Below, piece by piece: positions 1-64,000 of a DNA stretch of 64,000 nt. The notes beneath the pieces are model-generated. The model was not told where the DNA came from. It made no database searches and worked only from the letters and a program-made list of their open reading frames with translations. The first letter of the stretch is position 1, and each line of letters begins with the position of its first letter. Location of the stretch: contig NZ_CP050854.1 of the NCBI RefSeq assembly GCF_017569925.1, positions 1-64,000 of the forward strand, read 5' to 3'. The translations under genes and the position numbers were made by a program. Source of the stretch: Brenneria izadpanahii. GTDB lineage: Bacteria > Pseudomonadota > Gammaproteobacteria > Enterobacterales > Enterobacteriaceae.

Positions 1-1395
1 GTGTCACTTTCGCTTTGGCAGCAGTGTCTTGCCCGTTTGCAGGATGAGTTACCTGCCACAGAATTCAGTATGTGGATACGCCCATTGCAGGCAGAACTGA
101 GTGATAACACTCTGGCGCTCTACGCCCCTAATCGTTTCGTACTGGATTGGGTTCGTGATAAATATTTAAATAATATCAATGGGTTGCTAAACGATTTTTG
201 CGGAATGGATGCCCCGTTGCTGCGTTTTGAGGTGGGCAGCAAACCATTGGTTCAGACGATAAGCCAGCCGGTTAACCATCATAGCAATGGCAACGTTGCG
301 TCCGCGGTGCAGGTACGTTCAGCGCCGGTGCGCCCAAGCTGGGATAACTCGCCGGCGCAGGCGGAGCACACTTATCGCTCCAACGTAAATCCGAAACACA
401 CCTTTGATAACTTCGTTGAAGGTAAATCGAACCAACTGGCGCGCGCCGCCGCCCGTCAGGTGGCCGACAATCCGGGCGGCGCCTATAATCCCCTGTTCCT
501 GTACGGCGGAACCGGACTGGGGAAAACGCACTTATTACACGCGGTCGGCAACGGCATCATTGCCCGTAAAGCCAATGCGAAAGTGGTTTACATGCATTCT
601 GAGCGTTTTGTTCAGGATATGGTAAAAGCGTTGCAAAATAATGCGATTGAAGAATTCAAGCGCTATTACCGTTCAGTTGATGCATTACTGATTGACGATA
701 TTCAGTTTTTTGCCAATAAAGAGCGCTCCCAGGAAGAGTTTTTCCACACTTTCAATGCGCTGTTGGAAGGCAATCAGCAGATCATTCTGACGTCGGATCG
801 CTATCCGAAAGAGATCAACGGCGTGGAAGATCGTTTGAAATCGCGTTTCGGCTGGGGGCTGACGGTCGCCATTGAGCCGCCGGAGCTGGAAACGCGTGTG
901 GCTATCCTGATGAAAAAGGCCGACGAGAATGATATCCGTCTGCCGGGGGAAGTGGCTTTCTTTATCGCCAAGCGCCTGCGTTCCAACGTGCGTGAGCTGG
1001 AAGGCGCATTAAACCGGGTGATCGCCAATGCCAATTTTACCGGCCGTTCCATCACCATTGATTTTGTACGTGAGGCGCTGCGCGATCTGCTGGCATTGCA
1101 GGAAAAACTGGTTACTATCGATAATATCCAGAAGACGGTGGCGGAATACTATAAAATCAAAGTCGCCGATCTATTATCCAAACGTCGTTCCCGCTCGGTG
1201 GCTCGTCCGCGCCAGATGGCGATGGCGCTGGCCAAAGAGTTGACTAACCACAGTTTGCCGGAAATCGGCGATGCGTTTGGTGGGCGGGACCATACCACGG
1301 TGTTGCATGCCTGTCGTAAAATCGAACAGCTGCGTGAAGAAAGTCACGACATCAAAGAAGATTTTTCCAATTTAATCAGAACATTATCTTCATAA
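1..1395 (+). CDS. dnaA: Chromosomal replication initiator protein DnaA
   Basis: DnaA binds DnaA boxes at oriC, opens the duplex and loads DnaB helicase. The 464-residue protein is full length for an enterobacterium (E. coli has 467). Domain I is at the N-terminus ([14 protein letters not shown]). The AAA+ Walker A motif GGTGLGKT lies at residues 169-176 and Walker B LLIDDIQ at about 229-235. The domain IV DnaA-box signature [12 protein letters not shown] is at about 427-438. The GTG start is base 1 of the window, so its promoter is not visible; the numbering was presumably set to this gene. dnaN follows after 4 bases, as in the conserved dnaA-dnaN-recF-gyrB order. Confidence 0.99.
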
Positions 1396-1399
1396 TATT

Positions 1400-2500
1400 A
1401 TGAAATTCATTGTCGAACGCGAACATCTGTTAAAACCACTGCAACAGGTCAGTAGCCCGTTGGGCGGCCGACCTACATTACCTATTCTGGGCAACCTGCT
1501 ATTGCAGGTTACCGAAGGGGCGCTATCACTCACCGGCACCGATCTTGAAATGGAGATGGTCGCCAAGGTTGCGTTAACGCAGCCGCATGAACCTGGAGCC
1601 ACAACGGTCCCGGCCCGTAAACTGTTCGATATCTGCCGTGGTTTGCCGGATGGCGCGGAAATCACCATCATGCTGGATGGCGATCGTATGCTGGTGCGCT
1701 CCGGCCGCAGCCGTTTTTCGCTGTCGACCTTGCCCGCCGCTGATTTTCCCAATCTGGATGACTGGCAGAGCGACGTTGAATTCTCGCTGCCTCAGGCAAC
1801 GCTGAAGCGTTTGATTGAAGCCACGCAGTTTTCGATGGCGCATCAGGACGTTCGTTATTACCTCAACGGCATGCTGTTTGAAACCGAGGGCGAAGAGCTG
1901 CGTACGGTGGCGACCGACGGCCACCGCCTGGCGGTATGCGCTATGCCGGTGGGGCAGACGCTGCCGTCGCATTCGGTGATTGTGCCGCGTAAAGGCGTGA
2001 TGGAACTGGTGCGTTTGCTGGATGGCGGCGATACGCCGCTGCAGCTGCAAATCGGCAGTAACAATATCCGCGCTCACGTCGGCGATTTCATCTTTACCTC
2101 CAAGCTGGTTGACGGCCGTTTCCCGGATTATCGCCGCGTATTGCCGAAGAACCCGGACAAAACGCTGGAAGCCAGCTGTGATTTGCTTAAGCAGGCGTTT
2201 TCCCGCGCGGCCATTCTGTCGAATGAAAAATTCCGCGGCGTACGTTTACACCTCATTCAGAACCAGTTGAAAATCACCGCCAATAACCCGGAACAGGAAG
2301 AGGCGGAAGAAATTCTGGATGTGCAGTACGACGGCACCGAGATGGAGATCGGCTTCAACGTCAGTTATGTGCTGGACGTTCTGAATGCGCTAAAATGCGA
2401 GGATGTCCGCTTACTGCTGACTGACTCGGTTTCCAGCGTGCAGATCGAGGATAGCGTTAGCCGGGCCGCCGCCTATGTCGTTATGCCGATGCGTCTCTAG
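1400..2500 (+). CDS. dnaN: DNA polymerase III beta subunit (sliding clamp)
   Basis: The clamp is a ring-shaped dimer that tethers DNA polymerase III and other repair enzymes to DNA. The 366-residue product equals the E. coli length and begins MKFIVEREHLLKPLQQVSSPL. It ends YVVMPMRL, the conserved beta-clamp C-terminus. The start lies 4 bases after the dnaA stop, so the two are co-transcribed. The gap to recF is about 200 bases, much larger than in E. coli where the genes abut (see the spacer entry). Confidence 0.99.
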   Translation: MKFIVEREHLLKPLQQVSSPLGGRPTLPILGNLLLQVTEGALSLTGTDLEMEMVAKVALTQPHEPGATTVPARKLFDICRGLPDGAEITIMLDGDRMLVRSGRSRFSLSTLPAADFPNLDDWQSDVEFSLPQATLKRLIEATQFSMAHQDVRYYLNGMLFETEGEELRTVATDGHRLAVCAMPVGQTLPSHSVIVPRKGVMELVRLLDGGDTPLQLQIGSNNIRAHVGDFIFTSKLVDGRFPDYRRVLPKNPDKTLEASCDLLKQAFSRAAILSNEKFRGVRLHLIQNQLKITANNPEQEEAEEILDVQYDGTEMEIGFNVSYVLDVLNALKCEDVRLLLTDSVSSVQIEDSVSRAAAYVVMPMRL

Positions 2501-2701
2501 TCTATGTCGGGCGATTTTTTTTGCCGGTCGGGGATGGGGGCGCGTTCACCCACTCCGCCTATGTCGAGAGCGCTTCGGGCGTCCGTTGGCAACGCTCGTT
2601 GGGCCTGCCGTCCGTCCAAAATACGTTGTATTTGGGCGGCGCGCTGTCCGCATTCAGTCAGTCTGCGACAATAACGTCTTTAAATTACAAGAAATAGTCG
2701 C
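2501..2701. other. Unusually long dnaN-recF spacer containing a strong hairpin
   Basis: This 201-base spacer separates genes that are almost contiguous in E. coli. I see no convincing reading frame. Bases 2612-2639 form a strong stem: CCGTCCAAAATAC pairs with GTATTTGGGCGG around a 3-base loop, with one bulged A and one G-T wobble. No T-run follows the stem, so it looks more like a repeat-type or mRNA-processing hairpin than an intrinsic terminator. A separate T-tract (8 T) at about 2515-2522 follows the dnaN stop without an obvious stem. Confidence 0.6.
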
Positions 2702-3787
2702 ATGGCTCTGACTCGTCTTCTGATTAAAGATTTCCGCAATATTGAAGCGGCCGATTTGGCGCTGGCGCCCGGCTTTAATTTTTTGGTCGGCGCGAACGGC
2801 AGCGGTAAAACCAGCGTACTGGAAGCGATTTACACGCTGGGGCATGGGCGGGCGTTTCGCAGCGTGCAGGCGGCGCGCGTTATCCGTCACGAACAGCCGG
2901 AATTTGTTCTGCATGGCCGTATCGATGGTCTTGAACGCGAACGTTCGATCGGGCTGAGTAAGAACCGTCAGGGCGACGGTAAAGTGCGTATCGACGGCAG
3001 CGACGGCCATAAAGTGGCCGAATTGGCGCAGCTATTGCCGATTCAGTTGATCACTCCCGAAGGTTTCACTCTGCTGAACGGCGGGCCGAAATACCGTCGC
3101 GCCTTTCTCGACTGGGGCTGTTTTCACAACGAACCTGGTTTTTTCTCCGCCTGGAGCAATATGAAACGCCTGCTGCGCCAGCGTAATGCGGCGCTGCGGC
3201 AGGTGAGCCAGTATGGGCAGCTTCGGGCCTGGGATCAGGAGTTGGCGCCGCTGGCCGAACGTATCAGTGAATGGCGGGCGCAATACAGCACGGCGATTGT
3301 TGAAGATATTTCAATCACCTGTAGCCAATTTTTACCGGAATTTTCCCTCAGCTTCGCTTTCCAGCGCGGCTGGGATAAAGAAAGTGACTATGCCGAACTA
3401 CTGGAACGGCAGTTTGAACGCGACCGTATGTTGGGTTATACGGCGCTTGGGCCGCATAAAGCCGATTTCCGCATCCGCGCCAGCGGTGTGGCCGTCGAGG
3501 ATATGCTGTCTCGTGGTCAGCTAAAGCTGCTTATGTGCGCCTTAAGGCTGGCCCAGGGTGAGTTTCTCACCCGTCAGAACGGACTGCGCTGTCTGTATCT
3601 GATAGATGATTTTGCTTCCGAACTGGATAGTACCCGCCGCCGTTTGCTGGCTGAACGGTTAAAAGCCACCCATGCGCAGGTTTTTGTCAGCGCTATCGGC
3701 GCTGAGCAGATAGCCGACATGATGGGTGAAAATGGCAAGATGTTCCGCGTAGAACAGGGTAAAATAACGGTTCAATCACAGGACTAA
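2702..3787 (+). CDS. recF: DNA replication/repair protein RecF
   Basis: RecF is an SMC-like ATPase that, with RecO and RecR, loads RecA at single-strand gaps and helps restart stalled forks. The 361-residue protein has the family length and starts [19 protein letters not shown]. Walker A GANGSGKT is at residues 30-37. The ABC-type signature is in LSRGQLKLL, and Walker B with the D-loop is [12 protein letters not shown] near the C-terminus. It sits between dnaN and gyrB as expected, only 18 bases before the gyrB start. Confidence 0.98.
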
Positions 3788-6223
<2,436 letters not shown>

Positions 6224-6246
6224 TCGGGTAAATCGTCCGTTTTACC

Positions 6247-6282
6247 CCACCCTAACCCTCCCCTCGCAGCGGAGGGAATCAG
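6247..6282. repeat. C-rich intergenic palindrome downstream of gyrB
   Basis: The stretch CCCTAACCCTCCCCTCGC followed by AGCGGAGGGAA contains an inverted repeat (CCCTCC with GGAGGG around the CCTCGCAGC loop). Short C-rich elements beginning CCCTAACCCTCCCC are familiar as dispersed intergenic repeats in gammaproteobacteria. Only one clear copy is visible in this window, so the repeat assignment is an inference. Confidence 0.4.
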
Positions 6283-6310
6283 GCCGGCTCGCTTCTGAGC
6301 CGGCTTTTTT
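6283..6310 (+). terminator. Intrinsic terminator after gyrB
   Basis: A perfect 8-base-pair stem, GCCGGCTC (6283-6290) with GAGCCGGC (6297-6304), closes a GCTTCT loop. A run of six T follows at 6305-6310. It lies 60 bases beyond the gyrB stop. Confidence 0.85.
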
Positions 6311-6447
6311 ATGGCAGCCGTCCTGCGTCACTGCGTGGCGTTGAAAACGCTCCCTGCGTTTTTTATGGTCCGCCTGCATGGCGGCAATTCTACCGATCGT
6401 CGCAAGCGGCGTTTAAATCGCTGCCGGTATCGCGGCGTGAAGCCCTG

Positions 6448-7644
6448 CTATGCCGCTACCGCCCGTTGTCTGGCGCTGCGCAATTCCTGGCGCAGCGTGA
6501 TCAGCGCGGTGATCAGCATAAAAATAACCGCTGACCAGAAGATGGCCTGCGGATAGTTGTGATCCAGCAACCAGCCGAACAGCACCGGGCCAACGGCGCC
6601 GCCGATGTTGAAACCGGTGGAGACGATGCCGAAAACCCGCCCTTCGGCGCCGGCGGGCGAGGCCGCGCGCACCAGCATATCGCGCGAAGGCGCAATCATA
6701 CCGGATAGAAAGCCGGCGGCGGCCAGCAGAGGAACCAAAATGGCGACCGGCAGCGGATAGATGGCGACCAGCGTGATTAATCCCGCGGTTATTGCCAGCG
6801 CCGCCGTCGCCACCAGCCCGTGACGCCGGGTTTTATCCGCCAGCGCGCCGCCCGCCAATACGCCGAAGGCGCTGGAAAACAGGAAGGAGGTCAGCACGAT
6901 ATTCGCCTGCGATAACGGCAGCTCATAGCCGGTGACAAACGCGGTAACCGAAAAGTTCTGAATCGACGCCGTGCTCAGGTTTAACAGCAGGAATAACACT
7001 AACAGCGCCATGATGGGCAGCGTAAAAAGCGGGACGCGGCGGCGTTTGCCTGACGGCGCGTTCTCCTGCGAGGCCGTCTGAATCCGGGCCGGCTGGTCCC
7101 GGCCGGTTAATAGCAGCGGAACCGTCAGCAGTCCTATTGCTCCCGCCACGACAAATGCGCTGTTGGTGCCGGCGAAGGCGGCTACCGCCAGTAAGATCCC
7201 CGGCGCGATAGCGGTGCCGAAGAAGCCGGAGAACGTATGAATTGAAAAAGCCCGCCCCATGCGTTTTTCGTCGATTCCGCGCGACAATAACGCGTAATCC
7301 GCGGGATGATAGACCGCGTTCGCCACGCCCGCCAGCGCCATCGCCGCCACCAGCCAGAAGTAGCTGTCTGAAAAACTCAGGGAGAGAAAACACAGGCTGC
7401 CGAGCGTCAGGCCGGCGGTCAGGGTGCGCCGCGCGCCGATGCGATCGACGACGAAGCCTATCGGCGTTTGCACGCAGGCGGAGACGATGTTGAACACGCT
7501 GAGCGCGAAGCCCAGTTCGACGAAGCTGATATTACGCTGTTCAGAGAGCAATGGGATCAGCGCAGGCAGCACCATCATGTGGAAATGGCTCACCAGGTGA
7601 GCGGATGAAATCTGGGCCAGCAGGGGCAGCTTTATTCGTTTCAT
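6448..7644 (-). CDS. MFS transporter, likely drug/metabolite exporter
   Basis: A 398-residue major facilitator protein with about 12 hydrophobic segments. The motif-A-like loop between segments 2 and 3 is PIGFVVDRIGARRTLTAG. The N-terminus (AQISSAHLVSHFHMMVLPAL) and AVYHPADYALLSRG recall the fosmidomycin-resistance (Fsr) type of exporter, but the substrate cannot be read from sequence. The C-terminus is short and polar (RQELRSARQRAVAA). It is a single gene on the minus strand, divergent from the GFA gene with 241 bases between them. It is not part of the usual gyrB neighbourhood and so is probably an insertion. Confidence 0.85.
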   Translation of the reverse strand: MKRIKLPLLAQISSAHLVSHFHMMVLPALIPLLSEQRNISFVELGFALSVFNIVSACVQTPIGFVVDRIGARRTLTAGLTLGSLCFLSLSFSDSYFWLVAAMALAGVANAVYHPADYALLSRGIDEKRMGRAFSIHTFSGFFGTAIAPGILLAVAAFAGTNSAFVVAGAIGLLTVPLLLTGRDQPARIQTASQENAPSGKRRRVPLFTLPIMALLVLFLLLNLSTASIQNFSVTAFVTGYELPLSQANIVLTSFLFSSAFGVLAGGALADKTRRHGLVATAALAITAGLITLVAIYPLPVAILVPLLAAAGFLSGMIAPSRDMLVRAASPAGAEGRVFGIVSTGFNIGGAVGPVLFGWLLDHNYPQAIFWSAVIFMLITALITLRQELRSARQRAVAA

Positions 7645-7885
7645 TTTTTGTCGTCAGCAGGCGATAGTGGATTTATGCGTGAAAGACGATGCGGCACGCC
7701 GGCGTCGTTTCCTGAGGCAGTAAAGGCATAACATTACCATATTGCTCATATTATTAGCGTCCAATCTTTTATCGGCGGTGGAGATATTCTCTTCAGGCGA
7801 CGCCGATCACCCGCGAGATGCCTTTTGGCTTAGCGAGATACCTGCTAGGGTGGAGATATTCATCGATGGATAATGGAGGCGCGAC

Positions 7886-8251
7886 ATGGCGGGCAAAGAC
7901 TATCTGGGCGGCTGTCTGTGTGGACATATCCGCTTTAAGGCCGTAGGTAAGCCGGGCAATCCTCATGCCTGCTCTTGCACCTACTGTCAGCAGCATTCGG
8001 GGGCGCCTACGCTGTATTGGGTCGAGTTCCCGCAGGCATCCGTTGCGTGGATTGGCGAAGGCGGAGAACCCGCGCGTTATCGCTCGTCCGATTATTCCAG
8101 CCGTTCTTTCTGTCCGCGCTGCGGCAGTACGCTGGGCGCTATTGACGACGAGCCGACCGTTGCGTTGGTGATTGGCAGCTTCGATGAAAAAAATGCACCG
8201 GAACTGCGTCCGGTTTCCCACTCGTTTGCAGATAAATGCCCACGTTGGTGA
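7886..8251 (+). CDS. GFA family (CENP-V/glutathione-dependent formaldehyde-activating-like) zinc protein
   Basis: A 121-residue protein of the GFA/CENP-V fold. Members carry structural zinc; some bind S-hydroxymethyl-glutathione, but most have no known reaction. The cysteine set is clear: GGCLCGHIRF near residue 10, CSCTYCQQHSG near 33-43 and FCPRCGSTLG near 75-85. The start is supported by a good ribosome site (ATGGAGG, 7 bases upstream). It is monocistronic and convergent with the chemoreceptor gene, with a shared hairpin between. No formaldehyde dehydrogenase lies nearby, so the function is open. Confidence 0.85.
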   Translation: MAGKDYLGGCLCGHIRFKAVGKPGNPHACSCTYCQQHSGAPTLYWVEFPQASVAWIGEGGEPARYRSSDYSSRSFCPRCGSTLGAIDDEPTVALVIGSFDEKNAPELRPVSHSFADKCPRW

Positions 8252-8282
8252 TGATGCCGCAGGATTTTTCCCGAGCGCTGGA

Positions 8283-8313
8283 GACAACAAACCGGCGATG
8301 CCGGTCTGTTGTC
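8283..8313. terminator. Bidirectional hairpin between convergent genes
   Basis: GACAACAAACCGGC (8283-8296) pairs with GCCGGTCTGTTGTC (8300-8313) around a 3-base loop, with one mismatch. It sits between the GFA gene stop and the chemoreceptor stop, where a shared terminator is expected. No long T-run is present on either strand, so efficiency is uncertain. Confidence 0.6.
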
Positions 8314-8323
8314 TTATCGGCGA

Positions 8324-10309
8324 TTAGGAAAGTCTGAACACCTGCACCACCTGGGAGAGCCGTTTGGCCTGATCTTCCAGCGAAGCCGCGGCGGCGGACG
8401 CTTCCTGTACCAACGCGGCGTTCTGTTGCGTGACGCCATCCATTTCGTGCACCGCCTGCGTAACCTGACTGATGCCGCGCGATTGTTCGTCCGACGCCGA
8501 GACGATTTCATCCATAATATCTTTTACCGACGTCACCGCCGTCAGCATATCCTGCATGGTGGCGCCCGCGCTTTGCACCAGCTTGACGCCGTTGTCGACG
8601 CGGCCGGCTGATTCGGCGATCAGCGCGGTGATCTCTTTCACCGCATTGCCGCTGCGCTGGGCGAGATTGCGCACTTCATTGGCCACCACCGCAAAACCTC
8701 GCCCTTGTTCGCCCGCTCTGGCGGCTTCCACCGCCGCGTTCAGCGCCAGAATATTGGTCTGGAAGGCGATGCTGTTAATAATGCTGGTAATCTCGGCGAT
8801 CTTCTTAGAACTATCATCAATTTCCCCCATAATACCGACGACCTGACCAACAATCGCATCGCCTTGTTTGGCGATTTGCGCGGCGTTCTGCGCCAGGCGC
8901 GTGGCGTTATGGGCATTGTCCGCGTTCTGTTTCACGGTCGCGGTGATTTGTTCCATGCTGGCCGCGGTTTCTTCCAGCGCGGAGGCCTGCTGTTCGGTTC
9001 GGGAAGCCAGGTCCGTATTGCCTGCGGAAATTTCGCTGGCGCCGTGGCTGACTGATTCGCTGGTGGTGAGCAACTGCTCCGCGATATCCCTCAACTGCGT
9101 CTGCATGGTGCGCATCGCGTAAAAGATACTGCGCTTATCTTTGGCCTGCAGCGGAATGTCTTTGGTTAAATCGCCCTGCGCGACTGCCAGCGCGATATCG
9201 GCCGCCTCCGCAGGCTCCCCGCCAACGGTACGCAGTACCTTTCGGGTGAAAATGACGCCCACCACGCCGGAAACCACGATGATGCTCAGTATGGTCAGCA
9301 GTATGGCGATGTTGCGCTGTTTCATGCTTTCCGCCATCACGGCGTTGACGGGGATCGCCAGACCCAGCACCCAGGGCGTGCCGGTATTGCCGATGGCGAT
9401 AGGGGCGTTAATGCTGAATACTTCGGTATTCAGGGTGTCGCTAAAGCGCTCCTGTATACTGATTTTGCCATTCGCAACGCTTTCCAGCAGCGCCTGACTA
9501 TTCTCGGATCTCTGGCCGATGCGTTTCTGATCCGGATGCGCGATAAAGACGCCGGTATGAGAAAACATCTGCGCGTAAGCGCCTGGATAAGGACTGATGC
9601 TATTAACGAACTGTTGCAGGCTGGCTAGCGAGAAATCAGCGGTGACGGATCCATAAAACTTGCCGTTGACCATGATGGGAACGGCGAGCGAGGTAAGTAA
9701 CGTATCCACGCCGTTATAGCTATAGCTGTAGGGATCCAGAATGACCTCTTTTTGCAGTTGACGCGGCAGAAGATAGTAGTCGCCGCTGCCGGGCGTTTCA
9801 TAATCGGTCAGGTGGTGCAGCGCAATGTTGCCGGCGGGATCGCGATCGACGTAGCGGACAAAACGCCCGTTGGGATCTTGATCGGGCAGTTCGGCATATT
9901 GTTGATCTTTCCCGTCGAAAGCGTTGGGTTCCCAGGCCAGCGACATGGAAAGCAGGTCGGGATGATTTTTCAGCGTGTTTTTCAACATCGCTTCCGCGGT
10001 AAGGCGATCGGGATTACCCACTTCCTGTAATGTTTGTACGCTCTGAACCAGATCGCGCGCGGCAGATAATGCATTATTGAATTTATTCTGCACCAAAGAG
10101 ACATTTGAATACGTCATTTGGGCCAGAAATTTCTGGGCGATATACTTTTGCTGCTGGCTGGATTGCCAGAGCAGTAAACCGACGGTAATAATAAATCCTA
10201 ATGCGATTGCTGTGATGGTGCTAATTAATACCAGAGCCCGGGTGGAAAGTTTCTTTTTTTTAGAAGAAATTGACTGGGGTGAAGAATAGGAAACCAATTC
10301 ATTTGACAT
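8324..10309 (-). CDS. Methyl-accepting chemotaxis protein with periplasmic Cache sensor
   Basis: A 661-residue chemoreceptor. The first membrane segment is at about residues 27-50 ([20 protein letters not shown]). A ~270-residue periplasmic double-Cache domain follows, with [18 protein letters not shown] and [20 protein letters not shown]. The second membrane segment is at about 330-352, then a HAMP-like linker. The signalling hairpin contains the near-invariant tip [20 protein letters not shown] and the adaptation-region glutamine/glutamates [16 protein letters not shown]. The C-terminus (QVVQVFRLS) lacks the CheR-docking NWETF pentapeptide, so it likely depends on other receptors for methylation. 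The ligand is unknown; such Cache receptors often sense amino or organic acids. Confidence 0.93.
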
Positions 10310-10705
10310 TGGATCGTCCTCTTTTAATAACCAAAGTGTCTATGTAAGCGCAGCCGGCTATACTTATTTCACTGTCGGATTGCATGAAATATACCCAATA
10401 GATTTCGAGGCTTAGAAGACGGCGAATAATAATGCAGCCGACGCCCCTGCCGCTGGAAAGATGAAGGGTATTAATGTGATAAGGATCACTTTGAGTTTAT
10501 CGACTCAATTATTGTTTCTTTAGTGATTTTCAGTGATCTATTTATTTCGTTACTGCTACAGTTGGTTTTACGCGCCGCGCGTAAGACGTTTTATCGAAAT
10601 AAAAAAGAGAAGAATAATTAATATATTTCGCGGTTCGGATAATATCGTCGTACTTTAAAACATATTCGAAATGTCATTTTAAAAAAGAATGAGACGGGCC
10701 GAAAT
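10310..10705. other. Intergenic region: chemoreceptor promoter side and a repeat element
   Basis: 396 bases without a convincing gene. The right-hand part, before the repressor gene stop, is AT-rich. The chemoreceptor ribosome site (AGAGGACGATCC) is at the left edge on the minus strand. The middle holds the copy of a dispersed TATACCC-ended repeat listed separately. Confidence 0.5.
10390..10471 (-). repeat. Dispersed MITE-like repeat, copy 1
   Basis: Read on the minus strand, the element starts AATACCCTTCATCTTT and ends CTCGAAATCTATTGGGTATA. It therefore has short terminal inverted repeats (TATACCC/GGGTATA type). The 3' end matches copy 2 at 37790-37933 over CTCGAAATCTATTGGGTATA. The core is much shorter here (82 against 144 bases). 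It carries no reading frame. Confidence 0.6.
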
Positions 10706-11728
10706 TCAATCGGAGAACGCGGCCGGGCCTTTTCCTACCGATTCACGGATAATCAATTGGCCTTTAAATTCGGGTAACGACGCGACGGTTTCCCCCTCCA
10801 ATTTACACAACAGCCTTTCAAGAGCGCATTTTATCATTTCGGCGACCGGAACGTGCACGGTGGTCAAGGCCGGATGAAACCAGGAGGCCATAGGCAGGTC
10901 GTCGAAGCCCAGTAAAGAAACATCCTGCGGTATGGATATGCCCCGTTCGCGAAACGCCTTCGCCGCGCCAATAGCCATGTCATCGTTGCTGGCGACCAAC
11001 GCGCTGAAGGCAACGCCGCGCCGGAGCAGTATCTTCACGGCGTTATAACCGCTTTCGGACGTCCAGTTTCCAGGCGCCGCCAGCGCGGGGTTGAATTCGA
11101 TCCCCTGGGCCGCCAGAGCCTGACGATAACCCGCGAGACGGCTTTCTCCGGTCGGCGATTCCGCAGAGCCGCTGATAAAGGCGATATTCCGGTGCCCTTG
11201 CTCAATCAGGTAATTTACCGCGCTAAAACAGTGTTGTTGATGGTTGGCGCAGACGCTGTTTTCCTCATGATGTTTCAGCTTGCGGTTTACCACCATGATG
11301 GGCTGTTCATAACGATCGATAATGGTTTCCAGCGCGGCGATGGAGAGGAAGCGAGGGTAGATGACGATCGCGTCGCAGCGTAAATCCAGCAGGAACCGAA
11401 TCGCCTGTTCCTCCTCCTCCGCGCCGTGTTTGCCATCGGCCATGATCAACTGCCGCCCGTATTTCTCCGTCAAGGTGGCGGTTTGAAACAGCAGCTCGCT
11501 AAAGTAGGGGCCGTTATACAAGGTGTTGGTGACCACCAGACCAATGCTTTGGGATTTGCTGGTGGCAAGGTTGCGCGCCAGCAGGTTCGGCCGGTAGCCC
11601 GTTTCCTCTATCGCTTTGAACACCCGGTCTTTAGTGGTTTTGCTGACATAGCTGTTTCCCGTTAGTACGCGTGAGACCGTGGCTTTCGATACGCCCGCTT
11701 TTTTCGCCACATCGAGCATGGTTATCAT
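10706..11728 (-). CDS. ascG: LacI-family transcriptional repressor, AscG-like
   Basis: A 340-residue LacI/GalR repressor. The N-terminal helix-turn-helix reads MLDVAKKAGVSKATVSRVLT, with the hinge helix NLLARNLATSKSQ, followed by a periplasmic-binding-protein-like ligand domain. The sequence is strikingly close to E. coli AscG: GLVVTNTLYNGPYFSELLF and LLDLRCDAIVIYPRFLS align almost throughout. AscG represses the asc beta-glucoside genes and itself. It is divergent from a PTS operon, and a near-perfect AscG operator lies in the shared upstream region (11963-11976). In E. coli AscG partners AscF/AscB; here the partners are a three-protein PTS and a BglA-like enzyme. Confidence 0.9.
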   Translation of the reverse strand: MITMLDVAKKAGVSKATVSRVLTGNSYVSKTTKDRVFKAIEETGYRPNLLARNLATSKSQSIGLVVTNTLYNGPYFSELLFQTATLTEKYGRQLIMADGKHGAEEEEQAIRFLLDLRCDAIVIYPRFLSIAALETIIDRYEQPIMVVNRKLKHHEENSVCANHQQHCFSAVNYLIEQGHRNIAFISGSAESPTGESRLAGYRQALAAQGIEFNPALAAPGNWTSESGYNAVKILLRRGVAFSALVASNDDMAIGAAKAFRERGISIPQDVSLLGFDDLPMASWFHPALTTVHVPVAEMIKCALERLLCKLEGETVASLPEFKGQLIIRESVGKGPAAFSD

Positions 11729-11962
11729 TCTGTTTTCTCAACTTTCCCGTTATTACCCGACATCATTCACGTTGCTGGCGCGCTGGTTTCCGTTACCCGG
11801 TCTTATCCGGCGCGCTGCGAATTCGCCGCCGCCGTATGGCGCGCTATTCTGATTATTATAAGGAAATTAGACCATTTTTATCAGCTTTAAACCAGATGCC
11901 GCTAATTTTTATTCATGGGAAATTCTATTTATGATCGCGTTCAAAAAATGAGAAAAACAATA

Positions 11963-12000
11963 TGAAACCGGTTGCATATTATTTTTTATGTTGCTTGAAT
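11963..12000 (+). promoter_or_regulatory. AscG-type operator overlapping a predicted promoter
   Basis: TGAAACCGGTTGCA at 11963-11976 differs by one base from TGAAACCGGTTTCA, the palindromic AscG/LacI-family operator. It overlaps a candidate -35 box TTGCAT (11972-11977). A -10-like TTGAAT follows at 11995-12000 with a 17-base spacer. Bound repressor would block this promoter, which faces the PTS genes. The promoter boxes are a pattern match only; the operator match is strong. Confidence 0.75.
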
Positions 12001-12029
12001 AATAAAAAATACGGACGGTGAGGTGCATG

Positions 12030-12335
12030 ATGAATAAAATTCTACTCTGTTGCGCAGCGGGTATGTCCACCAGCATGCTGGTCCAACGCATGGAAAAAGT
12101 GGCGAAGGAGAAAGGCATCGATGTTGAAATAAAAGCCGTTGGTTTTGAAGAGTTTAATGAGGTTGTTTCGCAATATGACTGCTGTCTGCTCGGGCCGCAG
12201 ATTAAGTATAAGCTGGCGGAGTTTAAAGAAATAGCTGATGAAAAAAACAAGCCTATCGCCGTTATAAATACCATTGATTATGGAATGATGAATGGCGAGA
12301 AGGTTCTTAAGGACGCGTTGGCGATGATCCACTAA
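12030..12335 (+). CDS. PTS lactose/cellobiose-family enzyme IIB
   Basis: EIIB accepts phosphate from EIIA and passes it to the incoming beta-glucoside. The protein is about 101 residues. The phosphocysteine is in the N-terminal strand-loop ILLCCAAGMSTSMLV (Cys8 is the counterpart of Cys10 in E. coli ChbB). I chose ATG 12030 because GAGG at 12020-12023 lies 6 bases upstream; ATG 12027 and a GTG at 12018 are alternatives. It is the first gene of a IIB-IIC-IIA-glucosidase operon divergent from the AscG-like repressor. Confidence 0.92.
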   Translation: MNKILLCCAAGMSTSMLVQRMEKVAKEKGIDVEIKAVGFEEFNEVVSQYDCCLLGPQIKYKLAEFKEIADEKNKPIAVINTIDYGMMNGEKVLKDALAMIH

Positions 12336-12350
12336 TTATGGGAAATAATA

Positions 12351-13667
12351 ATGGGTACGTTCAGTGAGTCATTATTTAGCGTGATTGAAAACCGCATCAG
12401 CCCGGTTGCGGCAAAACTTTCCAATCAGCGTCACGTTGTAGCAATTAAAGATGGTTTTATTGCCACCATGCCATTTTTGATTGTCGGCTCCTTTATGTTG
12501 CTATTTGCTCATCCCCCTTTCAGCGCGGACAGCCAGTGGGCGTTCGCCCAGTGGTGGCTAGGGATAGTCGAGCGTCATACCGAGCAGATCATGATGCCCT
12601 ACAATATGACCATGGGCATCATGGCGCTGTATATCTGTAGCGCGATTGCCTATAACCTGGCACAAAGCTACAAAATGAACGGCTTTATGGCGGCCTGCCT
12701 GGCGCTGATGTCGTTCCTGGTGACGGCGGCGCCGCAAAGCGACGGCAGCTTGCCGGTGGGATCGCTGGGGGGCGAGGGGATCTTTACCGCCATTCTGGTT
12801 GCGCTCTATGCCACGGAACTGATGCATTTCCTGCAGAAGCATAACATCGGTATCCGGCTGCCGGAGCAGGTGCCGCCGAAGATCCGCCAGTCTTTTGATC
12901 TGTTGATTCCGATCCTGGCCATTTTCCTGACGCTGTTTCCGCTCAGCCTGTTTATTCAAAGCCAGTTCGGCATGCTGTTGCCGCAGGCGATTATGGCGAT
13001 CTTCGCGCCGATTATCTCCGCTTCGGATTCGCTGCCCGCCATTTTGATCGCCGTGCTGTTATGCCATTTGCTGTGGTTTGCCGGGATCCACGGCGCGGTG
13101 ATCGTCGGGGGGATCTTGCAGGCTTTCTGGCTGACCAATCTGGGTCTTAACCAGCAGGCGCTAAATGCGGGCGCGCCTATCACTCAAATCTTTATCGAAC
13201 CATTCTGGCAGTTCTTTATCGTGGTGGGGGGCTCCGGTTCGACCATGGGCCTGGTGTTCCTTTATCTGCGCAGCCGTTCGGCTCATCTGCGCTCCATTGG
13301 CAAACTGGCCGTCGTTCCCAGTATGTTCAATATCAACGAACCGGTGATTTTTGGCTCTCCGGTGGTCATGAACCCGCTGTTGTTTATTCCGTTCATTACC
13401 GCGCCATTGGTCAACGCCGTTATCGCTTACGTCGCCACCAGAACCTCGCTGGTCAACCATGTGGTGTCGCTCGCTCCCTGGACAACGCCGGCGCCGATCG
13501 GCGCGGCCTGGTCCACCGGTTGGGATTGGCGGGCCATTGTGCTGGTCGGCGTACTGATTGTGGTGTCGGCGGTGATTTACTATCCGTTCTTCAAGATGTA
13601 CGAACGCCAGCTTTTAGCGCAGGAAAAAGAGACGATGCAAACCGAGGGGGTTACTGATGGAGCTTGA
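12351..13667 (+). CDS. PTS lactose/cellobiose-family enzyme IIC permease
   Basis: The 438-residue membrane component binds and translocates the sugar while EIIB phosphorylates it. It shows about ten hydrophobic segments and the family signature around FNINEPVIFGSPVVMNP (NEPxxFG, in the substrate-binding loop), with the HLLWFAGIHGAVIVGG region upstream. Length and motifs fit ChbC/CelB. The gene starts 15 bases after the IIB stop and overlaps the IIA start by 11 bases, so all three are translated together. The likely substrate is cellobiose, arbutin/salicin or a similar plant beta-glucoside. Confidence 0.94.
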   Translation: MGTFSESLFSVIENRISPVAAKLSNQRHVVAIKDGFIATMPFLIVGSFMLLFAHPPFSADSQWAFAQWWLGIVERHTEQIMMPYNMTMGIMALYICSAIAYNLAQSYKMNGFMAACLALMSFLVTAAPQSDGSLPVGSLGGEGIFTAILVALYATELMHFLQKHNIGIRLPEQVPPKIRQSFDLLIPILAIFLTLFPLSLFIQSQFGMLLPQAIMAIFAPIISASDSLPAILIAVLLCHLLWFAGIHGAVIVGGILQAFWLTNLGLNQQALNAGAPITQIFIEPFWQFFIVVGGSGSTMGLVFLYLRSRSAHLRSIGKLAVVPSMFNINEPVIFGSPVVMNPLLFIPFITAPLVNAVIAYVATRTSLVNHVVSLAPWTTPAPIGAAWSTGWDWRAIVLVGVLIVVSAVIYYPFFKMYERQLLAQEKETMQTEGVTDGA

Positions 13668-13977
13668 TGAAAACACGGTAATGGCGCTGATTATTCATGC
13701 CGGAGAAGCCCGTTCCAGCGCAATGGAAGCCCTGAGAGCCGCAAGAAAATATGACTGGGACCAGGCGGATGCGCTGCTGGCCGACGCCTCTGCCGCCGCG
13801 CGTAAGGCGCATCAGATTCAGACCGAACTGATCGGCGCGGATGAAGGGAGCGGAAAAATTCCGGTCAACCTGATTCTGGTCCATGCGCAGGATCATCTGA
13901 TGAATGCGATGCTGTGCCGCGAACTGGTTGAGGAACTTATTTATCTGCATAAGCGGATTGCCGCGCTTGCGCCTTAA
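13657..13977 (+). CDS. PTS lactose/cellobiose-family enzyme IIA
   Basis: The 106-residue all-helical EIIA takes phosphate from HPr. The phosphorylated histidine is His76 in NLILVHAQDHLMNAML, the usual VHAQDHLM motif. The N-terminus has IIHAGEARSSAMEALRAA, matching the ChbA/LacF trimer-forming helices. Its start lies inside the end of the IIC gene (11-base overlap). A short hairpin (ACCGGC-GAAT-GCCGGT, 14013-14028) with a modest T stretch follows and may thin out transcription before the glucosidase gene. Confidence 0.93.
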   Translation: MELDENTVMALIIHAGEARSSAMEALRAARKYDWDQADALLADASAAARKAHQIQTELIGADEGSGKIPVNLILVHAQDHLMNAMLCRELVEELIYLHKRIAALAP

Positions 13978-14046
13978 GCCGCTCGCGTATCGCGTTAACG
14001 CCAACCGTTTTTACCGGCGAATGCCGGTTTCTTTATCAAAAGCTAA

Positions 14047-15504
<1,458 letters not shown>

Positions 15505-15770
15505 GACGGCTTACTTATCAGCCCGGTGTCGGTTTCCCTGAATGACGCGGCCCTGCCCTTGGGGGCCGCATCCCCGCCGACTGAAATCTCTTGCGTATAA
15601 ATATGGCCGGATTTTCGGTTTGTTCGCATATGAGCGCGCTCAATAGACGTCAAAATTAGGAAATATCGCTTTCTTATCATTGATGACGAATATTAGCGTG
15701 CTTTATTTTGCTGGCTCTTCGTCGCTGAATCGCGTTAGCATAAAAACAGTCATATGCCGCTGGAAAAACT

Positions 15771-16586
15771 ATGTCTATTAAACTGATCGCTATTGATATG
15801 GATGGGACGCTGTTGACGCCCCAGAACCAGATTTCGCCTGCCGTGAAAGCCGCTATTGCCGCCGCCAGAGAAAAAGGCGTGCAGGTGGTATTGGCTACCG
15901 GCCGCCCGTTTATCGGCGTGGCGCGTTACCTGGCGGAGTTGGATTTACGGCAGGAAGGTTGCTATTGCATCACCAACAACGGCGCGCTGGTGCAACGCGC
16001 CAGCGATGGCGAGTGCGTGGCGCAAACCACGCTCAGCTTTGACGATTATCTCTACTTCGAAGCGCTGGCGCGCAAGCTCAATGTGCATTTCCACGCATTG
16101 GACTTCAACTTTGTCTACACCGCGAATAAAGATATCAGCGCCTATACCGTTCATGAGTCGAATCTGACCGGCATGCCGTTGAAGTATCGTGCGGTGGAAG
16201 AGATGGATCGCAGCCTGACGTTCCCGAAACTGATGATGATTGATGAGCCGCCGGTGCTGGATCGGGCCATCAGCCAGATCCCGCGGGAAGCGCATGAGCA
16301 TTACACCCTGATGAAGAGCGCCGAGTATTATCTGGAAATTCTGAATAAGCGGGTCAATAAGGGCGAAGGCGTGAAGATGCTGGCCGAACACCTGAAGATT
16401 CCCCGTGAAAGCGTAATGGCGATGGGCGATCAGGAAAACGATCTGGCGATGATTAATTACGCCGGGATTGGCGTAGCGATGGGCAATGCCATCGATGAGG
16501 TGAAGAAAGCCAGCCAGTTCGTCACCAAAACCAATGCGGAAGACGGCGTGGCTTACGCCATTGAGAAATTTGTTCTCAATGCCTGA
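15771..16586 (+). CDS. yidA: Cof-type HAD sugar-phosphatase YidA
   Basis: YidA dephosphorylates sugar phosphates such as erythrose-4-phosphate and glucose-1-phosphate in vitro. The 271-residue protein has HAD motif I IDMDGTLLTP (nucleophile Asp9 with Asp11), motif II ATGRP, motif III Lys in NKRVNKGEGVKML and motif IV MGDQENDLAMI. The C2-type cap lies between motifs II and III. In E. coli yidA follows gyrB closely; here about 9.5 kb of transport genes separate them. A clean terminator follows. Confidence 0.95.
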   Translation: MSIKLIAIDMDGTLLTPQNQISPAVKAAIAAAREKGVQVVLATGRPFIGVARYLAELDLRQEGCYCITNNGALVQRASDGECVAQTTLSFDDYLYFEALARKLNVHFHALDFNFVYTANKDISAYTVHESNLTGMPLKYRAVEEMDRSLTFPKLMMIDEPPVLDRAISQIPREAHEHYTLMKSAEYYLEILNKRVNKGEGVKMLAEHLKIPRESVMAMGDQENDLAMINYAGIGVAMGNAIDEVKKASQFVTKTNAEDGVAYAIEKFVLNA

Positions 16587-16601
16587 TGGCGGTTGTTTAT
16601 A

Positions 16602-16628
16602 GTAGCCATCAATGATGGCTACTTTTAT
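16602..16628 (+). terminator. Intrinsic terminator after yidA
   Basis: A perfect 9-base-pair stem, GTAGCCATC (16602-16610) with GATGGCTAC (16614-16622), closes a 3-base loop. TTTTATAT follows. It lies just 16 bases after the yidA stop. On the minus strand it could also serve the end of the small disrupted gene. Confidence 0.85.
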
Positions 16629-16636
16629 ATATGCCA

Positions 16637-17013
16637 TTAACGATCTTTCTGGATGACATCTACATGTAAGTGGTTATTAATCTTTTTCAACGAGAATTCA
16701 GTGATAAATTCACGACTAAAGGGGAAATCTCCAGCCGCAGATTTTTTCTTTGACGTCAGCTTCGCGGAGAAGTGATATTGCTGGCCTTCCGTAAAAACAT
16801 ATCCCTGCGCGGGGACGCACTGATTGGGCGACATGCCAACGTGTTTACCTTGCAAACCAAATGGCAGATAGCTGTCACAATGGATCCATACTTGGCTGTA
16901 TTGTATACAATAGCGTTTCCAACTATCTGACGGGCCATTGATATCTCGCCTAACGTCATCAAACGTAGTGCGCCTTCTTCTATCTGTTGGTTTTTCTGTT
17001 CTTGCGTTAGCAT
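16637..17013 (-). pseudogene. Frame-disrupted small gene of unknown function
   Basis: Two overlapping minus-strand frames together look like one protein. The first (start 17013, MLTQEQKNQQIEEGALRLMT) has an AAGGATT ribosome site and a helical N-terminus, and runs sensibly to about RQIVGNAIVYN near 16895. Its continuation becomes low-quality (Arg/Ser/Pro-rich) sequence. The adjacent frame, ending at 16637, takes over near QVWIHCDSYLPFGLQ. It continues as a plausible soluble domain rich in aromatic residues up to INNHLHVDVIQKDR. The switch needs a -1 change around 16880-16920, i.e. one inserted or two lost bases, a sequencing error or recoding. I do not recognise the family. A joined product would be about 125 residues. 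Confidence 0.55.
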
Positions 17014-17099
17014 GCGTCAAAATCCTTTTAACCATACCGGGAAATATCACTGGCGAGATTAACTCAATTCAAAAACTTTTTGTAAAGAGAAGGTTAATA

Positions 17100-17131
17100 A
17101 TAATTATCATGCTTCAACGCGTGATAATTAT
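17100..17131. repeat. AT-rich inverted repeat
   Basis: ATAATTATCA (17100-17109) and TGATAATTAT (17122-17131) form a perfect 10-base-pair inverted repeat around a 12-base spacer. It lies between the regulator stop (17242) and the disrupted gene start (17013), both on the minus strand. It could be a weak terminator for the regulator or a protein-binding site upstream of the small gene. Confidence 0.45.
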
Positions 17132-17241
17132 TTTAAATTATTCACCTGCTATTTATTAGCGCGAAAACTAATTCCTAAGAAACGCTTTAATGAAAAGCGT
17201 AAAAACAAATAACACGCAAAAAAACCGATGGAACGAGTCGA

Positions 17242-18147
17242 TTATTCTAATGACAGGCAGTCGGTTATTTTTTCTTTTATCATCCGGGTGACGTGATTAA
17301 CTAGCTGGCTTCTGGGAATTTGCGGCGGGTAAACCGCGCAGTACGCCATTTTTATATTGGGAGTAAAAGGCTTAACGATAACCGGGGACGGACTATTTAA
17401 CGCCGTGATGAAATCCACGACGCCGATACCCACATTTTTTGCCGCCAGCGCGCAGCTGTTAGCCATCGAGGTTTCAATCGGATTGTGCAAATATCCCAGC
17501 TCTTTTCTGAGCGATATATCGATTTGCGCCCGTAACGGCGTGGTTCTGCCTGGTAGAATGGCGCGGTAATGGGTTAGGTCGTCAATGGTGATCTGATCCG
17601 CTTTCGCCAAAGGATGCGTCATCGACAATACGGCAACAGCGCTAGCGTCGGCCAGCGGTTCGGCTTCCAGACCTTTGTTGCCTACCTGACCAAAAATAAA
17701 GCCGACGTCGTACTGGTTCGCCGTGATGGCCTCGGTGATATGGCTGGTGCTTTCGATGTCTAAAAACAATGAGATATCAGGATATTCGGTGATTAAGGCG
17801 GGAAGCATTTGCTCCGAACAGAGCAGCGACAGCGCCTGAACCGAGGCAATGCGCAGTACGCTGCCTTTGGCATGACGAATTTCATCGGCAATCAGGGCGA
17901 TGTGATCCAGCCCCAGATAGAGGCGATCCACCTCCCGGTAAAGCTTCATCGCTTCGGCGCGGGGAATAAGGCCGCGCCCGTCCCGATCGAACAATTTCAG
18001 GTTCAGGGCGTATTCAAAATCCCGGATAAGTCGGCTTACCGCTGGTTGGGTAATGTGCATCATGTTGGCCGCCGCCGTGATCCCGCCGGTAAGGATGACT
18101 TTGTGAAAAGCTTCAACCTGGCGGGGATTGATTCGCATACTGTTCAC
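17242..18147 (-). CDS. LysR-type transcriptional regulator
   Basis: A 301-residue LysR protein. The winged helix-turn-helix is at the N-terminus (QVEAFHKVILTGGITAAANM, then ITQPAVSRLIRDFEYALN). An effector-binding domain begins near residue 95 (GSVLRIASVQALSLLCSEQM). It resembles the opine-regulator branch (OccR/NocR-like) by eye. A second ATG three codons in (18138) is a possible start. It is divergent from the peptide-type ABC/nucleoside hydrolase operon with a 132-base shared promoter region. By the usual LysR arrangement it probably controls that operon in response to its substrate. Confidence 0.92.
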   Translation of the reverse strand: MNSMRINPRQVEAFHKVILTGGITAAANMMHITQPAVSRLIRDFEYALNLKLFDRDGRGLIPRAEAMKLYREVDRLYLGLDHIALIADEIRHAKGSVLRIASVQALSLLCSEQMLPALITEYPDISLFLDIESTSHITEAITANQYDVGFIFGQVGNKGLEAEPLADASAVAVLSMTHPLAKADQITIDDLTHYRAILPGRTTPLRAQIDISLRKELGYLHNPIETSMANSCALAAKNVGIGVVDFITALNSPSPVIVKPFTPNIKMAYCAVYPPQIPRSQLVNHVTRMIKEKITDCLSLE

Positions 18148-18279
18148 TCCGAAACATAATATTTAGTTATCAATTTAACACAAAATGTAATTTTTATTTA
18201 TCTAATCTAGCGCATAGACTCCAGCAATATAATATTTTATGCACTACATAAATCTGCCATGGAATAGAGGGATTGATGA
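18148..18279. promoter_or_regulatory. Divergent regulator/operon promoter region
   Basis: This 132-base AT-rich region holds the control sites for the LysR gene (minus) and the transporter operon (plus). A perfect -10 hexamer TATAAT is at 18228-18233, facing the operon, without a good -35 box, as expected for activator-dependent promoters. The ribosome site GAGGG for the binding-protein gene is at the right end. No single LysR T-N11-A box stands out. Confidence 0.5.
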
Positions 18280-19830
18280 ATGAAACAATCAACGATGGCA
18301 TTATTTTTCACTTTTTTATTTTCATCTTCGCCTTTGGTTTTTAGTGCTGATCTGAATATTGGTTTGGCTACATCCACAACGTCAATGGATCCTCAGTTTT
18401 ATGTGGGGGGACAAAATAGCGCAATGGCGCGTAATATTTTTGACAGTTTGGTTTCTCAGGATGAAAAGCAACAAATTTCTCCTGCCTTGGCCGTATCGTG
18501 GAAAGTTATTGACGATAAAACCTGGGAATTCTCATTACGGCCAGGCGTAAAGTTTCATGACGGCGGTGATTTTACCGCCAAAGATGTGATTGCCAGCATC
18601 AAACGCGTCGCGCTGGCATCAAAAAACAGCCCGAGTTCTTATGCGCCTTACGTCAACGATATTGCTGATATTAAAGAGATCGATCCGTTAACGCTGCGCA
18701 TCACCACCAAAGAACCGTCGCCTTTGCTGTTGAATAATTTAAGCCGAGTTTCAATTTTACCGGCCCGTCTCGAAACGGTGCCGACGGAAACGCTGAATGC
18801 CGGGAAAGACGTAATTGGAACCGGGCCTTTCAAGTTTGTTTCCTGGGTGCCCGACGATCGGGTCGTTCTTGAACGTAATGATAACTACTGGGGGGGAAAA
18901 GCCGAGTGGGACAAGGTTACCGTTCGTGTATTTAAAAACAGCAGCGCCCGTGTAGCCGCCATTTTATCCGGTGATGTGGACATGATCGAAAGCGTTCCAA
19001 CAGCCGACAGCCGTAATATTTTAAAAAATAATCAGTTACACACGATTTCAACACCAGGGAATCGTATTATTTATCTGCATATGGACCAGCAGCGCGACGT
19101 ATCTCCGTTCGCTAAAGGTCCTGATGGCAAAAATCCATTACTAAAAAAAGAAGTCCGCCAGGCGATGTCTTTAGCGCTTAATCGTCAGGCAATCGTCGAT
19201 CGTATTATGGACGGGCAGGCCGTACCGGCCTCCCAGCTTGTGCCTAAAGGGTATTTCGGCTATTCCGCCTCCATTCCCGCGCCGGTTTACAACCCGGAGA
19301 AAGCCAAACAGGAACTGGCGGCGGCGGGATACCCCGACGGCTTTACGTTGACGTTTCATGCTTCAAACGATCGATATCCCAATGACGCGAAAATCGCGCA
19401 GGCTATCGGTCAGATGTTTACCCGCGTCGGGATAAAAACCGACGTTGTAACGATGCCGGGCAGCGTCTATTTCTCGCGTGCGGCCCGTCTCGAATTCAGT
19501 TTGATCATGGGCGGCGCGGCCATCGAAACCGGAGAAGCGTCCGGCGTTCTGGGGCCGTTGCTGGAGACCTTCGGTCCCAATGGCGGGCAGGGCAACCGTG
19601 GCCGCTATTCCAATCCCGCTTTTGATAAAGCGTTGAACGACGCACGTTCAACCATGGATAGCGCGCGGCGGGAAGCGTTACTGGCCGAAGCGATGAACAT
19701 CGGTATGAACGATCAGGGCGTGATTCCGGTGATGTTCCTGTCCAACACCTGGGCGATGAAGAAGCAGTACACCTATGTGGGGCGCTCGGATGCCTACACG
19801 CTGCCTTACTTCGTCCGTTCGGCGCAGTAG
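18280..19830 (+). CDS. ABC transporter substrate-binding protein, peptide/opine family (SBP_bac_5)
   Basis: A 516-residue periplasmic binding protein of the DppA/OppA class. A signal peptide covers about residues 1-22 (MALFFTFLFSSSPLVFS, then ADLN). Family features include the N-terminal LNIGLATSTTSMDPQF, KFHDGGDFTAKDV and GTGPFKFVSWVPDD. It heads an operon with a DHDPS-fold enzyme, two nucleoside hydrolases, two permeases and a fused ATPase. The ligand could therefore be a nucleoside conjugate or a nucleoside rather than a peptide; that is an inference from the neighbours. Confidence 0.93.
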   Translation: MKQSTMALFFTFLFSSSPLVFSADLNIGLATSTTSMDPQFYVGGQNSAMARNIFDSLVSQDEKQQISPALAVSWKVIDDKTWEFSLRPGVKFHDGGDFTAKDVIASIKRVALASKNSPSSYAPYVNDIADIKEIDPLTLRITTKEPSPLLLNNLSRVSILPARLETVPTETLNAGKDVIGTGPFKFVSWVPDDRVVLERNDNYWGGKAEWDKVTVRVFKNSSARVAAILSGDVDMIESVPTADSRNILKNNQLHTISTPGNRIIYLHMDQQRDVSPFAKGPDGKNPLLKKEVRQAMSLALNRQAIVDRIMDGQAVPASQLVPKGYFGYSASIPAPVYNPEKAKQELAAAGYPDGFTLTFHASNDRYPNDAKIAQAIGQMFTRVGIKTDVVTMPGSVYFSRAARLEFSLIMGGAAIETGEASGVLGPLLETFGPNGGQGNRGRYSNPAFDKALNDARSTMDSARREALLAEAMNIGMNDQGVIPVMFLSNTWAMKKQYTYVGRSDAYTLPYFVRSAQ

Positions 19831-19855
19831 CCCCGCATCACGATAGGAGAACGGT

Positions 19856-20740
19856 ATGAGCGTATTCAGCGGCGTGTTTCCCTACCTGGTTTCGCCCGTT
19901 AAACCGGATGGCCAGGTTGATCGCGCGGTATTGGCTCAGCTAACCGAACACCTTATCAATTGCGGCGTACATGGGTTGGTGCCTCTCGGCAGTACGGGGG
20001 AATTCGCTTATCTCTCCGCCGCCCAGCGGGAAGATGTGGTCAGAACGGTTATCGACGCCGCCCGCGGCCGCGTGCCCGTTATCGCCGGCGTGGCCTCCAC
20101 GACGATTCGCGATGCGGTAGAACAGACGCGGCGCTATATCGAACTGGGCGCTGACGGTATCCTTGCCGTGCTGGAAGCCTATTTCCCGCTTAAGGACGAC
20201 GGCGTCGAGCGCTATTTCCGCGCGATTGCCGAGGCCGCCGGGCAAAAGCCGGTGGTGTTGTATACCAACCCGCAATTCCAGCGTTCCGATCTCAGCCTGC
20301 CGGTTATTGAACGGCTGAGCTATGTCGATAACATCCGCTATATCAAAGATGCTTCCACCAATACCGGGCGTTTACTGTCCATTATTGAACGAACCCGCGG
20401 GCGAATGGAGGTGTTCTCCGCCTCTGCCCATATTCCCGCCTGCGTGATGCTGATCGGCGGCGTCGGCTGGATGGCCGGCCCGGCCTGTATTGTCCCCAAA
20501 CAGAGTATTGCCCTGTACGAAGCCGCCCGCTCGGGCGACTGGGTAACGGCAATGGCTCTTCAGCGCCCGCTGTGGCGCATCAATGAAATTTTCGCCCGTT
20601 ATTCCATTGCCGGCTGTATTAAAGCGGCGCTGCAATTGCAGGGATTCGACGTGGGAGATCCGCTGCCGCCGCAGCCGTCGCTGGATGAACGGGCGCGCCA
20701 AGAGATCGCCGAGGTTCTGACGTCCGTCGGCGCTTTATAA
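19856..20740 (+). CDS. Dihydrodipicolinate synthase/N-acetylneuraminate lyase family protein
   Basis: A 294-residue class I aldolase-fold enzyme. The GxxGE motif is [11 protein letters not shown] near residue 45, the conserved Tyr lies in VVLYTNPQF and the Schiff-base Lys is in [12 protein letters not shown] at about residue 165. These fit the family, which includes DapA, NanA and sugar-acid aldolases or dehydratases. It differs from housekeeping DapA, and an operon with nucleoside hydrolases argues against lysine synthesis. The likely role is cleaving or making a keto-acid from the imported compound. A good ribosome site AGGAGAACGGT precedes the ATG. Confidence 0.88.
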
Positions 20741-20777
20741 TATGTAACAACATCTTGAAGAAGGGAACGGTCGCCGG

Positions 20778-21731
20778 ATGAGTGCTGTACCGATTATTAT
20801 TGATTGCGATCCGGGGATTGATGACGCCATCGCGCTGTTGAGCGCATTTGTCTCGCCTGAGCTGGATATTCTCGGCATTTGTGCGGTTTGCGGCAATCAA
20901 CCGCTGGAGCGCACGGTTCATAACGCTTTGCAAATCACCGAACTGGGGAGACGTACGGATATTCCCGTCTATGCCGGGTGTCATCGTCCCCTTTTCCGCG
21001 ATGCGATTCATGGCCAGTTTCATGGGAAAAGCGGATTGGGGAACACGGTCTTACCCGAACCACGGAAACGGGCCGAATCCCAGCATGCGGTGAGCTTTAT
21101 CATTGAGCAATGCGAACAGGCCGCGGCGGCCGGTAAACCCATCACGCTGTGTACGCTGGGGCCGCTAACCAATCTGGCGACCGCGTTGATTATGAAACCC
21201 GCCATCGCCGGCGGCATTGAACGCGTCGTTATGATGGGGGGCGCTTACCGGGAGGCCGGAAACCGCAGTCTGACGTCGGAATTCAATATGCTGGCCGACC
21301 CTCATGCGGCGCATGTGGTGTTCTCTTCCTCCATCGCCATTGTCGCGCTGCCGTTGGATGCCACGCACCAGGTGATCCTGACGCCGGAACAGGTTGCGCG
21401 CTTTATTGCGCTTTCCGGCCGGATTTCCGCGCCGCTGGGGGAAATGATGGCGTTCTGGGATCGTAACGATATCCGCCGTTACGGTTCGCGCGGCGGGCCG
21501 CTGCACGATCCGCTGGTCATCGCCTGGCTACTGGCGCCGCACTGTTTTAACAGCGAAAAAGCGCGGGTCTACATTGAACATGAAAGCGAGCTTTGCATGG
21601 GGCAGACCGTGGCTGACTGGTATGGTAAGACCGGTGGGCGGCCTAATGTGGATGTGGTGACGAAAGTTGATGCTGAACGGGTTTTTGCGCTGTTTGCCGA
21701 ACGCCTGAACCGCTATGAAGTGAAAGCCTGA
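20778..21731 (+). CDS. Nucleoside hydrolase, copy 1
   Basis: Nucleoside hydrolases cut the N-glycosidic bond of ribonucleosides to give free base and ribose. The 317-residue protein has the calcium-binding IIIDCDPGIDDAIALL at its N-terminus. TLGPLTNLATAL and the catalytic-His segment GGPLHDPLVIAWLL are also present. The next gene is another hydrolase of identical length with clear but incomplete similarity, separated by one base. Tandem copies in a transport operon suggest different base preferences. The specificity (purine or pyrimidine) cannot be told by eye. Confidence 0.93.
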   Translation: MSAVPIIIDCDPGIDDAIALLSAFVSPELDILGICAVCGNQPLERTVHNALQITELGRRTDIPVYAGCHRPLFRDAIHGQFHGKSGLGNTVLPEPRKRAESQHAVSFIIEQCEQAAAAGKPITLCTLGPLTNLATALIMKPAIAGGIERVVMMGGAYREAGNRSLTSEFNMLADPHAAHVVFSSSIAIVALPLDATHQVILTPEQVARFIALSGRISAPLGEMMAFWDRNDIRRYGSRGGPLHDPLVIAWLLAPHCFNSEKARVYIEHESELCMGQTVADWYGKTGGRPNVDVVTKVDAERVFALFAERLNRYEVKA

Positions 21732-21732
21732 T

Positions 21733-22686
21733 ATGGTTAAAGAACGCATTATTATTGATACCGATCCCGGTGTGGATGACGCCATCGCCATTTGGCTGGC
21801 GATGGCGGCGCCGGAATTGGACATTCTGGGCATCACGGTGGTGGCGGGCAATGTGCCGCTTGAGGATACGCTGGCCAACGCCTGCAAGGTGGTCGGGTTG
21901 ACCGGCAGAACGGATGTGCCGGTTTACGCCGGCGCGACAGGGCCGCTGGTGCGCGAGCAGGTCTATGGTAAGTACGCGCATATCGGGGCGTTTTCTCATG
22001 ATCTGGTGCCGGATTCGTCTTTCCGCGCGGAGCAGGAGCATGCGGTTGATTTTCTGGTGCGCGTGGCGCGCCAGGCCGCGGCGGACAACAATCCGATAAC
22101 CCTGTGCGCGCTGGGGCCGTTGACCAACCTGGCGTTGGCGCTGCGTCATCATCCTGATGTCGCCCGCGGCATCAAACGGATTGTCACCATGAGCTGCGCT
22201 TTTAGCGCGTTGGGCAATCGTGTTCCCTGGGCGGATTTTAACGTTTACGCCGATCCCCATGCGGCGGCGATCGTTTTTTCTTCCGGCGTTCCTGTCGTGA
22301 TCATGCCGCTGGATATGACGTTTCAGGTGCTTATTCAGAAACAACAGATTGATGACCTGGAACGCCGCGCCGGCGCGCCTGGTGCGGCGCTGGCGGCGTT
22401 ATTACGCCGCTTCGACCGTAACGAAGTCGCCCGTTTCGGCCGCGAAGGCGGGCCGATTCATGACGCCACCGTGGTAGCATGGTTACTCAACCCCGCGTTG
22501 TTCAGCGGCGTATCGGCCAGAGTAGAGGTGGAAGTCGTTGGCCGCACGGCCGGCTATGCGTTTGCCGATTTTTATAACAAGCTCGGCCGGCCCGCCAATG
22601 CGCTGGTGATGCGGGATACGGATGAGCAGGGCGTTCTGGCCCTGCTTGCGGACTATCTGAACCGCTATGGTTCTGAGGACAGTTGA
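21733..22686 (+). CDS. Nucleoside hydrolase, copy 2
   Basis: A 317-residue homologue of the preceding gene product, starting one base after its stop. It has IIIDTDPGVDDAIAIW at the N-terminus, ALGPLTNLALALR and the GGPIHDATVVAWLL catalytic-His region, so the calcium and ribose-binding residues are kept. The two copies diverge most in the middle (SCAFSALGNRVPWADFNVY against the GGAYREAGNRS region), which borders the nucleobase pocket. That fits different base specificities after an old duplication. It overlaps the next permease gene by 4 bases. Confidence 0.93.
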   Translation: MVKERIIIDTDPGVDDAIAIWLAMAAPELDILGITVVAGNVPLEDTLANACKVVGLTGRTDVPVYAGATGPLVREQVYGKYAHIGAFSHDLVPDSSFRAEQEHAVDFLVRVARQAAADNNPITLCALGPLTNLALALRHHPDVARGIKRIVTMSCAFSALGNRVPWADFNVYADPHAAAIVFSSGVPVVIMPLDMTFQVLIQKQQIDDLERRAGAPGAALAALLRRFDRNEVARFGREGGPIHDATVVAWLLNPALFSGVSARVEVEVVGRTAGYAFADFYNKLGRPANALVMRDTDEQGVLALLADYLNRYGSEDS

Positions 22687-23660
22687 TGATTGCCTACCTG
22701 CTAAGCCGTATCGGACAGACGCTGTTGACGTTGGTCGTCATGTCGGTACTGGTATTTGTGGGGGTGTATCTGGTTGGCAATCCGGTGGACATGCTGCTGG
22801 GGGCGACGGCGACGCCGGCGGAAAGACTGGCGGTAATTCAGTCGTTCGGTTTGGATAAACCGGTCTGGGAACAGTATGGATTATTCGTACTGAACGCCTT
22901 GCAGGGCGATATGGGAAACTCCTTTATTTTTAACCAGCCGGCGCTGACGCTGATTTTTCAGCGCATGCCCGCCACGTTGGAGTTGGCGATGACGGCGTTC
23001 GTTATCGCTTTGATTCTCGGCATACCGCTCGGCATTTACGCCGGCCTGCGGCCGGACAGCGCCGTATCGAAATCGATTATGACGTTTTCCATCTTCGGCT
23101 TTAGTTTGCCGACCTTCTGGATTGGCCTGGTCATGATCATGCTGTTCAGCGTCAAGCTGGGGCTACTGCCCGCATCGGGGCGCGGACAAACCAGCGATTT
23201 ATTCGGCATTCCCTTTAGCTTCTTAACCAAAGACGGCCTTGAACACCTGCTCTTGCCCGCGTTCAACCTGGCGCTGTTTAAAACCTCATTGATTATTCGC
23301 TTGATGCGGGCGGGCGTGATCGAATGTCTGCAACAGGACTATGTGCAGTTTGCCCGCGCCAAAGGGCTATCGGAAACCCGTATTGTGCTGGTGCACGTGC
23401 TGCGCAACACCCTGATCCCGCTGATTACCGTCATCGGTCTGGAGTTGGGCTCGCTTATCGCGTTTGCGGTGGTCACGGAAACCATTTACGCCTGGCCCGG
23501 CATGGGTAAGCTGATTATCGATTCGATAGCCGTGCTGGATAGGCCGGTGATCTTGTCTTATCTGATGATTACCGTGGTGATGTTCAGCGTCATTAATCTG
23601 CTTGTCGACCTGCTGTATGTGCTGGTCGATCCGCGCGTCCGGCTGGGAGGAAATAACTGA
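22683..23660 (+). CDS. ABC transporter permease, DppB/OppB family
   Basis: A 325-residue inner-membrane permease with about six hydrophobic segments. The N-terminal signature is typical of the DppB class (YLLSRIGQTLLTLVVMSVLV). The ATPase-contacting EAA loop reads FARAKGLSETRIVLVHVLRN, and the C-terminus ends DLLYVLVDPRVRLGG. It is translationally coupled: its ATG overlaps the hydrolase stop (ATGA). It forms the channel with the next permease. Confidence 0.94.
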   Translation: MMIAYLLSRIGQTLLTLVVMSVLVFVGVYLVGNPVDMLLGATATPAERLAVIQSFGLDKPVWEQYGLFVLNALQGDMGNSFIFNQPALTLIFQRMPATLELAMTAFVIALILGIPLGIYAGLRPDSAVSKSIMTFSIFGFSLPTFWIGLVMIMLFSVKLGLLPASGRGQTSDLFGIPFSFLTKDGLEHLLLPAFNLALFKTSLIIRLMRAGVIECLQQDYVQFARAKGLSETRIVLVHVLRNTLIPLITVIGLELGSLIAFAVVTETIYAWPGMGKLIIDSIAVLDRPVILSYLMITVVMFSVINLLVDLLYVLVDPRVRLGGNN

Positions 23661-24571
23661 TGCCCGCCAATACGGTACATCAGCGCGCGGCGGGGCGGGA
23701 GCAAAGCCGTTCGGCCTTTACGCTGGTTCTGCTTGCGCTGTTCAAAAACCGGCTGGCGTTGTGCGGACTGATTACGCTGGCGCTTTTTATTGTGCTGGCG
23801 CCCCTTGCTCCGCTGGTTTCGCCGCAAAACCCCTACGATCTGATGCAGCTCGATATCATGGACGGACGCCTGCCGCCGGGATCCGATAGCCTCAGCGGCA
23901 TAACCTATTGGCTGGGCACCGACGATCAGGGGCGCGACCTGTTCAGCGCCATTCTCTACGGCACGCGAATCAGTTTGGCGGTCGGGTTTTCCAGCGCGGT
24001 ATTGGCGCTGCTGATCGGCGCCTCGTTGGGACTGATTAGCGCCTATGCCGGCGGCAAAACGGACGCGGTGATCATGCGTATCGTCGATATTCAGCTCAGT
24101 TTCCCGCCGATCCTGATTGCGCTGATTTTGCTGGCGGTGCTGGGGCAGGGCGTCGATAAAATTATTCTGGCGCTGGTGGTGACCCAGTGGGCTTACTATG
24201 CGCGCACCATTCGGGGCTCGGCGCTGGTCGAACGACGCCGAAGCTACGTGGATGCCGCGCGCAGCATGGCCTTATCCAATCGGCGCATCCTGTTTCGACA
24301 TATTTTGCCGAACTGTCTGGCGCCCCTGATTGTGGTGGCGACGATGCGCATCGCCTACGCCATCATGCTGGAGGCGACGCTCTCTTTTCTCGGAATCGGA
24401 CTGCCGGTGACCGAGCCGTCGCTGGGTTTATTGATTGCAAACGGTTTTGAATACCTGATGTCGGGCGACTACTGGATCAGTTTCTTCCCAGGGCTGACGC
24501 TGCTGCTGCTCATTGTGGCGATCAATCTGGTTGGGGATGCGCTGCGCGATATCCTCAATCCAAGGCATTAA
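23660..24571 (+). CDS. ABC transporter permease, DppC/OppC family
   Basis: A 303-residue partner permease. It has the OppC-type N-terminal segment (LFKNRLALCGLITLALFIVL), then TDDQGRDLFSAILYGTRISL. The EAA loop is DAARSMALSNRRILFRHILP, and the end is NLVGDALRDILNPRH, all typical of DppC. Its ATG shares one base with the preceding stop codon. With the DppB-like protein and the fused ATPase it completes an ABC importer. Confidence 0.94.
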   Translation: MPANTVHQRAAGREQSRSAFTLVLLALFKNRLALCGLITLALFIVLAPLAPLVSPQNPYDLMQLDIMDGRLPPGSDSLSGITYWLGTDDQGRDLFSAILYGTRISLAVGFSSAVLALLIGASLGLISAYAGGKTDAVIMRIVDIQLSFPPILIALILLAVLGQGVDKIILALVVTQWAYYARTIRGSALVERRRSYVDAARSMALSNRRILFRHILPNCLAPLIVVATMRIAYAIMLEATLSFLGIGLPVTEPSLGLLIANGFEYLMSGDYWISFFPGLTLLLLIVAINLVGDALRDILNPRH

Positions 24572-24581
24572 GGGGGAAAAC

Positions 24582-26381
24582 ATGACGTCGCCGGTTATGT
24601 CGGTATCGCATCTCACCACGGCTTTTCAGGTGAACGGCGAGTGGATGAATGTCGTGCGCGATCTGTCTTTCGCCATCGGTGAAAAAGAAACCGTCGCGGT
24701 AGTGGGCGAATCCGGTTCGGGCAAGAGCGTGATGGCGAAATCCATCATGCGGCTATTGCCCGCCGGGCAAAGCCAGGTCAGCGGGGAGATTCATTTCGGC
24801 GGCGTCGAACTGCTCTCCCTATCGCCCAGAGAGATGCGGGATGTGCGCGGCAACCGCATCGGGATGATTTTTCAGGAACCGATGACCAGCCTCAATCCGG
24901 TATTGCCGATCGGCTATCAGATTACCGAGGTGCTGCGTCAACACCGGGGAATGGATAAGGCGCAGGCGCGGGCGGAGGCGGTGCGCCTGCTGGAAAGAGT
25001 GCGCATTCCCGGCGCCAAATCGCGCTTGCATGAGTATCCGCAAAGTTTTTCCGGCGGGATGCGCCAGCGGGTGGTGATCGCCATCGCGCTGGCGTGCAAT
25101 CCACGGCTATTGATTGCCGATGAACCGACCACGGCGCTGGATGTCACCATTCAGGCGCAGATATTGGCGTTGATTAAAACCCTTCAGGAAGAGGAAGGGA
25201 TGTCGGTATTGTTTATTACCCATGATATGGGCGTGGTGGCCGAAGTCTCTGACCGCACGTTAGTCATGCATCAGGGCGAAATGGTTGAAAACGCCGCCAC
25301 CAGAGAAATTTTTCATCATCCCCAACATCCTTACACCCGCATGTTGCTGTCCGCCGTACCCAAATTGGGCTCTATGGCGGGAACCGATTGGCCGCAGCGT
25401 TTTCCGCTGGTGGATCGTCAGACGGGCGAAAGCCTGCCGATACCGGAAACGGTCAGTACGGTTCGCGGCGACCAACCGGTACTGGCGGTGAAAAATCTGG
25501 TGACCCGCTTTGATATCCGATCCGGTTTTTTCCGGCGGCTGTCCGGGCGGGTGCATGCGGTGGAAAACGTCTCTTTCGATCTGTGGCCCGGCGAAACCTT
25601 GTCTTTGGTGGGCGAGTCGGGCTGCGGAAAATCCACCACCGGGCGCTCAATCATCCGTCTGACCGAAGCGAACAGCGGAGAGATTCTGGTTCAGGGGCGG
25701 GATATCCTCACGGCGGATAAAAATGACCTGTCCGAGCGCCGGCGGTTAATTCAGATGGTGTTTCAAGACCCTTACGAAAGCCTGAATCCGAGAATACGGG
25801 TGGGCGACGCCATTGCCGAACCGATGCTGGCTCATGGTCTGGCCGGCGCCAAACAGGTTCATGCCCGCGTCAGGGAACTGCTGGAACAGGTCGGTTTACC
25901 GGGCTGGATGGCCGAACGTTTCCCCCATCAGTTTTCCGGCGGACAACGGCAGCGCGTATGCATCGCCAGAGCGCTGGCGCTGGAACCGAAAATCATCATC
26001 GCCGACGAGTCGGTTTCGGCGCTGGATGTATCCGTCAAGGCGCAGGTCATCAATCTGATGATGGATTTACAACAGAAATTGGGGCTTTCTTTCCTGTTTA
26101 TTTCCCATGACATGGCGGTCGTTGAGCGCATCAGCCACCGGGTCGCGGTGATGTATCTGGGGGAGATCGTCGAGATTGGGCCGCGTTCCGCCATCTTTGA
26201 TAATCCGCAGCATGATTATACCCGCCGCCTGATTGCGGCGGTGCCGGTGCCCGATCCGGATACCAGACCGGTTCGCGCCCTCTATAGCGATGAACTGCAA
26301 AGCCCGGTGAGGCCGCCGGACTATATCTGTCCTGAACGCAGTTATCGGGAAGTCTCTCTCGGCCATTTCGTGCAGATCTAG
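24582..26381 (+). CDS. Fused dual ABC transporter ATPase (DppD-DppF type)
   Basis: A 599-residue protein containing two complete ATPase halves, so one gene replaces separate DppD and DppF subunits, as in GsiA. The first half has Walker [10 protein letters not shown] near residue 45, signature FSGGMRQR and Walker [13 protein letters not shown]. The second half has Walker [10 protein letters not shown] near residue 350, signature FSGGQRQR and Walker B IIIADESVSALD, where Ser replaces the usual Pro. The oligopeptide-type C-terminal extension of each half is present. The start is ATG 24582, preceded by AAGGGGG, rather than in-frame starts inside the permease gene. It ends the operon. Confidence 0.94.
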   Translation: MTSPVMSVSHLTTAFQVNGEWMNVVRDLSFAIGEKETVAVVGESGSGKSVMAKSIMRLLPAGQSQVSGEIHFGGVELLSLSPREMRDVRGNRIGMIFQEPMTSLNPVLPIGYQITEVLRQHRGMDKAQARAEAVRLLERVRIPGAKSRLHEYPQSFSGGMRQRVVIAIALACNPRLLIADEPTTALDVTIQAQILALIKTLQEEEGMSVLFITHDMGVVAEVSDRTLVMHQGEMVENAATREIFHHPQHPYTRMLLSAVPKLGSMAGTDWPQRFPLVDRQTGESLPIPETVSTVRGDQPVLAVKNLVTRFDIRSGFFRRLSGRVHAVENVSFDLWPGETLSLVGESGCGKSTTGRSIIRLTEANSGEILVQGRDILTADKNDLSERRRLIQMVFQDPYESLNPRIRVGDAIAEPMLAHGLAGAKQVHARVRELLEQVGLPGWMAERFPHQFSGGQRQRVCIARALALEPKIIIADESVSALDVSVKAQVINLMMDLQQKLGLSFLFISHDMAVVERISHRVAVMYLGEIVEIGPRSAIFDNPQHDYTRRLIAAVPVPDPDTRPVRALYSDELQSPVRPPDYICPERSYREVSLGHFVQI

Positions 26382-26518
26382 GCGCGCGGCGTCTGATGCG
26401 GGGATCGGCGGCCGCACGTCATCCTATGGTGCGGCCGCCGTAGCGTTTGGCAATAGAATCCGCGGCTACCGGCGATCAGTAATATTATCGCCAAGTGCGA
26501 AAAGGACGTCGAACCGCC

Positions 26519-27658
26519 TCAGCTTTGCGACGCTTTCTGCGGGATATAAGTGTTGGCGACCACCTCGCCCTGGGAGCCGACCGCGCGCAGCGGCGCGGGG
26601 TGCGCCAGATCGAGATGCGGAAACAGCAGTTCGCCGACCCGATAGGCCTCTTCCAGATGCGGATAACCCGAAAGAATAAAGGTATCGATGCCGAGATCGG
26701 CATACTCCTGAATACGCGCGGCGACCGTTGGCCCGTCGCCCACCAGCGCCGTACCGGCTCCGCCGCGTACCAACCCGACCCCGGCCCACAGATTGGGGCT
26801 GATTTCCAGATGGTCCTTTTTCCCGCCGTGCAGCGCAGCCATACGCTGCTGTCCGACCGAATCGAAGCGGGCAAGGGCGGCCTGCGCGGCGGCGATGGTG
26901 TCGTCATCCAGATGCGCGATCAGCCGATCGGCGGCCTGCCAGGCTTCTTCCGTGGTTTCGCGCACGATAACATGCAGCCGGATGCCGAACCGCACCTGGC
27001 GGCCTTTGGCCTGCGCTTTGACCCGCACCTCTTCCAGCTTTTCTTTTACCTGTGCGGGCGGCTCGCCCCAGGTCAGATAAAGATCGACCTGATCGGCCGC
27101 CAAATCTTGCGCCGCCGCGGAGGAGCCGCCGAAATAAAGCGGCGGACGCGGCTGCTGCACCGGCGGATACAGCAGCTTGGCGTCTTTTACCTTAAGGTGC
27201 TTGCCTTCAAAGTCGACCGTTTCGCCTTCCAGCAGCCTGCGCCAGATGTGGGTAAATTCGGCGGACGCCTCATAACGCTCGTCATGGCTGAGAAACAGCC
27301 CTTCCGCGGCCAGTTCTTCGGGATCGCCGCCGGTGACCAGATTGAAAAGCGCGCGGCCGTTTGACAGCCGATCCAGCGTGGCGGCCTGACGCGCGGCGAT
27401 GGTCGGCGAGATGACGCCGGGGCGCAGCGCCACTAAAAATTTCAGCCGCTGCGTCACCGGGATTAATGAGGCGGCGACCAGCCAGGAGTCCTCGCAGGAA
27501 CGTCCGGTCGGCAGCAGCACGCCGCCAAATCCCTGCCGTTCAGCGGCCTGCGCCACCTGTTGCAAATAGCTGTGATCCACATGGCGCGCGCCCTCTGAAC
27601 TGCCGAGATAGCGACCGTCGCCGTGGGTGGGTAAAAACCAGAATACGTTAAGACTCAT
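26519..27658 (-). CDS. ssuD: FMNH2-dependent alkanesulfonate monooxygenase
   Basis: SsuD releases sulfite from C2-C10 alkanesulfonates using reduced flavin and oxygen, for use when sulfate is scarce. The 379-residue luciferase-like TIM-barrel protein starts [19 protein letters not shown], as E. coli SsuD (381). It also has [20 protein letters not shown] and [21 protein letters not shown] strong ribosome site (AGGAGATAACACG) precedes the ATG. ssuA lies just upstream on the same strand. The flavin reductase ssuE and the permease/ATPase genes ssuC and ssuB are not in the window. Confidence 0.96.
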
Positions 27659-27705
27659 CGTGTTATCTCCTGTAGATCGATCTCTCCGGGCTATCCGGCA
27701 TCATG

Positions 27706-28710
27706 TCATTGGGCCTGGGGCCGCCAGACGCGCTGGGAAACATCAACTTTTACCGGCACCAGCCGATTTTCATAAAACAGGTCGGCGGTATATTGCTGCG
27801 CTTCGATCGTTGGCTGTTCCAGCGGTTTGATTGTCGTCGGCGGGCGATGGTCCAGCGCGGCGGCAATCACCTGTTCCGGCAGACCAATCGCGTTCGCCAA
27901 CAGCGTGATGCTTTGCGCGCGCTCGCTTAGCGTCAGCGCATCTGCCTGGGTTAATACATCCAGCACCTGGCGGATAAAGGCGCCATGCGCTTCGGTATAT
28001 GGACGGGCGGCCAGATAGAAAGAGCCTGTCTGGTTCAGACCGTCGCCATCGGCCAGCACTCTGACGCCGCCCTGCAATAAAGCGGCGGAGTAATAGGGAT
28101 CCCAGATGGTCCAGGCGTCGACGTTGCCTTGTTGAAACGCCGCGCGGGCGTCGGCGGGAGTCAGATAGACAGGCTGAATATCCGAGAAAGACAAGCCCGC
28201 TTTTTGTAGCGACCTCAGCAGCAAATTGTGCGAGCTGGAGCCTTTCTGAAACGCGACTTTACGGCCTTTTAGATCGGCGACGGTTTTGATGGGGCTATCT
28301 TCGGCCACCAGAATCACTTCGGCTTTGGGTTTTGGCGGCTCAACGCCGACGTACAGTAAATCGGCCCCGGCGGCCTGAGCGAAAATGGGCGGAATATCGC
28401 CGGTACTGCCCAGATCGATACTGCCGACGTTAAGCGCTTCCAGCATTTGCGGACCGGCCGGAAATTCAATCCAGCTGATCTTGGTTTGAGGGAACCGTTT
28501 CTCCAGCAGCTGATGGGATTTAGCCAGCACCAGGCTGACCGAGCCTTTCTGATAGCCAATCCGGAACTGCTCCGGCGCGGCTTCCTGCGCATGAGCGGCG
28601 CCAGTCAGCAGCGAGCTAAAGACGGCCGCCGCCGCCAGCCAGCGGCGCAACGGGCTTTGACGTCGCCGTGATATGCCCATGCTTAACGCTTGCGTTGAAT
28701 CCTTCATCAT
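27706..28710 (-). CDS. ssuA: Aliphatic sulfonate-binding protein SsuA
   Basis: A periplasmic binding protein for alkanesulfonates, 334 residues from the chosen ATG at 28710, which has AGGTG 7 bases upstream. A GTG at 28719 also fits the frame. The signal peptide is unusually long and basic (SRRRQSPLRRWLAAAAVFSS), with predicted cleavage after GAAHA. Mature features are FRIGYQKGSVSLVLAK, GSIDLGSTGDIPPIFAQAAG and GRKVAFQKGSSSHNLLLR, all typical of SsuA. It heads a two-gene ssuAD unit; the rest of the importer must be elsewhere or lost. Confidence 0.95.
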   Translation of the reverse strand: MMKDSTQALSMGISRRRQSPLRRWLAAAAVFSSLLTGAAHAQEAAPEQFRIGYQKGSVSLVLAKSHQLLEKRFPQTKISWIEFPAGPQMLEALNVGSIDLGSTGDIPPIFAQAAGADLLYVGVEPPKPKAEVILVAEDSPIKTVADLKGRKVAFQKGSSSHNLLLRSLQKAGLSFSDIQPVYLTPADARAAFQQGNVDAWTIWDPYYSAALLQGGVRVLADGDGLNQTGSFYLAARPYTEAHGAFIRQVLDVLTQADALTLSERAQSITLLANAIGLPEQVIAAALDHRPPTTIKPLEQPTIEAQQYTADLFYENRLVPVKVDVSQRVWRPQAQ

Positions 28711-29139
28711 GTATATCACCTGTAGATAGAGCGCTTATAACCAAAAGTTAAAATAAAGTGATAATTTGCAACATTGGGGTGATAAACATAACAGGCGTTA
28801 TGCGGATTTTTTAAATCTCAATTTCTGGTTTTGATAGCTAAAAAGGGGAAAAGAAATGGATGCCGGCTTCTCTTTCTTTCCCGATGATCGGTTATTTTGA
28901 CGCTCACCCTGGCTGCTTGACTTCAGTAAGCTACAGCGGAGTAATGAGAGACGAGACAATCTGTCTCTCGCCGCCGATTGTTCAAATTTCTTTCCGGCGA
29001 ATCTTTATTTTTTTGCCGCTCTGAAGCCGCGTCAAATCTATGGATATATATTTTTAATGTGACTGGTATCCCAAAAAGCTATAAACAGTTAGACAACTGT
29101 TAAAAATACGTGCTAGTTATAAAACAAGCCGCAGATACA
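28711..29139. other. Intergenic region between ssuA and the antitermination operon
   Basis: No convincing gene. The left part must hold the ssuA promoter (minus strand). A plus-strand candidate promoter is TTGACT (28917-28922), then 17 bases, then AGTAAT (28940-28945). A hairpin GAGAGAC...GTCTCTC lies at 28946-28969. A perfect 7-base-pair inverted repeat AACAGTT-AGAC-AACTGTT at 29084-29101 resembles a repressor operator. Which promoter drives the downstream operon is unresolved. Confidence 0.45.
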
Positions 29140-29199
29140 CTATTAAAACATTATCCGGTGATAATCTTTTAATAGTTTCGGAATGGCGAAAGCCGGAAA
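29140..29199 (+). ncRNA. Structured leader elements upstream of the GlpP-type operon
   Basis: Two hairpins sit in tandem in the presumed 5' leader. The first is almost perfect: CTATTAAAACATTATC (29140-29155) pairs with GATAATCTTTTAATAG (29160-29175) across a CGGT loop, with a single C-C mismatch in 16 pairs. The second, at about 29176-29199, has a GGC-GAAA-GCC core (29185-29194), i.e. a GNRA-type tetraloop, with outer TTTC/GAAA pairing. They precede the leader terminator by about 70 bases. They may be protein-binding or antiterminator elements. As DNA, the first could instead be an operator. Confidence 0.55.
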
Positions 29200-29270
29200 A
29201 ACTACATAAAACAGCGTTTTGTTGGTTGTGTTATTAAACAAACCGTTGTTAATAGGGTCAGTGAACTGAA

Positions 29271-29316
29271 AGCCCTCAGAGATTTAAACAATCTCTGAGG
29301 GCTTTTTTTATTTTTT
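29271..29316 (+). terminator. Leader terminator just before the first gene of the operon
   Basis: A perfect 14-base-pair stem, AGCCCTCAGAGATT (29271-29284) with AATCTCTGAGGGCT (29290-29303), closes a 5-base loop and runs into TTTTTTTATTTTTT. It ends about 18 bases before the ATG of the aldolase gene (29335) and just ahead of its ribosome site AAGGAG. A terminator here would stop every transcript before the operon unless it is overridden. The second gene of the operon encodes a GlpP-family antiterminator, so regulated readthrough is the natural reading. Confidence 0.9.
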
Positions 29317-29334
29317 AAATAAGGAGTTGGAGTC

Positions 29335-30126
29335 ATGTCAAAAAAACGTCGGTTATCCAGAGTTTTTGCTCAAGATGGTAAATCTGTTACGTTGGCACTG
29401 GATGGGTACTATTTTTCCACCAAAACAGCAGGCGTTGACGATACGCTAAAAAGCCTGCCCGTATTGATTGAAAAAGGGCTGGATTGTGTTTTGGTCACCT
29501 ACGGTATGGCAAAAAATTATGAAGCGGAATTAATGAATATTCCAATTGTGCTGCGGGTAGACAGCACCGTAAATATTTTTGATAACACCGTTCCTGACAC
29601 AAAAGGGGTTTTTTCTGTTGAAGATGCATTAAAAATCGGGGCCGATGGCGTGGTGTGCATGACATTCCCCGGCGCGTTTAATGAAGAGAAAACTCACGAT
29701 TTGGCCATGAAACTGGCACAGGCCGCCGATGCCTGGAATTTACCGCTAATTGTTGAATCGTTGCCTTACGGCTACCCGGTTACCAATAGCGAATCCAACA
29801 GCCCTGACGTGATTGCCGCCGCTGCCCGCATTGCCGTGGAATTAGGGGCCGATGTCATCAAAACCCGCTTTTCAGGAAGCGCCGCAGACCGCTTGATTGT
29901 TGAGGCGGCCGGTGTTCCCGTGCTGGCGTTAGGCGGCCCGAAAACCGATATTCTAAGTTATTTTGAATTCGTACAGCACTGTATGAACATGGGGGCGAAA
30001 GGTGTCGCCGTAGGCAGAAATATTACTCAAGACCCCAAACCCGCCCACGTTGTAGCAGGTCTACACGCCATCATTCATGAAAATGCAACACCGGAAGATG
30101 CGTATGGCCTCTATATGAAAAAATAG
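29335..30126 (+). CDS. Class I aldolase of the DhnA/FbaB/LsrF family
   Basis: A 263-residue TIM-barrel aldolase of the DeoC/LacD/FbaB superfamily. The Schiff-base lysine is Lys176 in ELGADVIKTRFSG, and the phosphate-binding region follows in VLALGGPKTD and GAKGVAVGRNITQ. Members cleave or form sugar phosphates (fructose-1,6-bisphosphate, phospho-autoinducer-2 and others); which one cannot be told here. It is the first gene after the leader terminator and is followed 18 bases later by the antiterminator gene. With the kinase and dehydrogenases downstream it is a good candidate for the final cleavage step of a sugar or polyol pathway. Confidence 0.9.
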   Translation: MSKKRRLSRVFAQDGKSVTLALDGYYFSTKTAGVDDTLKSLPVLIEKGLDCVLVTYGMAKNYEAELMNIPIVLRVDSTVNIFDNTVPDTKGVFSVEDALKIGADGVVCMTFPGAFNEEKTHDLAMKLAQAADAWNLPLIVESLPYGYPVTNSESNSPDVIAAAARIAVELGADVIKTRFSGSAADRLIVEAAGVPVLALGGPKTDILSYFEFVQHCMNMGAKGVAVGRNITQDPKPAHVVAGLHAIIHENATPEDAYGLYMKK

Positions 30127-30144
30127 AAATCTGGACAACTCTCT

Positions 30145-30696
30145 ATGATGTTAAATAACACCGTCATACCCTCGGTCAGACGCTATAAAAATTTTGAGAA
30201 AGCGCTTTCCTGTGAATCAGAATATATTTTATTGTCGGAAGCCGATATAGGTAACTTACAGTCCCTGGTAGGGAAATGTCATAAAAGAAATAAAAAGGTT
30301 CTGATTCATTTAGAACTTTTGGGCGGGTTCAAACCCGATCCGTGCGGCCTCTCCGTATTAAAAAAGATCTACAAGGTGGACGGTGTTATTTCCTCTAATT
30401 TTACTGCGTTACGATATGCAAAAAAGGAGGGGTTAATCACTATCTATAGAATATTGCTCATTGACTCCAGAGCGTTAGACCAATCCATCGACATCGTAAA
30501 AAATAATTCAATCGATGTTGTTGAATTGCTGCCGGCGGAGTATGCGTGCTTATGTTTCGATTTGCTAAAAAATAACTTTAAAAATCTTAATGTAAAGTTC
30601 ATCGCCGGTGGTTTTGTAAAAAGAAAATATTTAGTCGATAGGATCTTTTACACCGGGTTTGACGGTATTACCACCAGTGAACCCAGCTTATGGTAA
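30145..30696 (+). CDS. GlpP-family antiterminator (PF04309; YgcP-like)
   Basis: A 183-residue protein of the glycerol-3-phosphate-responsive antiterminator family. It shows the family landmarks in order: VIPSVRRYKNFEKAL, EYILLSEADIGNLQSLV, HKRNKKVLIHLELLGG, VDGVISSNFTALRYAKKEGL, YRILLIDSRALDQS, DVVELLPA, KFIAGGFV and GITTSEPSLW. In Bacillus, GlpP with glycerol-3-phosphate binds leader mRNA and prevents termination. The family is mainly Firmicutes; the uncharacterised E. coli YgcP is a known enterobacterial relative. It is noticeably more AT-rich than its neighbours, suggesting transfer. It probably acts on the terminator at 29271-29316 and senses a phosphorylated intermediate. Confidence 0.9.
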   Translation: MMLNNTVIPSVRRYKNFEKALSCESEYILLSEADIGNLQSLVGKCHKRNKKVLIHLELLGGFKPDPCGLSVLKKIYKVDGVISSNFTALRYAKKEGLITIYRILLIDSRALDQSIDIVKNNSIDVVELLPAEYACLCFDLLKNNFKNLNVKFIAGGFVKRKYLVDRIFYTGFDGITTSEPSLW

Positions 30697-30724
30697 ATAA
30701 TCATTATAAAAATCCGAGGCGGTC

Positions 30725-32263
30725 ATGAAAAATAAATATGTCATGGGTATTGATAATGGCGGCACCGTAACAAAAGCAGCTATTTATGATATGCAAGGCC
30801 ATGCGCTTGCCATTGCGTCCAATGCCACCCGAATGTTAACGCCCAAACCGTTTTACACCGAACGGGATATTAAAGAGCTGTGGGAATCAAATATTAAAGT
30901 CATCAAAAAAGCGGTTATTGATGCCGGGATTGATGCCGTCGATATCGTGGGAATATCCGTAACCGGGCACGGTAATGGCTTGTATCTGGTCGATGAAGCG
31001 GGGAATCCCGTCAGAAACGGAATTATCTCCACCGATTACCGGGCAAAAGACTATGTTGAAAAATGGTACCGGACGGACGAGTTTGAAAGGGACATTCTTC
31101 CCAAGACCATGCAGTCAATCTGGGCCGGGCAACCCGTTGCGCTGCTGGCATGGTTGAACGATCGCGAACCGCAAGCCATAACAAAGACAAAATATATCTT
31201 TATGGTGAAAGATCTGATTCGTTACTACCTTACCGGGGAAGCCTATCTGGAGTTGACCGACATCTCCGGCACCAATCTGATCAGCGTACGTGACCGAGAT
31301 TATGATGACGAACTGCTGGACTTCTGGGGGATCCGCGCCTGGAAAGACAAGCTGCCGCCTATCCGGCTTTCGACGGAATGCTGCGGGCGGATTACCCGGC
31401 AAGTCGCCGAACTGACCGGATTAGCGGCGGGAACGCCGGTATCCGGCGGCGTGTTTGATATATCGGCGTCATCCATTGCGTCAGGCATCAACGAGATCAA
31501 TAAACTGGCGATCGTCACCGGCACGTGGAGCATTAATGAGTATGTCACGGATGAACCGGTAGTTGATAAAAACCTATTTATGACCTCCATTTACCCTCTG
31601 GAGGACAAGTGGCTGATAACGGAGGCCAGCCCTACCTCGGCCAGTAATCTGGAATGGTTTATCAACAATTTTATGGCCAGCGATAAACATCTGGAGCAGG
31701 AAAAAGGCAAATCTATTTATGCCTTATGCAACGATCTGGTCGCATCGACCAATCCGCAAGAGAGTCATTTACTGTTTTTCCCCTTTGTTTTCGGTTCAAA
31801 CACCATACCTGACGCCACCGCCGGATTTATTGGCGTAAATAGTTTTCATAAAAAAGAGCACTTCCTGCGGGCGATTTACGAAGGCGTCGCATTCAGCCAC
31901 CTGTATCACACCGAACGGTTAAGAGCCATCAATCCCCAGCTCAGCGATGTCGTCCGGGTCGCCGGCGGTATCGCCAATTCAGATATCTGGCTACAGATCT
32001 TTTCAGATATATTCCAGTGCTCATTAGAAATCGTGGACGTAAAGGAACACGGTACGTTAGGCGCCGCCATGACGGCTACGGTGATGTGCGGGTACTACCA
32101 GGATATTTTTGCGGCATCGAATAATATGGTTAATGTGTCGAAAACTATTCGGCCGAATAAAGATAACCAGGAAATTTATCAGAAAAAGTATCAACTCTAT
32201 AAAACGATTCTGAAAGACATGCAGCTGCCGTGGCAATCCTGCAGTCGCTATGTCATAGAATAA
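30725..32263 (+). CDS. FGGY-family carbohydrate kinase, LyxK-like
   Basis: A 512-residue sugar kinase of the FGGY family. The N-terminal phosphate-binding motif is MGIDNGGTVTKAAIYD. The first-domain ERDIKELWESNIKVIKKA follows, then the ATP-site VTGTWSINEYV. The FGGY C-terminal signature is RVAGGIANSDIWLQIFSDIF. By eye it resembles E. coli LyxK (L-xylulose kinase) more than YgcE or XylB (SPTSASNLEWF, LFFFPFVFGSN-like and IYEGVAFSHLYH segments are shared). The substrate is probably a ketose or polyol of 4-6 carbons. A kinase and a PTS membrane protein in one operon is unusual, since PTS import already phosphorylates. Confidence 0.9.
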   Translation: MKNKYVMGIDNGGTVTKAAIYDMQGHALAIASNATRMLTPKPFYTERDIKELWESNIKVIKKAVIDAGIDAVDIVGISVTGHGNGLYLVDEAGNPVRNGIISTDYRAKDYVEKWYRTDEFERDILPKTMQSIWAGQPVALLAWLNDREPQAITKTKYIFMVKDLIRYYLTGEAYLELTDISGTNLISVRDRDYDDELLDFWGIRAWKDKLPPIRLSTECCGRITRQVAELTGLAAGTPVSGGVFDISASSIASGINEINKLAIVTGTWSINEYVTDEPVVDKNLFMTSIYPLEDKWLITEASPTSASNLEWFINNFMASDKHLEQEKGKSIYALCNDLVASTNPQESHLLFFPFVFGSNTIPDATAGFIGVNSFHKKEHFLRAIYEGVAFSHLYHTERLRAINPQLSDVVRVAGGIANSDIWLQIFSDIFQCSLEIVDVKEHGTLGAAMTATVMCGYYQDIFAASNNMVNVSKTIRPNKDNQEIYQKKYQLYKTILKDMQLPWQSCSRYVIE

Positions 32264-32278
32264 TTTCGGAGCAATAAT

Positions 32279-33040
32279 ATGGATCTTAATCTGAAAAACA
32301 AGAACGCCATTATTACGGGCGGAGCTACTGGATTAGGTCGCGAATTCGTTCTCTCGCTGGCTAAAGAGGGGGTGAATATCGGTTTTACCTATCTTAGTGA
32401 AAAAGAAAATCCTGACGCATTGATTCAGGAAGTAAACAATATTTCCAACGTTAATATTATTGGCATAAAAACAAACCTGGCGGATGATAAAGAGATCGCC
32501 GGATTATTTGAAAAAAGTGTCGCCACACTGGGGAATATCGATATTTTGATTAACAACGCCGGCATCTGGCTTTCCGGTTATGTGAATGACATAACGCTGG
32601 AAGATTGGGATCTGGTAATGAACGTGAATTTAAAATCCGTGTTCTATCTCAGCCAGCTTTTTGTGAATCACTGTATTCATGAAAATAAAGCGGGATCCAT
32701 CTTAAATGTCACCTCGCAGGCCGCTTTTCATGGTTCGACCACCGGTCATGCCCACTATGCGGCCAGTAAAGCAGGCCTGGTCGCCTTTTCTATTTCCCTG
32801 GCCAGGGAAGTCGCCAAGCAAAAGATTAATGTAAACAACATTGCCATCGGCATTATGGATACCCCCATGATCCGAAAAAATCTTACAGAAAATCCAGACT
32901 ACTACGTGAACAGGATCCCCATTGGCCGTGTGGCGTCGCCGCATGAAATTTCTGAGATCGGGGTATTTCTGGTTTCTCCGAAAGCAAGCTATATGACCGG
33001 GGCGACCGTCGATGTGACCGGCGGGATGCTGATGCGCTAA
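32279..33040 (+). CDS. Short-chain dehydrogenase/reductase
   Basis: A 253-residue classical SDR. The cofactor motif TGGATGLGRE is near residues 13-22. NNAGIWLSG follows near 90, then the catalytic Ser region (LNVTSQAAFHGS) and YAASK (Tyr and Lys of the active site) near 160. Such enzymes oxidise polyols or reduce keto sugars. It starts 15 bases after the kinase stop with a GGAG ribosome site. An SDR next to a FGGY kinase and a GlpP-like regulator is also the arrangement in the E. coli ygc cluster (YgcW/YgcE/YgcP). Confidence 0.92.
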   Translation: MDLNLKNKNAIITGGATGLGREFVLSLAKEGVNIGFTYLSEKENPDALIQEVNNISNVNIIGIKTNLADDKEIAGLFEKSVATLGNIDILINNAGIWLSGYVNDITLEDWDLVMNVNLKSVFYLSQLFVNHCIHENKAGSILNVTSQAAFHGSTTGHAHYAASKAGLVAFSISLAREVAKQKINVNNIAIGIMDTPMIRKNLTENPDYYVNRIPIGRVASPHEISEIGVFLVSPKASYMTGATVDVTGGMLMR

Positions 33041-33057
33041 CCATGAGGAGGAGTAAA

Positions 33058-34065
33058 ATGAAGTGTCTTGCTATTGCGGATCTTTTTATCAATAAAGCCA
33101 CTATGGATTCAGGACTGCAAAAACTTAAGGATAACGGTATTGAAGTCATTGTCAGGGAATGGAAGCACGAATCAATTGAAAAGCTTCAACTGGATAATTT
33201 GCAGATTGAACAACAAGGCGCCGAGGCCGTGCAATTGCCCGCAGCCTTGCTGGAAGGTATTGAAGATATTGATGTGATCATTACGCAGTTCGCGCCCGTC
33301 AATATCTCGGTAATGGAAAAGGCCGGGAAACTAAAATATATCGGCGTATTAAGAGGCGGAATTGAAAATATCAATACCGGTTACGCTCGTCAAAAAGGCA
33401 TCGCCGTATTAAATACCCCTGGGCGTAATGCGAGAAGCGTAGCGGAGTTTACAATAGGCATGATGTTGGCGGAGACCAGAAACATAGCCAGGGCGCATGA
33501 TGCGTTAAAAGGTAAATATTGGCGAAAAGACTTTCCCAATCAGGCATGTATTCCGGAGTTGGGCGGGAAAACCATCGGGTTGGTCGGATTCGGTCATATT
33601 GCTCAACTGGTGGCGAAATTCCTCAGCGCCTTCGACGTGAACATCATTTTCTTTGATAAATATGTCGAACATCACGCGCGCTATAAAAAGATAAATGACC
33701 TGGATGAACTGGTAAAAGAAGCCGACATTATTTCTGTTCATGCGCGTCTGACGGAAGAGACGCAAAATTTGATAAATTCCCATCATTTCAGGCTAATGAA
33801 GAAAAACGCCGTCATTATCAACACGGCGCGTTCAGGGCTGATTAATGAACGGGATCTGCTGCAGGCATTGCAGGAAAAGCGCATTATGGGGGCGGCGATC
33901 GATACCTTCGATAATGAGCCATTACAAGATAATAGCGCGTTTTATGCACTGGACAATGTGACTATTACTCCCCATATGGCGGGCAGCACGATTGATGCCT
34001 TCAGCAATACGCCGAAACTTTTCGCCGATATCCTGCTGGAGAAATTAGATAAAGGTAAGGAATGA
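33058..34065 (+). CDS. D-isomer specific 2-hydroxyacid dehydrogenase
   Basis: A 335-residue NAD-dependent dehydrogenase of the phosphoglycerate/erythronate dehydrogenase type. The Rossmann motif is GLVGFGHIAQLVAKF (GxGxxA/G). The catalytic Arg lies in VHARLTEETQN and the Glu/His pair in DNEPL and TPHMAGSTIDA. I chose ATG 33058 because GGAGGAG precedes it; an ATG at 33043 would swallow that ribosome site. It starts 17 bases after the SDR gene. In this operon it may convert a sugar-acid (D-2-hydroxyacid) intermediate. The substrate is unknown. Confidence 0.9.
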   Translation: MKCLAIADLFINKATMDSGLQKLKDNGIEVIVREWKHESIEKLQLDNLQIEQQGAEAVQLPAALLEGIEDIDVIITQFAPVNISVMEKAGKLKYIGVLRGGIENINTGYARQKGIAVLNTPGRNARSVAEFTIGMMLAETRNIARAHDALKGKYWRKDFPNQACIPELGGKTIGLVGFGHIAQLVAKFLSAFDVNIIFFDKYVEHHARYKKINDLDELVKEADIISVHARLTEETQNLINSHHFRLMKKNAVIINTARSGLINERDLLQALQEKRIMGAAIDTFDNEPLQDNSAFYALDNVTITPHMAGSTIDAFSNTPKLFADILLEKLDKGKE

Positions 34066-34169
34066 AGATTAAGTTTTAAAATCAACGAATTTATCAATCA
34101 TCTATTACATAAAATTGGCGCTTATTATGTGCCTTTTATGCCGTGTTCCTTTTCTCGTAAGGGCGTACT

Positions 34170-35432
34170 ATGGATATTATAAATAGTATTATCGGTCTTG
34201 GCGCATCAGTAATGATGCCCATTATATTCTTCATCATCGCATTATGCTTCGGTGTGAAAATAGGCTCTGCTTTTAAGGCCGGTATGCTTGTCGGCATCGG
34301 TTTTGAAGCCGTCGGTCTGGTAATTAATCTATTATTGACGAATCTGGGGCCAGCCTCTCAGGCTATGGTGGAGCGGATAGGGTTGTCATTGACCGTTGTC
34401 GATACCGGCTGGCCGACCGCATCGACAATAGGATGGGGCTCCCCTATCATGTTGCCTGTGGTGGTGGGATTCATCGTCATTAATCTGGTCATGCTGCTTT
34501 TAAAACTGACGAAAACGGTGAATATCGATATCTTTAATTACTGGATATTCCTGATAGTCGGCTCCGTAGTTTATGCGGGAACCCACAATTATTGGTTATC
34601 GGTAGGCTTCACTTTCGTTATTTTTATCTTGACGCTGATAGCGGCGGATTTTACCGCGCCTTACATCCAGCGCAATTACAACCTGAAAGGCATTTCATTC
34701 CCCCATTTAACCTGTATTGTTTATGTCCCTTTCGGTATCGTGACCAATTTTTTATTGGAAAAGACGCCGTTAATTAAAAAGATAAATCTAGAGCCGGAGC
34801 ATATTAATAAAAAGTTCGGCGTATTCGGAGAACCGCTGACGCTGGGATTCATATTGGGGCTGGCGCTTGCGTTTTTAGCGGGATACCGCATCGCCGATGC
34901 GGTATCGCTGGCGATAAAAGTCTCGGCCGCTATGCTGCTACTGCCGAAAATGATTGAGATTCTGATCCAGGGCTTGCTCATTGTGCGTGATGCGGCTGAG
35001 GATAAGCTAAAAAAGAAGTATCCCGATCGGGACTTCTATATTGGTATGGATACCGCGCTGCTGATCGGCGAGCCTTCGGTTCTGGCGACGGGGTTGCTGT
35101 TGATCCCGATGGCGGTGGTTCTGTCGGTCATTCTGCCGGGCAACCGGGTACTTCCCTTCGTCGATCTGGCTTCCCTGATGTTCCTGATGGCGATGATTAC
35201 CCCTTTCTGCAAACGCAATATGTTCCGAATGTTTATTTCCGGCACCTTAGTGCTGGTCTCTATTCTTTATGTCGGCACCGATATTTCCACCGAATACACC
35301 CAGGCGGCCGTTAATTCAAATATTCCAATTCCTGAGGGGATGTCTGAGATCACCAACATCGTTGGCGGCGCAACGACGCCGATCGGATGGCTGGCGGTAA
35401 AACTTGGAGAGTTCTTCAGTAGCGGCGCCTAA
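34170..35432 (+). CDS. PTS galactitol-family enzyme IIC (GatC-like), orphan
   Basis: A 420-residue integral membrane protein of the PTS galactitol EIIC family. It has about ten hydrophobic segments and family landmarks GASVMMPIIFFIIALCFGVK, GWPTASTIGWGSPIMLPVV, GTHNYWLSVGF, and the C-terminal PIGWLAVKLGEF. The EIIA and EIIB partners that must phosphorylate the substrate are absent from the operon and from the window. It is 104 bases after the dehydrogenase gene and ends the operon. Either remote IIA/IIB serve it, or it works as an unphosphorylating permease, leaving the FGGY kinase to add phosphate. Confidence 0.9.
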   Translation: MDIINSIIGLGASVMMPIIFFIIALCFGVKIGSAFKAGMLVGIGFEAVGLVINLLLTNLGPASQAMVERIGLSLTVVDTGWPTASTIGWGSPIMLPVVVGFIVINLVMLLLKLTKTVNIDIFNYWIFLIVGSVVYAGTHNYWLSVGFTFVIFILTLIAADFTAPYIQRNYNLKGISFPHLTCIVYVPFGIVTNFLLEKTPLIKKINLEPEHINKKFGVFGEPLTLGFILGLALAFLAGYRIADAVSLAIKVSAAMLLLPKMIEILIQGLLIVRDAAEDKLKKKYPDRDFYIGMDTALLIGEPSVLATGLLLIPMAVVLSVILPGNRVLPFVDLASLMFLMAMITPFCKRNMFRMFISGTLVLVSILYVGTDISTEYTQAAVNSNIPIPEGMSEITNIVGGATTPIGWLAVKLGEFFSSGA

Positions 35433-35492
35433 CAGACGCGGTAAAAGATGAAACGGAGGAGAACGTCCGCATTGCCCTTTTTCTTCGTTTAT

Positions 35493-35529
35493 AAAAAAAC
35501 CGGATTGTCCTGATGATGGGACAATCCGG
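35493..35529 (-). terminator. Intrinsic terminator of the DUF1471 gene
   Basis: CCGGATTGTCC (35500-35510) pairs perfectly with GGACAATCCGG (35519-35529). On the minus strand the stem is followed by a run of seven T (AAAAAAA at 35493-35499 on the plus strand). It lies 37 bases past the stop of the minus-strand gene. Confidence 0.85.
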
Positions 35530-35565
35530 GGGAAGGCAGGTGAAATGGTGTGATAACCGACGGTA

Positions 35566-35823
35566 TTAGTTATAAAGTTCCGCAGTACCACGCATCTGGT
35601 CATTACCGGTTGCTGAAGTGATGGTGAAGGCTTTAGCGCCGGCCTTATCGGCTTTTTCAGCCAACTGGGCTTTCAACGTGTCCAGATCAAATGCCGTAGC
35701 GGAAACTACTCCCACTTTTTCCATGCTCTGAGCTTGCTGGGCAGAGACATACTCAGCGGCGGAAGCGCCGAAAGAGACGGTAGCGAGTACAACGGCAGCA
35801 GCGATCGTTTTTACGTTTTTCAT
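35566..35823 (-). CDS. DUF1471 (YdgH/BhsA/McbA-like) small periplasmic protein
   Basis: An 85-residue secreted protein of the YhcN/BhsA family, whose members are induced by stress and influence biofilm and acid or peroxide tolerance. The signal peptide (MKNVKTIAAAVVLATVSFGASA) is cleaved before AEYVSAQQAQ. The DUF1471 core is MEKVGVVSATAFDLDTL, KADKAGAKAFTITSA and MRGTAELYN at the extreme C-terminus. A clear ribosome site (AGGATAAG) and terminator make it a self-contained gene. Expression is probably stress-controlled, but no specific operator is visible. Confidence 0.93.
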   Translation of the reverse strand: MKNVKTIAAAVVLATVSFGASAAEYVSAQQAQSMEKVGVVSATAFDLDTLKAQLAEKADKAGAKAFTITSATGNDQMRGTAELYN

Positions 35824-36058
35824 AATGTCTTATCCTATTCTGCATGATGGAATGAAAGGTCATCGCCTTTCGATAACAAAAAGGTTACGCCGATGTTTAT
35901 CTGCTGGAAATCTAATGTTTTTGATGGCTGTGTTCAAATTTTTTGAATTAAAAATGGTGTAATTGTTCTTATTTTTTAAATGTAAAACAAACGCTTATAC
36001 ATAAAACTGAAATATATTTACAATCTATTGAAGTTTATTATTTTTACGGGGTGATATT

Positions 36059-37345
36059 TTGCATGAAGAACTACAGTTAACTTTTAATGCTATTGGTCAT
36101 CAAATTACCAATATTAATATCTGGTCATGTGATGGGAACTGGATAGTTTATGATGTTCGCCCTCACGGAAGTTCGTTCACTGGGTTGACTATTGCGCGAG
36201 TGAATATTCACACCGGGAAAAACGAGGTTGTTTATCAGGCTGGCGACGGCGCGCATGTGGGCGTCGTAACCTGCAGTCCGGTCGAGCCGTTACGCTATGT
36301 GTTTATCCACGGACCGGAACATCCCGATCGCCATTGGCAGTATGATTTTCATCACCGCCGGGGAACGATCGTCAACGACAGCCGGCGCGACAAGGCGATA
36401 ACCCTGGATGCGCTCTCGATTACGCCGCCTTACCGGGCGGGGGCGCTGCGCGGAGGAACGCACGTTCATGTCTTCAGCCCGGACGCCAGCCGCCTGAGTT
36501 TTACCTATAACGACCATGTGCTGCATGAGTATGATGCCGCGTTGGATTTACGTAATGTCGGCGTTGCCGTGCCGCTGCATCCGGTATCGGTCGAGAAACG
36601 GCATCCGCGCGAGTATGACGGCAGCCACTATTGCGTGCTGGTCAGCCGCACCACGCCGCATCCCCGGCCCGGCAGCGATGACATCAACCGCGCATATGAA
36701 GAGGGCTGGGTCGGTTCGAAAGGCTATCGTCGGCCTGATGGTTCGCGGCAACGCTGGGCGCTGGCTTTTATTGGCGATACGCTTTCGGTTAGCGGGGAAA
36801 AAGTGCCTGAAGTTTTCCTGGCCGATTTACCGGCGCAACTGGCCGGTTACGCCAAAGAGGGCGATGCGCCGTTGGCGGGCACGCCGACGACAATGCCCGC
36901 GCCGCCTGTGGGCGTACGGCAGCGTCGGTTGACGTTTACCCATCGCCGCCGCTGTCCCGGCCTGGTGAATCAGCCTCGTCACTGGCTGCGAACATCGCCG
37001 GACGGCAGCGAGATTGCCTTTTTGATGAAGGATGATGACGGGGTCGTGCAACTGTGGACGGTTTCGCCTAACGGCGGCGAGCCTCGTCAGGTGACGCGCA
37101 CGGTATCCGGCGTTCAGTCGGCCTTTAACTGGCATCCGCGCGATCGCAGATTGGCGTTTGTCTGTGATAACAGCATCATGCTGTGTGATGCCGACAGCGG
37201 AAAGTTGGTTCGTCTGACCGCCCGCACGGAAAACGCGCCCAGCGCGGACGCCGTCGTGTTTTCACCGGACGGACGGCATATCGCTTATATGCGTGAAATC
37301 GGCGGGTTTAATCAGATATTTATCGTGGCGGCTACGCCATTCTGA
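36059..37345 (+). CDS. yidR: DUF3748 family protein YidR (TolB/oligogalacturonide-lyase-like beta-propeller)
   Basis: A 428-residue protein of the YidR family. It shows repeated propeller-blade motifs of the TolB/WD40-like kind (SPDASRLSFTYND, SPDGSEIAFLMKDDD, FSPDGRHIAYMRE), related to oligogalacturonate lyase folds. No catalytic assignment is possible. The start is TTG 36059 with GGGGTG 6 bases upstream; there is no signal peptide, so it is cytoplasmic. Position next to yidQ and ibpAB matches E. coli. Confidence 0.9.
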   Translation: MHEELQLTFNAIGHQITNINIWSCDGNWIVYDVRPHGSSFTGLTIARVNIHTGKNEVVYQAGDGAHVGVVTCSPVEPLRYVFIHGPEHPDRHWQYDFHHRRGTIVNDSRRDKAITLDALSITPPYRAGALRGGTHVHVFSPDASRLSFTYNDHVLHEYDAALDLRNVGVAVPLHPVSVEKRHPREYDGSHYCVLVSRTTPHPRPGSDDINRAYEEGWVGSKGYRRPDGSRQRWALAFIGDTLSVSGEKVPEVFLADLPAQLAGYAKEGDAPLAGTPTTMPAPPVGVRQRRLTFTHRRRCPGLVNQPRHWLRTSPDGSEIAFLMKDDDGVVQLWTVSPNGGEPRQVTRTVSGVQSAFNWHPRDRRLAFVCDNSIMLCDADSGKLVRLTARTENAPSADAVVFSPDGRHIAYMREIGGFNQIFIVAATPF

Positions 37346-37392
37346 AAGCGCCGGCAAGATCTTCGGCAAAGTAAAGAATGGCGAATATCGGT

Positions 37393-37743
37393 TTAAAGCT
37401 GATTGTCCGGCGCGGCGGCGGCCGTCTGTGAACTGGCGGTGCGGTTCTGCTGTTCGCTGTGTAAGATTCGGTCGTGCATGGTGGTTTTATCACCGCCCGC
37501 ACGGTAATAGTCATAAGGCAGCAACAGGGTATCCGCTACGGCGGAGAATGGCAGATCGAGTATGACCAACGGCATCATCGCCCAACTGGTATCGTCATCG
37601 CGCAATATATCCATACTGGCCCGCGTTCCGGGATAGTACCCCTGATCGTTCCCGGTATGCGTCATGACGCTGGAACAACCGCTGGCTACCATTGCCCCGC
37701 TGCCGATGATGAAAGAAAATAAAGCACTTTTCAGCATAGTCAT
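37393..37743 (-). CDS. yidQ: YceK/YidQ family lipoprotein
   Basis: A small outer-membrane or periplasmic lipoprotein. The lipobox is ASGC, with Cys about 23 residues from the chosen start, after a hydrophobic segment (LFSFIIGSGAMVASGC). The mature part has CSSVMTHTGNDQGYYPGTRA and the family segment LVILDLPFSAVADTLLLPYDY. I chose ATG 37743 (or 37737) by comparison with E. coli YidQ; an upstream ATG at 37755 adds four residues. The function is unknown. It is convergent with yidR. Confidence 0.92.
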   Translation of the reverse strand: MTMLKSALFSFIIGSGAMVASGCSSVMTHTGNDQGYYPGTRASMDILRDDDTSWAMMPLVILDLPFSAVADTLLLPYDYYRAGGDKTTMHDRILHSEQQNRTASSQTAAAAPDNQL

Positions 37744-38159
37744 ATTATCGTCCATTAGGAGTAGGGAGGGCTTATCTGCCCTGACTCTCTATACCCTTCG
37801 TCTTTTAAGTCGCCGGCGCGTTGGCGGCGTTCATTATCCGGCCCTTTCCTGAACCTCGCCCATAAAGAGCCAACGCTTTGCGCCGTTCAAAACGACAACG
37901 TTTTGTCCTGCAACTCGAAATCTATTGGGTATATAACTTATTACCTGAAACTACAGCTTTATTTGCTGGTCTCTATCCTCTGAATCCTGCGCGAATACAT
38001 CGGAATCCGTTTGGCGGCGCCTTGAAATCCATGGCGTATCGCAGCCAGATAAGCGTGATCTTCGGCTACGCCTCGGCATCAATGGTTTAAGTGTATGTGA
38101 TAACAGGACTCTTATCGGTGAATTTTGCATGAAAAGCGATAATTTTTTCTATTAGTCTA
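37744..38159. other. Intergenic region upstream of ibpA
   Basis: About 400 bases between the yidQ start and the ibpA promoter. It holds the full dispersed repeat (37790-37933) listed separately. The right part (37934-38159) contains no convincing frame. A ~70-codon frame at 37878-38090 has no recognisable features and crosses the repeat. Confidence 0.5.
37790..37933 (+). repeat. Dispersed MITE-like repeat, copy 2 (longest)
   Basis: The 144-base element begins TATACCCTTCGTCTTTTAAG and ends CTCGAAATCTATTGGGTATA, giving short terminal inverted repeats TATACCC/GGGTATA. Internal AGAGCCAACGCTTTGCG and TTTTGTCCTGCAACTCGAA recur in copy 3 at 41617-41687, and the right end recurs in copy 1. It lies upstream of yidQ and ibpA. 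It encodes nothing. Confidence 0.65.
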
Positions 38160-38190
38160 TTGAAAGTCTGAGATCGGTCACCACTTTAAT
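38160..38190 (+). promoter_or_regulatory. Candidate sigma-32 heat-shock promoter of ibpAB
   Basis: TTGAAA at 38160-38165 is followed, after 15 bases, by CCACTTTAAT at 38181-38190. This resembles the sigma-32 pattern CTTGAAA-N13-15-CCCCATNT, with mismatches in the -10. Transcription would begin near 38196, the start of the thermometer-like leader. ibpA is a classic sigma-32 gene, which supports the call. Confidence 0.5.
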
Positions 38191-38195
38191 GACAA

Positions 38196-38297
38196 GTTCG
38201 GAGAGAAAGATATGCCGTAAGGGTATCTGTCCGAACGGTGAGCCTGTCCTTAGGGAAGGCTGATATAAATCCTCGCTGAATTTTTAGGAGGCTGTTT
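38196..38297 (+). ncRNA. ROSE-like RNA thermometer in the ibpA leader
   Basis: The ~100-base leader folds by eye into successive stems. Stem 1: GTTCGGA (38196-38202) with TCCGAAC (38230-38236), enclosing AGATA...TATCT. Stem 2: GCCTGTCC-TTAG-GGAAGGC (about 38242-38260). The 3' stem pairs TCCTC (about 38270-38274) with the Shine-Dalgarno GAGGA complement region AGGAGG at 38286-38291, hiding the ibpA ribosome site. This is the layout of ROSE elements, which melt on heating. ROSE control of ibpA is established in enterobacteria. Confidence 0.8.
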
Positions 38298-38711
38298 ATG
38301 CGTAACCCAGACTTTTCGCCGCTTTACCGTTCCGCTATCGGTTTTGATCGCCTGTTCAATCTATTGGAAGCCGGCCAAACCCAGAGTAACGGCGGCTACC
38401 CTCCCTACAATGTCGAATTAGTCGACGAGAATCAATACCGCATCGCCATCGCCGTCGCCGGTTTCGCCGAGCAGGAACTGGAGATCACCGCGCACGATAA
38501 CTTATTGACCGTGAAAGGGGCGCATGCCGGTGAACCTGCGGCCCGTAACTATTTATACCAGGGGATCGCCGAGCGTAATTTTGAGCGCAAATTCCAGCTG
38601 GCCGAACACATACAGGTCAAAGGCGCCAATCTGGAAAACGGTTTGCTGTATATCGATCTGGAACGCATTGTGCCGGAAACGATGAAACCGCGCCGGATCG
38701 AAATTAAATAA
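38298..38711 (+). CDS. ibpA: Small heat-shock protein IbpA
   Basis: IbpA coats aggregating proteins so that ClpB/DnaK can refold them. The 137-residue product equals the E. coli length and starts [20 protein letters not shown]. The alpha-crystallin domain spans about residues 35-125 ([36 protein letters not shown]). The C-terminal IEI motif (RRIEIK) that docks between subunits is present. The ribosome site TAGGAGG is inside the leader thermometer. ibpB follows after 130 bases. Confidence 0.98.
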
Positions 38712-38841
38712 GCGGCATGCGCGTCTGCGGTCATATCGTAACGAATTAATGTAATAACTATCGTCTGCCGAATGGGGACGAACCCAGCGGCGTCGCCGCG
38801 GCTGGGAGAGATTGTCTCGCTTCATAGAAGGAGTAATGAGT
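38712..38841 (+). promoter_or_regulatory. ibpB leader with thermometer-like Shine-Dalgarno hairpin
   Basis: The ibpA-ibpB spacer contains a strong hairpin with arms CCCAGC and GCTGGG (about 38782-38805). A second one pairs CTCGCTTC with GAAGGAG around ATA at about 38816-38833. The latter buries the ibpB ribosome site AAGGAG, as expected for a heat-opened switch. A comparable ibpB thermometer is known from E. coli. Confidence 0.65.
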
Positions 38842-39330
38842 ATGCGTAACTATGATTTATCACCCTTATTGCGTCAGTGGATCGGTTTTGACAAATTAGC
38901 CAGTTCGATGCAGGGGAACCAGGAACCTATTGAATTTCCTCCCTATAACATTGAGAAAAAAGACGATAACCATTATCGCATCACGCTGGCTCTGGCGGGT
39001 TTCCGGCAAAGCGATCTGGATATTGAAGTGGAAGGCCCGCGCCTGACGGTGAAGGGCAGCCCGGCGCAGCCGGAAGAGAAAGTGGAGTATTTGCACCAGG
39101 GGTTGGTGTTTAAACCTTTTTCTCTGAGCTTTACGCTGGCCGAGCATCTGCATGTTTCCAATGCGAAGTTTGAAAACGGGCTGCTGCATATCGATATGGT
39201 CCGCGAAATACCGGAAGCATTGCAGCCGCAGCGTATCGCCATCGGCGGCGGCCGTCCGGTATTGACCAAGTCATCCGGCGATGAGGCGGCTCAAATATCT
39301 GATAAGGCGGATCAGCCCACTGCCGAGTAA
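38842..39330 (+). CDS. ibpB: Small heat-shock protein IbpB
   Basis: IbpB works with IbpA to hold aggregates in a refoldable state. The start at ATG 38842 gives [20 protein letters not shown], matching E. coli IbpB; upstream ATG codons at 38812 and 38836 either lack or overlap the AAGGAG ribosome site. The crystallin domain includes [20 protein letters not shown] and [16 protein letters not shown], and the IAI motif is QRIAIG. At 162 residues it is about 20 longer than E. coli IbpB because of a polar tail rich in Ser, Asp and Glu. A terminator follows. Confidence 0.96.
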
Positions 39331-39369
39331 CGGTTAGCCTCTTTCCTTTTATCGCTATGTTGTTTGTGA

Positions 39370-39404
39370 TGCCCGTTGCTTAGCCGAGCGGCGGGCGTTT
39401 TTTT
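39370..39404 (+). terminator. Intrinsic terminator after ibpB
   Basis: GCCCGTTGC pairs with GCGGCGGGC (with two G-T wobbles) around a short loop, followed by GTTTTTTTA. It lies about 40 bases beyond the ibpB stop. Confidence 0.8.
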
Positions 39405-39683
39405 ACTCGTCTCATTCCGGCGATCCGCTCTGCCGGCCAAGGCTCCGCGCTATTCGAAAACGGGGGCCACGCCGCCTTTATCTATCCGCTCCCTGCTGGT
39501 TAAGTGGGGGATACGTTCATGAGATTCCCGGCGTTTTTTTCTTCTGGATACTTTTTGTGCTGCCCGCCACGTTTCCCTTTCGGCCATTCTGCCAGAATTA
39601 ATCACAATAAATATCGATGGTTAACTGAGCTGCTTATGTTTTTCTTCAAATGAAATGCGTTTGCACAAGGAAGGACACAAGGT
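39405..39683. other. Spacer before yidE
   Basis: About 280 bases without a convincing gene, part of a 353-base gap. The yidE promoter must lie here, but no clear -35/-10 pair stands out. A ribosome site (AAGGACACAAGGT) is at the right end. Nothing else is seen. Confidence 0.4.
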
Positions 39684-41342
39684 ATGAGTGATATCGCGCT
39701 GACCGTTAGTATGCTGGCTCTGGTGGCGGTTGTGGGGCTGTGGATCGGTAACTGGCGGATTTACGGCGTGGGTTTGGGAATCGGCGGCGTTTTGTTCGGC
39801 GGGATTATCGTCGGGCATTTCGCCCAGAGTTACCAGTTCGTGCTGAATGACGACATGCTGCATTTTATTCAGGAGTTCGGGTTGATCCTGTTTGTTTATA
39901 GCATCGGCATTCAGGTTGGGCCGGGATTTTTCTCTTCATTGCGCGTTTCTGGTCTGCGCCTCAACGGTTTCGCTATTCTGACGGTATTTCTCGGCTGTGC
40001 CGTGACCGTCATCATCCATAAAATCTTTAATGTCCCTCTGCCCATCATTCTGGGGATCTTTTCCGGCGCGGTTACCAACACCCCCTCTCTCGGCGCCGGG
40101 CAGCAAATACTGACCGATCTCGGCTCCGATAGCGCGCTGGTTAATCAGATGGGGATGGGGTACGCAATGGCTTACCCGTTGGGGATCTGCGGTATTCTGC
40201 TGGTAATGTGGTTCATGCGCGTCTTGTTTCGCGTGGCGGTCGATGCGGAAGCCAAGCAGTTTGATAATAATAATGGCATGCACCATGAACAACTGCACAC
40301 CATAAACGTGTCCGTAACGAACGCCAACCTGCAGGGATTGGCGATCCAGGACGTGCCGATTCTGAATCGCGACGCCATCGTGTGTTCCCGCCTGAAACGC
40401 GGCGATGAATTGATGGTGCCTTCTCCGGCCACCGTTATTCAGTTGGGCGACTATTTGCATCTGGTGGGAACGAAAACCGATCTGGAACAGGCGCGGCTGG
40501 TGATCGGTCATGAAGTGGATACCGCGCTGTCAACCCGCGGCACGGAGTTGCATGTGGAACGGGTGGTGGTGACCAATGAAAAAGTATTGGGACGCAAGAT
40601 CCGCGAATTAAATCTGAAGCAAAACTACGATGTGGTGATTTCCCGCCTTAACCGCGCCGGCGTTGAACTGATCGCCGGCAACAATGCGAGCCTGCAATTC
40701 GGCGATATTCTCAATCTGGTCGGGCGGAAAAGCGCGATTGACGCCGTTGCCGATATTGTGGGAAATGCGCAACAGAAGCTCCAGCAGGTGCAAATGTTGC
40801 CGGTATTTATCGGCATCGGCCTCGGCGTTGTGCTGGGTTCCATCCCGATATTTATTCCCGGTTTCCCGGCGGCTTTGCGGTTGGGACTGGCGGGAGGGCC
40901 GCTGGTGGTTGCTTTGATTCTGGGACGTATCGGCGGCATCGGTAAGCTATATTGGTTTATGCCTCCCAGCGCCAACCTGGCTTTGCGCGAGTTGGGCATC
41001 GTGCTGTTTTTGTCGGTTGTCGGGCTGAAGTCGGGCGATGGCTTCATCGATACCCTGCTGCACGGGGACGGCATCTGGTGGATTGGCTATGGAGCGCTGA
41101 TTACCATTTTCCCTTTGCTGATTGTCGGGATTATGGCGCGCGTTATCAGCAAAATGAATTATCTGACGCTGTGCGGCATGTTGTCCGGGTCAATGACCGA
41201 TCCCCCGGCGCTGGCGTTCGCCAATGGGTTGCATCCCACCAGCGGGGCGGCCGCGTTGTCTTATGCCACGGTGTACCCGCTGGCCATGTTTCTGCGCATT
41301 ATGTCGCCGCAAATCCTGGCGATCTTATTTTGGGCGGTATAA
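39684..41342 (+). CDS. yidE: AspT/YidE/YbjL family putative transporter
   Basis: A 552-residue membrane protein, the same length as E. coli YidE (553). Hydrophobic blocks flank two central RCK_C (TrkA-C) domains at about residues 200-365, with motifs [17 protein letters not shown] and [17 protein letters not shown]. The two halves each contain the GxxGA/SGxxTNTPxLG-type repeat ([15 protein letters not shown] and [16 protein letters not shown]). This is the pattern of aspartate:alanine antiporters. The substrate of YidE is unknown; ligand control by the RCK_C domains is likely. It follows ibpAB as in E. coli. Confidence 0.96.
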
Positions 41343-41616
41343 TATCCGTTTGCCAGGAATAATGTTTTCACGGCGACGGAAATACACCGAAAGAGAGAAA
41401 TCCTCTGCTAGGACTATTTATTTAACGGCAATGGACCGCTGAAAAATAAATAATCGTCACCCGCTATTTAATTAATCGTGATATCGATAATCCATATGAA
41501 ATATATGGATTATCTGCTCGTTATTTTTCACGTTGCCGGCCTTTACTCATCCCATTGAGTAAGCGCCTGAAAATTAAGGAGAGATGCCCGGTCTCTCGCC
41601 GAAGGACGCCCGTTGT

Positions 41617-41687
41617 TAGAGAGCCAACGCTTTGCGTTGCTCAAAACGATGAGGCTTTGTCCTGTACTTTGAAATTTATTAGCTATA
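41617..41687 (+). repeat. Dispersed MITE-like repeat, copy 3 (partial)
   Basis: AGAGCCAACGCTTTGCG, TCAAAACGA, CTTTGTCCTG and TTGAAATTTATTAGCTATA match copy 2 in order and spacing, with base changes at the right end. The left TATACCC end is not recognisable, so the copy looks truncated or worn. Confidence 0.6.
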
Positions 41688-41864
41688 TTTTTTTATAAAT
41701 TTATAATTAGGTTAACATAATGTTTGTTAGTTGTTATTTATTGGTCGCTTCTTGAAATTATTACCCTGATTATTAAGTTAATAAATATATTTAGTAAGTA
41801 AAGTAATCTCTATTTGTAACGATATTACATTATTATGATTCTATTGGTTATCAGAATTTAATGG

Positions 41865-41903
41865 GCGAGAAATCACCCTTAGCCATTACTTTCTCGCTCT
41901 TTT
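41865..41903 (+). terminator. Terminator-like hairpin in the yidE-DASS gap
   Basis: GCGAGAAA (41865-41872) pairs perfectly with TTTCTCGC (41890-41897) around a 17-base loop and is followed by TCTTTTA. It is more than 500 bases after yidE, so it may end an unseen leader or small RNA rather than yidE itself. Confidence 0.5.
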
Positions 41904-41930
41904 AAGCTGATGTTTCCTGTTGCGATAGTT

Positions 41931-42025
41931 AATTCCGTATTAGCAGGCAGGGTGATGAAGGAAGAATAAGAAATACCAACTCCTCCGCACGGGACATCCG
42001 TTATTAGTTAACGAATTCCGTATTA
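41931..42025 (+). promoter_or_regulatory. Direct repeats upstream of the carboxylate transporter
   Basis: AATTCCGTATTA occurs at 41931-41942 and again at 42014-42025, 83 bases apart and within 112 bases of the transporter start at 42043. Spacing near eight helical turns fits two sites for a DNA-bending or dimeric regulator. The CitB/DpiA-like response regulator encoded two genes downstream is the obvious candidate, though nothing in the sequence proves it. Confidence 0.45.
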
Positions 42026-42042
42026 ATGAAGAGTGGTATTTT

Positions 42043-43455
42043 ATGTCTGCAAATAATAGCAGGTTGTTAAAGCTTTTAATTATAGTTTGTCTCGCCGTTG
42101 GATTATGGTTACTTCCGGTACCCTCCGGAGTTAGTCCCGACGCCTGGCATTTAATGGCGATTTTTATTGCAACGGTGGTGGGATTGATTCTCTCGCCTTA
42201 TCCGTTGGGCGCGATGGCGATGTTCAGTCTGACATCGGTCGCGATATTGGGTCTGTTATCCATTAAAGATGTTCTGGCGGGGTTCAGCGATCCCACCATC
42301 TGGATGATAGCCTGCGCATTCTTTATTTCCCGCGGCTTTATTAAAACCGGCTTCGGCAGGCGCATCGGTTTGCTGTTTATCAGCAAGCTGGGCAATAGCT
42401 CGCTGGGGCTGGCTTACGGACTGGTCTTCACCGATCTGCTGTTTGCCCCGGCGATGCCTTCCACATCTGCGCGCTGCGGCGGGATTATCACTCCGCTGTT
42501 CCGTTCTATCTCCGAGGCTTATGACTCGACGCCGGAAAAGGGAACGCAACGGCGCATCGGCGCCTTTCTGGTACAGTCCATCTTCCAGTGCAATGCGGTG
42601 ACGTCCGCCATGTTTATGACCTCCATGGCCGGTAACCCGATGGTGGCTAAACTGGCTTCACAGTTCGGTATTCATATAAGCTGGACTGACTGGGCGCTGG
42701 CAACGCTGCTGCCCGGTTTCCTCTCGCTGGCCTTGATTCCCTATCTGGTTTACCGCTTCTATCCGCCGGAACTGAAAAAAACCACGGAAATGCGTGCGAT
42801 CGCGCTAGAACGCCTGCGTGAAATGGGGCCGATGAGCCGCAACGAATGGGTCGTTCTGGGCGTGTTCCTGGGGCTGGTTACGTTTTGGGTGCTTGGCGCG
42901 ACGCTGAAGATTGACGCCACCCTGACGGCGCTGGCCGGCCTGTGCGTACTGCTGCTGAGCCGGGCGCTGACCTGGGACGATGTCGTCAGTGAAAAGGAGG
43001 CCTGGCACACCGTGGTGTGGTTCGCCGTTCTGATGACGTTGGCCGGCCAGCTCAATAAGATGGGACTGATCGCCTGGCTGGGCGGCCTGGCGGGAAATGC
43101 CGTAAGCGGTATGCATTGGTTGCCGATGCTGGGTCTGCTATTGCTGGTTTACTACTATAGCCACTATCTGATGGCGAGCGCGATTGCCCATATCAGCGCC
43201 ATGTACGCGATTTTCGTTTCGATTGCGCTGGCGGCAGGGGCGCCGCCGATGCTGACGGTGCTGGTCTTCGGTATTTTCAGTAACCTGTTTATGTCCACAA
43301 CCCATTACTCTAGCGGTCCGGCGCCGATTCTGTTTGGCTGCGGTTATATGCCGTTAAGCACCTGGTGGAAAATCGGCTTTTTCGTCAGTCTGGTGATCAT
43401 CCCTATTTGGCTGGTTGTCGGCGGCATGTGGTGGAAAGCGCTCGGTTACTGGTAA
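42043..43455 (+). CDS. DASS family di-/tricarboxylate transporter (CitT-like)
   Basis: A 470-residue anion symporter/antiporter with about 12 hydrophobic segments. Family signatures include the region FQCNAVTSAMFMTSMAGNPMV and LFMSTTHYSSGPAPILFG, which bind carboxylate. The SARCGGIITPLFRSISEAYDS segment is close to the CitT/TtdT/2-oxoglutarate-malate translocator group. The substrate is probably citrate, succinate, tartrate or malate. A CitA/CitB-like sensor-regulator pair follows, which suggests that the carboxylate sensed outside induces its uptake. Confidence 0.92.
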   Translation: MSANNSRLLKLLIIVCLAVGLWLLPVPSGVSPDAWHLMAIFIATVVGLILSPYPLGAMAMFSLTSVAILGLLSIKDVLAGFSDPTIWMIACAFFISRGFIKTGFGRRIGLLFISKLGNSSLGLAYGLVFTDLLFAPAMPSTSARCGGIITPLFRSISEAYDSTPEKGTQRRIGAFLVQSIFQCNAVTSAMFMTSMAGNPMVAKLASQFGIHISWTDWALATLLPGFLSLALIPYLVYRFYPPELKKTTEMRAIALERLREMGPMSRNEWVVLGVFLGLVTFWVLGATLKIDATLTALAGLCVLLLSRALTWDDVVSEKEAWHTVVWFAVLMTLAGQLNKMGLIAWLGGLAGNAVSGMHWLPMLGLLLLVYYYSHYLMASAIAHISAMYAIFVSIALAAGAPPMLTVLVFGIFSNLFMSTTHYSSGPAPILFGCGYMPLSTWWKIGFFVSLVIIPIWLVVGGMWWKALGYW

Positions 43456-43769
43456 GGCAGGATCTCTCCTGAGATGTTTCAAGTTGCAGCGGCGTGGGCC
43501 CGTTGATGGGCAGCCGCTGCAAACTGCAAACAACGTTCAATTTTCGCCTGACCGATTGATTTTCCAATGGTTTTTCCGGCCCGGTTTGCGGGGGATTGGT
43601 TCCATGATTGCCTGGCGGTATCGTGAAATCTATCGGGTTACCTCTTTGTTTCTATGCTGATTTAATCTGAAATGGCGCGCTCTGCGGCGAATTCCGCGTT
43701 CGCTGACACGCGAAACCTGGTGAAAAAGTATAAGATAACGATGTAATAATAGTTATTCCGGAGAGCGAC
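43456..43769. other. Spacer between DASS transporter and histidine kinase
   Basis: 314 bases without a convincing gene. A strong 10-base-pair hairpin TTGCAGCGGC (43484-43493) with GCCGCTGCAA (43513-43522) follows the transporter stop. It has no T-run, and TTTCAAGTTGCAGCGGC resembles common enterobacterial intergenic repeats. The kinase promoter must lie in the right part; its ribosome site is CCGGAGAG. Confidence 0.5.
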
Positions 43770-45386
43770 ATGAATAAGAAAAGAGCACCGTTGAAGTTAG
43801 GTACTTCGGTGTTTCTGATGGTCTCGGCGGTGATTGGCGCAGTGCTGTTGGTTGTGTATGCCTTGCTGTTTTTCCGTATTAACCAGCTCTCGGAGGATCA
43901 TTTACGGGAAAAAGCCTTCGCTATCGCCCGCACCTTTGCCGCTTCGCCCGTGGTCATTGATGAACTGAACGGAATTGGTAATCCAGGCTCCATACAGGAG
44001 GCGGCAGAGGTTATCCTCCGGCGTAATCAGTTGCTCTTCATTACCGTTACCGATATGCATACTATTCGTCATACGCACCCTGAGCCGGAAAGGATCGGCG
44101 AATACTTTGCCGGCCGGGATATCTATCCCGCCTTACTGGGGATGGAGAATTCATCAATCAATCGAGGTACGCTTGATCCCGCGCTGCGGGTGTTTACGCC
44201 CGTTTTTGATCATAATAATCAGCAGGTCGGGGTTGTGGCCGTGGGTATCGCGCTGACCAGCGTGCAGAAGGTTATCCGCGAGAACCGCTGGATGATCCCC
44301 TGGGCTATCCTGGCCGGGGCGCTGGTTGGCTGGTTGGGAACCTTGGTTTTGGTGAAAATACTCAAGCGCATCATGCTGGGTTTTGAACCGTTTGAGATCT
44401 CCAATCTGTTTGAACAGCGCAATGCGATGTTGAAACAGATTAAGGAAGGCGTGATTGCGGTCGATACTCAGACTAACATCACGGTGATTAACGATGAGGC
44501 GATAAGGCTATTTCGGCAAGGAGGCAGCCAGTCGGTGGACAAAACGGCCGAGAGTATTAGAGAGCAGTGGCTGGAGCATCTGCATCTGAAGCCGGTGCTG
44601 GAGAATGGTATCCCGCGGCGCGATGAGGAAATCAACGTTAACGGTCATCTGCTGCTGACCAATACCGTACCGGTGTTTGTTAAAGGCGATATGATCGGCG
44701 CTATCGCCACATTCCGTGATAAAACGGAAATCAGCCAGTTATTACAGCGTCTGTCCGGGATGTCCTACTATGCGGACGCCTTACGGGCGCAATCGCATGA
44801 GTTTATGAACAAGCTGCATGTGATTCTGGGGATGCTGCATTTGAAATATTATTCTCAACTGGAGAATTATATTTTGAAAACAGCCAATAACTATCAGGCG
44901 GAAATCGGTTCGATTATCCGTAAGGTAAAATCCCCGGTGATTGCCGGTTTCTTGTTGGGCAAAATTAACCGCGCCCGCGATCTCGGCATCACGCTGTCAA
45001 TTAGCGAAGATAGTTTGCTGCCCGATACGGATGACGTGGATGCGACCAATGAGTTGATTACCGTACTGGGCAATCTGATTGAAAATGCGATGGATGCCAT
45101 CGACGGGCAGGAAAACTGTGAGATCAGCGTGAGTTTTCACCATCAGGATGGACGCTTGCACCTCACCGTTGGCGACGATGGTCCCGGCATTTTACCGGAG
45201 AATCAGGAACACATTTATGAACAGGGTTTTTCCACGAAAGGCAGTGGCCGGGGCATCGGCCTGTATCTGACTAAACAGAGTTTGGAAAAGATAGGCGGAA
45301 ACATCGATTTTGAGTCGGAACCTGAGGTTTATACCCAGTTTTTCGTTAATATACCTTATCAAGCAAGGCCGTTAGACCATGATTAA
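43770..45386 (+). CDS. CitA/DpiB/DcuS-type sensor histidine kinase
   Basis: A 538-residue membrane sensor for extracellular carboxylates. Membrane segments lie at about residues 12-33 and 175-197, enclosing a PAS-like (PDC) periplasmic domain with the ligand-region FITVTDMHTIRHTHPEPERIG. A cytoplasmic PAS domain follows (KEGVIAVDTQTNITVINDEA). The phosphorylated His is in RAQSHEFMNKLHVILGML near residue 350. The ATPase part has NLIENAMDAIDG, VGDDGPGI and GRGIGLYLTKQ. The gene overlaps the response-regulator gene by 8 bases. Confidence 0.94.
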   Translation: MNKKRAPLKLGTSVFLMVSAVIGAVLLVVYALLFFRINQLSEDHLREKAFAIARTFAASPVVIDELNGIGNPGSIQEAAEVILRRNQLLFITVTDMHTIRHTHPEPERIGEYFAGRDIYPALLGMENSSINRGTLDPALRVFTPVFDHNNQQVGVVAVGIALTSVQKVIRENRWMIPWAILAGALVGWLGTLVLVKILKRIMLGFEPFEISNLFEQRNAMLKQIKEGVIAVDTQTNITVINDEAIRLFRQGGSQSVDKTAESIREQWLEHLHLKPVLENGIPRRDEEINVNGHLLLTNTVPVFVKGDMIGAIATFRDKTEISQLLQRLSGMSYYADALRAQSHEFMNKLHVILGMLHLKYYSQLENYILKTANNYQAEIGSIIRKVKSPVIAGFLLGKINRARDLGITLSISEDSLLPDTDDVDATNELITVLGNLIENAMDAIDGQENCEISVSFHHQDGRLHLTVGDDGPGILPENQEHIYEQGFSTKGSGRGIGLYLTKQSLEKIGGNIDFESEPEVYTQFFVNIPYQARPLDHD

Positions 45387-46101
45387 TGTACTGATTGTTG
45401 ATGACGATGCCATGGTTGCAGAACTGAACAAATCTTATCTGAATCAGGTTTCCGGATTTAGCTGTTATGCAACGGTACCCACGTTGCAGCAGGCGAGAAA
45501 CTTACTGATGCAGCCGGATTCAGGCATCGATCTGGTACTGTTGGATATCTATATGCAGCAGGACAACGGGCTGGATTTGTTGCCGACCATTCGGGAGTTC
45601 AGTGAAAAGACGGATGTGATCATTATTTCATCCGCCAGCGACGTGTCTTCCATCAAGAAAGCGCTGCACTACGGCGTGGTGGATTATCTGATTAAACCTT
45701 TCCAATTTTCCCGTTTTGAACAGGCATTGACGGCTTATCGCGAAGAAGCCAATTTGCTCAAGCACCGTGAGTTTGTGGCGCAGTCCGATATTGATAGCCT
45801 GATCCGCCGTACCAGCGGTAACTCAGCCAGCGAGCGCAAGAAGTTGCCGAAAGGATTGACCAGCTTAACGCTACGCACCGTATGTGAATGGATTGAAGGG
45901 AATCAGGGAACCGAGTTCTCAACGGAAATGCTGGCCAATGCTATCGGCATCTCCCGCGTATCGTGCCGTAAGTATCTCATTTACCTGGCGGATACCGGCA
46001 TCCTGGCTACCAACATTCTCTATGGCTCCACCGGCAGACCGGTGTATCTCTACCGGCTGTTGCCGGAAAAGCAGGACGCATTACGCCAGTACTGCGAGTA
46101 G
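45379..46101 (+). CDS. CitB/DpiA/DcuR-type response regulator
   Basis: A 240-residue partner of the preceding kinase. The receiver domain has the acidic pocket VDDDAMV, the phosphorylated Asp in LVLLDIYMQQDNGLDLL near residue 56, IIISSASD and DYLIKPF. The C-terminal helix-turn-helix is LANAIGISRVSCRKYLIYLA. The length and linker match the DpiA/DcuR family. Targets are probably the DASS transporter upstream and perhaps the 2-hydroxycarboxylate transporter at 47361-48710. Confidence 0.94.
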   Translation: MINVLIVDDDAMVAELNKSYLNQVSGFSCYATVPTLQQARNLLMQPDSGIDLVLLDIYMQQDNGLDLLPTIREFSEKTDVIIISSASDVSSIKKALHYGVVDYLIKPFQFSRFEQALTAYREEANLLKHREFVAQSDIDSLIRRTSGNSASERKKLPKGLTSLTLRTVCEWIEGNQGTEFSTEMLANAIGISRVSCRKYLIYLADTGILATNILYGSTGRPVYLYRLLPEKQDALRQYCE

Positions 46102-46160
46102 TGACGGTTTTCGCCGCTGATTCAGGGCCGGCTTACGGCCCTGTCGTCATGCGTATAGCC

Positions 46161-47129
46161 TTATAGCGTATAGCCGCTTGCCTGACGCAGCCAGGCGCCG
46201 GCGCCAAGCAGGCCGGGGTGCGGGTGGGTAATCAGGTAAACCGGAATATCGGCCAGGTAATCTTTAAACCGCCCTTTATCCTCAAAAGCGGTGCGAAAGC
46301 CGGAGCTGAGGAAGAAATCCAGAAAGCGCGGAACAATGCCGCCAGCGATGTATACGCCGCCAAACGTTCCCAGGGTTAACGCCAGATTGCCGCCAAAGCG
46401 CCCCAGCAGAACGCAGAACAGCGACAACGCCCGCCGGCAGTCTACGCAGTGGTTTTTCAGCGCCTTAGTGGAAATATCTTTTGGCGTCAGCGGCGCCGGC
46501 GTCCTGTTATCGGCAATGACAATCGCCCGGTACAGATTGACGAGACCCGAGCCGGACAGGAGGCGTTCCGCCGAGACATGGCCGAATTCGTCGCGCAGTA
46601 TTTTGAGAATTAATGACTCTTCCTCGCTATTTGGCGCGAAATCGACATGGCCGCCTTCACCGGGCAAGCTAACCCATTTACCCGCCACCGGAACGAGGTG
46701 CGCCACCCCTAATCCGGTGCCTGCGCCATAAATCGCTATGGGTTTTCCGGCCACCGCCTGGTTGCCGCCGAACTGGAGCACGTCATCCGGGCTGAGCGCG
46801 GGGATCGCCATACTGACGGCGGTGAAATCGTTGATAATGTCCAAACGGTCAAAATTCAGATTCCGCGTTTGCTCCGCAATGGAAAAGGCCCAGTGATGGT
46901 TGGTCATGGCTACCCAGTCGCCGACGATGGGACAGGCAATCGCGATACAACCTTGTTTAATCGTCAGTGAAGCGTGTTCCGCCAGAAACAGCCGAATAAC
47001 CGCTTCCAGGCTGTCATGCTCGGACACGGCATAATTCTTATTGCATGAAATTTCACCGTTTTCCAATGCACAAAGCGCGAGACGCGCGTTGGTCCCTCCG
47101 ACATCGCCCACCAGGGCATACTGATACAT
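46161..47129 (-). CDS. glk: Glucokinase
   Basis: Glucokinase phosphorylates free cytoplasmic glucose with ATP. The 322-residue protein (E. coli 321) starts [20 protein letters not shown], the phosphate-binding motif. It continues with [14 protein letters not shown], the catalytic [12 protein letters not shown] and the C-terminal [13 protein letters not shown]. In this setting glucose released by the 6-phospho-beta-glucosidase side reactions or other glucosidases could feed it. It is a single gene, placed between carboxylate-transport genes without an obvious functional link. Confidence 0.97.
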
Positions 47130-47231
47130 AACGTCTTATCTCCGATCAGATTTGAAAAATGTTATCTTTTATTTTTTCAGCAATAGAACGCTCGCCATGG
47201 TCATCCGATCTGCCTGGCTGGCGAGGCCTCT

Positions 47232-47261
47232 CCTGCGTGTTGAAACGTATTTGGGTATATA
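47232..47261 (+). repeat. Dispersed MITE-like repeat, fragment 4
   Basis: CCTGCGTGTTGAAACGTATT followed by TGGGTATATA resembles the right end of copies 1-3 (CCTGCAACTCGAAATCTATTGGGTATA) with several changes. Only this end is recognisable. It lies in the glk upstream region. Confidence 0.4.
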
Positions 47262-47298
47262 TAAACAGAAATAAGGGGGGAAGGTCACGGTTTGGGCG

Positions 47299-47340
47299 GA
47301 AAAAATAAATAGGCCAGCCGATAACGCCGGCTGGCCTATT
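47299..47340 (-). terminator. Intrinsic terminator of the 2-hydroxycarboxylate transporter gene
   Basis: AATAGGCCAGCCG (47308-47320) pairs perfectly over 13 bases with CGGCTGGCCTATT (47328-47340). Read on the minus strand, the stem runs into TATTTTTTCC. It is 20 bases past the stop of the minus-strand transporter gene. Confidence 0.85.
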
Positions 47341-47360
47341 GCAGATAATGAGCGGTTAAA

Positions 47361-48710
47361 TTAGACGATCCAGCCCAGCAACAGGGTGGCGCCGATCACG
47401 GTGGAAGCGCCGCCGATACGGGTGGCGATCTGAGCGAAAGGCATCAGCGACATGCGGTTGGACGCAGACAGGATGGCAACGTCGCCTGTGCCGCCCAGCC
47501 CGCTATGGCAAGTGGTGACGATGGAGGCTTCTATCGGATACATGTTCAGATAAGGCGCGATGAAAAAGCTGACCAGCGCCATGGAAAGCACCACTGAACC
47601 GCAGACGATGACATAACCGATAGAGAAGACCGACACCACGCTTTCCAGCGGGATATAGAGCATGCCCAATCCAATCATCAGCGGCCACACCAGCGAGCTG
47701 GAAACAAACTTATAAACGCTATGTGCGCCGGTTTCCATTGTGGCGGGAATGACGCGGCTATATTTGCAGAATACGGCGATCAATATCATCAATACCGGCC
47801 CAGGGATATGAACCAGTTTTTCAAACAAACCGCCGACGATGAAAAACGCGCAGATCATCAGCAAACCGCCGCCCATCAGATGAAAGTCAACCGCTTTCGG
47901 CGCTTCGGTTACGGAGAAGATGGCGTTGTCTTCCTCGCTGCGCACCAGACGGCCTTCGCCATTCAGATCTTTTCGGCGCATACCCAGGCGGGACAGGATG
48001 CCTGCGCAGAAGATGGCGAAGATGTTGCCGACGACGGCGGCCGGCGCCAGTTGCGCGACGTAAACATCCGGCGTTTCTCCTAAAATCGCCGAGTAGGCGA
48101 GCGATAAAGGCAGAATGCCTTCGCCGATGCCGCCGCCGATAATCGGAACGATGATGAAAAAGAAGGTGTGGTAGAAGCTATAGCCACAGAGTTTGCCAAC
48201 CAGCAGCCCGGTGCCCAGCGCGGTTGCCGTACCCACCACCAGCGGCACAAACATACGGACCATGCCTTGAATCAGGATTTTCCGGTTCATGCCCAATATG
48301 CTGCCGACCACCAGACAGGCGATAACGAAATATAGAAAATTCGCCTCTTTCATCAGCAGATGAACCGTATTCATCGTGTTATCATTAAATAAATGAAAAT
48401 ACACCAGAATAGAAGGCACCATCAGACAAAGAATTGCCGGGCCGCCGATATCTTTAAATACGGGAATTTTATGCCCGATATGCGCCAATAAAAAACCCAT
48501 ACTCATAATGACCGCGAAGCCGCCGATCATATTTTTGGGTAAATATCCTGCGTAGGCTGCAATAAAAACAATAGCAGCGATAGCAATAAAAAGCGGGACA
48601 GGGACGGCCCCGATTTTCTTGTTGAAAATAGTATCTACAAGTGAGAGGGATGTGGGTGTATCTATGGCAAGATCGTTCTCACAGAGAATATCAGTGTCAG
48701 TTTTTTTCAT
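47361..48710 (-). CDS. 2-hydroxycarboxylate transporter (CitS/CimH/MleP family)
   Basis: A 449-residue sodium- or proton-coupled carrier for citrate, malate or lactate. The two GGxG reentrant-loop motifs that form the substrate site are present: GGGIGEGILPLSLAYS and HSGLGGTGDVAILSASNRM. The latter also contains the conserved Arg near the C-terminus. About eleven hydrophobic segments follow a ~35-residue polar N-terminus. I chose ATG 48710, with AGGGTG upstream; a GTG at 48719 is in frame. No citrate lyase or malolactic genes are nearby, so it may serve aerobic uptake or work with the CitA/CitB-like system at 43770-46101. Confidence 0.94.
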   Translation of the reverse strand: MKKTDTDILCENDLAIDTPTSLSLVDTIFNKKIGAVPVPLFIAIAAIVFIAAYAGYLPKNMIGGFAVIMSMGFLLAHIGHKIPVFKDIGGPAILCLMVPSILVYFHLFNDNTMNTVHLLMKEANFLYFVIACLVVGSILGMNRKILIQGMVRMFVPLVVGTATALGTGLLVGKLCGYSFYHTFFFIIVPIIGGGIGEGILPLSLAYSAILGETPDVYVAQLAPAAVVGNIFAIFCAGILSRLGMRRKDLNGEGRLVRSEEDNAIFSVTEAPKAVDFHLMGGGLLMICAFFIVGGLFEKLVHIPGPVLMILIAVFCKYSRVIPATMETGAHSVYKFVSSSLVWPLMIGLGMLYIPLESVVSVFSIGYVIVCGSVVLSMALVSFFIAPYLNMYPIEASIVTTCHSGLGGTGDVAILSASNRMSLMPFAQIATRIGGASTVIGATLLLGWIV

Positions 48711-49828
48711 TGTATTCACCCTGCTATGACAGTACGGTACAGGAGAGTCCTGCGTTCATTTTCAGATAAAAGTAAGAAATCCATTTTTTTGTTTTTCATC
48801 AATGCGTAACGAAAAACTAAGAATGGTGGAGGTTTTATTTAACGAGTATTTTTATTAATCCGTAATCTAGCATGGGTTAATGTTAAAAATAATATGTGAT
48901 TTCATTATTTGTGAACTTATTAGCAAGTTCCTTTTAAATAACTTATATCATTTTTTTGTAATTAAATTAATTTAAGAATGGCTATTATATAGTGTTTATA
49001 AGAATTAAGGTGGGGACATCGTTAATGTAATATAAACATATCACGTTATTAAAATAAGTAAATAATCAAATCAAAAACTAATAAAAGCGTTTTTTACCGA
49101 CAAAAATCCATTCTTAATAGCTTCCAACATAGAAAAGATGGCCGGAAACCAGATATTCCCTATCAACATGTCTCTGACCGCTTGAGCAGCGGAACGGATA
49201 TGCGCGTTTTCTTCAGCAACATCCCGACGCTTTAGCCGGTGGGCAAATCGGCTGCGGCCACCCCCTTCCACATTATCGTTTCATAGCGCAACAAAGTTTT
49301 TTTATGACGCGTAGATAGTATGTTCAAAACTTCTATCTTTCATTTAGATATCACTTTAGCTTATATAGTTGCAGGATTTTCACCTGCCGATAACGTTTTT
49401 CACAATGAATAGTGCTCATATCTTGGACATATAGAAGAATATTCTCATAGTTTTTTTGATGGTGGTAATTTCTTTATTTTTGTATTTTTATAGTTTTTTA
49501 CACTGGTTTTTAATTATTTTATAAAAAATAATAACTGTTATTTGCGATTTTTTCGTGTTTTGAACCAATGAGAAATGGCCCGGCTGTTTGTAAATCCCTA
49601 CAGCTTGTATTGACGCAACTGTAATCTGTTGACAGATTTAAGACGTCATAAAGGGAAGAAAACAGTGAATGCCTGAATGATTCCTCGTATTCATTGGCCG
49701 TAGGCTGTCTCGCCGCTTTCTCCGTTATTTTAATTTTGCGCCTTCGGGCAAGGTTCGGACCATTACACTTAAAAATAGCGGCCCGGCCTAATGAACAACA
49801 CAACATCATCCACAATGGAGCACAAATA
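48711..49828. other. 1.1-kb AT-rich gene desert upstream of dppA
   Basis: No gene can be supported across this gap. It is markedly more AT-rich than its surroundings from about 48780 to 49560, with only short unconvincing frames. It must contain the promoters of the 2-hydroxycarboxylate transporter gene (left, minus) and of dppA (right, plus). A minus-strand frame at 49071-49271 has no good ribosome site or recognisable domain. Confidence 0.55.
49794..49815 (+). promoter_or_regulatory. CA-rich dppA leader, probable GcvB small-RNA target
   Basis: The bases before the dppA ribosome site are strongly CA-rich (AACAACACAACATCATCC). In E. coli and Salmonella the GU-rich R1 region of GcvB pairs with such CA-rich sequence in the dppA leader and blocks translation. 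The location matches; GcvB itself is not in the window. Confidence 0.55.
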
Positions 49829-51436
49829 ATGGGAAATTCCTTGGCTAAATCAAGGGCTTTGAAACTCGGGCTTGGCTTGCTGGCCATGTCTGTCGCCGCC
49901 GGACTACAGGCTAAAACGCTGGTCTATTGTTCCGAAGGCTCCCCGGAAGGGTTTAACCCGCAACTGTTCACCTCCGGAACAACGTTTGATGCCAGCTCTA
50001 TTCCTATCTACAACCGTTTGATCGAATTCAAAAGCGGGACAACCGATATAGAACCCGGTCTGGCTGAGAAATGGGATATCAGTGAAGATGGTAAAATCTA
50101 TACTTTCCATCTGCGCAAAGGCGTGAAGTGGCAGGACAACAAAGATTTCAAACCGTCGCGTGATTTCAATGCCGATGACGTATTGTTCTCTTTCCTGCGT
50201 CAACAGGATGCCAATCATCCCTATCATAAAGTGTCCGGCGGCGGCTATGAGTACTACCAGGGCATGGGGATGCCGGATTTGATCAGCAAGATTGAAAAAG
50301 TGGACGATTACACGATCCGCTTTGAGTTGACCCGGGCGGAAGCGCCTTTCCTGGCTGATCTGGCGATGGATTTCGCTTCCATTATGTCGGCGGAGTATGG
50401 CGATAAGATGCTGAAAGCCGGTACGCCGGAGAAGATCGACCTGAATCCGGTTGGCACCGGGCCGTTCAAATTGCAGCAATATCAGAAAGATTCTCGCATT
50501 CTGTATACCGCGTTTCCCGGTTTCTGGGGTAAAAAACCGGGCATCGATCGTCTGGTGTTCTCCATCACGCCGGATGCTTCCGTGCGTTACGCCAAATTGC
50601 AGAAAGACGAATGTCAGATTATGCCGTACCCCAATCCGGCCGATTTGGCGCGTATGAAAGAAGACAAAAACATTACGCTGCTGGAAAAACCGGGCCTTAA
50701 CGTCGGTTACCTGGCGTTCAACGTGCAGAAAAAGCCGCTGGATGATGTGAAAGTGCGTCAGGCGCTGACTTATGCGGTGAACAAAAGCGCCATTATCGAT
50801 GCGGTCTATCAGGGCGCGGGACAACCCGCTAAAAACCTGATCCCGCCGACCATGTGGGGCTATAACGACGACGTACAGGACTACAGCTACGATCCGGAAA
50901 AAGCCAAGGCGCTGTTAAAAGAAGCGGGCGTGGCGGACGGTTTCACCATCGACCTGTGGGCGATGCCGGTACAGCGGCCTTATAACCCGAATGCGCGCCG
51001 TATGGCCGAAATGATCCAGTCGGATTGGGCTAAAATCGGGGTACAGGCCAAGATCGTCACCTATGAATGGGGCGAATATCTTAAGCGGGCCAAAGACGGC
51101 GAGCACCAGACCGTATTGATGGGATGGACCGGCGACAACGGCGATCCGGATAACTTCTTCGCCACGCTGTTTAGCTGTGATGCGGCGAAACGAGGATCGA
51201 ACTACTCCAAGTGGTGCTACAAGCCGTTTGAAGATCTGATCCAGCCTGCTCGCACTACCTCCGATCATGAAAAGCGGATCGAGCTGTATAAACAGTCACA
51301 GGTCGTTATGCACGATCAGGCGCCGGCGCTGATTGTGGCGCACTCCACCGTGTATGAGCCAATTCGTAAAAATGTGAAGGGTTATGTTATCGAACCCCGT
51401 GGCGTACACAGTTTCAACAACGTGTCGTTGGATTAA
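49829..51436 (+). CDS. dppA: Dipeptide-binding protein DppA
   Basis: The periplasmic receptor of the dipeptide importer, also used for haem and for peptide chemotaxis in E. coli. From ATG 49829 (ribosome site TGGAG) it has 535 residues, exactly the E. coli length; in-frame upstream codons are not used. The signal peptide ends AAGLQA before KTLVYCSEGSPEGFNP. Family motifs are KGVKWQDNKDFKP, FNADDVLFSFLRQ and GTGPFKLQQYQKD. It is the first gene of dppABCDF and is separated from dppB by a large hairpin. Confidence 0.98.
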   Translation: MGNSLAKSRALKLGLGLLAMSVAAGLQAKTLVYCSEGSPEGFNPQLFTSGTTFDASSIPIYNRLIEFKSGTTDIEPGLAEKWDISEDGKIYTFHLRKGVKWQDNKDFKPSRDFNADDVLFSFLRQQDANHPYHKVSGGGYEYYQGMGMPDLISKIEKVDDYTIRFELTRAEAPFLADLAMDFASIMSAEYGDKMLKAGTPEKIDLNPVGTGPFKLQQYQKDSRILYTAFPGFWGKKPGIDRLVFSITPDASVRYAKLQKDECQIMPYPNPADLARMKEDKNITLLEKPGLNVGYLAFNVQKKPLDDVKVRQALTYAVNKSAIIDAVYQGAGQPAKNLIPPTMWGYNDDVQDYSYDPEKAKALLKEAGVADGFTIDLWAMPVQRPYNPNARRMAEMIQSDWAKIGVQAKIVTYEWGEYLKRAKDGEHQTVLMGWTGDNGDPDNFFATLFSCDAAKRGSNYSKWCYKPFEDLIQPARTTSDHEKRIELYKQSQVVMHDQAPALIVAHSTVYEPIRKNVKGYVIEPRGVHSFNNVSLD

Positions 51437-51451
51437 TTCAACACGTCTTCA

Positions 51452-51520
51452 CGGGCAATCCCTGAGCCTTGCCTCCGCCACGTCGCTGACGATGTGGCGG
51501 CGGTGGGGCTTTATTGCCCG
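51452..51520 (+). repeat. Large hairpin between dppA and dppB
   Basis: Nested arms form one long structure. The outer pair is CGGGCAAT (51452-51459) with ATTGCCCG (51513-51520). The inner stem is CCGCCACGTCG (51475-51485) with CGATGTGGCGG (51490-51500), 11 pairs with one wobble around a CTGA loop. There is no terminal T-run. Such intercistronic stems stabilise the upstream mRNA or attenuate readthrough, which would let DppA exceed the membrane parts. Confidence 0.7.
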
Positions 51521-51592
51521 TTAAATTTCAAATGTGAGCATATAAGTCCGATAGCCTAAGAGCAATCGGACGCTTAAAAGAGAGTTCGGGAT

Positions 51593-52612
51593 ATGTTGCA
51601 GTTCATACTCCGGCGTTTGGGGCTGGTTATCCCAACGTTTATCGGTATTACTCTACTGACTTTTGCTTTTGTGCACATGATCCCGGGTGACCCGGTTATG
51701 ATCATGGCCGGGGAACGCGGAATTTCTGCTGAGCGTCATGCTCAGCTTATGGCTGAAATGGGGCTGGACAAGCCGCTGTGGCAACAATACGTCAATTATA
51801 TCGGCGGTGTATTACATGGCGATTTAGGCGTTTCTCTCAAAAGTCGCATTCCAGTTTGGGAAGAATTTGTCCCGCGCTTTAAAGCGACGCTGGAATTAGG
51901 TATCTGCGCGATGATTTTCGCCATCAGCGTGGGTATTCCCGTCGGCGTTCTGGCGGCGGTAAAACGCGGTTCTATCTTCGATCACGCTTCCATCAGTCTG
52001 GCATTGGCGGGTTACTCCATGCCTATTTTCTGGTGGGGGATGATGCTGATCATGCTGGTGTCGGTTCACTTCAACCTGACGCCGGTATCCGGGCGCATCA
52101 GCGATACGGTCTTCCTTGACGAAAGCATGCCGCTGACGGGATTCATGCTGATTGATACCTTCTTTTGGGGCGAACCGGGCGACTTCGTGGATGCGCTGGA
52201 GCATATGATTCTGCCCGCCGTGGTGCTGGGCACCATCCCGTTGGCGGTTATTGTGCGTATGACGCGTTCCGCCATGCTGGAGGTATTGGGCGAAGATTAC
52301 ATTCGCACCGCCCGCGCCAAGGGGTTGAGCCGTCTGCGGGTGATTGTGGTGCATGCGTTGCGCAATGCCATGCTGCCGGTGGTGACGGTTATCGGGTTAC
52401 AGGTCGGCACGATGCTGGCCGGCGCGATTCTGACTGAAACGATCTTCTCCTGGCCGGGACTGGGACGCTGGTTGATCGATGCCTTACAGCGTCGTGATTA
52501 TCCGGTCGTACAGGGGGGCGTGCTGCTGGTGGCGACCATGATCATTCTGGTTAACCTGCTGGTCGATGTGCTCTACGGCGTGGTCAATCCACGTATCCGT
52601 CATAAGAAATAA
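51593..52612 (+). CDS. dppB: Dipeptide ABC transporter permease DppB
   Basis: A 339-residue inner-membrane permease of the dipeptide importer, the E. coli length. It begins MLQFILRRLGLVIPTFIGIT and has about six membrane segments. The ATPase-contact loop is RTARAKGLSRLRVIVVHALR. It ends YGVVNPRIRHKK. dppC follows after 12 bases. Confidence 0.98.
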   Translation: MLQFILRRLGLVIPTFIGITLLTFAFVHMIPGDPVMIMAGERGISAERHAQLMAEMGLDKPLWQQYVNYIGGVLHGDLGVSLKSRIPVWEEFVPRFKATLELGICAMIFAISVGIPVGVLAAVKRGSIFDHASISLALAGYSMPIFWWGMMLIMLVSVHFNLTPVSGRISDTVFLDESMPLTGFMLIDTFFWGEPGDFVDALEHMILPAVVLGTIPLAVIVRMTRSAMLEVLGEDYIRTARAKGLSRLRVIVVHALRNAMLPVVTVIGLQVGTMLAGAILTETIFSWPGLGRWLIDALQRRDYPVVQGGVLLVATMIILVNLLVDVLYGVVNPRIRHKK

Positions 52613-52624
52613 GGGGAGGCTGAG

Positions 52625-53527
52625 ATGACACAACTGACTGAGCCTGTTGTAAATAGCGCGCCGAAGCCGATGACCCCGTTCCAGGAATTTTGGCACTATT
52701 TCAAACGTAATAAAGGGGCGGTGATCGGCATGATTTATGTCGTGCTGATGCTGGTCATTGCGATTGGCGCGAATGTACTGGCGCCGCATCTGCCGTCCGA
52801 GCAGTTCCGCGATTCGTTGCTCCATCCGCCGGTCTGGCAGGATGGCGGAAGCTGGCGGTTTATTCTGGGTACGGATGACGTCGGCCGCGATATTTTATCC
52901 CGGCTGATGTACGGCGCGCGTCTGTCGCTGCTGGTCGGCTGTCTGGTGGTCGTCCTGTCGCTGATTCTGGGGGTGATCTTCGGCCTGCTGGCCGGCTACT
53001 TCGGCGGCGTGGTCGACGCCATTATCATGCGCGTCGTCGATATCATGCTGGCGTTGCCCAGCCTGCTGTTGGCGCTGGTGCTGGTGGCGGTTTTCGGGCC
53101 GTCGATTGTCAACGCCTCGCTGGCGCTGACGTTTGTGGCGTTGCCGCACTACGTGCGTTTGACCCGCGCGGCGGTGATGGTTGAAGTGAGCCGCGACTAC
53201 GTAACGGCTTCGCGCGTGGCGGGCGCGGGGTCGATGCGCCAGATGTTCGTCAATATTTTACCAAACTGTCTGGCGCCGCTGATCGTGCAGGCATCGCTGG
53301 GCTTTTCCAATGCCATTCTTGATATGGCTGCTTTGGGTTTCCTCGGTATGGGCGCGCAGCCGCCTACGCCCGAGTGGGGCACTATGCTTTCCGACGTTTT
53401 GCAGTTTGCGCAAAGCGCCTGGTGGGTGGTGACATTCCCCGGCGTGGCGATCTTACTGACGGTATTGGCGTTTAACCTGATGGGGGACGGCTTGCGTGAT
53501 GCTCTCGACCCCAAACTCAAGCAGTAA
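52625..53527 (+). CDS. dppC: Dipeptide ABC transporter permease DppC
   Basis: The 300-residue second permease (E. coli 300). The N-terminal cytoplasmic stretch [20 protein letters not shown] precedes the first membrane segment. The OppC-type [20 protein letters not shown] and the contact loop [20 protein letters not shown] follow. It ends [14 protein letters not shown]. It pairs with DppB to form the channel. Confidence 0.98.
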
Positions 53528-53540
53528 CAGAGGTAGAGAG

Positions 53541-54521
53541 ATGGCGTTACTCAATATAGAGAAACTGTCCGTTCATTTTGGCGATGAGGGCGTGCCGTTT
53601 CGTGCGGTCGATCGCATCAGTTACCAGGTTGAACAAGGGCAGGTAGTTGGCATTGTCGGCGAGTCGGGTTCCGGTAAATCGGTCAGTTCGCTGGCGATTA
53701 TGGGGCTAATCGATTATCCCGGCAAGGTGATGGCCGACAAGCTGGAATTTGACCAGCGCGATTTGACGCAGATATCCGAGAAAGAGCGGCGTCAACTGGT
53801 CGGGGCGGAAGTGGCGATGATTTTTCAGGATCCGATGACCAGCCTGAACCCTTGCTACACCGTGGGTTTTCAAATTATGGAAGCCATCAAGGTTCACCAG
53901 GGCGGCAACCGCAAAACCCGCCGTCAGCGCGCGATTGATTTGCTGACGCTGGTCGGCATTCCCGATCCCGGATCAAGGCTGGATGTCTATCCGCACCAGC
54001 TTTCCGGCGGGATGAGCCAGCGCGTGATGATCGCCATGGCTATCGCCTGCCGGCCCAAACTGCTGATTGCGGACGAACCGACCACGGCGCTGGATGTCAC
54101 CATTCAGGCGCAGATAATCGAGCTGCTGCTTGAATTGCAGCAGCGCGAGAACATGGCGCTGATTCTGATCACGCACGACCTGGCGCTGGTGGCTGAAGCG
54201 GCGCATCACATTATCGTGATGTATGCCGGGCAGGTGGTGGAATCCGGCAAGGCGGCGGATATTTTCACCGCGCCCCGGCACCCGTATACGCAGGCGCTGT
54301 TGCGCGCCTTACCGGAATTTTCGACGGACAAATCGCGTCTGGAATCGTTGCCGGGCGTGGTTCCCGGCAAATATGACCGCCCGAACGGCTGTTTGTTGAA
54401 CCCGCGCTGTCCCTATGCGAACGATCGTTGCCGGCGCGAAGAGCCTGAGCTGCGGAGTATTCCGGGACGTCAGGTGAAATGTCACACACCGCTGGATGAT
54501 GCGGGGAGGCCAAGCGTATGA
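53541..54521 (+). CDS. dppD: Dipeptide ABC transporter ATPase DppD
   Basis: A 326-residue ATPase (E. coli 327). I chose ATG 53541 ([17 protein letters not shown]); in-frame codons upstream lie inside dppC. Walker A is GESGSGKS near residue 40, the signature LSGGMSQR, and Walker [13 protein letters not shown]. The C-terminal oligopeptide-type domain has a Cys cluster ([15 protein letters not shown], then KCHT) that probably holds an iron-sulphur cluster, as in related DppD proteins. It overlaps dppF by 4 bases. Confidence 0.97.
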
Positions 54522-55537
54522 ACCCGAATAACGTCACATCGCAGCCGTATTTACTGCATGCGATTGACCTGAAAAAACACTACCCGGTGAAGAAAGGGTT
54601 ATTTGCGCCGGAGAGAATGGTCAAAGCGCTGGATGGCGTCTCTTTTACGCTGGAGCGCGGAAAAACGCTGGCGGTGGTCGGTGAATCCGGCTGCGGCAAG
54701 TCGACGCTGGGCCGCCTGCTGACCATGATCGAAATACCGTCGGCGGGCGAGCTTTACTATCAGGGGCAGGATCTGCTGAAGCCGGATCAGACGGCGGAGA
54801 AGCTGCGCCGCCAGAAGATCCAGATCGTATTCCAGAATCCTTACGGATCGCTGAACCCGCGTAAAAAGGTCGGTCAGATCCTGGAAGAACCGCTGCTGAT
54901 CAACACTGAGCTGTCGAAAGCCGAGCGCCGCGAAAAGGCGCTGGCCATGATGGCGAAGGTGGGGCTGAAAACCGAGCATTACGAGCGCTATCCGCATATG
55001 TTCTCCGGCGGTCAGCGGCAGCGTATCGCCATTGCCCGCGGTCTGATGCTGGACCCGGACGTGGTGATTGCCGATGAGCCGGTTTCCGCGCTGGATGTCT
55101 CGGTGCGGGCGCAGGTGCTGAACCTGATGATGGATTTACAGCAGGATATGGGGCTGTCTTACGTGTTCATCTCCCATGATCTGTCGGTGGTCGAGCATAT
55201 TGCCGACGAGGTGATGGTGATGTATCTGGGACGCTGTGTGGAGAAGGGCAGCAAAGAGGCCATCTTCAGTAATCCGCGTCATCCGTATACCCAGGCGCTG
55301 CTGTCCGCGACGCCCCGACTTAATCCGGATTTACGGCGCGAACGCATCAAGCTGGTCGGCGAGTTGCCCAGCCCGTTGAATCCGCCGCCGGGCTGTGCAT
55401 TCAACGCCCGCTGTCAGCGCTGTTTTAGCACCTGCACCCAGTTCCAGCCGCAGTTGAAAGACTATGGCGGGCAGCAGGTCGCCTGCTTCGCCGTCGATCA
55501 GGAAGAGCAGGGCGATCGGCCCGCGCAATCCAACTGA
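54518..55537 (+). CDS. dppF: Dipeptide ABC transporter ATPase DppF
   Basis: The 339-residue second ATPase (E. coli 334), translationally coupled to dppD by an ATGA overlap. Walker A is GESGCGKST near residue 55, the signature FSGGQRQR and Walker [13 protein letters not shown]. The C-terminal [18 protein letters not shown] carries the second cysteine set. With DppD it powers the DppBC channel. A terminator follows at 55550-55583. Confidence 0.97.
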
Positions 55538-55547
55538 TTCGCCGTCT

Positions 55548-56600
55548 TTAACCCGCGTCCTTCCCATTGGGCGCGGGTTTTATCTCCTTATTTGACCCTG
55601 TACCCCCGCGTATCACGTTTTTTTCCATGCGATTCAGCATGTTCATGATTAACCGGATCAACGTCTCTTTCTGTTTGGGAGCGGATTCGGCCACCAGCAA
55701 GGTTAGCGCCGCCAATCCCGTATCATTGATCACCGGTATCCCCATGCTGTTGAACAAACGGCTGTTGCGGTGCAGAAAATCAACGAATAGGAAAGCCCCT
55801 GAGCGTTTATTACCGTCCGAGAACGGATGGTCTTTGACCACAAAATAGAGTAAATGGGCGGCCTTGCTTTCGACGGTCGGGTAGGCGGGCGCGCCAAAAA
55901 CGGTTTGATTAAGGTTGCCAAAAATACCGTCCAATCCTTCCGCTCTGGGGTTGGCAAACAAGGCGGTGGCTTCTCCTCTCTCGATGAGCTGTTGTTTCAA
56001 CTGGTTTAATGCCAGCATGGCATCGGCAGGCGGCGGCAGTATTCCACCGGACTGTCCGGCAGGTTCCTCTAGCAGCCCCTCATCGTAGCGTTGCAACCAG
56101 AGAAATGTCTGGGTATAACGGCTGATGATTTCCACCAGCCCTCGACTTGTGTCCACAGCGCCGGCGTCCAGGTTTTTTGATGCGGCCTGAATCAGAGCCA
56201 GAGCCTGTTCCAACTCCGCGGCATTTTGTTCGAATCGCGAACGGTTGATGCTGTAGCCTTGAACCAGAAATTCTTTTAAACGCTGGGTGGCCCAACGACG
56301 AAATTGGATACCTTGCGGAGATTTAATGCGATAGCCGACAGAGATCACCACTTCCAGATCATAAAGGGTGATGGGTTTGTCTGAATTAGCAATATGCATT
56401 TTTTGCATATTGCGTTGCTCAGCCACTTCACCCTCAGTAAGCGCATTGCGGATATGGCGTGAAATCACCGACTGATCCCGACCGAATAGGGTCGTCATTT
56501 GAGACTGTGTTAACCAGACGGTGTCATTTTCAAAACGAACCTGCACATGATGCTGCCCATCATCCGTTTGATATATCTCGATTTGTGTTTTTTCCTTCAT
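55548..56600 (-). CDS. RhuM-family protein with C-terminal Fic/Doc-type domain
   Basis: A 350-residue two-part protein. The N-terminal RhuM region begins MKEKTQIEIYQTDDGQHHVQ and includes VWLTQSQMTTLFGRDQSVIS and KPITLYDLEVVISVGYRI, which look like a DNA-binding or Bro/KilA-like module. The C-terminal domain has HPFSDGNKRSGAFLFVDFL, a Doc-like version of the Fic motif (HxFxDxNKRxG). Fic enzymes transfer nucleotide or phosphate groups to target proteins. The start is ATG 56600 with GAAGGG upstream. The final residues are encoded by the dpp terminator, so the original C-terminus may have been replaced. Such genes are typical of islands; no separate antitoxin gene is seen. Confidence 0.85.
   Translation of the reverse strand: MKEKTQIEIYQTDDGQHHVQVRFENDTVWLTQSQMTTLFGRDQSVISRHIRNALTEGEVAEQRNMQKMHIANSDKPITLYDLEVVISVGYRIKSPQGIQFRRWATQRLKEFLVQGYSINRSRFEQNAAELEQALALIQAASKNLDAGAVDTSRGLVEIISRYTQTFLWLQRYDEGLLEEPAGQSGGILPPPADAMLALNQLKQQLIERGEATALFANPRAEGLDGIFGNLNQTVFGAPAYPTVESKAAHLLYFVVKDHPFSDGNKRSGAFLFVDFLHRNSRLFNSMGIPVINDTGLAALTLLVAESAPKQKETLIRLIMNMLNRMEKNVIRGGTGSNKEIKPAPNGKDAG
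55550..55583 (+). terminator. Intrinsic terminator of the dpp operon
   Basis: AACCCGCG (55550-55557) pairs perfectly with CGCGGGTT (55572-55579) around a 14-base loop, followed by TTAT. It lies 13 bases after the dppF stop and overlaps the last codons of the minus-strand RhuM-type gene. Confidence 0.75.
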
Positions 56601-56984
56601 ATATGAATCCCTTCCGTGCAGGTTGATTAGCGGCATCAACGATAACACCTGGCGTGGTGGAATTAACGCCCAGCGAGAGGCGGATTATGATTTTCCAGCG
56701 CCGCTTCGCAGACTGTCTTTGTACTTACATGATCGCGCGTTAAATATTGCGAAGCGGCCATGCGGGTTGCCATATTGATTAAACGTGTCTAGGCTACTTT
56801 TCTTGATGACGCGCGGCGTATCCGATATTCGCTGGCGTAGATTAAAACCAACGCATGAACCATATGTCGCATGCGGAAATGCCGGAATACCGTTCATAGC
56901 CTTCGCAAAACCCGTCTTTCAGACGCCCGCACACTGCTGCGTCAGGTTTTCATTTCAGAATAATAAACAAAGAGTTATCCCCAT
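56601..56984. other. Spacer between the RhuM-type gene and the acid phosphatase
   Basis: 384 bases with no supportable gene. Frames of about 70 codons on both strands lack ribosome sites or domains. The RhuM-type promoter (minus) and the phosphatase promoter (plus) must lie here. The phosphatase ribosome site is weak (AAAGAG). Confidence 0.4.
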
Positions 56985-57815
56985 ATGGCAAAAGCACGTC
57001 CCGAAAAGATTTCCCTCGGCGCCGCGGTCGGTATCGCATTGCTCGCTCTGATTGGCTGCGTTCAGCATCCACAAGACGATCAACAGCCGCAGCGGCAGTT
57101 GTCGAACCAAATGGTGCTGGCGCTGAACTGGTTTCAGCAATCCGGCGAATATCAGGCACTGGCTCATCAGGCATTCAATAGCGCTCAATACGCGTTCGAT
57201 CGCGCTAAGCCGGCCGCAGGCAAGAAAAAAGCCGTGGTGGTCGATTTAGATGAAACCATGCTGGATAACAGCGCCTATGAAGGCTGGCAGGTGCGGCAAA
57301 GCAAACCGTTCGACGGCGAGTCCTGGGCCGAATGGTCGCGGGCCGGGCAGGCGCTGGCAGTGCCGGGCGCGGTACGATTCGCCAACTACGTCAACAGTCA
57401 CGGCGGCACCATGTTTTATGTCTCTAACCGCAAACAATCGGAATATGACGCCACCGTCGACAATATGCGGAAACTTGGTTTTACCGGGATGTCGGCAAAA
57501 ACCGTTCTGCTTGCCCAGGATAACTCAAACAAACAGGCGCGTTTTGACGGCATTAAAAATGCCGGTTACGACATCGTCGTTTACGCGGGCGATAACCTGA
57601 ACGACTTCGGCGCAGCCACGTATCATAAAGATAATGCGCAGCGGCGGTCATTCGTCAGCGCGAATAGGGACAAATTCGGCACCGAATTTGTCGTGCTGCC
57701 CAACCCGCTTTATGGCGACTGGGAAAGCGCCCTGGCGCCGGATTACAACAAGCTGACGCCGCAGCAAAAATTGCAGGTACGCCAGCAGGCGGTTCATGCC
57801 TGGAGCGGCCGGTAA
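56985..57815 (+). CDS. Class C acid phosphatase, lipoprotein e(P4) family
   Basis: A 276-residue outer-membrane or periplasmic lipoprotein of the HAD superfamily. The signal peptide ends in the lipobox LIGC with Cys near residue 25. The DDDD phosphatase motifs are VVVDLDETMLDNS (nucleophile and acid Asp) and VYAGDNLNDFG. MFYVSNRKQSEYDAT is the motif II region. In Haemophilus the homologue e(P4) dephosphorylates NMN and other nucleotides so the nucleoside can enter. It sits alone between an island-type gene and an ABC importer whose ligand might be a similar nucleobase or vitamin fragment. Confidence 0.92.
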   Translation: MAKARPEKISLGAAVGIALLALIGCVQHPQDDQQPQRQLSNQMVLALNWFQQSGEYQALAHQAFNSAQYAFDRAKPAAGKKKAVVVDLDETMLDNSAYEGWQVRQSKPFDGESWAEWSRAGQALAVPGAVRFANYVNSHGGTMFYVSNRKQSEYDATVDNMRKLGFTGMSAKTVLLAQDNSNKQARFDGIKNAGYDIVVYAGDNLNDFGAATYHKDNAQRRSFVSANRDKFGTEFVVLPNPLYGDWESALAPDYNKLTPQQKLQVRQQAVHAWSGR

Positions 57816-58300
57816 GCGCGATTCCCTAAAGGCGGATTATCCCTATGCATTCGTCGCCCGCGCCTGCTCCGAGCCGCAGCGCGGACGCGGACGCCAATGC
57901 AGACGCGGTCCGTAGGGCGCGCCGGTTTGCCGGAACAGAAAAATCCGCCTGACTATAGTTTTCGTCATGGCAATACCGGCGGCGTTCGCCCAATAAATAT
58001 TCCCGCAGTCATCTTCACTTCTTCTTTTCCCCTCATCGCAGCGAAAACGGCCGAAGAAAGGTGTGCGCCGCTCAGCGCTTATTAAAAACAAAATATACGT
58101 TTTATGTATGGATATTGCTCCAAATCGAGGCAAAAAGCCGGGAGTTTGCACCAAGCGTGTTTTTCTTTGCTGCGAGCGAAAGCGTAATTCCCCTGTTATC
58201 CGTAGGGTTGGTGGAAAAGTAAACGTTGGCATGGAAATGGCATCAGTTTAGACAGAAACCTAACCAAACAGTCAGAAACCGCCAATATGGGATAACCGGT
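57816..58300. other. Spacer before the NitT/TauT-type operon
   Basis: 485 bases with no supportable gene. The right end carries a sigma-54-like promoter (58227-58242). GCACCA, half of an NtrC-type site, occurs about 80 bases upstream of it (near 58147). I looked for a TPP riboswitch (CTGAGA ... ACCTGATCTGGATAATACC) because the binding protein resembles thiamine-precursor receptors and saw none. Confidence 0.5.
58227..58242 (+). promoter_or_regulatory. Sigma-54-like promoter upstream of the importer operon
   Basis: TGGCATGGAAATGGCA fits the sigma-54 consensus TGGCAYR-N4-TTGCA with one mismatch, and the -24 GG and -12 GC are in the exact required spacing. Transcription would start near 58254, about 47 bases before the proposed ATG (58301). 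Sigma-54 control would tie the operon to nitrogen limitation or another enhancer-binding activator. Confidence 0.5.
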
Positions 58301-59140
58301 ATGAGCCAACCAATGTATCTAGATGAGCCATCACTCATAACGACGACATCGGCCCGGAACACGGCCAGACCGGCAATCGTCGTACGCGACGCCAATGTGA
58401 TTTACCCGGCCGCCGATAGGCCGGTACATGCGCTGAAAGATATTAATCTGACTATTCGTCAGGGAGAGTTTGTTTCCTTTATCGGGCCTTCCGGCTGCGG
58501 TAAAACCACGCTGTTGCGGGTTATCGCCGATCTGGAGCCGATCACCTCCGGCGAAGTGTGGGTCAATGACATGACGCCGTCGGAAGCCCGGCAGGCGCGC
58601 GCCTATGGATACGTTTTCCAGGCGCCGGTTTTGCTGCCGTGGCGTACCGTGCTGGCCAACGTCATGCTGCCCTTGCAGATTCAGGGCGTATTGCCGGCCC
58701 GATGCGAAGAAATAGCCCGTGAACAGCTGTCGCGGGTTGGTCTGAGCGGGTTCGAGAAAAAATACCCGTGGCAGCTTTCCGGTGGTATGCAGCAGCGCGC
58801 CTCCATCGCGCGGGCGCTGGGATTCGAACCTAAAATTCTGATGATGGACGAGCCTTTCGGCGCGCTGGATGAGCTAACCCGCGATAATCTGAACCAGCAG
58901 TTGCAGCAGCTGTGGTACAACGAGCAGCGCACGATGGCGTTCGTTACGCACTCCATTTCCGAAGCGGTCTATCTGTCTACCCGCATCGTCATTATGTCGC
59001 CCCGTCCCGGCCGCATCGTCAAAATCATCGACTCTCCCTTACCCCAGGCGCGGGATCTCTCCATGCGCGACTCGCCGGCGTTTATTCATCTGGCTCAGGA
59101 AGTGCGTGAAGCGCTAATCGAGGGTCATCATGAACATTGA
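58301..59140 (+). CDS. ABC transporter ATPase, NitT/TauT family
   Basis: A 279-residue ATPase. Walker A is GPSGCGKTTLLR near residue 68, the signature LSGGMQQRASIARAL, and Walker B ILMMDEPFGALDELTR. These are typical of nitrate/taurine/pyrimidine-precursor importers (SsuB/TauB/ThiZ relatives). I chose ATG 58301 (MSQPMYLDEPSLIT), as the in-frame codon at 58226 would put the promoter inside the gene; no strong ribosome site is seen for either. The stop overlaps the next gene by 11 bases. Confidence 0.9.
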   Translation: MSQPMYLDEPSLITTTSARNTARPAIVVRDANVIYPAADRPVHALKDINLTIRQGEFVSFIGPSGCGKTTLLRVIADLEPITSGEVWVNDMTPSEARQARAYGYVFQAPVLLPWRTVLANVMLPLQIQGVLPARCEEIAREQLSRVGLSGFEKKYPWQLSGGMQQRASIARALGFEPKILMMDEPFGALDELTRDNLNQQLQQLWYNEQRTMAFVTHSISEAVYLSTRIVIMSPRPGRIVKIIDSPLPQARDLSMRDSPAFIHLAQEVREALIEGHHEH

Positions 59141-60011
59141 CGCTTTACGTTACCGGTTTTTTCCCGTTGCGGTGATTATCGCCGCGGCCGTGGCGTTCTG
59201 GTATCTGCTGGCCATCGGGCTGAATGCGCAGGGGGCGATTGAGCGCACCCTCTCTACAACCGAGGGCTGGGGCTGGCGCGAACTGGTGGATGTCACGCTG
59301 AATATGTCGCGGCCGGTGCTGCCCGCGCCGCACCAGATTGTGGCCGATATTTGGGCCAGCCTGACGAAATGGCCGGTCACTTCGCCGCGAAACCTGCTGT
59401 TGCACACCTGGGTGACGGCCAGCGCCGCGCTGACCGGGTTCGTCATGGGCGTGGCGCTGGGGCTGGCGCTGGCTATCTGCATTGTGCATTCCCGCACGCT
59501 GGATAAGGCTCTGCTGCCGTGGATTGTGGCGTCGCAGACGGTGCCGGTGCTGGCGATTGCGCCGATTGTGCTGATTATTCTGGGCAGCCTGGGGATCACC
59601 GGCCTGCTGCCCAAAGCCACGATCGCCATGTATCTCTGCTTCTTTCCGGTCACCATCGCCACCGTGCAAGGACTGCGTTCGCCGCAGAAAATGGAAATGG
59701 AGCTGGTGCACACTTATGCCGCCAGCCGAATCGATACCTTCTGGATGGTTCGGCTGCCATCCGCCCTGCCTTATCTGTTTCCGGCATTCCGGGTGGCGAT
59801 CGCCAGCGGTTTGGTCGGCACCATGGTGGCGGAGCTGCCGACGGGGGCGCAGGCCGGTCTGGGCGCGCGCTTGCTGACCGGCTCTTATTACGGCAACACC
59901 ATTCAGATTTGGTCCGCCCTGGTGATGGCTTCGCTGCTGGGGCTGTTTCTGACCGCGTTGGTCAGCCTGACGGAATACGCCGTTATGTCGCGCCGTAAGG
60001 GAGGTCAGTGA
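59130..60011 (+). CDS. ABC transporter permease, NitT/TauT family (1)
   Basis: A 293-residue inner-membrane permease with about six or seven hydrophobic segments. The ATPase-contact loop is VHTYAASRIDTFWMVRLPSA, the EAA variant used in this family, followed by PYLFPAFRVAIASGLVGTMV. The large periplasmic stretch after segment 1 is unusual for the class (ERTLSTTEGWGWRELVDVTL). It overlaps the ATPase gene by 11 bases and the next permease by one base. Confidence 0.92.
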   Translation: MNIDALRYRFFPVAVIIAAAVAFWYLLAIGLNAQGAIERTLSTTEGWGWRELVDVTLNMSRPVLPAPHQIVADIWASLTKWPVTSPRNLLLHTWVTASAALTGFVMGVALGLALAICIVHSRTLDKALLPWIVASQTVPVLAIAPIVLIILGSLGITGLLPKATIAMYLCFFPVTIATVQGLRSPQKMEMELVHTYAASRIDTFWMVRLPSALPYLFPAFRVAIASGLVGTMVAELPTGAQAGLGARLLTGSYYGNTIQIWSALVMASLLGLFLTALVSLTEYAVMSRRKGGQ

Positions 60012-61117
60012 TGCATAGATATGTTACCGGCGGTTTTGGCCTTGTCGTCGCGTTGATGGCGACGCTGATGGGACTGGTGCAGCGGCTCCCCGGCGGCGCG
60101 GCGGAAAGCGGCGTGATGCCGGTTCTGATTATCGAACTGTTGCTGCTGCTGTGCGCGGCGCTGCTGGCGCTGTATCCCTCTGCGTCGCCCTGGTTTCCGG
60201 CTGGAGCGATCGCGCTGACTGTCGCGGCGGCGGGAATGCTGATCCGGCCCGCCGCGATGGCGCATCCCGATGCCGCGTACTGGTTGGCGGTATCGGCATT
60301 GGCGCTGCTGGCGTGTCATAGCGTGCAGCGCCTGGCGAACGGCGGCGGTAAAAATCTGCCGCCCGGCGCGGTTGCCGCGTTATTCGGCGCCTGGGTGCTG
60401 TATTTCTGGCAGTTGCTGGTCACGGTGTTTGCGGTGCCCCAGGTATTGCTGCCGGCGCCGATTGATATTGTCCGGGCGCTGTATGACAACGCCGGGCTGC
60501 TGACGGGCGATTTTGTGCAAACGGTGCTGAAGTCGGTGCTGGTGGGCTATGCGCTGGGCAGCGGCATGGGGATCGTGGTGGGAATTCTGATCGATCGGCT
60601 GCCGTTCCTGCAGCGCGGCCTGCTGCCTCTGGCTAACCTGACCAGCACCATTCCGCTGGTGGGCGTGGCCCCGATTGCGGTGATGTGGTTTGGCTTTGAC
60701 TGGCCGTCCAAGGCGGCGGTCATTGTGCTGGTTACCTTCTTTCCCGCTCTGGTCAGCACGCTGGCCGGGCTACAGGCCTCCGGCAAGCTGGAGCGAGAGT
60801 TGATGTATTGCTATGCCGCCACGCCGCGCACCACCCTGAGAGTGCTGCGTTTACCGGCGGCGCTGCCCTTTATTTTCGGCGCGCTTAAGGTCAATGCCAC
60901 GCTGGCGATGATCAGTGCGATTGTCGCCGAGTATTTCGGCTCCCCCACGGCGGGGCTGGGTTTTCGTATCTCGACCGAGGCGGCCCGTATGCATATGTCC
61001 ACCGTGTGGGCGGCGATCGTGGTCGCTTCCGTGGTGGGATCGCTGTTTTATGCGCTGTTGGTCTGGCTGGAAAGGAAGGTCAATTTCTGGCATCCCTCAG
61101 TGCGCGGCGAGTCGTAA
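60011..61117 (+). CDS. ABC transporter permease, NitT/TauT family (2)
   Basis: A 368-residue permease, longer than usual because three or four extra hydrophobic segments precede the core domain (residues about 1-110). The core has QVLLPAPIDIVRALYDNAGL, the contact loop CYAATPRTTLRVLRLPAALP and SAIVAEYFGSPTAGLGFRIS. The start is ATG 60011, which shares a base with the previous stop and has GGAGG seven bases upstream. Two different permeases imply a heterodimeric channel. Confidence 0.92.
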   Translation: MHRYVTGGFGLVVALMATLMGLVQRLPGGAAESGVMPVLIIELLLLLCAALLALYPSASPWFPAGAIALTVAAAGMLIRPAAMAHPDAAYWLAVSALALLACHSVQRLANGGGKNLPPGAVAALFGAWVLYFWQLLVTVFAVPQVLLPAPIDIVRALYDNAGLLTGDFVQTVLKSVLVGYALGSGMGIVVGILIDRLPFLQRGLLPLANLTSTIPLVGVAPIAVMWFGFDWPSKAAVIVLVTFFPALVSTLAGLQASGKLERELMYCYAATPRTTLRVLRLPAALPFIFGALKVNATLAMISAIVAEYFGSPTAGLGFRISTEAARMHMSTVWAAIVVASVVGSLFYALLVWLERKVNFWHPSVRGES

Positions 61118-61214
61118 GCAGTGAGCAATCATCGTTGTTATCAGACAGCCCGGCTGTCGAAAGGATCGTTGTTAAAAACTAATGTCGTTTACTTAAGCCT
61201 GATATTAGGGGAAA

Positions 61215-61253
61215 CACGGCGATGAGGTTCCCGCAGGGATGCCTCTCGCCGTG
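61215..61253 (+). repeat. Intercistronic hairpin before the binding-protein gene
   Basis: CACGGCGA (61215-61222) pairs with TCGCCGTG (61246-61253). GAGG/CCTC and CCC/GGG pair inside, making one long stem. No T-run follows. It resembles REP-type intercistronic stems and may separate the levels of membrane components and binding protein, or end part of the transcript. Confidence 0.6.
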
Positions 61254-61370
61254 GTCGCCCCGGGTATCTCGATCTTTAAATGAACAGCATTGGTTATTAA
61301 GAAATTTATTTAAAAAACATGGTGTTGTTAAGCAAAATGGTGTGTTCCACCCTAACCCGAGGATACTCAT

Positions 61371-62384
61371 ATGAGAGATCGTTCCGCCTTTCGCAAATGC
61401 CTTATCGCGGCCGCCGCTACGCTGGCATTGTCATTGACCGCCAGCGTTCATGCCGCCGAGAAAGTCACGCTTCAGCTTAAATGGTTGCCTCAGGCTCAGT
61501 TTGCCGGTTACTACGTGGCGCAGGCCAAAGGCTATTACAAAGATGCCGGGCTGGATGTCACCATCAAACCGGGTGGAACCGATATCTCTCCGGTACAGGT
61601 TATTGCCGGAAAATCGGCGGATGTGATTGTCAACTGGATGCCCGATGCGCTGGCGGCGCGCGAGTCCGGGGTGCCGCTGGTGAATATCGCGCAGATATTC
61701 GATCGTTCGGGCATGATGCTGACCTGCCGAAAATCCACCGGGATTAAGACCCCGGCGGACCTGAAAGGAAAAACGCTGGGCGTTTGGTTCGGCGGCAACG
61801 AGTACCCGTTCTTCAACTGGATGCACAAGCTGGGTTACAAACCGGATACCGACATCAAAGTGCTGAAACAGGGTTTTAACGTCGATCCGCTGTTGCAGAA
61901 TCAGGCCGCCTGCATTTCCACTATGAACTACAACGAATACTGGCAGCTGATTGACGCCGGCATGAAGGCGGACGATCTGATTTCGTTCCCGTATGAAGAC
62001 CAGGGCGTTTCCACTCTGGAAGACGGACTGTACGTACTGGAATCCAGCCTGCAGGATCCGGCTTTTGTGGCGAAAATGGCGAAGTTCCTGCAAGCGAGCT
62101 ATAAGGGCTGGAACGAAGCGGTCAATAATCCGGCCGAAGCCGCGGAGATTGTGGTTAACGAAGATTCGTCCGGCTCCGCGACGCTGGAAGTACAGCAGCG
62201 GCAGATGGAAAACGTCGCCAAACTGATTACCAACGCCAATACGCCGAAAATCGGTTATCTGGATCCCGCCGCCTATCGCCGTACCGTGGACGTTTTGCTG
62301 AGCGGCGGCGGCGAGTCGGTGATTAAAAAAGACCCTGGCGATAGCGCCATGACCCACGTCGTCTGGGAGGCGGCGGCGAAGTAA
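61371..62384 (+). CDS. ABC transporter substrate-binding protein, NMT1/THI5-like
   Basis: A 337-residue periplasmic binding protein. The signal peptide is cleaved after SVHA, before AEKVTLQLKW. The NMT1/THI5-like fold shows in WLPQAQFAGYYVAQAKGYY, GKSADVIVNWMPDALAARE and MLTCRKSTGIKTPADLKGK. Characterised relatives bind formyl-aminopyrimidine (ThiY) or riboflavin (RibY), and many others bind unknown aromatic heterocycles. The operon has no thiamine or riboflavin genes and no riboswitch, so the ligand stays open. It lies 253 bases after the permeases, last in the unit. Confidence 0.92.
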   Translation: MRDRSAFRKCLIAAAATLALSLTASVHAAEKVTLQLKWLPQAQFAGYYVAQAKGYYKDAGLDVTIKPGGTDISPVQVIAGKSADVIVNWMPDALAARESGVPLVNIAQIFDRSGMMLTCRKSTGIKTPADLKGKTLGVWFGGNEYPFFNWMHKLGYKPDTDIKVLKQGFNVDPLLQNQAACISTMNYNEYWQLIDAGMKADDLISFPYEDQGVSTLEDGLYVLESSLQDPAFVAKMAKFLQASYKGWNEAVNNPAEAAEIVVNEDSSGSATLEVQQRQMENVAKLITNANTPKIGYLDPAAYRRTVDVLLSGGGESVIKKDPGDSAMTHVVWEAAAK

Positions 62385-62542
62385 CGCCGTTCGATGTGGC
62401 TGCCGGGTGTTCCATAAACCGCCGTGTTGTGGGGCGTTGTCTGATGGAACAGGCGCTCCGGCGGCCGGATTCATTAACCGCGCCGGCTTCCGCTCCTCAG
62501 GCATGTGAGGGAGATGATCGCCAGCGGCCCATGTTTTCCGCA

Positions 62543-63130
62543 TTACTTCAATGCCGCCATCGACGTTTCCACAATGCCGAGTAGCGTCTCGCGCCCGGCG
62601 CCATCCTGCGCCTGGAGCGAAATGCCCTGCATGATCGTGGCGAAGTAAGTGGCGAGGCGGTCGGCGTCGGTATCGGTTGGCAGTTCGCCATCGGCAATCC
62701 CGCGCTCCAGCCGCTGTCGGATCAGGCGTACGGTGCTGCGCCGCAGTTCACGCATGTGATCGCGCAGGGGCGCGTTCTGCGCCTGGCAGTTGAACAGGCC
62801 CAGGCTGACCATGCAGCCGCCGGAGGACGGGCTGGCCAGCGCGATGTCCAGGCTCGCAAGCAGCATGCCCTTGATTGCCTCGCGGACGCTTTGCGTCTCC
62901 GCCAGCGCCTGCATGCTGCCGGCGCCTGCCGTGGTGAGGTAGAGATCGACCGCTTCCCGGTACAGGGCTTCCTTGGAACCGAAGGCGGCGTAGAAACTGG
63001 GCGGGTTGATGCCGATCGCCTCCATCAGGTCGGCAAGCTGGGTGGCCTCAAAGCCTTTGGCCCAAAAGACTTTCATCGCGCGCTCAAGCGCGGCATCACG
63101 GTCAAAGCTGCGGGGGCGTCCTCGGGCCAT
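62543..63130 (-). CDS. TetR/AcrR family transcriptional regulator
   Basis: A 195-residue repressor. The helix-turn-helix lies at residues about 10-55 (DRDAALERAMKVFWAKGFEA, then PPSFYAAFGSKEALYREAVD). The ligand-binding C-terminal domain (about 75-195) is of the AcrR/YxaF type. Codon use is more GC-rich than most of the window. It is divergent from the SnoaL-like gene, so it probably controls that gene and whatever follows beyond the window. Confidence 0.93.
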   Translation of the reverse strand: MARGRPRSFDRDAALERAMKVFWAKGFEATQLADLMEAIGINPPSFYAAFGSKEALYREAVDLYLTTAGAGSMQALAETQSVREAIKGMLLASLDIALASPSSGGCMVSLGLFNCQAQNAPLRDHMRELRRSTVRLIRQRLERGIADGELPTDTDADRLATYFATIMQGISLQAQDGAGRETLLGIVETSMAALK

Positions 63131-63165
63131 GCGGTCTCCTATCTGTATTTTGGATTACATAATTC

Positions 63166-63203
63166 TTGACGATGCTCGTGTTCATGCAAATACTGTAATA
63201 CAG
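63166..63203 (+). promoter_or_regulatory. Candidate promoter with overlapping TetR-type operator
   Basis: TTGACG (63166-63171) is followed after 17 bases by AATACT (63189-63194), a plausible weak sigma-70 promoter facing the SnoaL-like gene. CTGTAATACAG at 63193-63203 is a perfect palindrome about one central base and overlaps the -10, a typical place for a TetR-family operator. Both are pattern matches. Confidence 0.5.
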
Positions 63204-63225
63204 TTTACATAAATGGAGCAAGCCC

Positions 63226-64000
63226 ATGCCTGATTACGTTGTTGATACCCGCATCGAGACCGTACGTGACTACTTTCGCAAGGTTGATGCGAAGGATCCT
63301 GCTCTGCTGGATCTCTTCACCGAGGATGTCGAGTTCTTCTTCCCCAAGTTCGGCGCGGCCTGCGGCAAGGCCGCGCTGCAACGCTTCGCCGAGCGCATCG
63401 CCAGGGACGCGGCAAAGCTGACCCATGATATCGACGGGCTGCTCTTTACCGTGGATGGCGACCGCATCGTCGTGGAGGGCCGGGAATGGGGCGTGACTGC
63501 GGACGGGCGATCCTGGCCCGATGGCGAAATTTCGCAGGGACGCTTCGCCAACATCTTCGAGTTCGACGGGCCGTTGATCAAACGGACCTTCATCTACGTC
63601 GATCCCGATTTCACCAGCGAGGACCGCCGGCGAGTGGCTTTGTATCGCGGCGAGGCGCTTGCCGCAACGCCGCGTGACATTGCCTCGCGCTACTTCGAGC
63701 GGGTCGCGGCGTTCTGGGCGAAGCCGGATGATCCCCAGGCATTGGCGGCGATCCTTGAACTGTTCGCCGACGAGGTGGACTGGGACATTCCGGGCAACCT
63801 GGAGGCAGTGCCTTGGATCGGCCCGCGCCGAGATCGCGAGGCGGTAGGGGCGTTCTATCGTGAACTGACCGCGCGCCTGGCGCCGGAGCGGTTCGAGGTA
63901 CAACGGATCCTGGCCGATGACGACACCGCCGTGGCGCTGGGCGAATTGGCTTCGCGGGTGCACGCCACCGGCGGATTGATCGAAACGCCCTTTGCCTTCG
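63226..64000 (+). CDS. Tandem SnoaL/NTF2-like domain protein (partial, runs off the window)
   Basis: An open frame from ATG 63226 (ribosome site TGGAG) continues without a stop to the last base, giving at least 258 residues. Residues about 5-125 form one SnoaL/NTF2-like domain (VRDYFRKVDAKDPALLDLF, VEGREWGVTADGRSW, IKRTFIYVDPDF). Residues about 145-258 begin a second, similar domain (IASRYFERVAAFWAKPDD, LFADEVDWDIPG, GAFYREL). Such domains bind small molecules and include ketosteroid-isomerase-like and hydroxylating enzymes, so the reaction is unknown. It is divergent from the TetR gene. The GC-rich codons suggest acquisition. The 3' end is outside the window. Confidence 0.85.
   Translation, partial: MPDYVVDTRIETVRDYFRKVDAKDPALLDLFTEDVEFFFPKFGAACGKAALQRFAERIARDAAKLTHDIDGLLFTVDGDRIVVEGREWGVTADGRSWPDGEISQGRFANIFEFDGPLIKRTFIYVDPDFTSEDRRRVALYRGEALAATPRDIASRYFERVAAFWAKPDDPQALAAILELFADEVDWDIPGNLEAVPWIGPRRDREAVGAFYRELTARLAPERFEVQRILADDDTAVALGELASRVHATGGLIETPFAF

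Follow-up and report, generated by a model that had tools for sequence, protein, structure and literature searches.

Transcription antitermination by GlpP is known mainly from Bacillus. The antiterminators BglG, SacY and LicT stabilise a small RNA hairpin that overlaps a terminator, and BglG is encoded in its own operon. In Bacillus subtilis, GlpP acts with the leaders of glpD, glpFK and glpTQ (PMC9604022, PMC7430163) and binds its antiterminator when bound to glycerol 3-phosphate (PMC7430163). Here we describe a six-gene operon of Brenneria izadpanahii, located in the window (the whole stretch of DNA analysed, 64,000 nucleotides of contig NZ_CP050854.1). It is likely to be a catabolic operon under GlpP-type transcription antitermination with positive feedback, transcribed from a CRP-type promoter. 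Open-licence papers yielded no account of this operon.

The operon and its GlpP-family protein

The operon lies at 29335-35432 (plus strand), and its six genes were confirmed as real by Pfam, with the make-up given in the preliminary description. Gene 1 (29335-30126) encodes a 263-aa class I aldolase of the DhnA type (DeoC/LacD, E = 1.4e-25); gene 2 (30145-30696), a GlpP-family antiterminator (G3P_antiterm, PF04309, 183 aa, E = 6.3e-43); gene 3 (30725-32263), an FGGY carbohydrate kinase (512 aa) whose nearest solved structure is autoinducer-2 kinase; gene 4 (32279-33040), an SDR oxidoreductase (253 aa); gene 5 (33043-34065), a D-2-hydroxyacid dehydrogenase (340 aa); and gene 6 (34170-35432), a GatC-like EIIC-GAT permease (420 aa, E = 8.1e-73), with no EIIA or EIIB gene for it within the operon. 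By Pfam, the operon encodes no regulator other than the GlpP-family protein. Membership of the LsrK/LsrF pathway was rejected on NCBIfam equivalog scores of 191.7 (cut-off 528) and 132.3 (cut-off 297). The gene order is retained at 20 further loci in Klebsiella, Citrobacter, Enterobacter, Erwinia, Providencia, E. coli and others, and a search of virus contigs found no relatives. The hosts of the operon are gut- and plant-associated bacteria.

The product of gene 2, the sole PF04309 protein of the window's genome, scores 146.6 bits against a gathering score of 27 and carries the residues G61, G80, R102, D107, S108, E127, P130, G156 and W183, none of which varies in an alignment of 35 rows that include Gram-positive GlpPs. 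Its assignment to the GlpP family stands, at ~25-31% identity to the other GlpPs in the alignment. The family had been described as mainly one of Firmicutes, which needs correction: in a sample of 295 genomes from the family to which the window belongs, 41 score above cut-off for PF04309, and 35 of these 41 carry a YgcP-type protein, taken as a match of at least 200 bits. In a 60-row tree (7 YgcP rows; one row, P0161, labelled as aldolase-linked without contig evidence), the window clade and the YgcP clade form separate groups, each supported at 100/99. The window's clade also holds Gram-positive GlpPs, which were read as protein only; relatives occur in Lacticaseibacillus, Peribacillus and Actinomycetaceae. 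Since the GlpP belongs to a separate clade and identities are low for the kinase (22% to a ygc-type relative at one locus, L062) and the SDR (30-33%), the suggestion that the operon is a new branch of the ygc cluster is not supported.

Promoter, terminator and hairpins of the leader

Comparison of 21 leaders located a CRP-like box, TGTGACTGGTATCCCA, at 29058-29073 (plus strand, as for all leader features), a -35 element, TAGACA, at 29090-29095 and, 18 nt past it, an extended -10 element, TGC-TAGTTA, at 29111-29119. Transcription is predicted to start at ~29126, about 60 nt downstream of the centre of the CRP-like box. This class I distance is conserved, and CRP is presumed to act at the promoter; the spacing is the same in 19 of the 21 leaders by regular expression, and the remaining two (L038 and L045) were read by eye. 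The conserved promoter is absent from the list returned by a simple sigma-70 scan. In every leader (21/21), all three elements lie upstream of the terminator, which itself lies between the promoter and the controlled gene 1.

Folding and a terminator scan gave an intrinsic terminator with a perfect 16-bp stem at 29269-29305, consisting of a 5' arm AAAGCCCTCAGAGATT (29269-29284), the loop TAAAC and a 3' arm AATCTCTGAGGGCTTT (29290-29305). The U-tract, T7-A-T6 (29303-29316), whose three leading T are shared with the paired stem, ends 18 nt before the ATG at 29335. This is the same hairpin as the perfect 14-bp terminator claimed earlier at 29271-29316, on the promoter side of gene 1. It has the longest stem among the terminator-like sites in 26000-38000, of which there are 23, compared with 14.5 ± 4.5 in shuffles. 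A comparison of leaders from genomes with the same six genes had been proposed as a check; it found the promoter elements conserved and the terminator arm, GCCCUCAGAGA / GCCCTCAGAGA, identical in 21/21. The hairpins at the 3' ends of the operons are unlike one another in sequence, or none was found.

Upstream of the terminator, the leader RNA is predicted to fold into two hairpins, P1 (29139-29176), for which covariation is present, and P2 (29210-29250), which ends 3 nt short of an AGGGT box and for which covariation was not significant. Leader hairpins of this sort, and the covariation in P1, might be expected if the leader worked as an attenuator dependent on ribosomes or as a riboswitch for a metabolite, with GlpP acting elsewhere or not at all. 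We regard this as very improbable, as the P1 and P2 sequences vary between lineages, the frame starting in the box has differing stops across the 21 leaders, and no short frame is common to the six leaders scanned; a leader peptide was rejected on these grounds. A known riboswitch or leader RNA was likewise rejected, as all ten Rfam matches over 28600-35700 (E up to 1) fell short of the gathering score.

The candidate GlpP antiterminator is a hairpin at 29254-29276, in which AGGGT (29254-29258) and GCCCT (29272-29276) enclose a 13-nt loop, CAGTGAACTGAAA. As analysed by folding, AGGGU-N13-GCCCU can form, and it would overlap the terminator and exclude it. The pairing is retained in all 17 distinct rows of the leader alignment, and the AGGGU box is invariant save for one A-to-G change that keeps the pair; because four of the five pairs never vary, the alignment provides no covariation test. 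In the loop, UGA never varies, nor does the G that comes after it, and GAAA makes the first terminator pairs. Taken alone, the hairpin has a weak fold (-4.1 to -6.7 kcal/mol) compared to the terminator (-23.3 to -28.0 kcal/mol). The loop repeats have diverged from GAGA/GAGA: of its 8 positions, 15 of the 21 leaders match 6 and the other six match fewer, and GAGA/GAGA matches of comparable quality also occur elsewhere within these leaders.

A wider regulon was rejected, as the window's genome contains a single strong site for the leader element. Among 392 genomes, the strong element is found in the same five that carry the window's GlpP clade and in no other, a co-occurrence that is partly trivial since the element and the GlpP gene are linked. 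This confinement, together with the position of the conserved parts (the box and the terminator arm) adjoining the operon, argues against a leader that serves chiefly as a trans-acting small RNA, with the operon transcribed by chance read-through. The promoter and strong terminator do delimit a transcript of ~185 nt, but we give such a role very little credence beside antitermination by GlpP. None of the eight weaker matches inspected (L085, L092-L097 and L101) has the AGGGT box. In one of them, L092, AGGCT...AGCCC lies at the end of a gene.

Leaders of other GlpP-family proteins

Gram-positive glpF/glpD leaders contain a short hairpin around GAGA-N-GAGA that overlaps the terminator arm (permutation p = 0.0009 for 10 sites, with a scoring rule fixed after the sites were seen and one site, L069 at 11016, that came from model R1 and so is not independent). 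The GAGA motif and a terminator are present in 7 of 9 glpF/glpD upstream regions, the exceptions being L079 and L081, the latter merely a 28-nt gap inside an operon. Beside glpP, they were found at two of six loci (L069 and L072) and not at L070, L071, L080 or L082. At L082, a near match, GAGA-ATTT-GAGT, lies beside glpP. The motif may already be described in the subscription-journal literature on GlpP. A pattern search in a third GlpP group (L055-L058) found no hairpin of the antiterminator kind.

At the YgcP loci, including that of E. coli K-12, a hairpin overlapping a terminator occurs behind a CRP-like box in the leaders of ygcW and yqcE. Compensatory changes have altered both sides of this hairpin in three pairs; one YgcP leader with irregular spacing (L062, minus strand, 10241) was omitted from alignments A7 and A8. 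Of 295 genomes, 35 have YgcP, and these 35 are also the ones with its leader element. A first scan of the YgcP loci gave no convincing terminator upstream of ygcNOP, with one match (L065) among 7 loci. Judged by its sequence, the ygc cluster appears to rely on a leader switch of the same type. YgcP is annotated merely as a putative antiterminator, and no account of its targets was found in open-licence papers.

The YgcP hairpin bears on whether GlpP requires a hairpin at all. The protein could bind single-stranded [GU]UGA-N3-GAA beside and inside the terminator base and block its closing, with AGGGU as a sequence contact only. The invariant loop bases, the place of GAAA in the first terminator pairs and the weakness of the window's hairpin, whose pairs hardly vary, would all fit. 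However, the only change in AGGGU keeps its pair, and the corresponding YgcP helix has changed on both sides, so that we consider hairpin-free binding improbable.

Proposed mechanism and comparison with known systems

The Gram-positive leaders, with the same overlap of hairpin and terminator base, and the YgcP leaders, with their compensatory changes, support GlpP-type antitermination. We hypothesize that RNA starts at the CRP-type promoter ~200 nt upstream of the first gene and, without inducer, folds into P1, P2 and the terminator, so that transcription would end at ~29310, with basal read-through providing the initial GlpP. With inducer, GlpP would bind the hairpin at 29254-29276, in which AGGGU and GCCCU flank the loop containing NN-[GU]UGA-NNN-G. 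The terminator could then not close, because the 3' strand and loop end of the hairpin are the base of its 5' arm, and polymerase would go on to transcribe all six genes. As ligand, we presume a sugar or polyol phosphate, for example the kinase product, dihydroxyacetone phosphate (DHAP) or glycerol 3-phosphate. Of the self-regulated operon proposed in the preliminary description, the order of promoter, terminator and gene 1 and the sole regulator GlpP are retained, with comparative data tying the two together, while its link to a ygc branch is not.

More broadly, we lean towards GlpPs of different phyla recognising a common RNA architecture, a short hairpin with a ~13-15-nt loop of two purine-rich repeats and a 3' strand that is the terminator base, with sequence and ligand split by clade. 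Bacilli would combine glycerol 3-phosphate with GAGA/GAGA, YgcP (ygcW, yqcE) another ligand with GAGA/GAGA, and the window clade an aldolase-pathway phosphate with GGGU...UGA...GAA. If true, E. coli K-12 carries a working, so far unrecognised GlpP-type antitermination switch, with two switches predicted under YgcP, in the ygcW and yqcE leaders. GlpP antitermination would extend to Enterobacterales with a stated candidate RNA target, giving a direct handle on what induces and what feeds two sugar pathways that are uncharacterised, and the pairing of protein clades with RNA elements would be a natural case of divergence in protein-RNA specificity.

As with B. subtilis GlpP, the window combines a leader terminator between promoter and gene with a GlpP-family protein, and probably with catabolite control and antitermination, here read from sequence. 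The loops differ, [GU]UGA...GAA in the window and GAGA...GAGA in the Bacillus type, and whereas glpP of a Cytobacillus relative precedes the leader under its control, the GlpP gene of the window follows its own terminator. The E. coli ygc cluster (YgcP, ygcWUSRQ, yqcE-ygcE) shares a PF04309 protein, an FGGY kinase and an SDR with the window; however, its enzymes include FAD, ETF and ferredoxin proteins without the DhnA aldolase and EIIC found here, and model R2, run on the window's genome, returned no site. The autoinducer-2 system is similar in that the solved kinase closest to gene 3 is LsrK and the aldolase is related to LsrF, but the six genes include no Lsr transporter gene and their scores fall far under the NCBIfam cut-offs. 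With BglG, SacY and LicT, the operon shares a proposed small hairpin overlapping the terminator and a regulator encoded in its own operon, although this regulator consists of G3P_antiterm alone, with no CAT or PRD domain by Pfam.

The operon, its promoter and its distribution

The six reading frames of the operon and its leader terminator were confirmed where the preliminary description had placed them. The Pfam order is DeoC/LacD aldolase, G3P_antiterm (GlpP, the only PF04309 protein in this genome), FGGY kinase, SDR, D-2-hydroxyacid dehydrogenase and EIIC-GAT. In the terminator, 29269-29284 and 29290-29305 form a perfect 16-bp stem ahead of T7-A-T6, with a gap of only 18 nt from the U-tract to the ATG. 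Since the nearest gene 5′ of the operon (27706-28719) is oriented away, this plus-strand terminator most likely ends a transcript begun in the intergenic region.

All six genes occur in identical order, broken copies counted, at all 20 additional loci collected (15 in genomes of named species, 3 in E. coli, 1 in a K. pneumoniae record and 1 in a further genome, L054), which include near-duplicate rows (L048-L050; L040 and L051; L042 and L043). The operon region was matched in 3 of 5,426 E. coli genomes. Comparison of leaders across genomes with the same operon, as earlier proposed, revealed shared promoter elements and a terminator arm identical in all 21 leaders. The upstream regions have in common a CRP-like box, a –35 element T[AG]GACA or near, 18 nt and an extended –10 element TGN-TAG, at fixed spacing in 19 of the 21 by regular expression (L038 and L045 were read by eye). 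The promoter that had been presumed 5′ of the terminator is represented there by conserved elements, and in the window the predicted transcription start is ~29126.

Several of these loci carry irregularities. The K. pneumoniae record CP125156.1 is chromosome-sized (5.37 Mb), yet filed as a plasmid. In Erwinia persicina NBRC 102418 (L047:10001-10548) the GlpP gene breaks into two frames after approximately codon 100, with the leader element intact. The FGGY kinase gene matches more than one frame in Providencia rettgeri RB151 (L038:10597-12119) and P. stuartii NCTC11800 (L042:10841-12348), and these two genes may be broken or misassembled.

Constraint and specificity of the leader element

Each of 18 folded leaders contains 5′ hairpins (P1 at 29139..29176 in the window), a P2 hairpin (29210..29250) shortly 5′ of the AGGGT box, and the terminator. 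In 15 rows, with Providencia left out, covariation was seen for P1 and was below significance for P2. Across 18 aligned rows there is no variation in the pattern GGGU-NNN-UGA-NNN-G or in the terminator arm GCCCUCAGAGA. As a control, hairpins 3′ of the last gene were sought: 9 of 21 loci yielded no hairpin, two hairpins were weak, and the others comprise at least four unlike sequences, each common to some loci only. Judged by the invariant arm against these unlike 3′-end hairpins, the leader terminator is evidently constrained beyond mere termination.

The box and the terminator arm can form an alternative pairing, AGGGU-N13-GCCCU, mutually exclusive with the terminator. Its five pairs are preserved in 17 of 17 distinct rows, and four of them never vary, so that a covariation test is impossible with the window-type alignment. 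The hairpin is weak (–4.1 to –6.7 kcal/mol, compared to –23.3 to –28.0 kcal/mol for the terminator), and a bound protein would therefore be needed for it to form.

A scan of the window's genome with R1, a covariance model of the element, gave a single strong site (75.3 bits), its reverse-strand mirror at 37.3 bits and a next match at 28.3 bits. Among 392 family genomes, 148 have some match (E up to 0.1) and 5 have strong sites (73.7-82.3 bits), the runners-up being mirrors of true sites (42.3 bits) and an unrelated site (41.6 bits). The window's GlpP clade (E up to 1e-20) occurs in exactly the same 5 of 392 genomes. Since element and gene are linked, their co-occurrence ties the element to the operon, with no second strong target in the genomes scanned, and is no independent proof of GlpP binding.

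Enzymes of the operon and history of its GlpP

The nearest solved structure to the kinase is the autoinducer-2 kinase LsrK. The aldolase is nearest to MJ0400, followed by class I FBP aldolase and LsrF, with the catalytic lysine aligned. Phosphoglycerate dehydrogenases are the closest match to the dehydrogenase. We infer that the SDR and the dehydrogenase perform redox steps, the kinase phosphorylation and the aldolase cleavage. No EIIA or EIIB was found in the operon; the genome has five PTS_IIB matches. One of these starts a run of plus-strand frames (105, 438, 106 and 481 aa) at 12018-15504 of the window, possibly a complete PTS operon.

A 60-row GlpP tree places the window's GlpP in a group of 39 rows (100/99) that comprises the 25 enterobacterial aldolase-operon rows (100/99) plus Gram-positive rows; seven YgcP rows cluster separately (100/99). 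For eight Gram-positive-type GlpP protein clusters (P0030, P0031, P0157, P0158, P0162, P0163, P0167 and P0169), the longest contig equals in size one listed for the window's aldolase, a hint that GlpP and aldolase may be linked there as well. The operon has probably moved sideways, because the window's GlpP clade is absent from the four other sampled genomes of its genus and the closest GlpP in the tree is that of Providencia.

Comparison with Gram-positive GlpP and YgcP leaders

GlpP antitermination is known in Bacillus, as described in PMC9604022 and PMC7430163. In leaders from Cytobacillus, Listeria, Paenibacillus, Staphylococcus and Acetoanaerobium records, GAGA-N1-4-GAGA lies at the leader-terminator base in 7 of 9 regions 5′ of glpF or glpD. 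Among six glpP loci read, two more have such a site in the gap between glpP and the gene that follows, which is a HAD phosphatase (L072, by annotation) or HAD-like (L069, by reading). Of 18 occurrences of the motif in 220,308 strand-bases of Gram-positive loci, 10 are leader sites. The self-pairing score of the motif flanks (94.6, compared to 59.7 ± 11.2 for flanks permuted among the 10 sites) was reached by 0.0009 of 20,000 permutations, with 1 of the 10 sites found using R1 and the scoring rule fixed after the sites were seen. The Gram-positive target looks like a short hairpin with two repeats in its loop and a 3′ strand that is the terminator-arm base. A Paenibacillus leader 3′ of glpP (L069:10960-11110), located after two ABC-permease-like frames, combines AGGGT...ACCCC, GAGA-N4-GAGA and a terminator, a form between the enterobacterial and Bacillus ones.

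In Enterobacterales, 13 leaders of the form AGTTACT-A-GAGA-N4-GAGA-AA-AGTAACT lead into a terminator in 7 of 9 YgcP-type loci (L059-L067); the pattern was not found in L059 and L064. A CRP-like box lies 5′ of 12 of them, and the box of the 13th is cut by the edge of the sequence inspected. E. coli K-12 MG1655 (NC_000913.3) has two such antiterminator-terminator leaders back-to-back at 2900299-2900569 (L107:12300-12570), one for ygcW (minus strand, 2900299-2900362, L107:12300-12363) and one for yqcE-ygcE (2900506-2900569, L107:12507-12570), both predicted YgcP targets. The ygcW and yqcE promoters appear in a table in PMC3946193, and in the open-licence literature we found no account of YgcP targets or of the window's operon. 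The ygcW-yqcE region of L063 was matched in 5,029 of 5,426 E. coli genomes, the leaders being read only in K-12 and one other strain (L108). In a third enterobacterial GlpP group, whose operons have other genes (L055-L058), no antiterminator leader was found.

In 14 YgcP-type leaders (13 distinct, one irregular leader excluded), pairing of the antiterminator helix reaches 94.5%, with three pairs altered on both sides. The paired percentage, changed cells or covariation score was reached by 0 of 500 shuffles and the changed-pair number by 12 of 500, while for further pair types the count does not surpass that of the shuffles; as the rows are related, these counts are not a probability. R2, a model of these leaders, has matches (E up to 1e-5) in 35 of 295 family genomes, with two separate sites in 33 of the 35. 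In surveys using a sample of equal size and handles, these 35 coincide fully with the genomes that have a PF04309 match of at least 200 bits, a co-occurrence whose weight is limited by linkage: among nine genomes compared, site and gene are 3.1-6.3 kb apart in eight and on different contigs in one.

The window's loop can be compared with that of Acetoanaerobium. A match of at least 6/8 repeat positions has a chance of 0.005 (fixed register, leader composition); the match is below 6/8 in 6 of 21 window-type leaders, and the 4,103 nt of leader contain 48 comparable matches at other positions. The resemblance of the window's loop to the GAGA/GAGA loop is suggestive only: CA-GUGA-ACU-GAAA in the window and AG-GAGA-UGG-GAGA in Acetoanaerobium share the layout 2+4+3+4, with 6/8 repeat positions alike.
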